This document shows, piece by piece, positions 1-42,340 of a stretch of DNA of 42,340 nucleotides (position 1 is its first letter; every line of letters begins with the position of its first letter). A program made the translations under genes and the position numbers. The notes below the pieces were generated by a model, which was not told the origin of the DNA, made no database searches, and saw nothing but the letters and a program-made list of their open reading frames with translations. The stretch covers positions 1 through 42,340 of IMG/VR virus record IMGVR_UViG_3300021493_000003; one strand, 5' to 3'. This DNA is from a virus.

Positions 1-237
1 GCACGTAGGGTTGGAATTTTGGGTAAAGAAGATATTGTTACTAATAGATTCATTATAGAAGTGAAGGAAAGAAAAAGTTTGCCAAAGTTTATATTGAATG
101 CTTATAAACAAGCTGAAAAACATAGAACGAAAGATAAAATTCCATTGTTTATTTTGCATGAATTAAATAAAAGTCATATGAATGATTTGGTAATCTTGAA
201 ATTGAAAGATTTTTTGGAGATTGTAAAAGATGATTGA
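1..237 (+). CDS. PD-(D/E)XK nuclease-like protein, C-terminal part
   Basis: The reading frame is open from the first base, so the start lies outside the window. The visible 78 residues contain an Asp (in KEDIV), then FIIEVKER about ten residues later, which is the D...ExK spacing of PD-(D/E)XK nucleases, followed by a helix with AYKQAEKH and a PLFILHE strand. This layout is typical of small phage resolvase-like or recombination nucleases. The stop overlaps the ATG of the Rad50-like gene by 8 nt, so the two are probably translationally coupled. That supports a role in recombination or DNA processing. The exact family and substrate cannot be told from the C-terminal part alone. Confidence 0.55.
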   Translation, partial: ARRVGILGKEDIVTNRFIIEVKERKSLPKFILNAYKQAEKHRTKDKIPLFILHELNKSHMNDLVILKLKDFLEIVKDD

Positions 238-1948
238 GTTAAAAAGTATAGAATTAAAGAACTTTAGGAGCTGGAAACATTTAATTTATCCTTTTAAAGA
301 TGGTGTTACATTATTAGAAGGTAAGATAGGCACGGGAAAATCAAGCATCATACTTGCCATCAAATATGCACTTCAAGGTAATATAGAAGGATTAAGAAAA
401 AGTGATTTAGTTAGGGAAGGTCAAGATGATTTACTGGTAAAATTGGATATGTTAATTGAAGATAGAAATGTTACTATTTTAAGGAAAAAATCGGGTATCC
501 AGTTATTTATAGATTCTATTCCATATCATTTTAAGCATAATTCATTGCTTGATAATATTAAGAATAGAACCAAATTCGCATTTTTATTTGGTTTTTCTTC
601 TTTTTTAGATTTAAGACCTAATGAAAGGAAGAAATATATTGAAAACTTACTTCCCGATATGGAATTTTTAAGGAAAACTGTTGATGATTATTTATTTAAA
701 ATGGAAAAAAATGTTGAATTTAAAATAGGAAAAATAAATTTATCTTTATGGGAAGATCATTTGAAATTTCTAACTGAAAATTTGGAAGTTATTAAGAATG
801 AAATCAAAGATACAAAAGTTAAGCTGAGAAAAGCAATGAAAGAAAAGAAAAAAGAAATAACTAAGAAATATAATTTGGATGATATAGAAACTAAAATTGA
901 AGAATTAAAATTGCAAAAGCAAGAAATTGAGTCCAAATTATCAAATTTAAATGAAGAAAAATTGAAAAAATCTAAGGATTTAGATAGTATTGTTGTTTTT
1001 GAAAAAAGGCATGATTTTATAAAAAATAAAATAAAAGAATTGAAGAAAAATTTAAAGAATTTGGAAATTAGCATTAAATTTGAAAAATGTAAATGGTGTG
1101 GCCAAGAAATAAAAGATTTGAAATTTATACAGGAGAAAAAAGATGAACTTGAATCTGAAATTAAAGAACAGATAGTAATTTTAAAAGATTTGGGTAAAAA
1201 ATTATCTAAACTTTCTTCGGAATCTATTAAGAATGAAATAAGGAATTTAGATGAGCTTATAAAATCCAATGAAAAGATGAAATATGAAATTCAATTACAA
1301 ATAAATGATTTACAGGCGGAATTGAATTTTTATAAGGCCGAAATGGAAAATAAGCAAAAGATTTTTGATGTAATTGAAATTTATAAAAAACAATTAAGAG
1401 ATTTGAATGAAAGGAAAGAACAAATTGAAAAAGAAATTGAAAAGACTGAAAGAATATATAAAATAAAACAAAATTCTTTAGATGTATTGGATAAGTTATT
1501 AGCTAAAATTAAGGATAGTAGGATTGAACTTAAAGAAATAATAAAAAAATATTATGATTTATTTATTTCCAAATTGGTTTTTGCAATGAATGCGTTTAGT
1601 GAAGGGAAAATTACTGTAGATGAAAATTTAGTATTTAAATATAATGGTAGAAAATATGAAAAGTTGTCTTCAGGTCAAAAACAATTAATGAAAATATCTG
1701 CTTCCTTAGCGTTAGCCTATTTTGCACATAGTGTAGATGTGATTGCAATAGATGAAACATTTGATGTAAATCTTGATTTAGAAGCACAAGAGAAATTGGC
1801 TCAAATGTTAGCAAATTTAAAAACAATTTTTAGGAAAATAATTATCATAAGCCATAATTCGGACTTGAAAAATGTTATTAAATTTGATAACATACAACAT
1901 GTTGATTTAATAGATGGAAAGAGCCATTTGGAGGAAATTGCAGTATGA
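230..1948 (+). CDS. Rad50/SbcC-like recombination ATPase (T4 gp46 type)
   Basis: A 572-residue SMC-type ATPase. Seen: Walker A GKIGTGKSS at residues 31-39, a long Lys/Glu-rich coiled coil from about 170 to 440 interrupted by a CKWC hook (C287, C290) as in the Rad50 zinc hook, the ABC signature LSSGQKQ at 479-485, and Walker B ending in D508-E509. The length matches compact phage gp46 proteins (about 560 residues) rather than bacterial SbcC (about 1000). In that family the ATPase works with a Mre11/SbcD-like nuclease (gp47) to resect DNA ends for recombination-dependent replication. No gp47 partner is in the window and it may lie upstream. The gene overlaps both neighbours, as expected inside an operon. 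Confidence 0.9.
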   Translation: MIELKSIELKNFRSWKHLIYPFKDGVTLLEGKIGTGKSSIILAIKYALQGNIEGLRKSDLVREGQDDLLVKLDMLIEDRNVTILRKKSGIQLFIDSIPYHFKHNSLLDNIKNRTKFAFLFGFSSFLDLRPNERKKYIENLLPDMEFLRKTVDDYLFKMEKNVEFKIGKINLSLWEDHLKFLTENLEVIKNEIKDTKVKLRKAMKEKKKEITKKYNLDDIETKIEELKLQKQEIESKLSNLNEEKLKKSKDLDSIVVFEKRHDFIKNKIKELKKNLKNLEISIKFEKCKWCGQEIKDLKFIQEKKDELESEIKEQIVILKDLGKKLSKLSSESIKNEIRNLDELIKSNEKMKYEIQLQINDLQAELNFYKAEMENKQKIFDVIEIYKKQLRDLNERKEQIEKEIEKTERIYKIKQNSLDVLDKLLAKIKDSRIELKEIIKKYYDLFISKLVFAMNAFSEGKITVDENLVFKYNGRKYEKLSSGQKQLMKISASLALAYFAHSVDVIAIDETFDVNLDLEAQEKLAQMLANLKTIFRKIIIISHNSDLKNVIKFDNIQHVDLIDGKSHLEEIAV

Positions 1949-2205
1949 AATATAAAGAGTTTTGCAATATTGTTTCACAGAGATTAGGTTTGAAGGCCGT
2001 GACTACCCAAAAAATAATGGATATAATCTTTGATACTTTAGAAGATTTAGTTATGGAAGATAATTATGAAGTAGCTACGCCCATTGGGCGCTTTTATCCT
2101 ATAATACTTAAAGAAAGAACTATAAAGCATCCAATTACATTGGAAAAATATAAAATACCTGCTAGAAAGACTATTCGTTTAAAAACTGATAAATGTATAT
2201 TATAG
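1945..2205 (+). CDS. HU/IHF-like DNA-binding protein
   Basis: 86 residues with the HU/IHF fold pattern: an N-terminal helix pair (YKEFCNIVSQRLGL... KIMDIIFDTLEDLV), then a strand with TPIGRFYP corresponding to the GFGTF segment, and a C-terminal IPARKTIRLK that matches the IPASKVPKFK end of HU. The usual RNP at the tip of the beta arm is not present; the arm reads HPITLEKYK, so intercalation at the DNA kink may differ. The start overlaps the end of the ATPase gene by 4 nt (ATGA). It probably binds or bends phage DNA during replication or packaging. A promoter follows directly, so this is the last gene of its transcription segment unless there is read-through. Confidence 0.75.
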   Translation: MKYKEFCNIVSQRLGLKAVTTQKIMDIIFDTLEDLVMEDNYEVATPIGRFYPIILKERTIKHPITLEKYKIPARKTIRLKTDKCIL

Positions 2206-2207
2206 TG

Positions 2208-2236
2208 TTGACATTTTTTCATAAAGTAATTATATT
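2208..2236 (+). promoter_or_regulatory. sigma70-like promoter upstream of the 98-residue gene
   Basis: TTGACA at 2208-2213, a 17-nt spacer, then TATATT at 2231-2236. The next gene has a strong GGAGGG Shine-Dalgarno and starts at 2255, leaving a short leader. The spacing and hexamers are near consensus. It lacks the extended 13-nt core shared by three other promoters in this window. Confidence 0.75.
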
Positions 2237-2254
2237 AAAAGAAGGAGGGTAAAA

Positions 2255-2551
2255 ATGGAAATTAAATTATTTAAATTAGTTACAAATGAGTTTATAATAA
2301 GCAATGTTAAAGAAGAAAATGATGAATCTTATTTGTTGTCAAAACCTATGGTAGTGATCCGAAATAGAAATCAATTTATATTGATTCCTTGGTTACCTAT
2401 GGAAGATTGTTGGTTAAAGAAAATGCATATTTTAGTAGAAATTCCCATTTCCCATGCAGAAGATTTACAAAAAATGTATATTCAGCAAACATCTGGAATA
2501 GTTGTTCCAGATATTAAGGTTGATTTGAAAGATATTAAGAAAGGAGGATAA
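2255..2551 (+). CDS. small phage protein, possible Sm-like fold
   Basis: 98 residues preceded by GGAGGG. The pattern is a run of short beta strands: IKLFKLVTNEFIISNV, SYLLSKPMVVIRN, FILIPWLPM, HILVEIPIS, then a short helix and a GIVVPD tail. This arrangement, with a central PWLP turn and a C-terminal GIVVP, resembles the small Sm/LSm-like proteins coded near replication genes in many tailed phages. I recognise the general look, not a defined family. Function is unknown; RNA or DNA binding would be a guess. It is first in the transcript from the 2208 promoter and is followed after 2 nt by the Cys-rich gene. Confidence 0.5.
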   Translation: MEIKLFKLVTNEFIISNVKEENDESYLLSKPMVVIRNRNQFILIPWLPMEDCWLKKMHILVEIPISHAEDLQKMYIQQTSGIVVPDIKVDLKDIKKGG

Positions 2552-2553
2552 AA

Positions 2554-2898
2554 ATGAAAAAAGCTTGTAAGTATTGTGTATTTTATGAAGATGGTAAATG
2601 TGAAGATTCAAAAGGCCCAGATTATTGCTGTGATGAATTTCTACTTGATGAAGCATTATTTCAAGGTGGGGAATCTAGTGCTAATGAAATAAAAGATGAA
2701 ATTCAGAATGAAGAAGAAGACCAAAATGAAGTAGTTGAAAAAGGAAATGATGAAAATTCAACTGATATGGAAGTAACGCTTCAATCTTCAACTTTGGAAA
2801 AGAAATTGGAAAAACTTGAGAAGCCGAAAGAGATAAATGTAGATAAAAAAGGTAAAAAAATAATTATAACTATTGATTTATCTTCACTTTTTGAATGA
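2554..2898 (+). CDS. small Cys-rich protein with acidic linker, unknown
   Basis: 114 residues. The N-terminal 26 residues contain five cysteines (C5, C8, C16, C25, C26), a density that suggests a zinc or iron-sulfur site. Residues 30-95 are an acidic, low-complexity stretch rich in Glu, Asp and Asn, and the protein ends in a short beta-like segment (KIIITIDLSSLFE). A good Shine-Dalgarno (AAAGGAGG) precedes the ATG. The family is not recognised. The layout, a metal knuckle plus a flexible acidic tail, is common in small phage adaptor proteins, but no function can be given. Confidence 0.6.
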   Translation: MKKACKYCVFYEDGKCEDSKGPDYCCDEFLLDEALFQGGESSANEIKDEIQNEEEDQNEVVEKGNDENSTDMEVTLQSSTLEKKLEKLEKPKEINVDKKGKKIIITIDLSSLFE

Positions 2899-2959
2899 TG
2901 GAAATTGAGATTTTGGGTTAGAATAAAAAAAATAATTAATAAATTTAAGGAGAGGTTTA

Positions 2960-3190
2960 ATGGGACACTTGGAAGGTTTCCAAGTAATAAAGGTGAATCC
3001 TGCATACAGTTCCCTAAAGTGCCCTGTGTGCGGGTTCACTGATAAGGCGAATCGGGTAAGTGTTGAAGTGTTCCAGTGCGGTCAGTGTGGCTTTACGGGA
3101 AACGCTGACTGTGTGGGAGCATGGAACTTACTCGAAAGAGTAGCCGAGGAGCACTCCGTCCCTATATTAAGCCCAAAGGGGGTGGCTTAA
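2960..3190 (+). pseudogene. tnpB 3'-end fragment (zinc finger and RuvC-III only)
   Basis: The 76-residue frame is the C-terminal end of a TnpB nuclease, nearly identical to residues 271-344 of the intact TnpB at 15442. It has the CPVC and CGQC zinc pairs and the NADCVGAWNL RuvC-III segment but lacks RuvC-I, RuvC-II and the recognition lobe, so it cannot cut DNA. It begins exactly at an ATG preceded by AAGGAGAGG, which looks like the native start of another gene, so the fragment may be expressed as a small zinc-finger peptide. Its C-terminus reads SPKGVA instead of SQEVA, so it is not an exact copy of the other locus. Confidence 0.85.
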
Positions 3191-3197
3191 AACGGAA
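2961..3197 (+). repeat. long direct repeat, copy 1 of the tnpB 3' cassette
   Basis: 237 nt that match 16250-16483 with two substitutions (A/G near the start, C/T in GAGCAyTCCG) and a small length difference near the end that keeps the frame. Base composition is visibly richer in G+C than the surrounding sequence. The left edge carries an inverted repeat, CTTGGAA-GGT-TTCCAAG (2968-2984). Homology stops at AAAACGGAA (3197). Confidence 0.9.
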
Positions 3198-3227
3198 GGG
3201 ATCTTACCAAAATTAACTGAAGCAATA

Positions 3228-3434
3228 TTGAATGAAATTTTGAAAAGGCGTGGAGATTTGTTTCCATTGCCTAAACCACCGAAGCGACATAATAAAGTTA
3301 TATTGAATGCTTCTGTAAATGTGAAAACTAATGAGGTTATTAGCAATATAAGTGCAAACTTCAAATTGCCAAAATCATTGGTTGCTGGTATTATTTTAGA
3401 TATGGTTGTTAAACATTTGTCCAATGAAGTATGA
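3228..3434 (+). CDS. 5'-disrupted small gene, unknown product
   Basis: A 68-residue frame from a TTG codon, without a clear Shine-Dalgarno. The frame is open upstream to the edge of the tnpB fragment and reads EGILPKLTEAILNEILKRRG, so the true gene probably began at the ATG at 2960 and lost its first codons when the fragment arrived. The frame differs from that of the fragment, so no fusion is made. The visible part has an amphipathic helix, a basic PLPKPPKRH stretch and a small alpha/beta tail. It overlaps the next gene by 11 nt. Family unknown. Whether it is still translated, by coupling or from the TTG, is uncertain. Confidence 0.45.
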   Translation: MNEILKRRGDLFPLPKPPKRHNKVILNASVNVKTNEVISNISANFKLPKSLVAGIILDMVVKHLSNEV

Positions 3435-4209
3435 TATTAATTATTTAGTTGATAGGTTAAGATGTTATTTATTTATTTTATATGGAAGAAATGTCTATTT
3501 GGATAAGAATCTAATTTTGGCATTTGTTAGAGATAAAAATCTTACTTTGGATGAAGCCTACCATTACTTTCTTAATGCTATTTCTTATTATTATGGTAGG
3601 TATATTTCCATTCCTAATACCCGCCATTTGATTTCCAATAAGCTTTCTTTTTTATTGAAAGAAAAATCTAATGTTGATTTACTTCAACTTTCAAACTTTC
3701 ATCCTTATTATAAATCTCTTTGCCAAAAATATAATATTGAATTTAGAATTGATAAGGCATATTTGGATTATTATGTAGATTTTGCAATTACAATAGCTAA
3801 ATTTCAAGGAAAATTAAATTATGTTCCACAAGCAGGTATTCTTGTTGAAAGTTCTATATTTTATTTCTATAATTATTTAGATGAACAGACAATAAAAGAC
3901 ATTGTAGATGCGCATAATAAAATTTTAAATATTAGAAAGGAACATCGTGATAATAGTTTCCTTTGGTTAAAGCAACATTGGTCAAGGATTATAGTTCCAA
4001 AAGAAAGGACAAATATTTATGGATTTAGTATAAGATATAATGAATTGGATTATTTATTAAATGAAGAAATATTTTTTAATTTGTTTAAACGCAAATTAAC
4101 TAATAGTGATATCTTGCTTATAAAAAGAAAGAAACTATTATTTGAAGAAAAATACGGGTCATTATTAAGATTTGCGCCGCCAGTGCGTAATTTTATTTTT
4201 AGGAATTAG
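3424..4209 (+). CDS. hypothetical protein upstream of primase-helicase
   Basis: About 261 residues from the ATG at 3424, which overlaps the end of the preceding gene. An in-frame TTG lies 18 nt upstream, but the ATG is the more natural start. The protein is rich in Tyr, Phe, Leu and Lys and appears mostly helical. No catalytic motif, cysteine cluster or membrane segment is evident. It is followed by only 2 nt before the primase-helicase start, so it is co-transcribed and probably acts in replication, for example as a loader or accessory factor. That role is inferred from position only. Confidence 0.6.
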   Translation: MKYDINYLVDRLRCYLFILYGRNVYLDKNLILAFVRDKNLTLDEAYHYFLNAISYYYGRYISIPNTRHLISNKLSFLLKEKSNVDLLQLSNFHPYYKSLCQKYNIEFRIDKAYLDYYVDFAITIAKFQGKLNYVPQAGILVESSIFYFYNYLDEQTIKDIVDAHNKILNIRKEHRDNSFLWLKQHWSRIIVPKERTNIYGFSIRYNELDYLLNEEIFFNLFKRKLTNSDILLIKRKKLLFEEKYGSLLRFAPPVRNFIFRN

Positions 4210-4211
4210 TT

Positions 4212-5996
4212 ATGGAAAGACCAATCGATTTTTTGAAAAGACAGAATTTGGATTTTAAAATAGAAGGCGAAGAAATAAGATTACATAAGTGTCCTTTCTG
4301 TGGTTCAGAAGGAAATCGTGCATTTGTCATTCATGCTACTACTGGCAAATGGCATTGTTTCGCATGTTTGGAAAGTGGTAGAAGTCTCTACAGTCTAAAG
4401 AAAAAGATGGGATTGATTGATCCCGTTGCTAAATTGTCTTCTGAAAAATTAAGACCTTTAGATAATAAATATTTGGAAAAAGTTACATTAGCACATAATA
4501 CGTTGATGAAAAATAGAAAATATTTAAGGGATTTAATAAAAAATTGGAAAATTTCATTGAATACTATAAGAAGACAAAGGTTGGGTGTTTTGGTTGAAAA
4601 TGAAGAAGTTAATGGTGAAATTTTACCAGTTCCAAAGAATTTAGTTATTCCATATTTTAAAAATGGAAGATTGTATAATATTAAATATAGAAGTTGGTTT
4701 GGATTACCGAAGACTTTTAGGCAAGTGAAAAATGCGCCTAAGGTAATGTACAATGAAGATGCATTGAAAGATATTTATGATACTGGAGAAGCAATTCTTT
4801 GTGAAGGGGAACATGATGCAATAACTTTAATTGATAAAGGATTAGGAAATGTATTGGGTATTCCTGGTGCAAGTGTTTTCCATCCAGAATGGTATGAAAA
4901 GTTTGAAGAATTAGAAAAAATTTATTTGGCACTTGATGCTGATAAAGCGGGTGAATTGGGAACAAAAAAATTGATTAGTAGATTAGGCATTCATCGTTGT
5001 TATATAATTCATTTGCCAGAAGGTTATGATGTATCTGATTATGTAAATGAATTTGGAATAGAAAGATTTAAATTATTATTGAAGGAAGCAACAAGAGCAG
5101 AACCTGAATCTGTTCATAGAATTGATAAAATAGCTGAAAATGAGATATTAACTGGTGAAATATCAGAAGATGTATTGCCAACATTTAGTAAGGAATTAAA
5201 TAGAATTTTAAATGGTGGTTTTAGGCCAGGCGAATTAATTACAGCAGTAGGTTACAGTAAGATCGGCAAAACGACTTTGTTTTTGAAAATTGCTACAGAA
5301 TTGGCTCGCCAGAATATTCCAACTATGTATTATTGTGTTGAAATGACAGCTACTAGATTGGCTAAATTAGCTTGGGGAATGTTACTGGATGTTGGTAGAG
5401 ATTTTCAATTTACAAGAGATTATGTGTTGATAAAACATTATTTAGATGAAAATCAAGTTCCTAGTCTTTATATTTGTGCACCAAGTAGTATAAAAAAACC
5501 TGAGCAAGTAGAAGAAACTATTAGGGATAGCATCTTGCGTTTTGGATTAAAATTGGTTATATTTGATAATATACATTATTTGGTAAGAACAGAGATTCAT
5601 AATAGAGTTCAAGTTATGGAAAGTTATATTAGAAAATTTAGAGATATCTCACGTGAATTGGAAGTTCCAATAGTTATAATTGCACATTTTGGTAAAGGTG
5701 ATCCTACTACAATACCGAAAGGAATGACGCCACAATGGGCTGCTAGTTTTTTATCAGATAGTGATACGGTTTTGCTAGCACATAGAAATAGAATTCCAGG
5801 TATTGAAGAGAGTTTTAGCAGAGTATTATATGTTTCAGTAGAAGCGGGTAGGGAGTCTCAAGGTGGGACTTGTTTTTTTGATTTGGATACTAATTTTCTT
5901 CAATTTAGGGAAATAACTAAGGAAGAAGCTATTAAATTAGAACAAATTTTTGAAAGTATGGGGGTAAAGGAAAAAGAAAAAAGGAGGAAAAAATGA
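4212..5996 (+). CDS. primase-helicase (T7 gp4-like)
   Basis: 594 residues with three modules in order. A CHC2-like zinc finger spans about 25-55 (C27, C30, H48, C49, C52). A TOPRIM domain follows, with CEGEHDA (E198) and the DAD-type motif ALDADKAG (D242, D244). From about 325 there is a RecA-fold DnaB-type helicase with Walker A GYSKIGKTT (347-355), the YYCVEM strand, a Walker B strand ending FDN, and the IIAHFGKG segment before an SDSDTV loop. In this family the zinc finger and TOPRIM lay down RNA primers while the hexameric helicase unwinds the fork 5' to 3'. The gene overlaps the following one by 4 nt. Confidence 0.92.
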   Translation: MERPIDFLKRQNLDFKIEGEEIRLHKCPFCGSEGNRAFVIHATTGKWHCFACLESGRSLYSLKKKMGLIDPVAKLSSEKLRPLDNKYLEKVTLAHNTLMKNRKYLRDLIKNWKISLNTIRRQRLGVLVENEEVNGEILPVPKNLVIPYFKNGRLYNIKYRSWFGLPKTFRQVKNAPKVMYNEDALKDIYDTGEAILCEGEHDAITLIDKGLGNVLGIPGASVFHPEWYEKFEELEKIYLALDADKAGELGTKKLISRLGIHRCYIIHLPEGYDVSDYVNEFGIERFKLLLKEATRAEPESVHRIDKIAENEILTGEISEDVLPTFSKELNRILNGGFRPGELITAVGYSKIGKTTLFLKIATELARQNIPTMYYCVEMTATRLAKLAWGMLLDVGRDFQFTRDYVLIKHYLDENQVPSLYICAPSSIKKPEQVEETIRDSILRFGLKLVIFDNIHYLVRTEIHNRVQVMESYIRKFRDISRELEVPIVIIAHFGKGDPTTIPKGMTPQWAASFLSDSDTVLLAHRNRIPGIEESFSRVLYVSVEAGRESQGGTCFFDLDTNFLQFREITKEEAIKLEQIFESMGVKEKEKRRKK

Positions 5997-6460
5997 AGAA
6001 AGAAGACCTAAAATATTTATTAGATTTAAGAAAGGAATTGTATTTAGGTGCACCAAGTGTTGGTGAACTGGCTGAATTAATAAAACAACAGCCATTTTTG
6101 TTAGGTCAGTGGGCTTTAAGAGCCCGCAAAGCTAGAAAATCTATGCATCAAGCAGAATTAGAATTTATAGCATATCAAGCTAAGATGATTAACGAACAGG
6201 AATTTAAATCTGAAGCGGCTAAACAAAATTTTATAAAATACACCTTGCCATTGGATAAAGAATATGTTAAACTAAAGGAAAGGTTGGATAGGACGACAGA
6301 ATTATATGAATTTTGTAAGACTATGTTGCAAATACATGTACAAAGGGCATCATTATTGAAAGCTATATTAGAAATTGATAAAGAATTATTAATAAGCGAA
6401 GATACTCTTTCCAAGACCGAATTATTAAAAATTTTAGATGGGCCTTGGAAAGAAAATTAA
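5993..6460 (+). CDS. hypothetical helical protein, possible recombination mediator
   Basis: 155 residues, almost entirely helical by composition (long Glu/Lys/Leu stretches, few Gly or Pro). It starts in the last codons of the primase-helicase with a GGAGG ribosome site and is followed by the ssDNA-binding protein. A small helical protein next to a gp32-like SSB recalls T4 UvsY, the recombination mediator, or a helicase loader. No sequence motif confirms either. The charged helices (ELEFIAYQAKMINEQEFKSE) suggest oligomerisation. Treat the name as a position-based guess. Confidence 0.55.
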   Translation: MKKEDLKYLLDLRKELYLGAPSVGELAELIKQQPFLLGQWALRARKARKSMHQAELEFIAYQAKMINEQEFKSEAAKQNFIKYTLPLDKEYVKLKERLDRTTELYEFCKTMLQIHVQRASLLKAILEIDKELLISEDTLSKTELLKILDGPWKEN

Positions 6461-6487
6461 AAAAAACAAAAGTAAAGGAGGTCAAAG

Positions 6488-7255
6488 ATGTTTAATTGGT
6501 TAAATGACAAAACAACAGAAAGTGTAAGAAGGGTAGTATCAGGCGAAAGCCAAAGAATTGGTGTTCCTTGTTTGGGAATGTTTGGAATTGAATGTCCACA
6601 TTGTTTAAGGGCTAGACGTTTGTATGCTGAAAGGCATGATGATGAAGCTAGCAGCATTTATAAAAAGAAATTTTTTGTTTGTTATGCATTCATTCTTAGT
6701 GAGCAATATGAAGATTATTCTAGGCGGGTTACCCTTTTTCAAATGCCTGTTAATGTAACAGATAAGATTGTAAGAAAAATGCACCCAAAAGCTCCAAATA
6801 GTTGGGGCGATGCTGTTGACCCAGAGAAAGGATATACGTTGATTATAGAAAAAACATCTGGAAGTGATGGTAGGACACAATATGATGTGGATAAAGGCAA
6901 GCCAATGTCAATTACGAAACTTTGGAATAAATATAAAGAAGAAATAATGGATATTCATAATCAGGCAGTTTTATCTTATATGCTAGTTAGTAATCAGGTT
7001 CAAATTTTTCAACCACGATTTGAAATGAAGGAGAATGAAACAATAGAGATTAGAATGCTACCATGTAAAAATGAACATAAATATCCTATAGGTTATCTAT
7101 TTTTCCATTGGAACGTCAGTCAACTTAGGGAAGATGAAATTGCTTTTGGATGTAAATATGATGTAGATTGTATTAGAAAAAAACTATCTGAATCTGAACC
7201 TGAACCTGAAGATTTATCGAATATTGTTAATGAAGATGAAGAAATAGAAATTTAG
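6488..7255 (+). CDS. ssDNA-binding protein, T4 gp32-like
   Basis: 255 residues. The features that point to a gp32-like protein are an early CPHC metal pair after a short basic N-terminus, an OB-fold-like core (KKFFVCYAFILSE... RVTLFQMPVNV), the segment GDAVDPEKGYTLIIEK, which matches the 'gdi.dpekGy.l.I.k' stretch of phage SSBs, and a strongly acidic C-terminal tail (about 235-255) of the kind that recruits partner proteins. It would coat ssDNA at the fork and during strand exchange. A strong AAAGGAGGT site lies upstream. Its place between the primase-helicase and the clamp loader supports the call. Confidence 0.7.
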   Translation: MFNWLNDKTTESVRRVVSGESQRIGVPCLGMFGIECPHCLRARRLYAERHDDEASSIYKKKFFVCYAFILSEQYEDYSRRVTLFQMPVNVTDKIVRKMHPKAPNSWGDAVDPEKGYTLIIEKTSGSDGRTQYDVDKGKPMSITKLWNKYKEEIMDIHNQAVLSYMLVSNQVQIFQPRFEMKENETIEIRMLPCKNEHKYPIGYLFFHWNVSQLREDEIAFGCKYDVDCIRKKLSESEPEPEDLSNIVNEDEEIEI

Positions 7256-7262
7256 ATAAGTT

Positions 7263-7445
7263 ATGGATAAAATTTTTGAAATAATTTTTGTTGATTTTAC
7301 TAAGACAGACCCATTTTATTTTTATTGTAGAGGAGCTTTGTGGGGAATAGTCGCAGCTACATTATTTTGGAAATCATTTATGCCTTGGCTGAAACGTAAA
7401 ATATTAAAGTGGAAATTAAAAATGGAAGAAAAAAGGCGGGAATAG
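7263..7445 (+). CDS. small single-pass membrane protein, unknown
   Basis: 60 residues with one hydrophobic stretch (about 24-43, GALWGIVAATLFWKSFMPWL) followed by a highly basic tail, which predicts an N-out/C-in inner-membrane protein. The last codons and the TAG stop overlap the first 10 nt of the tRNA. Processing of that tRNA from the transcript would therefore remove the stop codon of this gene. The Shine-Dalgarno is weak. Function unknown; with a DNA-replication neighbourhood, membrane anchoring or an unrelated accessory role are both possible. Confidence 0.5.
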   Translation: MDKIFEIIFVDFTKTDPFYFYCRGALWGIVAATLFWKSFMPWLKRKILKWKLKMEEKRRE

Positions 7446-7510
7446 CTTAATTTTGGTAAAGCACCTGATTACCAATCAGGGAGTTGCAGGTTCAAATCCT
7501 GCTTCCCGCT
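7436..7510 (+). tRNA. tRNA-Gly (anticodon ACC)
   Basis: A full cloverleaf can be drawn: acceptor stem GCGGGAA/TTCCCGC (7 bp, no mismatch), D arm GCTT...AAGC with GG in the loop, anticodon stem CCTGA/TCAGG around loop TTACCAA, a 5-nt variable loop, T arm GCAGG/CCTGC with TTCAAAT, and U73. CCA is not encoded. The glycine identity set G1-C72, C2-G71, G3-C70, U73, C35 and C36 is present. The anticodon is ACC rather than the usual bacterial GCC. It overlaps the end of the preceding CDS by 10 nt and ends 15 nt before the clamp-loader ATG. Confidence 0.93.
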
Positions 7511-7525
7511 TTGGGGTTTTTTGTC

Positions 7526-8458
7526 ATGAAGCTAGAAGATATTTGTGGAAATGAATTATTGAAAAAAATACTAAAGCCATTTTTTGATGGCGAACAGCCT
7601 TTGCCTGGAGCTATCTTGATTTTTGGCCCTTCTGGTTCTGGAAAAACTACTTTGGCTAATATTATTGCTAATTATTTTACAATTCCACGTTATATTTATT
7701 TTGTAAATGTTGCTGATTTAAGAGGCATAGATAATGCTAGAGAAATAATTAAACGTGCCCAAACACCAATTTTTGAAGATAGAAAGCGTATTTGGATATT
7801 AGATGAAATCAATGAAATTGGCACGGCTGCAATGAATAGTTTTTTAAATATTTTTGAAAATACGCCAAAAGATGTACATTTTATCTTAACTGGAATTGAA
7901 GGTGATAAACTTCCAATCACTATTAGACGTAGATGTCTTAGATTAAGGACAGAAGCTTTAGAATATAAAACTTTTTGTAAATGCATAGCTAAAGGATTGC
8001 ACTCATTGCAATTTCCAGTTAGTGCAGTATTTTTCCAAAAATTATATGAAAAATCTTATGGATGTATTGGCGTTGCTAAAAAATTATTATCTGGAATGAT
8101 TCATTTTGATAATGAAGGTGATGCATTAAACTATTTGGAAAGGATTACATCTAGCCATGAAGAATTGAGTTTTTCCAAAATAGCAGAAATATTATTTGAT
8201 GTTGGAGATTTACAAGAACTAATAGATTATTTGAATAAATATAAAAAAGAAATAGAAGCAAATACTGAAGCTTTAAGAAGATATTTGTTATCTACTTTTG
8301 TCAATCAACTTTTGATATTATCGCCAAATAATGTTAGATTGATACATAATTGTATAGAACCATTGAAATATCCTATTTATGATTCATCTTCTATGATTTT
8401 GGCTATATTGAAAACATATTTTGAATTAGAAAAAATAAAAAATAAATTTGAGGGTTAA
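7526..8458 (+). CDS. AAA+ clamp loader subunit (RFC/DnaX/gp44-like)
   Basis: 310 residues from the ATG at 7526. An upstream in-frame TTG lies inside the tRNA and is rejected. Walker A GPSGSGKTT is at 34-42 and Walker B WILDE at 90-94 (D93, E94), followed by sensor 1 LTG and a TIRRRC segment in the place of the SRC motif of clamp loaders. The C-terminal half is helical, like the collar domain. It would open and load the sliding clamp encoded two genes downstream. The leader between the mature tRNA 3' end and the ATG is only 15 nt with a weak GGGG ribosome site. Confidence 0.85.
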   Translation: MKLEDICGNELLKKILKPFFDGEQPLPGAILIFGPSGSGKTTLANIIANYFTIPRYIYFVNVADLRGIDNAREIIKRAQTPIFEDRKRIWILDEINEIGTAAMNSFLNIFENTPKDVHFILTGIEGDKLPITIRRRCLRLRTEALEYKTFCKCIAKGLHSLQFPVSAVFFQKLYEKSYGCIGVAKKLLSGMIHFDNEGDALNYLERITSSHEELSFSKIAEILFDVGDLQELIDYLNKYKKEIEANTEALRRYLLSTFVNQLLILSPNNVRLIHNCIEPLKYPIYDSSSMILAILKTYFELEKIKNKFEG

Positions 8459-8459
8459 A

Positions 8460-8777
8460 ATGATAGAAAACTTTTTTATGAAAAATTTGAAAGTAAAGAT
8501 TGATGGTGATAATCTTATTGTTGGTAAATATCGATTTCCAATAGGTAAAGATATAAAAGTAGTAGATGAAGAAGGCAAAATAGTGTTAATAGGTAAAGTA
8601 AATCTTAAGATATATGAAGACGCAGAAGCTTATATTGATTATTACCATTGTGGATTTATAGTAGAAATAAAAGGAAATTGTGTATATGATAATCGTTTTG
8701 GGCCAAAAATAACAATAACTCTGGCAGATTTAGTTTTTGATGCATATGATAAAAATTGGGAAATAAAGGAGGTTTAA
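8460..8777 (+). CDS. hypothetical beta-rich protein between clamp loader and clamp
   Basis: 105 residues from ATG 8460, which sits 7 nt after a GAGGG ribosome site and 1 nt after the clamp-loader stop. A TTG 12 nt upstream is possible but unlikely. The sequence alternates hydrophobic residues with turns (DGDNLIVGKYRFPIGKDIKVV, GKIVLIGKVNLKIY), so it is probably a small beta barrel or beta sandwich. It has no catalytic motif. The position suggests an accessory factor of the clamp or polymerase. It does not look like T4 gp62. Confidence 0.6.
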   Translation: MIENFFMKNLKVKIDGDNLIVGKYRFPIGKDIKVVDEEGKIVLIGKVNLKIYEDAEAYIDYYHCGFIVEIKGNCVYDNRFGPKITITLADLVFDAYDKNWEIKEV

Positions 8778-8778
8778 G

Positions 8779-9702
8779 ATGAAAGAATTATTGAACATTT
8801 TACAAAGAAAAGGTGCTTATGCTTTTTTAGTAAAGGATAAAGCAATTTTCTCTGGAATGGGAATTTATGGTGAAATTGATATGGATTTTCCTGTTGAAAA
8901 ACCTTTACAAGTTACTTGTGATTTGATATATAAGATTTTGGAAGTCCAAGATGGAAAATTAAATTTTAAAAAAGATAAATTGGTATATAAAGCGGGGAAT
9001 CTAGAAGCATTTATACCATGTGTAGAATCTGAACTTCCAGATGAAATTGAAATAGATAATAAGATATATTTTTCAGAAGATACATTGGGAAAAATGATTA
9101 AAGTTGCTAATATTTTGAAGAAATTCACTAGTGATATATCATATATAGATATTAGCCCTGAATTTTTAGCTTTAGGAAATGATTCTGTTTATGCAGAGAT
9201 AAAACCAGATTATATTGATTTTGATAAAGAAATTAAACGTTTGATAATCAATACTGATGAACTAATAATTCCGCCTAGTTATTTTTCAATTGCTAAGTTT
9301 TCAGATGTTTGGGTAGGCCATATTACAGCTGAACGTGGGTTTGTTTCTTATATAATTGGCTCTGAAGCAGAAGCTGACTTTTACAAAAAAATAGATAATA
9401 TTAAAAGTTCAAAGAAATTTGTGTGTAAAGTTCGAATTTCATATAAGGATATTAAATTATTGACTTCTTTATCAAGGATAGAAACTTTAACTTTAGAAAA
9501 GAGTTATTTAGTTAATGAATATCCTGAAATTAAATTGTTATGTGAAATAGAAGGAAAGCCAAATGGTACTTATATATTGCCTGCAATAATTTTTAATATC
9601 CCACCTGATGGTGATTATATTGAATTTTTAATTTGTGAAGGTAATGTAGCTTATTTGGAAACGAAGGATGCTAAAATTTGGACAGCTGTTGGAAATTTGT
9701 AA
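8779..9702 (+). CDS. probable DNA polymerase sliding clamp
   Basis: 307 residues with repeated beta-alpha-beta patterns, no enzyme motif, and a C-terminal pattern (GDYIEFLICEGNVAYLETKDAKIWTAV) like the last strands of ring clamps. The length falls between PCNA/gp45 (about 230-250) and bacterial beta clamps (about 370). The identification rests mainly on its place between a clamp loader and a replicative polymerase plus the strand pattern. A strong AAAGGAGG precedes the ATG. A divergent polymerase accessory protein with another fold remains possible. Confidence 0.5.
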   Translation: MKELLNILQRKGAYAFLVKDKAIFSGMGIYGEIDMDFPVEKPLQVTCDLIYKILEVQDGKLNFKKDKLVYKAGNLEAFIPCVESELPDEIEIDNKIYFSEDTLGKMIKVANILKKFTSDISYIDISPEFLALGNDSVYAEIKPDYIDFDKEIKRLIINTDELIIPPSYFSIAKFSDVWVGHITAERGFVSYIIGSEAEADFYKKIDNIKSSKKFVCKVRISYKDIKLLTSLSRIETLTLEKSYLVNEYPEIKLLCEIEGKPNGTYILPAIIFNIPPDGDYIEFLICEGNVAYLETKDAKIWTAVGNL

Positions 9703-9717
9703 TTTGGAGAATTTGAT

Positions 9718-12099
9718 ATGATATTTGAAAAATTTGTCCTTCGTAAGATAGACAAAATTTGTGAAAAATGTCCCTTTTTAAAAAGCCCATCTGTATTTCC
9801 TTCTGAAAAAGAATTAGAAAAATTTAAAAAAAATCCGCCAAAACTAATCATTGTAGGTATAAATCCAGGGCAGACTGAAATAGAAGAAGGAAAAGTTTTT
9901 GTTGGAAAATCAGGCGATTTCCTGTGGTCTGCTTTATCATCCTATGGAATCAATAGAAAAGATTGTTTTGCAACTAATATGGTTCATTGCTTTGATAAAG
10001 AAATTAAAATAACAGTTCCAATAATAAAAAGGTGTAAATATTATCTTGATAAAGAAATTGAGAATATAAATTGTGATAGGTTTCTTTTATTAGGAAATGT
10101 GCCAGTTCAAGGAATTTTAGGACTTACATTAACTGAAGTTAAAAATAAAGTTGTATTAAAAGATAATAAATATTTTGCAATAATGGCGCACCCAGCAGCT
10201 TATATGCGTAAATATGGAAGTGATGCCAAATCAAGATTTATTTCTGATGCTTTAAAGATTTTGGAAGAATTATTTAATAATAATTTAAAAAAAGAAAAAA
10301 TAAAATATAAATTTTTTAAGAATGCTGATGAACTTATAAAAATATTAAAGCAATTAGATGAAGTTACAATTGATTTAGAAACTTCATCAATTGAATGGCA
10401 ATTTGGTGACATAAAATTATTGGGTGTCGGCAATGATAAATTTGCATTTATTACTGATAACGTAACTAAAGATTTGATTTTGGAATTGTCTAAACATAAA
10501 CTTATTGGTCATAATATTAAATTTGATTTAAAATGGATTTATGATAAATTTGGAATTTGGCTTCCTATATATGCAGATACACAGTTGGCCGCTTATATAA
10601 TAGATCAAAATAGAAAACATTATAGTTTGCAAAGTTTATGCTATGAATATGTTCCTGAATTAGTACATTATGGTGAAGATATAAAGGGAAGTAAAGATTG
10701 GAAGACCTATATAAATCCTGAATATAATGCAAGTGATGTTATAAAAACTGCTAGATTATATAAAATTTTAAAAGATAAGTTGAAAGATAAAGATTTTTTG
10801 TGGAATTTTTTGATTAAAGCTGAACGGGCTTTGATGAAAATGGAATACAAAGGTGTTTTGGTAGATACTAAATATTTAGATATGCTTACAAGGAAGTTTG
10901 AGAGAAAATTGCAGATATTGAAGAAAAAAATAGGAAGTATGACAGATGATTTTTTAGATAATGTTAATATAGAATTTTTACCTCAAAATTTGTTGCGTTT
11001 CTATAAGAAAAGGTTGATTAATAAAGTACCTTTTAATCCAAGTTCTGATTATGATATTAGATTGCTATTTTATGGAGTATATGGTTTATCTTATAAGGAT
11101 TATAAATCATTTAGAAATGAAATTTTATTGGAATTGGAAGATAAATATCCTATAGCTGGCTATATATCTAAGTATAGAAAATTTGAAAAATTGTTTACTA
11201 CATATGGAAAAGGCATTAAATCAAAATTAATAAATGGTATAGCTTATACAAATTTTAATTTAACTAGAACTATTACAGGAAGAACTAGCAGTGGTTCCGA
11301 ATTGGGAAGGGAAGAGCATAAATTTAATTTTCAAAATTTGCCAAGAACAGGTGGCGTTAGAGAAATGATTGTTGCAAGACCAAATAAATTATTTTTAGGT
11401 TCAGATTATTCTACAATTGAAGTTTGTATCGCTGGTGCTTTATCACGTGATGAAAAGTTAATTGAAATTTTAAAATCTGGAAAGGATGTACATACAATGA
11501 TTGCTTCTACGATATTTAATATTCCTTATGAGAAAGTTCAGAAGGAGCAGCGACAATTTGCAAAATCTGTAACATTTGGTATATTATATGGTATGACAGC
11601 TATTGGGTTAGCTAAGAGATTGAATATTTCTGAAGCTAAAGCACAAGAATTAATTGATAGTTTTTTTGGAGAATTTTCACAAATAAGGGAAACAATAAAT
11701 AGATGTGTAAGTTTTGTAGAAAAAAATCATTATATTAATACACCTTTTGGAAGAATAAGAAAGTTTGATAAGTTTGATGAAGAAACTAAGCGACAGGCTT
11801 TTAATACAGTAGTTCAATCTGTTGCATCAGATATCATGTTGATTTCACTTGGCGATATAAATGAGATTATTGAAGAATCTTCGTTGGAAGAAAGAATTTA
11901 TCCAGTTATAGAAGCGCATGATGAAATTATTTTTGAAATAGATAATGATGAGAAATTTATAAAAGAAATGGAAGAATTTATAACTTATGAAATGACTAAA
12001 GGGATTAGAAAAAGGCATGAACTTGTAGATAAATTATTAGGGCCAATTGATTTGGCTGTGGAAACAAAACTTTCCAAAAGGTGGCAAAGCAAGGTTTAA
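9718..12099 (+). CDS. UDG-like / 3'-5' exonuclease / family A DNA polymerase fusion
   Basis: 793 residues in three domains. Residues 1-190 form a uracil-DNA-glycosylase-like domain with the four cysteines that bind the 4Fe-4S cluster in family 4 enzymes (C15, C18, C91, C106), motif 1 GINPG (47-51, N49) and an H158-P159 motif. Residues 200-360 are a DnaQ-like proofreading exonuclease (D219, E221; GHNIKFD; a late D). From about 370 there is a PolA core with motif A DYSTIE (D563), motif B RQFAKSVTFGILYG and motif C HDE (D735). It would be the replicative polymerase. No 5'-3' exonuclease domain is present. Confidence 0.93.
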   Translation: MIFEKFVLRKIDKICEKCPFLKSPSVFPSEKELEKFKKNPPKLIIVGINPGQTEIEEGKVFVGKSGDFLWSALSSYGINRKDCFATNMVHCFDKEIKITVPIIKRCKYYLDKEIENINCDRFLLLGNVPVQGILGLTLTEVKNKVVLKDNKYFAIMAHPAAYMRKYGSDAKSRFISDALKILEELFNNNLKKEKIKYKFFKNADELIKILKQLDEVTIDLETSSIEWQFGDIKLLGVGNDKFAFITDNVTKDLILELSKHKLIGHNIKFDLKWIYDKFGIWLPIYADTQLAAYIIDQNRKHYSLQSLCYEYVPELVHYGEDIKGSKDWKTYINPEYNASDVIKTARLYKILKDKLKDKDFLWNFLIKAERALMKMEYKGVLVDTKYLDMLTRKFERKLQILKKKIGSMTDDFLDNVNIEFLPQNLLRFYKKRLINKVPFNPSSDYDIRLLFYGVYGLSYKDYKSFRNEILLELEDKYPIAGYISKYRKFEKLFTTYGKGIKSKLINGIAYTNFNLTRTITGRTSSGSELGREEHKFNFQNLPRTGGVREMIVARPNKLFLGSDYSTIEVCIAGALSRDEKLIEILKSGKDVHTMIASTIFNIPYEKVQKEQRQFAKSVTFGILYGMTAIGLAKRLNISEAKAQELIDSFFGEFSQIRETINRCVSFVEKNHYINTPFGRIRKFDKFDEETKRQAFNTVVQSVASDIMLISLGDINEIIEESSLEERIYPVIEAHDEIIFEIDNDEKFIKEMEEFITYEMTKGIRKRHELVDKLLGPIDLAVETKLSKRWQSKV

Positions 12100-12113
12100 A
12101 GGAGGTGAAATAA

Positions 12114-12455
12114 ATGCCTATATATTCTTACAAGTGTCAAAAATGTGGCACAATAGTTGAAGAGCAGAAGCCTGTTGCGGAACATGATAAAGCACCAGAA
12201 GTTTGTCCTGTTTGTGGTGCAAAAAATTCAATGAAACAAGTTATTACTAGTCCACCAGGGATAGATTTAACTAAAGCTGGGCCTGGAACATATTTTAATG
12301 ATTATAGAATGTGGGAAAAAGGTGCTGAACCATTTGATGAAAATGTTCCTAGAAGAAGAAAAGATGAAATTTATAGTAATAGGGCAGAAAAGGGATGGAA
12401 ATCTTTGCCAAAGTATAATAAAAAGAAATTATTGGAAAAACATTTAATCAAATAA
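12114..12455 (+). CDS. FmdB-type zinc ribbon protein
   Basis: 113 residues. The N-terminus MPIYSYKCQKCG with a second CPVC pair (C8, C11, C31, C34) and the intervening AEHDKAPEVC matches the FmdB/CxxC zinc-ribbon family, small proteins often coded beside phage head or terminase genes. The C-terminal half is basic and lacks recognisable structure. A strong AAAGGAGGTG site precedes it. It is the last gene before the late promoter, so it probably ends the early transcript. Its role is unknown; regulation or nucleic-acid binding is the usual guess for this family. Confidence 0.7.
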   Translation: MPIYSYKCQKCGTIVEEQKPVAEHDKAPEVCPVCGAKNSMKQVITSPPGIDLTKAGPGTYFNDYRMWEKGAEPFDENVPRRRKDEIYSNRAEKGWKSLPKYNKKKLLEKHLIK

Positions 12456-12463
12456 AACATATC

Positions 12464-12492
12464 TTGACAAATTGACTTTTTTATGTTATGCT
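12464..12492 (+). promoter_or_regulatory. late promoter upstream of the portal gene
   Basis: TTGACA at 12464-12469, 17-nt spacer, extended -10 TGT followed by TATGCT at 12487-12492. It shares the 13-nt core CTTGACAAATTGA (12463-12475) with promoters at 20856 and 38026. The predicted transcript starts close to 12499, about 16 nt before the portal GTG. It stands at the border between the replication and virion blocks and so probably drives the structural operon. Confidence 0.75.
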
Positions 12493-12514
12493 TGGTTTAA
12501 CGGGGTGAAGTCGT

Positions 12515-14035
12515 GTGAAGTTTGAGGTTTCGAGAAGACATCCAAATTATAAAAAAAAGAGAGATGAGTATGAGTTTTTCCTAAGAGCTTATTTGGGTGG
12601 TCGGGAGTTCATTGAGAGTGAGCTTTTTAGCCATTCTTTAGAAGATGATACTTCTTTTCAAAAGCGTAAAGAACGTGCTTCTTACATGAATATTACTAGA
12701 AAGGTTATTAATGCTTTTACTAATTTCATTTTTGCCACACCCGTGAAACGTTCCAATGCCGCTATTCTAGCTCCTTTCTTTGAAAATGCTGATAGAAAAG
12801 GCGATGATATCGATAAAATTATGCGCAAGGCTTCTAATTTATCTACTTTAATGGGACAATCTTATCTTTGGTTAAGATTTGACATTCCGCATAATATACA
12901 GGGATCATTAAGCTTAAAAGAAGTTTTGGAAAAAAGGATTTTGCCTTATGTAAATGTTTTATCTTATTTAGATGTAGTTGATTGGTCTTTAGATTCTTTT
13001 GGGAATTATAATTGGGCGTTGATAAGATTGCCTGAATATGATGATAAAGATCCTTTCAGGGAAAGGGATGAAAAAGTATATTATTACTTATTAACTAAGG
13101 AAAGAATCTATACTTTTGACGAAGAAGGGGATTTAGTTAGAACTGCAAATAATTCTTTGGGTGAAATCCCATTAATTAAAGTATTGCATGATGAAGTTGA
13201 TAGTTTGGGCGAAGGTGAGCCATTGTCAAATGATATGCCTTATTTGGCAAGAACTATTTTCAACTGGACTTCCATAATTGATGAAATGATAGAAAGACAG
13301 GGATTTGCCCAATTGGTTTGCCCTGATGATGGCGAATTGGAAGAAATGAATAGGGCAGAAGAAGGAAGTGTTTTAAGGAAGATTGGGACTTCTTCTGTTT
13401 TTACTTATCCAGCAAGCGCAGGCCACCCACCACAATTCATCACACCAGATATCAGTCAATTAAGAACAATTTGGACTATCATAAATGGTATGATAGATTT
13501 TATCTATTTAAGTACAGCCCTAGCTGGAACTAGGGAAGATATTGTAACGAATAGCAGTAGGGCAAGAAGAATTGCATTAGAATTAGTTGGTGCAACATTA
13601 AAAGCTAAAGTTATGCATTTGGAAGCTGCCGAAAATCGAATGATAGAACTTTACTTAAAGTATCTGAATAAGGAAAGACAAATTAATAAAAGATATTTTA
13701 GTAGCTATTGTAGAGATGTCAACGCATTAAGTTTTATGGACTACTTTGATAGTATATTTGAAATGATGAAAAAGAATATTAGCAGAACTTTCAATAAGGC
13801 ATTGGCTATAGAATTAACCGAAAATTGTCCCTACCCAATGGTTCAAAAATTTCGTGATGGAATTATTAGGGAAATACAAGATTCGGCTGGTATATTATTC
13901 GGCCAGGCACGTGATATTTATGATTTTACAGCTAGTGAAGAAGAAATAAAAAAGAGCAAGCCGAAGAAGCAAGCAAAAAAACCTAAAGAAGAAGAAAAAG
14001 AGGGGGAAAAAGAAGAAGAGAAGGAAGAAAAATAA
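12515..14035 (+). CDS. portal protein
   Basis: 506 residues, GTG start behind a GGGGTG ribosome site. The N-terminus (HPNYKKKRDEYEFFLRAYLGG) and the segment RASYMNITRKVINAFTNFIFATPV match the start of SPP1 gp6/DUF4055-type portals, and the middle has the long helical stem region. The last 40 residues are a Lys/Glu tail of low complexity. Portals form the dodecameric ring through which DNA enters the head. The next gene is a scaffold-like coiled coil, the usual order. No terminase gene is visible upstream, so packaging genes lie outside this window. Confidence 0.8.
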   Translation: MKFEVSRRHPNYKKKRDEYEFFLRAYLGGREFIESELFSHSLEDDTSFQKRKERASYMNITRKVINAFTNFIFATPVKRSNAAILAPFFENADRKGDDIDKIMRKASNLSTLMGQSYLWLRFDIPHNIQGSLSLKEVLEKRILPYVNVLSYLDVVDWSLDSFGNYNWALIRLPEYDDKDPFRERDEKVYYYLLTKERIYTFDEEGDLVRTANNSLGEIPLIKVLHDEVDSLGEGEPLSNDMPYLARTIFNWTSIIDEMIERQGFAQLVCPDDGELEEMNRAEEGSVLRKIGTSSVFTYPASAGHPPQFITPDISQLRTIWTIINGMIDFIYLSTALAGTREDIVTNSSRARRIALELVGATLKAKVMHLEAAENRMIELYLKYLNKERQINKRYFSSYCRDVNALSFMDYFDSIFEMMKKNISRTFNKALAIELTENCPYPMVQKFRDGIIREIQDSAGILFGQARDIYDFTASEEEIKKSKPKKQAKKPKEEEKEGEKEEEKEEK

Positions 14036-14055
14036 TTTAGGAGGGTTAATATATT

Positions 14056-14913
14056 ATGCCAGAAGATAAAAAATTTGTTTCTGAAGAAGAATTTAAAAAA
14101 GTTGTAGAGCAAAGGGATAAATTAAAAGAAGAATTGCGTGCAGCGGAAGAAGAAGCTAAAAAGGCAAAAAGAGAATTGAAAATTTTGCAGGAAAAGATGC
14201 AAGTTAGGGAAAAAGCGGAAGAAGAACTTAAACAGAGAATGTCGGAATTGGAAGAAAAGTTGAACCAGTATCAAGAAAAAGAAGAAGAAGAAAAGATGAA
14301 GGAAGCTTCTGAAATAGAAAAATTAAAAATTCAGCATGAAAGGGAAATTGAAAAACTAAAAAAGGAATATCAAGCTGAAATAAGGGAATATGAAAAGAAG
14401 ATTAAGGAATTGGAAGGTGGTTTAAATACTTCTAAGGATGAAATTTTTAAATTGAGAAGATACCAATTGGAAAGCAGAATTTTGCATTCTGCATATGATA
14501 TAGCTAAGAATCCAAAAAGAATCGTTAAGTTGTGTAGAGATGATTTTGTATGGGATGAAGAAAATGGCGATTGGTATCATGTAAGGGAAACCAGTCGTGG
14601 TAATGTTGTAAAAGTTCCAGTAGAAGAATATATTAAGAAATTCCTTGAAGACCCAGAAAACGCCGATTTGGTAAAAGTGAAAATAAATGAACCTACAGGT
14701 GAAGGTGCTGGTGATAAAGATAAGAAGAAAGAGCCCAAAGATGAAGATTTATCTGAAATAGCAAAGAAATATACAGAAGAAGAATTGAGACATCAGGCAG
14801 AAATCAGGAACATGACAATAGAAGATTTGAAGAAATTATTGAAGTTACAGGAAGAAGCCAAGAAGAAACGTAAAGAACAATTGAAAAATCTTGCAGAGAA
14901 AAATTTCATTTAA
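14056..14913 (+). CDS. probable scaffolding protein
   Basis: 285 residues, highly charged, with a long coiled coil over residues 10-140 and a disordered acidic/basic linker near 215-235, ending in a basic helix. This is the look of phage head scaffolds, which interact with the capsid protein through a basic C-terminal helix. The place right after the portal agrees. No protease motif is seen, so a head protease, if there is one, is elsewhere. Shine-Dalgarno AGGAGGG is strong. A capsid protein gene does not follow directly; it comes 7.6 kb later. Confidence 0.65.
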   Translation: MPEDKKFVSEEEFKKVVEQRDKLKEELRAAEEEAKKAKRELKILQEKMQVREKAEEELKQRMSELEEKLNQYQEKEEEEKMKEASEIEKLKIQHEREIEKLKKEYQAEIREYEKKIKELEGGLNTSKDEIFKLRRYQLESRILHSAYDIAKNPKRIVKLCRDDFVWDEENGDWYHVRETSRGNVVKVPVEEYIKKFLEDPENADLVKVKINEPTGEGAGDKDKKKEPKDEDLSEIAKKYTEEELRHQAEIRNMTIEDLKKLLKLQEEAKKKRKEQLKNLAEKNFI

Positions 14914-14923
14914 GGAGTGGATA

Positions 14924-15205
14924 ATGAAGTTAAAGGATTTATTAAAGATAATTGAAGAAAAGTGTAAGGATGATTATCATATTTCTGTTATGATTAAATC
15001 TTCTGGTTTATATCATTTTTATACTAGTTCTAGTTCAAAAGAAGAAAGTTTATATGATTTCTTTTCAGATATTTTGGCAGGTTTAATCATGGTTTATAAG
15101 AAAATAAGCGATTCGGTGGAATTTGAACAATTCCTAGCAGAATTGAATAAACAGTTAATATTGATGAAAAAAAGTATTAAAGAGATAAAATTGTACGAAC
15201 CGTGA
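14924..15205 (+). CDS. hypothetical protein
   Basis: 93 residues from ATG 14924, which has AAGGAGTGG upstream; an in-frame TTG at 14891 lies inside the scaffold gene and is rejected. The sequence is mixed alpha/beta with two helices at the end (EFEQFLAELNKQLILMKKSIKEI). It overlaps the next GTG by 4 nt. No family recognised and no motif seen. Position in the head module suggests a minor virion or accessory gene. Confidence 0.5.
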   Translation: MKLKDLLKIIEEKCKDDYHISVMIKSSGLYHFYTSSSSKEESLYDFFSDILAGLIMVYKKISDSVEFEQFLAELNKQLILMKKSIKEIKLYEP

Positions 15206-15417
15206 TAAATTTTGTTGTTTTAATGGAAAAGGATGGAATTGCGAGATATTATAGGCGATTAGATGAGAATGAAATTTTATTTGAAATTTATAAAGATGGT
15301 GATTTAGAAGTTTGTCATAGAATTAGTGCTAAGTTTCTAGCTCCAGAAATATTGAATTCTTTATTTTTAGCGCCAAAAAGTATTATTTTTTTGGAAAATG
15401 AAAAAGAGAAAAGTTAA
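15202..15417 (+). CDS. hypothetical small protein
   Basis: 71 residues from a GTG that overlaps the preceding stop (GTGA), so translation is probably coupled; an internal ATG at 15223 is the alternative start. Small alpha/beta pattern with a central DENEILFEIYKDGDLEV strand pair. It bears a faint resemblance to the 52-residue frame at 16524 (DENG-IFIF, then H-R and a basic helix), which lies on the other side of tnpB. The pair could be paralogues or halves of a duplicated gene. Unknown function. Confidence 0.45.
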   Translation: MINFVVLMEKDGIARYYRRLDENEILFEIYKDGDLEVCHRISAKFLAPEILNSLFLAPKSIIFLENEKEKS

Positions 15418-15441
15418 ATACTTGTTGAAAGATTGTAAATT

Positions 15442-16476
15442 ATGATCAAATCTTGTAAATTGAAAATTTATGCAAATAAAGGTAAAATTAAAGAATTAAA
15501 TAAACTGCTTGCATTTTGGCAAGATCAAGTTAATCATAAAATAAAATTATTTTGGGATTTTGAAGATATAAAAGGTTCATATCCACCTAAAGAATATTGC
15601 CGAGGTGGAAGATTAATTAGAGACGCTTCGGTAAAAGCTTGGCAAATAATAAAGGGAGCAAAAAGGAATAAACAAAAAAAAAGGCCTTATTTTAAAGGAA
15701 AAGAAATAGATTTGAACCAATTTAGTGCTTATATTATTCCTGAACTTAAAACAAAAGAATTTGATATTTGGTTTTCGATTATCAATCTAAATTTAAGACA
15801 TAGATTAAAAATACCTTGCAAAAAAGCAAGTTTATTTAATAAAATGTTAAAAAAGGGGAGATTAAGAAAGAGTTTTAAATTATTAAAAATCAATAATGAT
15901 TATTATATGCAATGCTTTATAGAACTTCCAGAAAAGAAAAAACAAAACAATAATAAGATTGGTATTGATGTAGGTTTAAATAATGCAATTGCTACTTCTG
16001 ATGGAAGAATTTTAGGCAAAGAATTAAAAGATTTGAGAATCAGAACTAAATGGAGAAGTTATAAGAGAAAATTATCGCCACAGAAACAATTATTAAATTA
16101 TTATGCAAAATTATTAGTGAAACTTTATCCTAATACTGATTTTGTAGTCGAGAGATTATTATTTAAAGGCAAAAAAAATCGTACAAAGGAATTTAGAAGA
16201 CGCAACAATACTTGGCCATATATGCACTTAGCAAATAAATTAGAGGAATTGGGACGCTTGGAAGGTTTCCAAGTAATAAAGGTGAATCCTGCATACAGTT
16301 CCCTAAAGTGCCCTGTGTGCGGGTTCACTGATAAGGCGAATCGGGTAAGTGTTGAAGTGTTCCAGTGCGGTCAGTGTGGCTTTACGGGAAACGCTGACTG
16401 TGTGGGAGCATGGAACTTACTCGAAAGAGTAGCCGAGGAGCATTCCGTCCCTATATTAAGCCAGGAGGTGGCTTAA
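15442..16476 (+). CDS. tnpB: TnpB RNA-guided nuclease (IS200/IS605 type)
   Basis: 344 residues, on the small side for TnpB. The RuvC triad is complete: D176 in GIDVGL, E237 in VVERLLF, D319 in NADCVGAWN. The zinc finger has C290, C293, C309 and C312. The N-terminal wedge/REC part is basic, as expected for RNA binding. In this family the protein is guided by an omega RNA made from the 3' end of its own gene and cuts target DNA. No tnpA is nearby, so it would depend on a TnpA in trans or be a domesticated or homing-like nuclease. The last 234 nt differ in composition from the rest and recur at 2961. Confidence 0.95.
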   Translation: MIKSCKLKIYANKGKIKELNKLLAFWQDQVNHKIKLFWDFEDIKGSYPPKEYCRGGRLIRDASVKAWQIIKGAKRNKQKKRPYFKGKEIDLNQFSAYIIPELKTKEFDIWFSIINLNLRHRLKIPCKKASLFNKMLKKGRLRKSFKLLKINNDYYMQCFIELPEKKKQNNNKIGIDVGLNNAIATSDGRILGKELKDLRIRTKWRSYKRKLSPQKQLLNYYAKLLVKLYPNTDFVVERLLFKGKKNRTKEFRRRNNTWPYMHLANKLEELGRLEGFQVIKVNPAYSSLKCPVCGFTDKANRVSVEVFQCGQCGFTGNADCVGAWNLLERVAEEHSVPILSQEVA

Positions 16477-16483
16477 AACGGAA
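16250..16483 (+). repeat. long direct repeat, copy 2 of the tnpB 3' cassette
   Basis: 234 nt matching 2961-3197. The left edge coincides with the point where tnpB shifts from A+T-rich to balanced composition, and with the inverted repeat CTTGGAA-GGT-TTCCAAG at 16257-16273. Homology with copy 1 stops at 16483, seven nucleotides after the tnpB stop codon. Confidence 0.9.
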
Positions 16484-16540
16484 CTGCTATGTTCCAAGGG
16501 TCGAATTTGCTTGACCGTCGGGAATGTCGAATAGCCAATC
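16300..16540 (+). ncRNA. putative omega RNA / right end of the tnpB element
   Basis: In the IS200/IS605 family the guide scaffold overlaps the tnpB 3' end and runs into the right end of the element. Here the composition stays balanced past the stop codon, and the untranslated part folds locally: GGAAC/GTTCC around a 6-nt loop (16480-16495) and GGTC/GACC (16499-16516). The right boundary of the element is not visible by eye; limits given are approximate. A guide would lie just past that boundary, somewhere around 16535-16560. Confidence 0.4.
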
Positions 16541-16682
16541 TACAATAAGAAGAAGAGGGTTTAGTGTTGGCATAGATGAAAACGGAATTTTTATTTTTAC
16601 ACACAGGTGCAGAAGCAAATCATATTCTTCTTATAAAAAGATTCCTAAAAAAGTAAGAGATTTTATCAAAAGTACAGCTTAG
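16524..16682 (+). CDS. 52-residue ORF downstream of tnpB, possibly a gene remnant
   Basis: An ATG-started frame of 52 codons with a weak ribosome site (GGGA), ending TAG at 16680-16682. The product is basic, with a DENGIFIF strand and a final KKIPKKVRDFIKS helix. The first codons may be part of the tnpB right end and the rest the 3' part of a gene that the element entered. It has some likeness to the 71-residue protein at 15202. Treat it as a possible small or broken gene. Confidence 0.35.
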   Translation: MSNSQSTIRRRGFSVGIDENGIFIFTHRCRSKSYSSYKKIPKKVRDFIKSTA

Positions 16683-16702
16683 TTTTTTTTATTTTTTAAA
16701 AC

Positions 16703-16761
16703 GTCCCATTCTATAATCCAAGTCGGATTACCAGAATGGGACGGATTCGTGTCTTTAAACG
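16703..16761 (+). promoter_or_regulatory. nested hairpin element, copy 1
   Basis: Outer stem GTCCCATTCT/AGAATGGGAC (16703-16712 with 16733-16742), inner stem TAATCC/GGATTA (16714-16719 with 16725-16730) around loop AAGTC, then a conserved tail GGATTCGTGTCTTTAAAC. It recurs at 38932 with pairing kept. Here it stands about 30 nt upstream of the AGGAGG site of the 138-residue gene. Confidence 0.7.
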
Positions 16762-16792
16762 AAGTTTATAATAAAATTTTAGGAGGTTTATT

Positions 16793-17209
16793 ATGTTTGA
16801 TAAATTATTTAAAACTTATGAGAAATTATTACTTTATCGTCCTTGGGTTTATTATTGGAAAGTTACTTATGCTAATGGTAAAAGTATAGCGCAATTTGAT
16901 GAAAATGGAAATGAAATATTATATGGTAATGTTTCTAAGAAAGATGCATTAATTATTGGTTGGTATCCATTTGATGTTAAATTAGCTAGGAAGTTATTAG
17001 ATAAAGGTTTATTAGTATTGCCAAAACAAATTCCAAGTCATGAAATTATTTTGGAAAAGGGTGAAGAACCAATAATTTTTAGGCGTAATTATATTGCTTT
17101 GGGTGCAAATGGTGGGAGAAGAATTAAATATATATTGGGCAAAAAACATAAGTTCTTATGGATAATTGATGAAAACGGTAATAAAGAGATAAAGAAATTA
17201 ACTGATTAA
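16793..17209 (+). CDS. hypothetical protein, first gene of the fibre cassette
   Basis: 138 residues preceded by TTTTAGGAGG. It has an aromatic N-terminus (LLLYRPWVYYWKVTY) followed by repeated short strands with DENGN turns at both ends (QFDENGNEIL, IIDENGNKEI), which suggests a small all-beta virion protein. It ends 19 nt before the large DUF2341 protein and follows the conserved hairpin element, so it is probably a partner or adaptor of the fibre. No known family recognised. Confidence 0.5.
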   Translation: MFDKLFKTYEKLLLYRPWVYYWKVTYANGKSIAQFDENGNEILYGNVSKKDALIIGWYPFDVKLARKLLDKGLLVLPKQIPSHEIILEKGEEPIIFRRNYIALGANGGRRIKYILGKKHKFLWIIDENGNKEIKKLTD

Positions 17210-17228
17210 TTGGAAGGGGTGTATTAAA

Positions 17229-20200
17229 TTGTCATATTTATCCGATTGGCAATATAGAAAAAAGATAACCATCCAAGGCCAATCTGGTGCTGGAACTGAC
17301 TATCAAGTACTATTAAAAGTAGGAGAAAGTTCTGGTGCTTCAGGATATGATTTTCACGTAGAAGGACATTCATCTAATTTTCCAAGCGATACTAATCAAT
17401 CTGGCGATTTACGTTTTACTAAAAGCGATGGAACTACTTTATTAAATTTTTGGGTAGAAAAAGTAGAAGGTACATCACCTAATCGTGTAGCATATTGCTG
17501 GATAAAAATTACAGATAATCTTGATAGCAATGTAGATATTTACTGCTACTATGGAAATTCCAATGCAGGTAATGTGAGTTCGGTTACTAATACATTTATA
17601 AGGGAAATAAGCAATCTTAAGGGTGCTTGGCATTGTGATGAAAATTCTGGAGATACAGTTGAAGATTCATCGGGAAATAATCACGATGGGACAAAACATG
17701 GTGCAACTTGGACTGATGGGAAATTTGGCAACGCCTTAAATTTTGATGGGAACGATTATGTAGATTTAGGAGACATTTTAGATGATGTATTCGCTGGAGC
17801 AGATAAGAAATTTAGCTTTTCTGTATGGGTGAAACCATCTGCTCAAATGACAAATAATCATATTATAGTCAAGCTTGCCGATTCTGGTTGTTCAGAAGAT
17901 CAAAGACAATTTGTATTTAGATTACTTACTGACAGTAAGCCTGAATTTATGTATTATTGTGGTCTTAGTACATTTAATTACAGAGGTATTTTAGGTTCGA
18001 CTCCAATAACTGATTTAAATAAGTGGTATCATCTTATTGTAACTTATGATGGTTCTATCGATACAAATAATGGATTGGATAGAGTTAAAATATATGTTGA
18101 TGGGCAAGCAGAATCTACTACTTTAGATTATAGTGGCGGTAGTCTTGGTGATATTCAAAATGGAACAGCACATCTTGGATTCGGTGTGTACTTAAATTCA
18201 TCAGGAAGTCCTTGCGGAAGTGCATATTTCAATGGTATTATGGATGAAATTTTTATTTTTGATAAAGTTTTGACTGCCGAAGAAGTTTCAGATTTATATA
18301 ACAATTATGGTTATACAACGACAAGTTATTCAGGAAAAGTATTAGTTCGTAAGCGTGTCGATCCAGAACCATCCTTTTCTTCATCTTCTTTAGAGGAAGA
18401 ATCTTTTAAATTATACGATATTGATATATGCATTTTAGAACATAAATTATCTTGCAATTATTCCGTTGATATATGTGTAGCTAAGCAAGGTTGGCTTCCC
18501 TATAATTTTAGAAGACAAATAACTATAGATAATACGTCAAATTCCAATAATCTTATAGATTATCAAGTAAAAATAATTTTAAATTCTGATAATTTCAATT
18601 TTAATCATGCTAAAGATGATGGAAGTGACATTGCATTTGCCGATTCCAATGGAACTTCTGTATTGTACCACTGGAAGGAAAAATGGGATAAAAATAATCA
18701 AGAAGCCATTCTTTGGGTAAAAGTACCTTCTATTCCAGCTTCTTCCACAAAAACTATTTATCTCTATTATGGTAATTCAGAAGCCGAAGATAGCAGCGAT
18801 GGTGATAATACATTTGATTTTTTTGATGATTTTATCGATACGATAGATACAAATAAATGGAATATAAAAGGAAATTCTGATAATCTTGATATTAGTAATA
18901 GTGTTTTGGATATTTATATTTCGGAACATACAGGAGATGGAAATTGTATATCCAATGGTATAGTTTCTAAAACTTATACTATAGAAACTGGACATATTTT
19001 AGAAGCATTGGTTAAAGGAGATAGTCAAAGAAGAAATTATTGGGTTTTTGTAGGTGCTAATGATAATGAAGGAGCTATTTGGGGAAGTACTTCAAAACAG
19101 ACATTTTGTTTTTATCAAAATACTGAAGATGATACTATAGCAAATTCTTGGGCAACAGATAGACAATATACTTGTATAACAATTGATTATTCGAATTGGC
19201 ATAGGTATAGAATTGATTATATTGACACAAATACACTCAAATTTTACATTGATGATGATTTGAAAGCAACTCATACTGGAACAGCAGTTCCAGACGCTTC
19301 AAGGAAATTGGAGCTTGGTGGTGATGATTATAGTAACACAAATTATCATGTAAAATGTGATTGGATAAGAGTTAGGAAATATACTGATCCAGTACCAAGT
19401 TCAACAATTGGAAGTGAACAAACTGTAAAAGAAATTAATTATTCTATAGATGCAATATTTACTGCATTAAAACAGGATATTTCTATTGATTTATTGCTAC
19501 AGAAATTACAATCTCTTAATTATGATTGTGATGTTATAATAAAAACGATTGAGAAAATTTACAATATTGATACTTTGCTACAGAAGATTAAATTTTTCAA
19601 TTACAATGTTGATACATTAATAGAGAAAATAATTAACCAATATTACAATGTTAATGTTTTGTTGGAATCATTAAAATCTTCTACTTATATTTTGGATATA
19701 TTAATTAAAAAATTAAAATATATTAATTATAATTTGGATATTTTGTTACAAAAGTTTAGTTCTATTAATTATAATATTGATTTAATAATTGAAGAAATAA
19801 CTAAGAAAAGTTACAGTGCTAATGTTTTATTAAAAGCACTTAAACAAGAATCTTATATTTCAGATGTTTTATTGCAAAAGTTTAATTCTATCAATTATGA
19901 TGCTGATTTAATCTTAAATAAAATTGGACAATCGCAATATTCTATAGATTTAATATTACAAACGGAAGAAGGGAAATCCGAATATAATTTTGATGTTTTT
20001 TTAAAAGGAATTTTAAATCTCAATTATCAATCTGATGTTTTATTGAAACTATTGAAATTAATCGATTATGATATAGATGTTCCTTTAGAAAAATTGCAAT
20101 CTTTTGTTTATGATATCAATGCAATACTTAATAAATTAGAATCAATTACTTATGATAATGATATTTTATTAGAACAATTACAGTCTTTTAATTATGATAT

Positions 20201-20495
20201 TGATATATTATTAAAACAATTGTCATCTTCTATTTATGACATTAATGTATTATTTAGACAATTACAAACTCTTATTTATAATATAGATGTAATAATCAAG
20301 ATAATTGAAAAACAAATTTCTATTGATGTTATATTATCGGAAATAAATGAATTCAAATATTCAATAGATGTTTCATTATTTCAGAAATTAAGATTCGCAC
20401 CATGTAAGTTGATTTTAGATTATAATAAATATAATCTTAATTTAGATTTCCAATGTAATAAATTTAATTTAGACTTCGCCTGTCAGGAGGAATAA
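17229..20495 (+). CDS. fibre/adhesin: DUF2341, LamG, DUF2341, ConA-like, 14-residue repeats
   Basis: 1088 residues, TTG start behind GGAAGGGG. Domains in order: DUF2341 (1-120, WQYRKKITI...CYYGN), LamG-type lectin (about 130-360, GAWHCDEN...FNGIMDEIFIFD), a linker, a second DUF2341 (about 415-515), a second ConA-like domain (520-735) closing with VRKYTDPVPSS, and 23 tandem copies of a 14-residue unit (738-1057). DUF2341 and LamG modules occur in surface proteins that bind polysaccharide, so host-surface recognition is likely. No signal peptide is seen, so it is a virion protein. The gene lies between scaffold and capsid genes, far from the other fibre gene at 41487, with which it shares its N-terminal domain. 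Confidence 0.8.
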   Translation: MSYLSDWQYRKKITIQGQSGAGTDYQVLLKVGESSGASGYDFHVEGHSSNFPSDTNQSGDLRFTKSDGTTLLNFWVEKVEGTSPNRVAYCWIKITDNLDSNVDIYCYYGNSNAGNVSSVTNTFIREISNLKGAWHCDENSGDTVEDSSGNNHDGTKHGATWTDGKFGNALNFDGNDYVDLGDILDDVFAGADKKFSFSVWVKPSAQMTNNHIIVKLADSGCSEDQRQFVFRLLTDSKPEFMYYCGLSTFNYRGILGSTPITDLNKWYHLIVTYDGSIDTNNGLDRVKIYVDGQAESTTLDYSGGSLGDIQNGTAHLGFGVYLNSSGSPCGSAYFNGIMDEIFIFDKVLTAEEVSDLYNNYGYTTTSYSGKVLVRKRVDPEPSFSSSSLEEESFKLYDIDICILEHKLSCNYSVDICVAKQGWLPYNFRRQITIDNTSNSNNLIDYQVKIILNSDNFNFNHAKDDGSDIAFADSNGTSVLYHWKEKWDKNNQEAILWVKVPSIPASSTKTIYLYYGNSEAEDSSDGDNTFDFFDDFIDTIDTNKWNIKGNSDNLDISNSVLDIYISEHTGDGNCISNGIVSKTYTIETGHILEALVKGDSQRRNYWVFVGANDNEGAIWGSTSKQTFCFYQNTEDDTIANSWATDRQYTCITIDYSNWHRYRIDYIDTNTLKFYIDDDLKATHTGTAVPDASRKLELGGDDYSNTNYHVKCDWIRVRKYTDPVPSSTIGSEQTVKEINYSIDAIFTALKQDISIDLLLQKLQSLNYDCDVIIKTIEKIYNIDTLLQKIKFFNYNVDTLIEKIINQYYNVNVLLESLKSSTYILDILIKKLKYINYNLDILLQKFSSINYNIDLIIEEITKKSYSANVLLKALKQESYISDVLLQKFNSINYDADLILNKIGQSQYSIDLILQTEEGKSEYNFDVFLKGILNLNYQSDVLLKLLKLIDYDIDVPLEKLQSFVYDINAILNKLESITYDNDILLEQLQSFNYDIDILLKQLSSSIYDINVLFRQLQTLIYNIDVIIKIIEKQISIDVILSEINEFKYSIDVSLFQKLRFAPCKLILDYNKYNLNLDFQCNKFNLDFACQEE
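19440..20399 (+). repeat. 23-copy 42-bp coding repeat (14-residue unit)
   Basis: The unit reads approximately Y-N-I-D-x-L-L-x-K-L-x-S-x-N. Copies are 13-15 residues long, most exactly 14. Tyr1 and Asp4 (or Asn4) are the most constant; positions 6, 7 and 10 are aliphatic. The same unit recurs in the protein at 39368. Confidence 0.85.
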
Positions 20496-20498
20496 AAC

Positions 20499-20852
20499 AT
20501 GAAGTTAACTAAAGGCGATAGTATTTTATTTACTTGTACTGTAAATGGAATTGAAAATTTGGATAATTGGAAAATTCGTTGTGAAATTTATGATGATTAT
20601 CAACATTCCATTAAATTAGCAACTGCCAATTCAGGTGGAAGTGATGAACAGATAAAAATTACTGATTCGGAAAACTGCAAATTTGAAATTTATGTACCAA
20701 AAGATGCTACTGCTGATTTTGATGATACAGCTTATATAGAAATAGAAGTTGAAAGTCCAGATGGTCAAGTTCAAACTTTGAATATAAGGGAACTTCCAGA
20801 TGGAAGATTTGAATTGAAAGATCAGAAGATTACATGGACTACACCATCTTAG
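20499..20852 (+). CDS. hypothetical beta-sandwich tail protein
   Basis: 117 residues, strong CAGGAGG site, 3 nt after the fibre gene stop. The sequence is all-beta with a pattern typical of N-terminal domains of siphophage receptor-binding or baseplate proteins (GDSILFTCTVNG...YIEIEVESPDGQVQT). It probably sits next to the fibre in the virion or helps its assembly. No catalytic residues are evident. A new promoter follows the stop codon directly, so this gene ends its local group. Confidence 0.5.
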   Translation: MKLTKGDSILFTCTVNGIENLDNWKIRCEIYDDYQHSIKLATANSGGSDEQIKITDSENCKFEIYVPKDATADFDDTAYIEIEVESPDGQVQTLNIRELPDGRFELKDQKITWTTPS

Positions 20853-20855
20853 AAC

Positions 20856-20884
20856 TTGACAAATTGAAGAAAATGTGTTAACAT
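20856..20884 (+). promoter_or_regulatory. sigma70-like promoter with the shared 13-nt core
   Basis: TTGACA at 20856-20861, 17-nt spacer, TGT plus TAACAT at 20879-20884. The core CTTGACAAATTGA (20855-20867) is identical to that at 12463 and 38025. It drives the 222-residue gene and probably the lipoprotein behind it. Confidence 0.72.
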
Positions 20885-20918
20885 TTATACTGTAAAATCT
20901 TCTGAGGGTTTTTCTATT

Positions 20919-21587
20919 TTGCGTATTTTATTGCCTTGTGTATTGTCTTCAGATGCGATAAAGATTGCATACTGTTTATATAAAAAGAAGAAACTTAAAC
21001 TATCAGATTACTGTCCAATTTTTCCAAAGAAATCGATTCATCTGCAAAATAATGATATAATCTTATTTGATATAAAAATAAATACAAAGCTAAAAATATT
21101 TATTTATCCTTCTTTTTCTGATTTCTTTAAAAATATAATAAAAGAAGATATAAATTTCCATTTTCTTAATAATTTACAAGAAGATTTTTGGTGGGGCTTA
21201 GATTCAGAAGGAATAGATACATTACAACTATTATCTAATTGTTTTGATTATTTTGAAAGATACAGATTGCATTGGTTAAAACAATTTGAAGATATCCAAT
21301 TAGAAAAAATTCAAGTAAAATCATATTTAGTTGCTATAAATGATAATATTCTTCCAGAATCTAAATATTTGAAATCTGAACTTAGAAAAGTTGATTATAT
21401 GATTTATAGATTTGGCGATGACTTTGGAATAAGAAAAGGATTTCAATCTGATGGCCCATCATTGGTTGATTTTCATAAGTACATAAATGTGGAACATTTT
21501 ACGCATAAAAAAGGATATTTCGTGAATTTGAAAAATACAAATATAGAAAAAATTTTAAAAAGTTTAGAAAAATTTTTAGAGGTTTAA
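20919..21587 (+). CDS. unknown protein with own promoter
   Basis: 222 residues from a TTG behind CTGAGGG; its transcript should start about 28 nt upstream. Mixed alpha/beta, rich in Lys, Ile, Phe and Asp. The C-terminal part, with GPSLVDFHKY and later EHFTHKKGYFVNL, has a distant look of the DHHA1 substrate domain of DHH phosphoesterases (which end GGGHxxAAGF), but the DHH motif itself is missing. I would not name it. The private promoter and the lipoprotein immediately after it make this a candidate moron, expressed apart from the structural operon. Confidence 0.5.
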   Translation: MRILLPCVLSSDAIKIAYCLYKKKKLKLSDYCPIFPKKSIHLQNNDIILFDIKINTKLKIFIYPSFSDFFKNIIKEDINFHFLNNLQEDFWWGLDSEGIDTLQLLSNCFDYFERYRLHWLKQFEDIQLEKIQVKSYLVAINDNILPESKYLKSELRKVDYMIYRFGDDFGIRKGFQSDGPSLVDFHKYINVEHFTHKKGYFVNLKNTNIEKILKSLEKFLEV

Positions 21588-21591
21588 AAAT

Positions 21592-21993
21592 ATGAAGAAA
21601 TTAATTTCATTATTTTTAATCTTAACATTTTTATTTACTATTGCTTGTGGAACTACTTCAAATACAATTAAAGTTCCAAAAATTGATAAAAGTTATGAAA
21701 AGGTAATGAAACAGGCTGATGATTTGGCTAAAATTTTAGCAAAATATTCAGCCTTTTCGATTTGCTTTTGGAAAAATGCTTTAGGTGAAGATATAAATAA
21801 ATTGTCTTACAGTTCTATTCAATGTTTGAATAAAATAGAAGAAATAATGAAAAATAAAGATTATAAAGATTTAACTGAATGTGAAAAGGGAACAATTTTA
21901 GCCTGCTGGTTAAGATTTTCAGCAGAATTAACTAATCAAATGATTACTAAATTACCAGCAGAAGTTTCGAGAATAATTTTACTATTTAAATAG
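21592..21993 (+). CDS. lipoprotein
   Basis: 133 residues. A classical type II signal peptide: MKK, a hydrophobic core (LISLFLILTFLFTI) and the lipobox FTIAC with C19 as the lipidated residue. The mature part is helical with three further cysteines. It starts 4 nt after the preceding gene and has a GAGG ribosome site, so it is part of the same unit. Phage lipoproteins of this size are either superinfection-exclusion proteins, which block DNA entry of related phages, or outer-membrane spanins. The absence of an inner-membrane spanin partner favours exclusion or another surface role, but this is inference. Confidence 0.75.
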   Translation: MKKLISLFLILTFLFTIACGTTSNTIKVPKIDKSYEKVMKQADDLAKILAKYSAFSICFWKNALGEDINKLSYSSIQCLNKIEEIMKNKDYKDLTECEKGTILACWLRFSAELTNQMITKLPAEVSRIILLFK

Positions 21994-22006
21994 GGGGTTA
22001 AATATT

Positions 22007-22531
22007 ATGAAGTCTATCAAAGCAGGAATTTACGATGCTTATCATGCAGATGGTATTAATTTAGAGATTAATCTTAAAAATGTTACAGTGAAAGGCGGAA
22101 CTGCTTCTTTTGTAGGTCAGAAAGGCGCAAATTACAAACTTGTAGATCAGGCAAGCAATGCTACTGACAACATAGTTGGTTGGGCTATTTTGGGTGATTA
22201 CACTGCTTATAATATTCATGGTGTAACTGATAATGGTGATGGGACATATACATTTACTGAAAATAAGGAAAGATTTGTCATTACTGATGAAGAAGCTATT
22301 TTCCTAATTAAAGGTATTGGCGGTTCTCCAAATGCAAAAACTGCTATTAAGGCATTGCGTTATGGCGATGCACTTAAAGTTATTATAAGCAACAATGAGC
22401 AGGTAGTGGATTTAGGTAATAGTCCACATGATGAAGGTTTTGTAATTTTCGTAGGCGCTACAGACGAAGAAGCAGAAGCTGGTTATATGCGTGTTAAAAT
22501 CAATACACATAAGCAAATAGTTGTTTCATAA
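22007..22531 (+). CDS. probable head decoration protein
   Basis: 174 residues, AGGGGG site, directly upstream of the capsid gene. The sequence is beta-rich and soluble with many Gly and Asn turns (TDNGDGTYTFTENKERF) and no enzyme motif. In many siphophages a decoration or stabilisation protein of 110-180 residues precedes the capsid gene, so position and fold type agree. The N-terminal KAGIYDAYHADG is not a motif I can assign. A head fibre base would be the main alternative. Confidence 0.55.
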   Translation: MKSIKAGIYDAYHADGINLEINLKNVTVKGGTASFVGQKGANYKLVDQASNATDNIVGWAILGDYTAYNIHGVTDNGDGTYTFTENKERFVITDEEAIFLIKGIGGSPNAKTAIKALRYGDALKVIISNNEQVVDLGNSPHDEGFVIFVGATDEEAEAGYMRVKINTHKQIVVS

Positions 22532-22566
22532 TTAGAAAATAATATATATTTGGAGGTTAAATTATC

Positions 22567-23556
22567 ATGGCAGAACAGACTGAATTCACTCAAGTCTTAA
22601 AATCTAAAGGTTATGAAATCTTTTTTAGGGAATATGAAGAAGAAGCTCCTGTTTGGCCACTTCTATTTGAAGAAGAAGATTGCCCCGATGCATATGTGAT
22701 GAGCCATACAATGGTAGGATTGGATGAACTTATTGAAAAGAAGCCAGGCGAACCTATCAAATATGATACACCTGAAGAAGGTTGGCTATTAATAGGTAAA
22801 ATTAGAACATTTGCACGTGGTATGCGCTGGAATTATGAAACTCATAGGAGTATGGAAGCAATTGCAAAGTTGTTCAGCTCTACCATTAAGGAATGGTCTA
22901 GGGCCGCTGCTAGAACAAAGGAATCTTTCTATTCCAAATTCTTTGTTTATGGTGCTTTAACAGCTGGGCATGATATATTTGATAATAGCGTAGGCGATAT
23001 CGTTGATCCTAGTGGTAAATTCATATATGATGGCAAGCCATTTATGGCCGATAGTGGAAATGAACATCCATTGAAATCTGCTACAGTTGCTGGTTGTGGT
23101 CAGAATTATTTAGGTGCTACTAAAGATTATTCTTTAAGTAATTTAGAAGCAGCTTATACAAAGATGGTAGTTGATAATGCATATAATGATAGGGGTAATC
23201 CTATTACAATAAGACCAGATACAGTTTTATGCCATCCTTCTATAGCACATGATATTAAAGCTGATATTTCCAGCGAATATTATCCAGCAAAAACTTCAAG
23301 CGCTTCTAAGAAGAACCCATTTTACAATATGTTTGGAGTTCTCCCTTGGAATAGGATTCCAAAGGTCAGCACACATTTTCCTTGGGCATTATTACAGAGA
23401 GGCCGTGGTTTGGTAGCATTGTCAGGTGAAGAAGTAGTGATAGATGTATGGCAGGACAAGGAAAACAAAGAAATTAAGGCCAGCGTAATGGTTTTGTTTG
23501 GCGGTTACGTGAAAGATTGGCGCTACACAATGGGCGCTTGCTTTGCTAAATCATAA
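22567..23556 (+). CDS. major capsid protein (HK97 fold)
   Basis: 329 residues, strong TGGAGG site. The pattern fits HK97-fold capsid proteins without a delta domain: an N-arm, an E-loop-like region (GEPIKYDTPEEGWLLIGKIRTF), a spine helix with many charged residues (RSMEAIAKLFSSTIKEWSRAAARTK is the type of segment), and a P-domain/A-domain end with PDTVLCHPSIAHDI and an FGGYVKDWRY strand near the C-terminus. It would form the icosahedral shell. The end of the gene is somewhat richer in G+C than the start, next to the homing endonuclease. A hairpin follows the stop codon. Confidence 0.8.
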   Translation: MAEQTEFTQVLKSKGYEIFFREYEEEAPVWPLLFEEEDCPDAYVMSHTMVGLDELIEKKPGEPIKYDTPEEGWLLIGKIRTFARGMRWNYETHRSMEAIAKLFSSTIKEWSRAAARTKESFYSKFFVYGALTAGHDIFDNSVGDIVDPSGKFIYDGKPFMADSGNEHPLKSATVAGCGQNYLGATKDYSLSNLEAAYTKMVVDNAYNDRGNPITIRPDTVLCHPSIAHDIKADISSEYYPAKTSSASKKNPFYNMFGVLPWNRIPKVSTHFPWALLQRGRGLVALSGEEVVIDVWQDKENKEIKASVMVLFGGYVKDWRYTMGACFAKS

Positions 23557-23563
23557 TATATAA

Positions 23564-23590
23564 TGTAAAGGCCCTTAATGGGCCTTTACA
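23564..23590 (+). terminator. 11-bp hairpin after the capsid gene, overlapping a -35 box
   Basis: TGTAAAGGCCC/GGGCCTTTACA with a TTAAT loop, no mismatch. A T run (TTTTTT) begins about 8 nt after the stem, so termination is possible but not classical. The 3' arm contains the TTTACA -35 box of the next promoter. Confidence 0.6.
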
Positions 23591-23613
23591 AGATTAGTTT
23601 TTTATGATATAAT
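23585..23613 (+). promoter_or_regulatory. promoter of the Vsr-type homing endonuclease, leaderless
   Basis: TTTACA at 23585-23590, a 17-nt spacer, TATAAT at 23608-23613. The start codon ATG at 23620 is 6 nt after the -10 box, where transcription should start, so the message would have no leader and no ribosome site; indeed no Shine-Dalgarno is visible. Confidence 0.75.
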
Positions 23614-23619
23614 TTCTAC

Positions 23620-25179
23620 ATGAAATGTCCAATTTGTGGTGCTAAAAAGAAAAGTAAATATTCTAAAACTTGTGGAAAAAAGCAATGTGTAGCTGAATAT
23701 ATTAGAAGACATTTTTTGAAAAAATATGGCGTTGAAAATCCATCACAATCTGAAGCTATAAAAGAAAAAAGGAAGCAGGTTTTTTTAAAGAAATATGGTG
23801 TTGAAAATCCATTTCAGCTTGATTCTATAAGGCAAAAAGCTAAACAAACTTTATTGGAAAGATATGGTGTTGATAATGCTTTAAAATCTGATTCAATTAA
23901 GGAAAAAGTAAGAAAGACTTGCTTATTGAAATATGGAACTGAAAGCCCACTTCAGAATGAGCGGATTAAAGAAAAAGTTAGACAAACTAATTTGAAAAGG
24001 TATGGCGTTCCACATGCTCTCCAGAATGAAAAAATAAAAGAAAAGCTCAAGAAAACTTTATTAAAAAAGTATGGCGTTGATAATATATCGAAATTAAAAG
24101 TTATTAGTGAAATTAAGCGATTTAAAGAAACGGAAAAATTTTTACCTAAACTTAAAGAATATTGTGATAAAAATGATTTGATTTTTTTATCGGAAAATTA
24201 TAATGGTGTTTGGAAAGATAAAAATCAATGTATAGCTAATAAATATAAATTTAAATGCAAAAAATGTGGTTATGAATTTGAATCTACATTAAGAAGCATT
24301 ATTAGATGTCCAAGATGCTCAGGTTCTAATGAAGAAAAAGAGCTTATTAATTTTTTGGAAGAAAACAATAATAAAATAGTTGTTCATGATCGCTCAATTC
24401 TAGATGGGAAAGAATTAGATATTTTTATTCCAGATAAAAATTTGGCTATTGAATTGAATGGTTTGTTTTGGCATTCGGAATTAAATGGAAATAAAGATAG
24501 AAACTATCATTTAAATAAAACAATATTGTGTGAACAGAAAGGAATTCGCTTAATTCAGATTTTTGAAGATGAATGGTTATTTAAGAAAGATATTGTGAAA
24601 AGTATTTTGCTTGCTAAACTTGGATTATTAAAAAATAAAATATATGCTAGAACTTGCAATATAAAAAATTTAAGTTATAATGAAGTTAAGGAATTTTTGC
24701 AGGAAAATCATCTTCAAGCTGATATTAAAGCTAAATTAAATATTGGTTTATTTAGTAATAATGAATTGATTTCATTGCTTTGTTTAGGAAAACCTAGATT
24801 TAATAAAAATTATGAATGGGAAATTTTAAGATTTTGTAATAAAAATTATTACTTAGTTATTGGCGCATTTTCTAAGTTATTAAATTACTTTATTGAAAAT
24901 TATAATCCCAAATCCATTATTTCCTATGTTGATAGGAGATATGGAACTGGACATTCACTAAAGAAATTGGGATTTAAGTTGATTGGAACTTCAAAACCAA
25001 ATTATTTTTATATTAAAGTTGGTGAATTTATTAGATATCCAAGGGAAAATTTCCAAAAACATAAGTTAGCTAAGCGTTTGGAAAAATTTGATGAAAATAA
25101 ATCTGAATGGATTAATATGATAGAAAATGGATATGATAGGATTTGGGATTGTGGAAATTTTATTTATGTTTTAACTTAG
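23620..25179 (+). CDS. freestanding homing endonuclease (KYGV repeats, Vsr-like nuclease)
   Basis: 519 residues. A zinc knuckle (C3, C6, C18, C23), then six copies of a 23-residue repeat of the form KKYGVxNPxQSxxIKEKxKxT (34-171), which are DNA-reading modules of phage homing endonucleases, a second zinc finger (CKKC...CPRC, about 215-240), and a PD-(D/E)XK/Vsr-like nuclease (ELDIFIPDKNLAIELNG, then H and IRLIQIFEDEW). A C-terminal domain of unknown role follows. It sits between capsid and connector genes. Such genes spread by cutting phages that lack them at a conserved site near the insertion, so the target is probably in the capsid or connector region. Confidence 0.87.
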   Translation: MKCPICGAKKKSKYSKTCGKKQCVAEYIRRHFLKKYGVENPSQSEAIKEKRKQVFLKKYGVENPFQLDSIRQKAKQTLLERYGVDNALKSDSIKEKVRKTCLLKYGTESPLQNERIKEKVRQTNLKRYGVPHALQNEKIKEKLKKTLLKKYGVDNISKLKVISEIKRFKETEKFLPKLKEYCDKNDLIFLSENYNGVWKDKNQCIANKYKFKCKKCGYEFESTLRSIIRCPRCSGSNEEKELINFLEENNNKIVVHDRSILDGKELDIFIPDKNLAIELNGLFWHSELNGNKDRNYHLNKTILCEQKGIRLIQIFEDEWLFKKDIVKSILLAKLGLLKNKIYARTCNIKNLSYNEVKEFLQENHLQADIKAKLNIGLFSNNELISLLCLGKPRFNKNYEWEILRFCNKNYYLVIGAFSKLLNYFIENYNPKSIISYVDRRYGTGHSLKKLGFKLIGTSKPNYFYIKVGEFIRYPRENFQKHKLAKRLEKFDENKSEWINMIENGYDRIWDCGNFIYVLT

Positions 25180-25192
25180 AGGTCTTGCACCT

Positions 25193-25243
25193 GTTCACAT
25201 ATGAACGAGGGAAGGTTATGCCTTCCCTCGTCCTCCGTGGGGG
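25193..25243 (+). terminator. hairpin pair between homing endonuclease and connector gene
   Basis: GTTCA/TGAAC (25193-25206), then ACGAGGGAAGG/CCTTCCCTCGT with loop TTATG (25205-25231, 11 bp, no mismatch), then CCTCC close to GGGGG, which is followed by TTTTC. The two first hairpins overlap by two bases and so compete. The GGGGG is also the only ribosome-site-like sequence ahead of the next gene's GTG, so pairing with CCTCC could limit its translation. Confidence 0.5.
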
Positions 25244-25252
25244 TTTTCAATT

Positions 25253-26251
25253 GTGGCAATTAATGCTATTCCAGCTTCTTCAAATGCTAATTCTTATTTA
25301 ACTCTTGAAGAAGCTAATGAGAAATTGACGATTTGGCCTGATTTAAACTGGAAATTAAAAATAACAAAAGAAAAAGAAACATTATTAAGATTAGCTACAG
25401 CTTATATAGAAAGATTGCCATTTGCAGGTGAAAAGTTATATAAAGGCCAGAGTTTAAATTTACCAAGGAAAATAACAAGATATAAACCTTATTCAGTAGA
25501 TGAAGATTATTTTAGTGGCCTTTCATTGAAAGGAAATATCCTTAAATCTTTTCAAGAAGAAAGTTTTAATATAGCTAAGGGCGATGGTTCAAAAAAGGAT
25601 TTTGAAATTGATTTAGATGTTTTTCCAACTGCAAATTCCATAAATATTAAAACTATAATTGATGGCTCAGAATTTGAAGCTACTGATGATGGAAATGGTA
25701 AAATAGTCCATGAAGAAAATGAAATTGGTACAATAAATTATGAAACTGGATTATTGGAAATAAGTTTTCCAAATCCACCAGATGCTAATGAAGATATAGT
25801 TCTTAAATGTAATGGCTATTATAGGAATATAATTAGTATAGATGAAACATTTGATGCATTTGATGATTTTTTAAAGTATGGTGCTGTTCATATAGATGAA
25901 ACTGGCAATCATCAATGTTTTACTATCATTTCAAACAGTATTTCAGAAAAAACGATAACTTTCGATGGAAAAGTAAGCAAGTTATTAGATTCTGATTGTA
26001 AGTCTAAAGTAATTTATCCTTTAAATGATGCAAAAGAAGCCCAAATTACACAATTATTATATTTACAAAATATTTTAACTTGGGATGCGAGTTCTTTAAT
26101 TAGGTCAAAGAGAATTGGCGATGTTGCAGTTTCATATTTTAGACCAAATAAATTAGATAGAGTAGCGGCGAAGTTTAATGTGCATCCCCAAGTAATAGCG
26201 TTGTTAGCGCCATATTTAATTTATGGGAAGATAGAAGTGCAAAGGGGGTAA
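25253..26251 (+). CDS. head-tail connector protein with inserted beta domain
   Basis: 332 residues, GTG start. The N-terminus (NSYLTLEEANEKL...ETLLRLATAYIERLPFAGEK...LPRK) and the C-terminus (DAKEAQITQLLYLQNILTWD) match the small phage connector family often labelled DnaT-like, which is about 150-200 residues. Between them (about 100-250) is an extra beta domain with EATDDGNG...GTINYETGLLEISF, closely like one in the tail protein at 40065. The connector joins portal and tail. The unusual GTG and weak ribosome site may come from the adjacent endonuclease insertion. Confidence 0.6.
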   Translation: MAINAIPASSNANSYLTLEEANEKLTIWPDLNWKLKITKEKETLLRLATAYIERLPFAGEKLYKGQSLNLPRKITRYKPYSVDEDYFSGLSLKGNILKSFQEESFNIAKGDGSKKDFEIDLDVFPTANSINIKTIIDGSEFEATDDGNGKIVHEENEIGTINYETGLLEISFPNPPDANEDIVLKCNGYYRNIISIDETFDAFDDFLKYGAVHIDETGNHQCFTIISNSISEKTITFDGKVSKLLDSDCKSKVIYPLNDAKEAQITQLLYLQNILTWDASSLIRSKRIGDVAVSYFRPNKLDRVAAKFNVHPQVIALLAPYLIYGKIEVQRG

Positions 26252-26258
26252 AAAAATT

Positions 26259-26495
26259 ATGGCAGCAAGGAAAAGACCTAAATATTGGATTCAGAAAGCA
26301 GTACCACGTTCTCATAAAGGAATGTTTGAAAGATGGTGCAAGCAGCATGGATTTAAAGGCGTTTGCCAAGCTTGTATAAATGCTGCTGTTAGAGCTGGTG
26401 GACATGCACAAAGAATGGCTTTATTTGCAGTTAATGTAAGCAAAGGAAAATATCATTATCCTAAATCTGCAAAAAAGAAAAAATCTAAGAAATAA
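26259..26495 (+). CDS. small basic virion-associated protein
   Basis: 78 residues, very basic (a run of Lys and Arg at both ends), AGGGGG site. The KYWIQKAV start and ARxxGxxQRMALFAVNVSK stretch resemble small proteins coded between connector genes of many phages, function unknown. The overall charge suggests contact with packaged DNA. No motif for a named family. It lies between two connector genes and is co-translated with them. Confidence 0.55.
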   Translation: MAARKRPKYWIQKAVPRSHKGMFERWCKQHGFKGVCQACINAAVRAGGHAQRMALFAVNVSKGKYHYPKSAKKKKSKK

Positions 26496-26497
26496 TT

Positions 26498-26815
26498 ATG
26501 TTTTCATTTTTTGATAAAGCAAAAAATGCTACAATTAGTATTTATAGAGATATTTTAGATGAAACAGGTGCATTATCAGAAAGGCAAACTATTTATGAAA
26601 ATTTGAAAGTAAGAATTCAAGAAGATAATGTACCTAGACGTAACAGATTACAAGATTATTTTATTCCAAGAACTTATATCTGGATTGATAAAGAATTAGA
26701 TATTAGGATTGGCGATGTTGTAAAAGTTAATGATAATGAATATATAGTTGAAGCTATAAGAGTAAGAACCGATTTAGATGGAAAATTTTCATATATAAGA
26801 TTAACAATAGTATGA
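26498..26815 (+). CDS. head closure / head-tail joining protein
   Basis: 105 residues, starts 2 nt after the previous gene with no clear Shine-Dalgarno, so coupling is likely. A compact beta barrel pattern: YRDILDETGALSER, PRTYIWIDKELDIRIGDVVKV, YIVEAIRVRTD. This is the layout of SPP1 gp16/HK97 stopper proteins that seal the connector after packaging. The overlap (ATGA) with the following gp10-like gene is typical of this block. Confidence 0.6.
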   Translation: MFSFFDKAKNATISIYRDILDETGALSERQTIYENLKVRIQEDNVPRRNRLQDYFIPRTYIWIDKELDIRIGDVVKVNDNEYIVEAIRVRTDLDGKFSYIRLTIV

Positions 26816-27414
26816 TAAGATTTGATGTAAAAAGAGAACCAATAAGAGTAGGCGAAAAGGTTCAAATTGAAGATAGATTTAAGGTAGAGCCTTTTCAAAA
26901 ATTTATAAGAAAAAGATTGATTGATAGAATATTTTTATATTTTCAATTAGTTTGCCCAGAAGTTTTAAGAAATATTACTAATCAACTTGGCTGTGCTACT
27001 GGTGCTTTGCAGTTATCTGGTAAGGTTTTTTTAGAAGCTAGGGAAGTTGCACGTGTTACTAAATCCCAAAGAGGGATGCCAAACCCTATTTGGGGAAGAA
27101 AAAATCCCAAAAGTTGGCGTACAAGAATTGCATATGACTACCCTTTGGTTGCAAGTGTTGATACTGCACCAGTTTCTGGAGCTGACCAAGTTAGGAAATT
27201 TGCTGGGTATAAATTTTATCAAACACATTCTGTAGGTGGATTTATAGAATATAGAAGATGGCGTAGTGATGAACCTGAAGAAAGAGGCCAAGGCATTGAT
27301 TATAATGTAGCATTAAAAGAAATTATAGAAAGAAATCTTACACCTGTTATACAGGAAGAATTGGAAAATTTATTTAGAAAAGTTGCTGAATTAATTAAAA
27401 GGGATTTAACATGA
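26812..27414 (+). CDS. HK97 gp10-like tail completion protein
   Basis: 200 residues. It overlaps both neighbours by 4 nt (ATGA each time). Features: a helix near residues 20-60, a central HSVGGFIEYRRW strand pair, and a C-terminal helix that ends with a basic stretch (EELENLFRKVAELIKRDL). These, together with the gene order stopper, gp10-like, tail terminator, tail tube, identify it as the tail completion or neck protein. The sequence match alone is weak, so the gene order carries most weight. Confidence 0.55.
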   Translation: MIRFDVKREPIRVGEKVQIEDRFKVEPFQKFIRKRLIDRIFLYFQLVCPEVLRNITNQLGCATGALQLSGKVFLEAREVARVTKSQRGMPNPIWGRKNPKSWRTRIAYDYPLVASVDTAPVSGADQVRKFAGYKFYQTHSVGGFIEYRRWRSDEPEERGQGIDYNVALKEIIERNLTPVIQEELENLFRKVAELIKRDLT

Positions 27415-27806
27415 TTTACAAAATAGTTGAATACTTGAATTCTTTAGAAGAATCTGATATAATAAATCAAGCATTTGGAAAAAAAATTCATGCTAAAGCA
27501 TTTTTTTTAGCAATTTCAGATTTATATGAAAGTAATGAAGAAGCTGTTTATGTTGTGCCAATAGGCGGCGGTTCACCAAATGTTGATAATATAAGATTTT
27601 ATCCTGGATTTTTAATCGTTGCTTGTCATAGAAGGCCAAGAAATGCTTTTGATACTTTGAATTTGATTTTGAAAAGATTAAATGCAAATGAAGAAATTAT
27701 TAATGGAAAGATTTTAGCTTTAGATTCGCAGCCTGAAATAATATCTTCTATTTCAGGCGGTTGTAGATGTTTTGCAATTTCCTTCAAAGCTTTGTTGAAA
27801 GATTAA
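27411..27806 (+). CDS. tail terminator protein
   Basis: 131 residues of alpha/beta pattern (IYKIVEYLNSL, AVYVVPIGGGSP, YPGFLIVACHRRPRNAFDTLNLILKRLN) typical of the small proteins that cap the tail tube and set its length. It is followed by the tail-tube gene with an AAAGGAGG site, the standard order. No other plausible function for a gene in this place. Confidence 0.6.
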   Translation: MIYKIVEYLNSLEESDIINQAFGKKIHAKAFFLAISDLYESNEEAVYVVPIGGGSPNVDNIRFYPGFLIVACHRRPRNAFDTLNLILKRLNANEEIINGKILALDSQPEIISSISGGCRCFAISFKALLKD

Positions 27807-27820
27807 AGGAGGTTTAAAAT

Positions 27821-29356
27821 ATGCCAGAAACTAGAAGTTCTAAATTTTATACATTAGGAATGCCCCTTTTGTATTTTTATCCAGTAGAAGATTTTGATAA
27901 GTCTGGCGTTGTTGATGCAATGGCATTGGCACGTGCATATAGCGGAATAACTGATACTAATGGAAAGGTTAGAAATGCAAAGAAAGAAGATACAGGGTTA
28001 ACACCCGAAGAAATTTTAGAAGGCGCATATTTAGGTAATTTAACAGATATGTCTATTGGTGGCGATATTACTGCTCAAGAACACACTGTTAATAAGGACG
28101 GTATTAATGTTGTTGATAAAAGAAAAGTTATTCAGAGAAGCATAGAATTAACTTTTAGTTTTGATGAAATTCATAAAGAAAATTTGAAGAAATTCTTTGG
28201 TGCATCTGAAATTAGCTATCCTGCATATGAATATATTACAGCAAAATCCACTAAGGAATCTGGTGGCGATTATGCTGAAGATTATGTTGCTGTAATCAAT
28301 GATAAAATAACTGGTTATACAGATGCATCTACATTTGAATCTAATTTAGCCGAACTTCTAACAAATAAATTAGATGAGCAAGGAAAAATAATTGAAAATC
28401 TAAAAGGTGTTTTTTATTTCTTAGTAGGAAATGCACTAAAAGATTCACTGGATGATGCTTTAAAGCCTTATTCTAATCGTATTATTTGTGGTTATTTTGA
28501 ATATAATTCCGTAACAGAAAAGATGGAGATAAAGGATTGGCCAGCTGGTATGGATGGAAGTGGTTATTCCTATATTGATACTAATTTGAGCAATAGAGTT
28601 AAAATGTTGGTAATTGATGAAAATTATAATGGCGGAATTCCAGCAAATAAAGTCATAGGTGATAGAACAAATGCAGAAAAATTTACCGAAACTGTGTCTT
28701 ATGTGAACCCAGCAAGTCAGACTAAATATATTGAGCTTTACGGAACTATATTTAGGAAAGGTATTAAGGTTACAGTGAGTGATGGTTCTACAACTGAAGT
28801 TTATTATGATGATACATCTGATAATGGCGGCGGAAATTTTGAATCGCCATTAAAAATAGAAAGTGGTGCAGCTACTTTCTTAGATAGTGGTAGTAAAATA
28901 GAATATAAAACAGCTAATTCACCATATAATGCAAAATTAACATTGGTATTTAAAGCTGTCTCAGACGGAACATATTCAGTAACTGTTGAATATTATACAG
29001 ATGCAAATTATGTACCAAGTGGTAAAGTGGAAGTTACAGGTTATCTCTTAGGTTGGTCAAGTTACTTCTGGACAAAGATTAATTCTACACTTATGACAAT
29101 GGTTGTCGGCGAAGGAAAACAGATAGTTGAAGGTTGTGCAATGTTAGTATTCAGAACCAAACTTGGGACATCTTTCTATTGGGTAATTCCAAAGGCTGCT
29201 TTAAGACCTAATGGAACAATAAACTTTGCAAGTGATGATTGGATGACGGGTGGTTTTGTCTTAGCAATACAGAAATTAGTAGGATATACAATTCCTGAAA
29301 TAGCAACATCTGTTGATATTTCAGCAGGTGGTTTTATCTCTTACTTCATGCTTTAA
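27821..29356 (+). CDS. major tail tube protein 1, enlarged
   Basis: 511 residues. Shares with the next gene an N-terminal block (ARAYSGITDTNGKVRN, YLGNLTDMSIGGDITAQEH) and a C-terminal block that ends in a hydrophobic strand. It is larger than usual for a tube protein because of an inserted region (about 180-370) with Ig-like strands (SDGTYSVTVEYYTDA). In the family, the tube protein polymerises along the tape measure. The insert probably projects from the outer face of the tail. Confidence 0.65.
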   Translation: MPETRSSKFYTLGMPLLYFYPVEDFDKSGVVDAMALARAYSGITDTNGKVRNAKKEDTGLTPEEILEGAYLGNLTDMSIGGDITAQEHTVNKDGINVVDKRKVIQRSIELTFSFDEIHKENLKKFFGASEISYPAYEYITAKSTKESGGDYAEDYVAVINDKITGYTDASTFESNLAELLTNKLDEQGKIIENLKGVFYFLVGNALKDSLDDALKPYSNRIICGYFEYNSVTEKMEIKDWPAGMDGSGYSYIDTNLSNRVKMLVIDENYNGGIPANKVIGDRTNAEKFTETVSYVNPASQTKYIELYGTIFRKGIKVTVSDGSTTEVYYDDTSDNGGGNFESPLKIESGAATFLDSGSKIEYKTANSPYNAKLTLVFKAVSDGTYSVTVEYYTDANYVPSGKVEVTGYLLGWSSYFWTKINSTLMTMVVGEGKQIVEGCAMLVFRTKLGTSFYWVIPKAALRPNGTINFASDDWMTGGFVLAIQKLVGYTIPEIATSVDISAGGFISYFML

Positions 29357-29388
29357 TATATAAATTTTAAATTTGGGGGTTAAAAATT

Positions 29389-30519
29389 ATGGCATTGCGA
29401 ACACCTGATAATTATACCATTAGTGTTCCTAGAGTTTACTTTGCTTGCAAAACAGAAGCTAGTAAAGAAATGCAGGTTGATTGGCTTGCATTAGCCAATG
29501 CTATATTTGGAATAACTGACGCCAGTGGAAATGTGAAAAATTCCTATGGTAATATAGTAGGAACTAGGGATGAAATATTGGCAAAAACTTATTTAGGAAA
29601 TTTGGAAGAAGCAACAGTTGGCGGCGATGTAACTACACTGGAACATTATGCAAGTATAGAAGGAATTAGACAATTAGATAAGCAGGTAGTTCTAAGCAGA
29701 CCTATTACTTATGAATTGACATTGGCAGAAGTGGATGAAAAAAATATGAATCGTTTCATCGTTGGTAGTGAAATTGATTTAACAGTTTCCGATTTGAAAG
29801 TAACTGGAAAAACTTTCTATGGTTCCGAATCCGAAACTATTTGCGTAGTAACGAAGAAATTGAATGATCCTTCAAAAGCTAAGTCTTATATTGAAGCTTT
29901 ATGGAAATCAAAAGGTGGAAGCGGAAATCCACCTTGTGCAAATGACCACAGTTATGCATTCATAATTGCTAAGAATCCAGTCGGAAATTGGGCCAATTTA
30001 GCTGGTCATATTGCATATGTTGATTGTAATGGTGATTGGGATACTTGGAATCCAAATCAGGATTCTCCACTTTTGTGGAGTTTCCTAAAACCAGCAGGTA
30101 CTGGTGCTACTGCTGATTTTGCAATGAATAAAAAAGTAAAATTGTTGGATGAAATGAAAAATCCAGTATCTGGAAACAATTGGGCAACTGCTAATATAGA
30201 ATACATATTCAATTCTTTTGATTGGGTCAAATATGATACAGACGTTTTTGGCTATACAGTAGTAGGAACACCACAGTCAATTATAGCTATGGATGGAGCT
30301 GCCGCTATCATTTCTACAACTGATATTGGACATGATTTAGTTCATATAGTTCCAAGATGTAGCTTAATTCCCTCGGGGGATCTGGGTTTTAGCAGCGATT
30401 CATGGCTTAATTACACATTAACACTAACAGTTTTAAGAGACGATGAGGCACAATTAAAAGATAGAACTCCTTATGTCGATATTCCTTATGGTTACTTATT
30501 TGTTTGCGATTTATCATAA
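29389..30519 (+). CDS. major tail tube protein 2 (paralogue)
   Basis: 376 residues, GGGGG site. Aligns with the preceding gene in the order ALANAIFGITDASGNVKN, YLGNLEEATVGGDVTTLEH, and LTLAEVDEKNMNRFIVGSEIDL, but lacks the large insert. Tandem tube genes can arise by duplication, where one forms the tube and the other a minor segment such as the distal or proximal rings. Which of the two is the main tube protein cannot be decided from the sequence. A long structured region follows the stop codon. Confidence 0.65.
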   Translation: MALRTPDNYTISVPRVYFACKTEASKEMQVDWLALANAIFGITDASGNVKNSYGNIVGTRDEILAKTYLGNLEEATVGGDVTTLEHYASIEGIRQLDKQVVLSRPITYELTLAEVDEKNMNRFIVGSEIDLTVSDLKVTGKTFYGSESETICVVTKKLNDPSKAKSYIEALWKSKGGSGNPPCANDHSYAFIIAKNPVGNWANLAGHIAYVDCNGDWDTWNPNQDSPLLWSFLKPAGTGATADFAMNKKVKLLDEMKNPVSGNNWATANIEYIFNSFDWVKYDTDVFGYTVVGTPQSIIAMDGAAAIISTTDIGHDLVHIVPRCSLIPSGDLGFSSDSWLNYTLTLTVLRDDEAQLKDRTPYVDIPYGYLFVCDLS

Positions 30520-30520
30520 T

Positions 30521-30578
30521 ATATGCCTTGCGGGCCATTTTTATGGCGGCTTTTAGCCAACATGAAGGTCGGGCATAT
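30521..30578 (+). other. three-way-junction-like RNA structure
   Basis: ATATGCC/GGCATAT (30521-30527 with 30572-30578) closes a junction with two hairpins, GCCAT-TTTT-ATGGC (30534-30547) and GGCT-TTT-AGCC (30548-30558), and a 13-nt single-stranded part. The whole region is untranslated. It is strong for an A+T-rich genome. Confidence 0.5.
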
Positions 30579-30580
30579 AA

Positions 30581-30610
30581 TTAAGGGCCAGTTTTTTAAC
30601 TGGCCCTTAA
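30581..30610 (+). terminator. 13-bp hairpin, possible terminator or processing site
   Basis: TTAAGGGCCAGTT/AACTGGCCCTTAA with a TTTT loop. It is followed by A residues rather than T, so it is not a classical intrinsic terminator; it may mark an RNA end by processing or limit read-through from the tube genes into the chaperone. Confidence 0.5.
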
Positions 30611-30621
30611 AAAATAAAGTT

Positions 30622-30643
30622 TATCCCTGTGGATGCAGGGATA
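30622..30643 (+). promoter_or_regulatory. hairpin just upstream of the tail chaperone gene
   Basis: TATCCCTG/CAGGGATA with loop TGGATG, ending about 20 nt before the start codon and just ahead of the GAGG ribosome site. It could influence translation of the chaperone, which must be made in small amounts compared with the tube protein. Confidence 0.45.
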
Positions 30644-30662
30644 GAAGTTGAGGTAATAGAAT

Positions 30663-31094
30663 ATGGATGAAACTAAAGTTTTATTTCCAGAAGTTAAAAT
30701 TGGAAAATTTACAATTAAGCCATTTAGTTTTGGCCAATTAATTGATTTGACGCCTTCCTTCGAGCGTATTGCCGAAAGATTAATTTCTTTTGGAATACGT
30801 ACCGTGGATTTAGATATCACTAATAACATCCCTCTCCTTTTAAAAATCTATCTTGCAAGTTCCGAAGAATTCATTGATATAATCTATCATGCAGTAAACC
30901 CTAGGGATGAAAATGGAAACATAAAAGAAATTCATCCCAGAAAGGAAATCTATAATCTGACTCCCAAAGAAGGATTTCAGCTAATTTTCGCTATTTGGAA
31001 TGTAAATAAGGACTTGTTAATGGATTTTTTCGGCGCAGGCTTGAAGGAAGAGAATCAGAAACCGAAAGAAGAAAAGAAGAAAGGGAAAAAGTAG
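30663..31094 (+). CDS. tail assembly chaperone G
   Basis: 143 residues. Between tube and tape measure, the position of lambda gpG. The N-terminal beta part (KVLFPEVKIGKFTIKPFSFGQLIDLTP) is typical of such chaperones, and the C-terminus is a run of Lys/Glu. The stop codon is reached just after GGG-AAA-AAG-TAG. The -1 frame stays open through this end and continues into the T part, so a share of ribosomes should make a GT fusion that holds the tape measure during tail assembly. Confidence 0.78.
   Translation: MDETKVLFPEVKIGKFTIKPFSFGQLIDLTPSFERIAERLISFGIRTVDLDITNNIPLLLKIYLASSEEFIDIIYHAVNPRDENGNIKEIHPRKEIYNLTPKEGFQLIFAIWNVNKDLLMDFFGAGLKEENQKPKEEKKKGKK
31085..31091 (+). promoter_or_regulatory. 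putative -1 frameshift site for GT
   Basis: The sequence G-AAA-AAG precedes the UAG of gene G. A -1 slip gives codons GAA-AAA, after which GTA-GGA-TTA continues in the T frame. Only the A-site codon re-pairs perfectly, so it is weaker than GGGAAAG of lambda. It may be helped by the stop codon that follows and by purine-rich surroundings. Confidence 0.55.
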
Positions 31095-31117
31095 GATTAG
31101 GCACAATTTTTCAGGTT

Positions 31118-31405
31118 TTGATTAGCAATGGCCATCGCTTTAGTGATATAAAATATCAATATTCCATTCCGCAAATTTATCTGTTTTTTAATGAGATTAC
31201 CAAACAGAAGTTATCTGAAAAACAATTTCTTGCTAATATTTTAAGGTTAACTGGATATACCAGTCATGATTTAACAAAAGAAGGTCTTAAAAAGATGGAA
31301 TCAACTTGGAAAAAAGTTTTTGATTCTCTAGAAATAAAGACAGAAGATATTTCAAAAGAAGTTTTGAAATTGGGTTCTAAAATCAAATTGAAAGTAAAGA
31401 GGTAA
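31118..31405 (+). CDS. tail assembly chaperone T extension (-1 frame)
   Basis: About 95 residues from a TTG, but the frame is open without a stop from well inside gene G, so the natural product is a GT fusion that joins after the slip at about 31091 and adds VGLGTIFQVLISNGHRF and onward. The visible part is mostly helical (SIPQIYLFFNEITKQKLSEKQFLANILRLTG), as T domains are. There is no ribosome site at the TTG, which argues against separate translation. It ends 4 nt before the next gene. Confidence 0.72.
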   Translation: MISNGHRFSDIKYQYSIPQIYLFFNEITKQKLSEKQFLANILRLTGYTSHDLTKEGLKKMESTWKKVFDSLEIKTEDISKEVLKLGSKIKLKVKR

Positions 31406-31408
31406 TTA

Positions 31409-31624
31409 ATGATGCCAAGCGTCTCAATTGCGCAAAAGCGCCTATTTTCAATGGCCTATGCTTATAAGAAAGGAACATTAAAATTATCGGATATACCTAA
31501 AAATTTAAGGCCAATAGTTAAGCGTCTTGCTAGTCAAATGACGCTTAAACAATTAAGAGATTTTGCAAAAACTAAAGAAAAAGGATTACCATATCATAAA
31601 AGAAGAAGGAAAAGGAGAAGATAA
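31409..31624 (+). CDS. DUF3008-like small basic protein
   Basis: 71 residues. The pattern S.AQKRLFSMAYAYKKGTL... MTLKQLRDFAKTKEKGLPYHK matches the short DUF3008 family seen in phages and bacteria, with the hallmark DFAxTKxKGLP near the end. The last ten residues are almost all Arg and Lys. Function unknown. The position between the chaperones and the tape measure is odd for this family and could mean a virion role or a simple insertion. Confidence 0.7.
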   Translation: MMPSVSIAQKRLFSMAYAYKKGTLKLSDIPKNLRPIVKRLASQMTLKQLRDFAKTKEKGLPYHKRRRKRRR

Positions 31625-31627
31625 TAA

Positions 31628-34600
31628 ATGGATTTAGGTGGTCTAAGATATCTATTCAGATTTGATGCAAAGGGATTAGAACATCTAACTGCTGGTCTAA
31701 AAGAACTTGAAGAAGCATTATTGAAATTCGATACCCTATTAGTTGGTCTAGAACGTAAATTTTCTGCTGGTGCATTTTTTAGAGCAGATCCCTTCTTAAA
31801 TGTATCCAAAGCAATTTCCATCATCCTAAATCAAATAGATTCACTTTATACTAAATCTCAAATATTTACCGAATTAGGAATTTCTGCTGAACCTTTTAGA
31901 AAAATAATAAGGTCTTTAGATGAATTTAAAATTAAATTTCAAGAAATATTAAGAAGTGGGCAAACACCCAATTTGGAAAAAGTATTTCAACTTCAAGAAG
32001 CCTATGCAAATGTTTTAAAAACACTTGAACAGCAAACTAGTAAGTTATTGTCACAGAAAAGGGTTAATGCAGAAAATCTAAATTTGGTTAGGCAAAGAAT
32101 TGAAATGGAAGCTACATTGAAGGAAACAATTTCTACTTCAATAGATGCAATTGCACGTGGAATGAATGTTTACCAAAATTATAGAAATATAATGAATGCT
32201 GTTGTAAGAATTGCCAGAATGCATGGCGTTACCGAATTGGAAGTTGTTACAGATTTATTAAAAGAAGCGAATATAGTTAGGCAATTAAAAGATGAAGCAC
32301 AAAGATTAGCACAAATTCGCCGTCAAGGAATGCTTCCCATAAATGAAAGAATAAATCTATTGCAACAGGAAATTTCTTTATTGAATGTTGCCAATCAAAT
32401 CGAACCAAGGCGATATCAGGCTACATTGGCAATGCGTCAGGCAGAACTTGAACGATTGAGAAGTACGCAAATGTTACGGGAAGCATATCAACAATATTTG
32501 ACTAGTTTAAGAACTGGTACTAATGCATTAGAAGCACATAATAATTTATTGAATAGAATAAAAGATACAGTTTTACTGACTGGAACTGGAAACCGCAAGT
32601 TATTACAGCAATATTTAAATATGACAGAATATGCCAAGGCGTTAGTTGCAGAATTAAGTAAACTAAAGAAAGTACGTGCCATAGAATCAGTTTTTGGTGG
32701 AACATCCGCATTAGAAAGAACAATAGAATTGACAAATCAGATTTTGGCATTGTATGAAAGATTGCCTGCTAGAAGAAAGAAGATTTTACGTACCGCTTTG
32801 GAAGAAAACAATCTGAATATAAAAAATATTCAAACTTTGAAAGAAATGGCAGCCGTTGATTTAGCACGTGAAAAAGTCCAAGAAAGTTTGATAAAGAATA
32901 CATCTACTTATATAGCCTTATTAACAGCTGGTATTAATCCTTTGGAAAATTATACTAAGTTAATGAATGAAGTCATTGCTGCTGTTAAGGCAGGTGTTCC
33001 AGCTCAAAAGGCAATTTCCGATATATTAGCCGCACAACCTAAATTTGTACAATCAGCGGTGCAGAGTGTTGAAAGATTAAATGAATTGAGAAGTCAAGGT
33101 GTTTTATCATTAGAACAAGAAGTTAAGTTGCTTCAAGATCAGATAAAAACACTTGAAGCTGCTGTGAGTTTGACTAAGAAGCAAACTGAACAATTTGAAA
33201 TTGAAAATAGATTGGTTGCATTACGTGGTGAATTATTAGAAAAACGGGCTATTGCCGCTGATGTCGCCGAATCTAAAAAATTAACACAGCTTTTAGATCA
33301 AATAGCTGTTACTAACCAAAGAATTCATGGAACTAGATTACACTTGTTAAATTTAAGTAAACAAGATGTCCAACAGCATATTACTAAATTAACTCAACTT
33401 GAATTACTAAATCGTCAGATGGAATCCTTGTTGAATAAGTATGTTAAAATGGGTGGTGCTCTAGATGAAACCATTCCAATTCATGAAGCAATGGCACGAT
33501 TTATCGGAAAATCAGACGAAGAACTTGGTAAAATATATCAAAGAACTGCTAGGTTAAGACCAATTACAGAACCAATATTAAGAGTTTGGCGTGATTTACA
33601 GCAAATTCTAGTTAGGTCAGGTACAGACCTTAAAAATATGAATGTTGCTGCTAGGGCAATAGCCAAATATATGACTCCACAGCAATTATTAACTTTCTGG
33701 ACAAACTTAGAAAAAGTTGTAATTATGAATACCGAAGCACTGAAAGGCCAATTTGGCCCTGCAATTGAAACTGTAATGAAACAATTAACGCAATTACATG
33801 GCGCTTTGGAAACATATGCTAGAAAATCTAGGGCTATATTGAGAAGGGAAGCAGGTGCGCAGTTATTAGATTTAATGCGTATAAATTGGTTTGTCCAGTT
33901 ACGTTTATTCTGGATGGTTTATATGAACTTATTAGATGTTGTAAGTCAGCTTGCTGAATTTCAAAGGAATTTGGCTGCAATTAGGGCCATTGCGCAAGCA
34001 AGTGCTACCGATGTAAATAGATTGGCTGAATCATTCCATAATTTAAGTTTGCAGACAGTTTATTCAATTAGAGAATTATCAGAAGTTGGAATTGAAGTTG
34101 CTAAAGCAGGATTTACTGCTGAAGAAACTATGAAGATAGTTAATACTGCTGCTAAATTGGCGATGGTGACTAAATCTAGTGTTAATGATGCTGCAAATGC
34201 AATAATGGTGGTTATTAGGTCTTGGGGATATTCAGCTGATCAAGCTGATGAAGTTGGAGATATTTTATTTAATGCGATCACGAAAAGTCGATTATCACTT
34301 GAAGGATTAAGAACTGCTTTAGGATATGTAGCTGCTGTCGCATCTACAGCGGGTGTATCATTTTTAGAAACTGCTAGTGCAATGGCGGTTTTAGCCAATG
34401 CAGGATTGGAAGGTTCTAAAATCGGTGTGTATTTAAGATCATTATTAATGCGTTTGACAGCACCGACTGATAGATTTAAACAAGCTTTAGCAAAAGTTGG
34501 GTTAACAGCGGAAGAAGTTGATCCAAGACTACATAGTTTAAATGAAATATTTAAATTAATGCATGAAAGGGCATTTGATGTAGCCGATGCAATAGAAGGT

Positions 34601-37279
34601 GTTGGTATTAGGGGAAGTACAGCATTTGCCATATTATTATCTCAATCTAAATATTTACCAATTCTTACTGAATCATTGAGAGTGACTGGGACTGTTACAA
34701 ATTCACTTTCTCTTTATATGGATAATTTAATTACACAATTAGCATTATTTAAGAATGCTTTTATCGGAATGTCCAAAGCAATATTTGAAGGTATGGAAGC
34801 ACCATTGAAAGGTGTAGTTGCTGGACTTACAGAAGTTTTGAAATTAATTTCTTCGGGTAGAGGTAAAATAATAGCAGAATTTGCAGGTATGAGTGGTGCT
34901 GTAATTGGGCTATCAGCATTAGTAAGTGTTCTTCTTGGGAAATTTGTAAAATTTATAACAACATTGAAGCTTTTAAAAGATACAATAGCATTAGTAAGAG
35001 GGGAAATAACACTCCTTAATGTGGTAACTAGAAATTGGCGCTTTCTCCTTACCTTGGCTATTACTGTAATTATAATGATTATTGGTAAAATGAAATTAAT
35101 GGAAAAAATTACCGAAGGCTTAACGGCAGCTACTCAAAGTTTAATAGAAGCGCAACAAAGTTTATTCCAAGCAATTACGGAAGTTGGGAAAGCTGAACTT
35201 GTATATAATAATATTACAAAAGCAATGGCAAAATATAAAAAAGGTATGATAGATTTGAATGAATTGAAAAAAGTTGCTATTACAGAGCTTTCTAAAATGG
35301 GAGAAGGTATGGCATACTATGTTGATCAGATTAAGAAGTCAGAAGATCCTTTGAAAGCTATAAGTACTGCAATAGGAGTATTAAGTTTAGTATTATTTGA
35401 TTTAAGAGAAAAAGCTGATGCAGCTGAAAAAGCAGTTGAAGAACTTCAGAAAGAATTAAGGGAAAAACTAAATGAACAATTGAAAAAAACTATCGAAGAA
35501 ATACAAGTATTAATGCAAATATGGTTACCTTGGAAGAAGGCAATTGAACCTTCTGATATAGAAGAATTAACCGATAAAATAAATAAATTATCAGAAACTT
35601 TAAGAGTATTGGGAGACGATATATCTCCTGTAGTTTTAATGAAACTCAAAGAAATTTTCATATGGATTTTAAAATTGGCCAAAGCTGGAAAATTGACATC
35701 TGAAAATATTAGACCACTTATTATTGCTTTGCAACAACTAATCTTATCTGTACCAGAAAATAAACGTGATGCAATTTTGAGATGGTTTACCAATATGTTA
35801 AGATTGCTTGTAAAATGGGGAAGGATATCGAAGAAAGATTTTATAGAAATAGCTAAAGCATTAAGACAATGGGCTGCTTCATTACCAGATAGACAAGCTA
35901 CAAAATTTCTTTCAGTATTAATGCAATTATGTCGTCAAATGGGTATATTCGAACAAGTATTTACTACTGCTGGAAAAGAAATGGCAAAAGTTCCAGTTGC
36001 AGAGCAGTTGAAGAAAATACGTGAAGAATTAACTAAATTAGAACCATTTGAAGCCTATACTAGAATCAGAATTAGGATGATTAATAGGGAAATTACTGCA
36101 ATGCGTGAACAACGTGCCGAATATCAGAGGCATGTTAATGCTCTAAATGTTTTAATAAATATGAAACAGACTTGGGCACAAAGAAGTATTCAGGCTAGCG
36201 AACAAGCTTTTGCTGCTGAAGAAAGAAGATGGATGCGTTGGGAAGGTCTGATACAAGGTGAAATCAGAACAGCGGAACAAGCAGAAAGATTAGTTAGTTA
36301 TGCTCATCGTAGGGAATCAAGAGCAGGGGATTTACATGTTAAAGCATTGAATTATAGGGAAAAAGCTTTGGAATATTATCGAAAGGCAAGAGATTATGCA
36401 AGAAAGGGTGATGTACAAGCTGCTAGGGCTGCATTGGCACAGGCTAATTTTATGTGGCAAACTAGCGAACAATATTATGGCTTAACTGAAAGAAATTTAC
36501 AACAAGCTATTTCAATAATACAACGCATTCCAGAAGGATTAAAAACTTCAGAAATGGAATCGTTTGTTGAATGGTTAAGGGATAAATTGGATGATATTGT
36601 TGAAAGACGTGCTAGGGATGTCGAAGAAATTAAAGATGTTGAATCTACAAGTCTTGAAGCACTTACACGTGAACGTGAAGAATATGAAAAATTAATTGAT
36701 ACCATTGATAAACAAATAGAACGTTTAGAAAAACAAAGAAAAGCTTTCCAAGATGCTTTAGATAATATTTCATCACTTAAATCTGAATTTGAAGCAATTC
36801 AGAAGATAAAAGATATATATCCAAAGGTTGATTTTAGAGATCTAAATCAATTAATGAAGATTTTAGAAGCTTATATAAAGAAATTAGAAAAAGCATTAGA
36901 GTTACAGAAACAATTAGGAAAAACAAAACCAACTACACCGCCAACTGGTATGCAAACTGGTGGTTTAGTAACTGGATTTGGAACTGGTGATAGAATTCCA
37001 GCTTTGTTAGAACCTGGTGAATTTGTATTGAAAAAGAAAGTTGTCGAATCATATGGTTTGAAATTCTTAAATGCTTTGAATAATTTACAATTTCCAAAAG
37101 AAATGTTTACACCTTATCAAGGTGGCGGTGAAGTTCAAACAACTGAAGGAATTAAAAGGACTGTAAATCTCAACTTGGTAATTGGAACAGAAACATTTCC
37201 AGTAGTAACTTCTGAAGAAGTTGCTAATAAATTGGAAAAATTCTTAACAAGAAAAAGATTAGTTGGGAGAAATGCTTAA
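31628..37279 (+). CDS. tape measure protein
   Basis: 1883 residues, the longest gene in the window. Long helical stretches with heptads make up most of it; hydrophobic segments stand at about 1091-1110 and 1137-1153, the regions that can enter the host membrane at DNA injection. The C-terminal end has TGGLVTGFGTGDRIPALL and EPGEFVL (about 1775-1800), the hallmark of tape measure ends. In siphoviruses the length of this protein sets the length of the tail, at roughly 0.15 nm per residue, so a tail of some 280 nm is expected. No lysozyme or peptidase domain is evident. Confidence 0.92.
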   Translation: MDLGGLRYLFRFDAKGLEHLTAGLKELEEALLKFDTLLVGLERKFSAGAFFRADPFLNVSKAISIILNQIDSLYTKSQIFTELGISAEPFRKIIRSLDEFKIKFQEILRSGQTPNLEKVFQLQEAYANVLKTLEQQTSKLLSQKRVNAENLNLVRQRIEMEATLKETISTSIDAIARGMNVYQNYRNIMNAVVRIARMHGVTELEVVTDLLKEANIVRQLKDEAQRLAQIRRQGMLPINERINLLQQEISLLNVANQIEPRRYQATLAMRQAELERLRSTQMLREAYQQYLTSLRTGTNALEAHNNLLNRIKDTVLLTGTGNRKLLQQYLNMTEYAKALVAELSKLKKVRAIESVFGGTSALERTIELTNQILALYERLPARRKKILRTALEENNLNIKNIQTLKEMAAVDLAREKVQESLIKNTSTYIALLTAGINPLENYTKLMNEVIAAVKAGVPAQKAISDILAAQPKFVQSAVQSVERLNELRSQGVLSLEQEVKLLQDQIKTLEAAVSLTKKQTEQFEIENRLVALRGELLEKRAIAADVAESKKLTQLLDQIAVTNQRIHGTRLHLLNLSKQDVQQHITKLTQLELLNRQMESLLNKYVKMGGALDETIPIHEAMARFIGKSDEELGKIYQRTARLRPITEPILRVWRDLQQILVRSGTDLKNMNVAARAIAKYMTPQQLLTFWTNLEKVVIMNTEALKGQFGPAIETVMKQLTQLHGALETYARKSRAILRREAGAQLLDLMRINWFVQLRLFWMVYMNLLDVVSQLAEFQRNLAAIRAIAQASATDVNRLAESFHNLSLQTVYSIRELSEVGIEVAKAGFTAEETMKIVNTAAKLAMVTKSSVNDAANAIMVVIRSWGYSADQADEVGDILFNAITKSRLSLEGLRTALGYVAAVASTAGVSFLETASAMAVLANAGLEGSKIGVYLRSLLMRLTAPTDRFKQALAKVGLTAEEVDPRLHSLNEIFKLMHERAFDVADAIEGVGIRGSTAFAILLSQSKYLPILTESLRVTGTVTNSLSLYMDNLITQLALFKNAFIGMSKAIFEGMEAPLKGVVAGLTEVLKLISSGRGKIIAEFAGMSGAVIGLSALVSVLLGKFVKFITTLKLLKDTIALVRGEITLLNVVTRNWRFLLTLAITVIIMIIGKMKLMEKITEGLTAATQSLIEAQQSLFQAITEVGKAELVYNNITKAMAKYKKGMIDLNELKKVAITELSKMGEGMAYYVDQIKKSEDPLKAISTAIGVLSLVLFDLREKADAAEKAVEELQKELREKLNEQLKKTIEEIQVLMQIWLPWKKAIEPSDIEELTDKINKLSETLRVLGDDISPVVLMKLKEIFIWILKLAKAGKLTSENIRPLIIALQQLILSVPENKRDAILRWFTNMLRLLVKWGRISKKDFIEIAKALRQWAASLPDRQATKFLSVLMQLCRQMGIFEQVFTTAGKEMAKVPVAEQLKKIREELTKLEPFEAYTRIRIRMINREITAMREQRAEYQRHVNALNVLINMKQTWAQRSIQASEQAFAAEERRWMRWEGLIQGEIRTAEQAERLVSYAHRRESRAGDLHVKALNYREKALEYYRKARDYARKGDVQAARAALAQANFMWQTSEQYYGLTERNLQQAISIIQRIPEGLKTSEMESFVEWLRDKLDDIVERRARDVEEIKDVESTSLEALTREREEYEKLIDTIDKQIERLEKQRKAFQDALDNISSLKSEFEAIQKIKDIYPKVDFRDLNQLMKILEAYIKKLEKALELQKQLGKTKPTTPPTGMQTGGLVTGFGTGDRIPALLEPGEFVLKKKVVESYGLKFLNALNNLQFPKEMFTPYQGGGEVQTTEGIKRTVNLNLVIGTETFPVVTSEEVANKLEKFLTRKRLVGRNA

Positions 37280-37342
37280 AATTTGCCAAAATTCAAGTTT
37301 TATGCTATAAAGAAAGATAAAGCAAAAGGGAGGTTTTTTAAC

Positions 37343-37921
37343 ATGGCAGCAACAATCGTAGTAGAAGAATTAAACGGTGCAGAAAGTCCAGCACCAACGG
37401 CAAATGAAATTACAAGTGCCAGATTTTGTACTGCTGACACACATAATCCTGGTTTGAATTATCCAATTCCGATTCCCGATGCAGGTTTTAATTATAGTTA
37501 CTGGAAAAATCATAGGATAAAATTCACAGGTAGTTTTACAAAAATCAGCAACATTAGATGGTATTGCGATGGTACTATCGGATGGACATTAGGAACTAAT
37601 GGCGAAGTTCGTGTTGGCGTAAGAGATAGCGGTGATAATGGATGTCCCGATGATAATTATCAGCAGGCAGATGGAACACAGGGGACAACAGGTCATCCAA
37701 TAGAAGATGCTACAAATGGACATGCTTATTATAAGAATCAGACAGATAAAGTTAAAAATGTGGAAAATTATACTTCTTCTAGCCCATTGACAGTAGATAG
37801 TTCGGAATATACATCAGAAGGACATAGTAAACATATAGTGCTACAGTGCCGAGTGGCCAACGACGCTGTCCACGGTCAGATGAGCTCGGAGCAGCTAACC
37901 TGGATTTGGGATGAAATATAA
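37343..37921 (+). CDS. tail protein (distal tail region), mosaic 3' end
   Basis: 192 residues from ATG 37343, which has the GGGAGG site; an in-frame TTG at 37283 near the tape measure stop is less likely. Residues rich in Gly, Asn and Asp with aromatic strands (GFNYSYWKNHRIKFTGSF, NIRWYCDGTIGWTLG) suggest a beta-sandwich of the tail tip. The last 70 nt (about 37836-37905) are strongly G+C-rich and use codons such as CTA, CAG, TGC, GCC and GAG, unlike the rest. This patch points to a recombination event close to the endonuclease that follows. Confidence 0.6.
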   Translation: MAATIVVEELNGAESPAPTANEITSARFCTADTHNPGLNYPIPIPDAGFNYSYWKNHRIKFTGSFTKISNIRWYCDGTIGWTLGTNGEVRVGVRDSGDNGCPDDNYQQADGTQGTTGHPIEDATNGHAYYKNQTDKVKNVENYTSSSPLTVDSSEYTSEGHSKHIVLQCRVANDAVHGQMSSEQLTWIWDEI

Positions 37922-38025
37922 TTGATATATCTAGAATTTCTAAAAATGCATTTGAAATAACCTGCAATTGAATCAATAACGTGTTATCCTTTATTTGATT
38001 TGGGATGGAAAAATTATAAATGGGC
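37922..38025 (+). other. intergenic stretch without a gene
   Basis: A+T-rich sequence with no ORF of useful size and no strong hairpin. I see nothing functional in it apart from the promoter that begins at 38026. Confidence 0.6.
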
Positions 38026-38054
38026 TTGACAAATTGAATATGGCATGTTACAAT
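38026..38054 (+). promoter_or_regulatory. promoter of the HNH endonuclease with the shared 13-nt core
   Basis: TTGACA at 38026-38031, 17-nt spacer, TGT plus TACAAT at 38049-38054. Core CTTGACAAATTGA at 38025-38037. Transcription should start near 38061; the gene has a strong AAAGGAGG site and starts at 38093. Confidence 0.75.
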
Positions 38055-38092
38055 TTGATTTGGATTTGAATTTCATGTAGAAAGGAGGAATT

Positions 38093-38818
38093 ATGATTTG
38101 CCCAAATTGTAATTCAACTAAAGTAGTAAAAGATGGGCAAACTCCACAGGGAAAAAGACGGTTTAGATGTAGAAGTTGTTCTTATCGATGGGTTGAAAAT
38201 GCATCATGTATTAAACCACGTTGGGAAATTAGTGATATAGAAAAATTGAAGAGTTTATATTTGGATGAAAAATTGCATATAGATAAAATTGCAAAAAAGC
38301 TCGGTAGGACTCGTTTATCAGTGGAAAGTCAAATTCACGAATTAAATCTACATCGACCTAATAGAATAGATATAGATAGAACAATAAAAAAAATTTGCCC
38401 AATTTGTGGAAAGGAATTTCTTGTTGGTGGAAAAACACGTCGTCATAAAAATATAACTTATTGTTCTGCTCAGTGTGCTAACATTGCAAAACGAAAAGAT
38501 ACTGGATTTAGAGCTTGGTTTAGATTTGCCGAAAAAGTCAAAGAGCGTGATAATTATCAGTGTGTAATTTGCAAAAGAAAAAGATCAGATAGATATATAA
38601 TACAGGCACATCATATTGTTCCAAAGAAATGGACAAAGCCTAGTGAATTTAAAGGTGAAGAAAAGTTAAGTGATTGTATAACAGTATGTGTTCAATGTCA
38701 TAGGGATTTAGAACGGCTAACTAAAGCAGCTATGCAACATAAACCCGACTTCAACATCTGGAACTTATTAGAAGCACTTATTGATTCCGAAACATTAAAT
38801 AGAATAAAGAATTCATAA
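38093..38818 (+). CDS. HNH homing endonuclease (zinc ribbon + HTH + HNH)
   Basis: 241 residues. An N-terminal zinc ribbon (C3, C6, C26, C29 with GKRRFRCRSC) like those of transposases, a helix-turn-helix stretch (LYLDEKLHIDKIAKKLGRTRLSVESQI), a second Cys pair (CPICGK ... YCSAQC), and a C-terminal HNH nuclease (YQCVICKRKRS... AHHIVPKKW ... VCVQCHRDLE). Freestanding HNH genes of this kind nick or cut a site in the phage genome and spread by repair. It has its own promoter and is followed by structured RNA. Its target is probably near the G+C-rich patch upstream or the tail genes downstream. Confidence 0.88.
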   Translation: MICPNCNSTKVVKDGQTPQGKRRFRCRSCSYRWVENASCIKPRWEISDIEKLKSLYLDEKLHIDKIAKKLGRTRLSVESQIHELNLHRPNRIDIDRTIKKICPICGKEFLVGGKTRRHKNITYCSAQCANIAKRKDTGFRAWFRFAEKVKERDNYQCVICKRKRSDRYIIQAHHIVPKKWTKPSEFKGEEKLSDCITVCVQCHRDLERLTKAAMQHKPDFNIWNLLEALIDSETLNRIKNS

Positions 38819-38827
38819 TATTGCTAT

Positions 38828-38926
38828 TTTTGCCCTTGAAGGCAAAAGCCCTTCTTGGGCAGGGCCTTGTAAACTTGCCCTTAAATCAGGAGGGATGGAT
38901 TTCCCCCACTGATGAAAAGTTTACAA
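38828..38926 (+). other. structured RNA region after the HNH gene
   Basis: Several perfect stems in series: TTTTGCC/GGCAAAA (38828-38847), GCCC/GGGC (38848-38860), then two mutually exclusive pairings, AGGGC/GCCCT (38861-38881) or TTGTAAACTT/AAGTTTACAA (38867-38876 with 38917-38926), and an inner stem TCAG/CTGA plus GGGA/TCCC (38886-38912). The second, longer pairing uses the loop of the first, so it could be a switch or pseudoknot. The first hairpins may also work as a terminator. Confidence 0.5.
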
Positions 38927-38931
38927 TTTCA

Positions 38932-38989
38932 GTCCCGTTCTATAATCCAAGTCGGGTTATTAGAATGGGACGGATTATTGTCTTTAAAC
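38932..38989 (+). promoter_or_regulatory. nested hairpin element, copy 2
   Basis: GTCCCGTTCT/AGAATGGGAC (38932-38941 with 38962-38971), inner stem TAATCC/GGGTTA around the same loop AAGTC, and tail GGATTATTGTCTTTAAAC. Changes against copy 1 inside the stems replace A-U by G-U, which keeps the pairing. The tail ends 1 nt before the ATG at 38991 and no Shine-Dalgarno is present. Confidence 0.7.
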
Positions 38990-38990
38990 A

Positions 38991-39368
38991 ATGGTAAAAA
39001 TTGATACAATAGAATTACCAGACCTAATTTGGGTAGATGAATTTGATTATCTATCCATATCTTCTTCCAAAGATAGAACTTTGGGATATAATGCCTTAGT
39101 CTGGTCTTCTAAAAATAAATTCCAAAGAAATATTACATTGCAGGGTGATGAAAATAAGGCTTGGCTAACAAGGAAACAAGTAAAGGAATTGGAAAAATTG
39201 GCTTCTATTCCAGATGCTATTTTTGATTTTGAATATAATGGGAAAAAATATAAAGTTAGATTTAGGCATGAAGATGTTCCAATTGAAGTATATCCAATTT
39301 TGCCAAGAACTAATCCAGATGATGAAGATTATTATTATGGAACTATAAGATTACAAGAGGTTAGCTAA
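38991..39368 (+). CDS. tail protein with WLTRKQV domain
   Basis: 125 residues. A beta-rich N-terminus, then the block AWLTRKQVKELEKLASIP, YNGKKYKVRFRHEDVP and ILPRTNPDDEDYYYGTIRL, which is also found in the next protein. This is a paralogous pair of tail-tip or adaptor proteins. The start codon follows the hairpin element directly and lacks a ribosome site; an in-frame TAA just upstream excludes a longer form. It overlaps the next ATG by 1 nt. Confidence 0.6.
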   Translation: MVKIDTIELPDLIWVDEFDYLSISSSKDRTLGYNALVWSSKNKFQRNITLQGDENKAWLTRKQVKELEKLASIPDAIFDFEYNGKKYKVRFRHEDVPIEVYPILPRTNPDDEDYYYGTIRLQEVS

Positions 39369-40048
39369 TGGCTCAGAATTACAATATAGATTCATTATTA
39401 CGAGAATTAGAGAATCAAAATTATAATATTAATATATTATTACAAAAATTACTTAATGGAAATTACAATATAGATTCATTATTACAAGGATTAGTAAATA
39501 AAGACTATAATATAGACTTATTAATTCAAGAACTAGATTTATCTGCATTATTTACTTTAGATTTATTAATACAACAATTAAATATTTCTTTTGATTATTT
39601 GATTAATGCTTTATTTCAAGCTAAAAAATCATATTCATATAATCTTGAAATTTCATTATTTGATATTAATTATGTCTTTTTTGATGGTATGAAGTTGCAA
39701 TTAGTTTGGAATGATGAATTTAATAATTCAGAAATAGACGCAGTTAAGCGGTTGGCCTTAGCGCAAAATTATAATATACAAGAATTTAATGTATGTGAAA
39801 AACCAATTACTTTAGAAGCTACGGAAAATCAAGGTTGGTTGACAAGAAAACAGGTAGAAATGCTTTATGAAAAAGCATCAGTTCCGAATAAGATATATCC
39901 ATTGATATATAATGGGAAACATTATTTAGTTAGATTTAGGTGGGAAGATCCACCAGTTATTGACGTAACACCTATTTTGCCAAGGCCAAATATGGCAGAT
40001 GATGATTATTATTATGGGACGATAAAATTAATGCAAATATTAAGATAG
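39368..40048 (+). CDS. tail protein with 14-residue repeats and WLTRKQV domain
   Basis: 226 residues. Residues 5-102 hold about seven copies of the 14-residue unit also present in the big fibre at 17229 (YNIDSLLRELENQN, YNINILLQKLLNGN). After a short stretch the second half (about 108-226) is a paralogue of the preceding protein: TLEATENQGWLTRKQVEML, YNGKHYLVRFRWEDPP, ILPRPNMADDDYYYGTIKL. The repeats thus link to a tail domain here and to lectin-like domains in the fibre, so they may mediate contact between the two proteins. Start overlaps the previous stop. Confidence 0.6.
   Translation: MAQNYNIDSLLRELENQNYNINILLQKLLNGNYNIDSLLQGLVNKDYNIDLLIQELDLSALFTLDLLIQQLNISFDYLINALFQAKKSYSYNLEISLFDINYVFFDGMKLQLVWNDEFNNSEIDAVKRLALAQNYNIQEFNVCEKPITLEATENQGWLTRKQVEMLYEKASVPNKIYPLIYNGKHYLVRFRWEDPPVIDVTPILPRPNMADDDYYYGTIKLMQILR
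39380..39673 (+). repeat. seven-copy 42-bp coding repeat
   Basis: Same 14-residue unit as at 19440. Copies 1 and 3 are nearly identical in DNA over some 25 nt (at 39374 and 39458), which points to recent duplication within the array. Confidence 0.75.
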
Positions 40049-40064
40049 ATGGAGGTTTAAAATT

Positions 40065-41465
40065 ATGGCAATATCTAGATCAGATGTAGTATTTACAAAA
40101 TCAGAAACAGTTACAGATAGCAATACAAATGGTGGCAGAAAAAGTTATATTGAAATTCCCAATAGGACAAAATACAATTTGTTTCCACGTGTGACTAAAC
40201 CTGAAAGAGATAATGGAATTACAAGATACAGAAAAGAATTCATTTGGAATAAAAATGCTGATAATGAAAGTGTTTTTGGTGCTATGGTTTACTTGCTATT
40301 TCCTTCACCTGCAAATGATAGATTTTATTTAGCTTTGGGAACACAGACTGATGTTCAAGGTGATATAGATGCTAGTTATAAATGGTATTCAGGTGGAAAA
40401 TTGAATGCTGATGTGACTGCTGGTTCACAACAAATCCAAATCTTGTTTGAAAGTAATGATGTTTATATTGACAATGACCTTTACATTGCGATTTCTTCGC
40501 AATTCAAAACAAATCAGACTATAGATAGTGGTGTTAAACCATTTGATCCAGTCTATTATAATGGAAGTAAATGGATAAAGCAATCTGCACCAAGCCCATC
40601 TCAAGAAGATAATTATCCTTATGGAACATATCTAGGCAATAATATAGTTTTCACCTATCATTCTGAAGGTCATATTGAATATATAAAAACTGCTAATGAC
40701 AAATATGAAAATGAAAATTTAAATGGTTCAGGTTCAGGCCCTTATACTGGACAAGATGCTGGAAAATTATTACATCCACCAATAAAAAAACAGACTGTTA
40801 CTGTCAAATATGCATTTGGTGGCATTGATTATGAAGCTACTGATGATGGTAATGGGAATATTACTGGAACAAATGTTTCAAATGGTAGCATAAATTATGA
40901 AACAGGTGAAATTAGCATAGCATTTTCCGATGCGCCAGATTCTACACCAACAGTTAATTATTATAAGAGATGTTATACATGGTCTGGTAATGTTTGCACT
41001 ATAAATTTGGCAGATCAAGTTGCCAACAGTTATGATGCAGATAATACTTATTGTGGCATTTGTCTATCACTTGGCGAAATAAAAACAAGTCTTTCAGATG
41101 TTAGCGTGAATTCTGCAAATGGTAATTTCGATGAATCAAAAGTTTCATTAGATAATCAGGGAACTGTAGAAGATACCTGGACTTTAACTTTTACAGATGC
41201 TTCACATTTTACATGTAGCGGTTCACTTGAAGGAAATGTAGGTACAGGAACAATTACATCTGATTTTTCACCAACAAATACCAAAACGTCCAAGCCATAT
41301 TTTACAATAGATTCTACTGCTTGGTCTGGAAGCTTTGAAGCCAATGATAAGGTTACATTTAAGACACATCCTTCTGCCAAAGGAATTTGGTTGAAAGAAG
41401 TTGTGCCAGCAGGTTCAGATGCATATAGTAACAATGGTATTCTTATGGAAGTTTATATTGAATAA
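40065..41465 (+). CDS. tail/baseplate protein with shared beta domain
   Basis: 466 residues, strong TGGAGG site. The N-terminus (SETVTDSNTNGGRKSYIEI... NLFPRVTKPERDNGITRYRKEFIWN) matches a family of phage tail proteins commonly coded before the fibre genes. A middle domain (about 245-305, YEATDDGNGNITG...GSINYETGEISIAF) is also present in the connector at 25253. The C-terminal third is all-beta with a WTLTFTDASHFTCSGS stretch. Probably part of the tail tip, to which the fibre that follows is attached. The following gene starts 21 nt downstream. Confidence 0.6.
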   Translation: MAISRSDVVFTKSETVTDSNTNGGRKSYIEIPNRTKYNLFPRVTKPERDNGITRYRKEFIWNKNADNESVFGAMVYLLFPSPANDRFYLALGTQTDVQGDIDASYKWYSGGKLNADVTAGSQQIQILFESNDVYIDNDLYIAISSQFKTNQTIDSGVKPFDPVYYNGSKWIKQSAPSPSQEDNYPYGTYLGNNIVFTYHSEGHIEYIKTANDKYENENLNGSGSGPYTGQDAGKLLHPPIKKQTVTVKYAFGGIDYEATDDGNGNITGTNVSNGSINYETGEISIAFSDAPDSTPTVNYYKRCYTWSGNVCTINLADQVANSYDADNTYCGICLSLGEIKTSLSDVSVNSANGNFDESKVSLDNQGTVEDTWTLTFTDASHFTCSGSLEGNVGTGTITSDFSPTNTKTSKPYFTIDSTAWSGSFEANDKVTFKTHPSAKGIWLKEVVPAGSDAYSNNGILMEVYIE

Positions 41466-41486
41466 ATTTGATTGGGAGGATTAGAA

Positions 41487-42340
41487 TTGAGTTGGTTATC
41501 CAATTGGCAATATAGAAAAAAAATTATCATACAAGGTCAATCAGGTGCTGGAACTGACTATCAGGTATTACTAAAAGTAGGTGAGAGTTCTGGCGCTTCA
41601 GGATGTGATTTCCATGTAGAAAACCATTCATCTAATTTTCCAAATGATAAGAACCAGTCTGGTGATTTAAGGTTCACTAAAAGTGATGGTAAAACCTTAC
41701 TGAAATTTTGGGTAGAAAAAGTAGAAGGGACATCGCCTAATTGTGTAGCATATTGTTGGGTGAAGATTGAGGATAATTTAGATAATAATGTAGATATTTA
41801 TTGTTATTATGGTAATCCTAATGCTGACAATGTAAGTAATGGTGATAATACATTTATTTTCTTTGATGATGCCTCATCCGATAAATCAGCTAATTATGAG
41901 TGGGTGGACATTTATGACACTCCATTCTCACCCGTGTTGTCTTATGACTCGGCAAATAAGGAATATGATCTGTCCCATTCTGAACACGATAATGAATTTC
42001 TCAAAATCAAGGATGTGGCAATATCCAATGTTTGTGCCAGAGCCAAGTTCAAGGTTACTGATTCAGAGCCTACTAATCCAAACGATCAATTTGGTTTTTT
42101 TCTAAGACATTCTGGCCTTGCAAGGCCTAATGATAAGGGTTATCTTCTCCGAATCACGAGATTTACTGATCCAAATCAGCTCCTAATCCATACTCAAGAT
42201 GGCGGAATCAATGAGACAAACCTTGCAGCGGTTAACCTTTCTGAAAATATAAGTCTAGATGAGCAGTATGAATTCGAGGCCAAGGTCTATGGAAATACCT
42301 TCTCCTGCTCAGTGAAAAAGATGGATGGCACTGAGTTGGC
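41487..42340 (+). CDS. second DUF2341 fibre, N-terminal part (runs off the window)
   Basis: TTG start 6 nt after GGGAGGA; the frame is open to the last base, so the stop is beyond the window. Residues 1-125 are DUF2341 and nearly the same as the start of the fibre at 17229 (SWLSNWQYRKKI... QSGAGTDYQVLLKVGESSGASG). After about residue 125 (41865 on) the likeness ends and a new ConA-like domain begins (WVDIYDTPFSPVLSYDS, GFFLRHSG, EAKVYGNTF), with a clearly higher G+C content. Same attachment domain with a different head: two fibres that could recognise different surface sugars. Confidence 0.8.
   Translation, partial: MSWLSNWQYRKKIIIQGQSGAGTDYQVLLKVGESSGASGCDFHVENHSSNFPNDKNQSGDLRFTKSDGKTLLKFWVEKVEGTSPNCVAYCWVKIEDNLDNNVDIYCYYGNPNADNVSNGDNTFIFFDDASSDKSANYEWVDIYDTPFSPVLSYDSANKEYDLSHSEHDNEFLKIKDVAISNVCARAKFKVTDSEPTNPNDQFGFFLRHSGLARPNDKGYLLRITRFTDPNQLLIHTQDGGINETNLAAVNLSENISLDEQYEFEAKVYGNTFSCSVKKMDGTEL

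Follow-up and report, generated by a model that had tools for sequence, protein, structure and literature searches.

The virus record IMGVR_UViG_3300021493_000003, analysed over its positions 1 to 42,340 and referred to here as the window, contains a 57-nt element in two copies (16703-16760 and 38932-38989), a two-copy repeat designated repeat family D6. These hairpin-forming sequences raise the question of whether they are a structured RNA acting on fibre genes or the ends of a mobile element. Discussions of how phages set the dosage of their structural genes mostly concern promoters and ribosome sites, and a conserved hairpin found only before two fibre blocks would offer a simple means of setting fibre number after transcription. 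A repeat located beside TnpB and HNH genes also resembles a mobile end, but comparison with relatives says otherwise.

Each copy is composed, in order, of a 10-bp outer stem, a 1x2 internal loop, a 6-bp inner stem, the loop AAGTC and the tail GGATTNNTGTCTTTAAAC (Table 1). An initial reading of the nucleotides, here called the sequence-only reading, had described two copies sharing the stems, the loop and an 18-nt tail ending TCTTTAAAC, all of which is directly visible in the sequence. It had also stated that differences between the copies leave the structure intact. This is correct for both stem positions concerned (38937 A>G and 38956 A>G), where A-U and U-A pairs are converted to G-U and U-G. 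The predicted structure is strong on the + strand: 65-nt stretches containing the element gave fold z-scores of -6.1 (copy 1) and -5.7 (copy 2), and none of 200 shuffles was as stable.

Table 1. Positions in the window of the two hairpin copies, their parts, and neighbouring genes and signals.
Feature	Position	Strand	Remarks
Promoter-like site TTGACAAATTGA, 17-nt spacer, TG	12464..12492	+	about 4.2 kb before copy 1
Portal-like protein	12515-14035		named from appearance only; no Pfam match
TnpB (Cas12f1-like TNB domain)	15442..16476	+	in an insertion ending upstream of copy 1; separate from the element
Copy 1, nested hairpin	16703..16742	+	
Copy 1, outer arms	16703-16712 / 16733-16742
Copy 1, inner arms	16714-16719 / 16725-16730		1x2 internal loop between the stems
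Copy 1, loop	16720-16724
Copy 1, conserved tail GGATTCGTGTCTTTAAAC	16743..16760	+
138-aa gene directly after copy 1	16793..17209	+	SD AGGAGG (by eye); matches neither Pfam nor PHROG
1088-aa fibre-like protein after copy 1	17229..20495	+	DUF2341, Laminin_G_3 (lectin-like), 42-nt repeats
Capsid-like protein	22567-23556		named from appearance only; weak phrog_133 match
HNH endonuclease gene upstream of copy 2	38093..38818	+	differs between phages; separate from the element
Copy 2, nested hairpin	38932..38971	+	G-U pairs from 38937 and 38956
Copy 2, outer arms	38932-38941 / 38962-38971
Copy 2, inner arms	38943-38948 / 38954-38959
Copy 2, loop	38949-38953
Copy 2, conserved tail GGATTATTGTCTTTAAAC	38972..38989	+
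125-aa protein directly after copy 2	38991..39368	+	phrog_4408
226-aa repeat protein, second gene after copy 2	39368..40048	+	C-terminal phrog_4408 match

Viral contigs were searched for relatives with a pattern scan and by protein similarity, and bacterial and archaeal genomes were scanned once. Eight further copies came from five related phage records, again at these two loci, giving ten copies in six records of a small group of uncultured phages, with six copies at locus 1 and four at locus 2. The relatives carrying the element are G001 (52 kb), G002 (47 kb), contig C341 of G006 (121 kb) and the fragments L005 and L008/L011. C341 (JAOZMT010000001.1, 121447 bases) is a large phage contig that encodes a 3368-aa DUF2341 protein and is filed in a Victivallales MAG. 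It may be misbinned, and thus the MAG does not name the host.

A covariance model search, as suggested in the sequence-only reading, was carried out with a model (R1) built from the ten copies. The sequences searched with it were the window, the complete G001, G002 and C341, and the fragments. Exactly two full copies each were recovered in the window, G001, G002 and C341, and one in every element-bearing fragment; the remaining matches were opposite-strand shadows of the same sites or had E-values of 0.29 and weaker. Among the sequences searched, only the two orthologous loci in close relatives matched, and both stems, whose preservation in further copies had been predicted, are kept in all ten. 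The 5.3-kb fragment L029, which carries a gene related to the one at 12515, gave no match and stops short of locus 1. Under stricter filters, R1 detected only G006 itself among 288 genomes of the phylum of G006. Named phages gave no blastn match to a 63-nt query, Rfam gave none at either copy at the gathering score or up to E 10, and none of the titles and abstract openings covered in the literature describes the element. We regard the element as lineage-specific and new; its kind, a cis-acting phage mRNA hairpin, is already known.

Candidates for more distant copies obtained with loose patterns (L009, L048, L052, L053, L081, L082 and L083) lack the outer stem by inspection and were rejected. 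In a small search R1 scored L081 at E 0.015 and L082/L083 at E 0.071, all of them loci preselected by the tail pattern. An unrelated phage, L007, harbors an identical 17-nt inner hairpin enclosed by another stem, which R1 scores at noise level (17.1 bits, E 0.85). It is located at 5680-5745 within a different, long intergenic stem, and the neighbouring genes are on the other strand. This match may reflect chance or convergence.

The ten copies were also analysed for the preservation of pairing. On the + (mRNA-sense) strand standard pairs are present in all 160 cells (16 pairs in each of ten copies), whereas on the - strand 9 of the 160 do not pair. The stems underwent six distinct changes (columns 6, 16, 17, 24, 25 and 40), all of them transitions and all pair-keeping in mRNA sense, including one double change that converts the C-G pair 16-24 to U-A in G002 copy 2. 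If only transitions and independent events are assumed, we estimate the chance of six out of six changes keeping pairing on one strand at about 1 in 64. A covariation count, in which the identical rows G001_c2 and G006_c2 were taken as one, was not significant because the sequences are so alike; the observed value was reached by 132 of 500 shuffles. Variable columns amount to 6 of 32 within the stems and 7 of 25 outside them (loop 1/5, tail 4/17). The loop had been considered invariant, which holds for AAGTC in the two window copies but not for G002, where both copies read AAGTT. The same inner-stem and loop changes are present in both copies of G002. A second small hairpin predicted inside the window tail is by inspection impossible in G002 and in copy 1 of G006, and a pseudoknot between loop and tail was judged by eye to be weak and was dropped.

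Divergence of the 57 nt of copy 1 between phages is 4-11%, versus 7-50% at the four-fold sites of the next gene, and was lower in 15 of 15 comparisons. Relative to all sites of the 138-aa gene (6-12%) it is sometimes not lower, for example 7% versus 6% between the window and L005. For copy 2 the values in three phages are 3/57 versus 9%, 3/57 versus 5% and 0/57 versus 6%, and no clear slowing relative to four-fold sites is seen at this locus. No open frame runs through all ten copies: frame 1 is stopped in G002_c2, frame 2 in G001_c1 and frame 3 in all copies. A short frame starting at an ATG in the 3' arm (MG.I.V.K) ends after 8-11 codons in nine copies and reads through into the next gene in G002 copy 1; only one of its variable columns (40, 42, 46, 47 and 53) is at codon position 3. 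Pairing was kept while the sequences drifted, which suggests that the hairpin is functional within the mRNA and probably a working part of it.

The sequence-only reading had offered the end of a mobile element as an alternative. In this case the hairpin would be an IS200/IS605-type end or a homing target folded as single-stranded DNA, a form in which G-T pairs are also tolerated, and the window does contain a TnpB gene upstream of copy 1 and a nuclease gene upstream of copy 2. The borders do not agree with this. Alignments with G001 and G006 stop at 15362 and 15437 and restart at 16515 and 16521, respectively, which places the end of the TnpB insertion well short of 16703. In G001, L005 and L008/L011 the insertion site is spanned by relatives of an 81-aa protein of G006, and all of these phages keep the hairpin. 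At copy 2, G002 carries a different nuclease gene and G006 just a short remnant, and the hairpin is again retained; it occurs at all ten loci examined, with or without nucleases. Y1 transposase had no match in G000, G001 and G002, virus records that may be fragments, and four matches in G006, none of them on C341. The mobile-end proposal was not borne out by these comparisons and is the least probable of the readings considered here. Two related candidates were rejected. The right end of TnpB or its omega-RNA was dismissed because the insertion terminates upstream of the hairpin; a homing endonuclease unit received no support, as R1 matched at none of 20 loci with HNH relatives (mostly partial, 27-60% identical) and G006 retains just the HNH-end remnant together with the hairpin.

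Upstream of copy 2, G002 (locus L037) encodes a nuclease-like protein whose C-terminal end matches the HNH protein of the window while the rest differs; judging from the sequences, this looks like the replacement of one homing-type nuclease by another. The window itself has about 107 nt of nested hairpins between the HNH stop codon and copy 2 (38819-38925), which by inspection are absent in G001, G002 and G006.

The window is part of a phage: all ORFs of more than 170 aa are located on the + strand, among them one for a tape-measure-type protein at 31628. The proposal of a structured RNA before fibre-like genes is supported by the second gene downstream of the hairpin, which encodes DUF2341 behind copy 1 in the window and behind copy 2 in G006, as well as by the kept pairing and the slow divergence of copy 1. 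A second tail/fibre cassette had been assigned to the region after copy 2. In G006 the counterpart of the 226-aa protein has 532 aa with an N-terminal DUF2341; in the window the second gene after copy 2 encodes the shorter repeat protein without that N-terminal part. Relatives of the 125-aa protein were detected in 36 named phage records, and for 4 of the 20 records listed the matching region overlaps a gene annotated as tape measure. For the 81-aa protein of G006 and the 329-aa protein at 22567, tblastn against named phages gave no match. Copy 2 ends 1 nt before the ATG at 38991, and this ATG lacks a Shine-Dalgarno sequence by inspection, both as had been noted before. In G002 the phrog_4408 gene starts 730 nt past the tail, with an extra 231-aa frame between, and has no Shine-Dalgarno sequence there either. 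The missing Shine-Dalgarno sequence therefore belongs to the downstream gene and not to the hairpin.

Exact TTGACAAATTGA sites with a promoter-like second box are present at 12464, 20856 and 38026 but not at the hairpins, and thus copy 1 appears to be intra-operonic, lying midway along a transcript. The scan lists a single terminator-like site on the + strand in the interval from 12464 to copy 1, a 5-pair stem inside tnpB. The site at 38026 precedes the HNH gene, which places copy 2 of the window likewise downstream of a promoter-like site. The hairpin itself could contain a promoter, with TATAAT in the 5' arm as the -10 box and the palindrome as operator, or with TTTAAA of the tail as the -35 box. 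TATAAT is invariant in all ten copies; at a spacing of 15 nt copy 2 of the window has TTTACA (5/6) and two other second copies reach 4/6, and the scan lists TTTAAA-16-TACAAT at 38983-39010 (9/12). At 16-18 nt from TATAAT, however, no copy exceeds three of six matches to TTGACA, and none of the ten has a TG before TATAAT, yet the phage has TTGACA-type sites elsewhere. Furthermore, every asymmetry is compatible with G-U pairing on one strand, a property not required of an operator. A promoter or operator is accordingly very unlikely. A transcription terminator or attenuator between gene blocks would suit a strong G+C-containing hairpin behind the last gene of a block, but the stem is not followed by a T-run (the sequence there is GGATTNNTGTCT, or GAATTNNTGTCT in one copy), and the terminator scans list neither hairpin though they list others such as 23564-23590. 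We regard this function as improbable; a factor-dependent terminator is possible.

A cis-acting RNA element fits the position between blocks, the pairing on one strand and the missing terminator and promoter features. It also fits the retention of the hairpin while flanking genes were inserted, swapped or lost. Our preferred, tentative interpretation is an mRNA processing or stability site, a cis-acting hairpin in two long transcripts that would set off the fibre mRNA (probability roughly 0.4). The hairpin lies between the last gene of one block and the first gene of the next block, in which the fibre-like protein is encoded, and would be transcribed from upstream promoters within a polycistronic mRNA. 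Hairpins inside phage transcripts are well known to function in mRNA processing, T7 being an example. Its double-stranded stem could be cut by an RNase III-like enzyme or serve as a barrier. Processing would provide the fibre block with its own mRNA with a defined and protected 5' end, and fibre dosage might thereby be separated from that of the upstream genes. Phage mRNA sites of the RNase III type are irregular hairpins of about 11-20 bp between genes of a polycistronic transcript. The element shares this layout, with 16 pairs, a 1x2 internal loop and an intergenic position among genes on one strand, presumably within a polycistronic transcript. RNase III itself (PF14622) was not found in G000-G002, and the one match in G006 is on contig C56 and not on the phage contig. 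Against the processing site, only two sites are present per phage despite many intergenic gaps, and the loop and tail are conserved beyond what a plain processing stem would seem to require, which hints at a specific partner.

Such a partner could be an RNA-binding protein of phage or host origin, acting as translational repressor, activator or antiterminator, that binds the leader and coordinates both fibre operons in trans, with the loop AAGTY and the tail TGTCTNTAAA as contact points. This is the main rival and ranks next after processing, at a clearly lower probability. It would explain why each large record has exactly two copies, why both copies in G006 precede DUF2341 blocks (for copy 1, the scan used the window version of the protein), and why so few columns vary in the loop and tail. 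The parallel inner-stem and loop changes of G002 suit a shared partner or gene conversion. No candidate protein is present among the families named here, and the geometry of the start region also argues against this rival. The stem lies at a variable distance (19-50 nt) from the next start codon, and in 10/10 predicted folds of hairpin and start region the stems are self-paired and leave the Shine-Dalgarno sequence and AUG uncovered, a result that also counts in favour of the processing site. Unpaired probabilities of the start codons are 0.26-0.84 in the folding; their partial pairing is with other sequence, most of it downstream. A further, more doubtful proposal is a two-site RNA regulon, in which a trans-acting phage factor would read loop and tail and jointly set the dose or timing of the fibre operons, and loop changes would spread in concert as in G002.

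The apparent concerted change in G002 also suits a module-border sequence, that is, a homologous hairpin at which fibre cassettes and nuclease genes recombine and whose copies are kept alike by gene conversion. Gene content indeed shifts right at copy 2, where the upstream position is occupied by HNH, by another nuclease with the same C-terminal end or by a remnant, and where G002 has the extra 231-aa frame downstream. Recombination at a border leaves unexplained that all stem changes keep pairing on one strand, and we consider this reading unlikely.

The element was compared with known phage hairpins. In T7, folding gives a long stem a short distance ahead of gene 1.3, whereas the other T7 stretch has smaller stems located more than 60 nt before gene 1.1. 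Only one of the two folded stretches is alike, and thus the likeness to T7 is loose and restricted to layout. The T7 record does not label these hairpins, which we take to be the RNase III sites. Compared with such sites the element is unrelated in sequence, has two sites only and a conserved 3' tail, and its cleavage is a proposal. The polycistronic mRNA of T7 is processed by RNase III and cut between genes (PMC4858673).

In Cluster K mycobacteriophages, PMC3203893 describes the extended start-associated sequence (ESAS) as an imperfect inverted repeat of about 17 bp just upstream of the start-associated sequence (SAS); the ESAS is kept at orthologous genes and its function is given as unknown. 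The SAS is the 13-bp GGGATAGGAGCCC, found at translation starts in 11-19 copies per genome, and the ESAS spacer is 4-13 bp (PMC3203893). The element resembles the ESAS as an inverted repeat upstream of a conserved sequence near starts that is kept at orthologous genes. It differs in its tail, which by inspection is not GGGATAGGAGCCC, in having two copies and in a spacer of 5 in all ten. Hairpins upstream of starts are also described, in PMC3014915 and PMC2988022, for the T4 gene 43 operator and, proximal to the RBS, for homing endonuclease genes of T4-like phages. In seg43(25) of Aeromonas phage 25 a stable predicted hairpin lies just upstream of the RBS and leaves it uncovered (PMC2988022). 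The element shares with the gene 43 operator and seg43(25), as described there, the location of the hairpin upstream of a start, but its downstream genes encode neither a polymerase nor a nuclease, and no autoregulating partner was identified. The ESAS and the hairpin of Aeromonas phage 25 are close to the element in layout.

Further nuclease genes and hairpins were observed elsewhere in these phages. Positions 2904-3193 of the window harbor a 3' fragment of tnpB (222 nt, 97% identical to 16250-16471) with the apparent right end of the TnpB element. The fragment is missing from the same place in G001 and G002 and looks, from this comparison, like a non-autonomous TnpB-derived insertion. After the gene at 22567, a nuclease gene of the DUF7487/MTES_1575 type is located at 23620-25179; counterparts in G001 and G002 align at the corresponding position, where G006 lacks the gene. 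For this nuclease type G002 is represented by L046 (reverse strand, about 15581-17028), and a further related copy lies in G002 at the gap matching window position 30520. The hairpin at 30525-30582 is absent at the same gap in G001 and lies beside two hairpins common to both phages.
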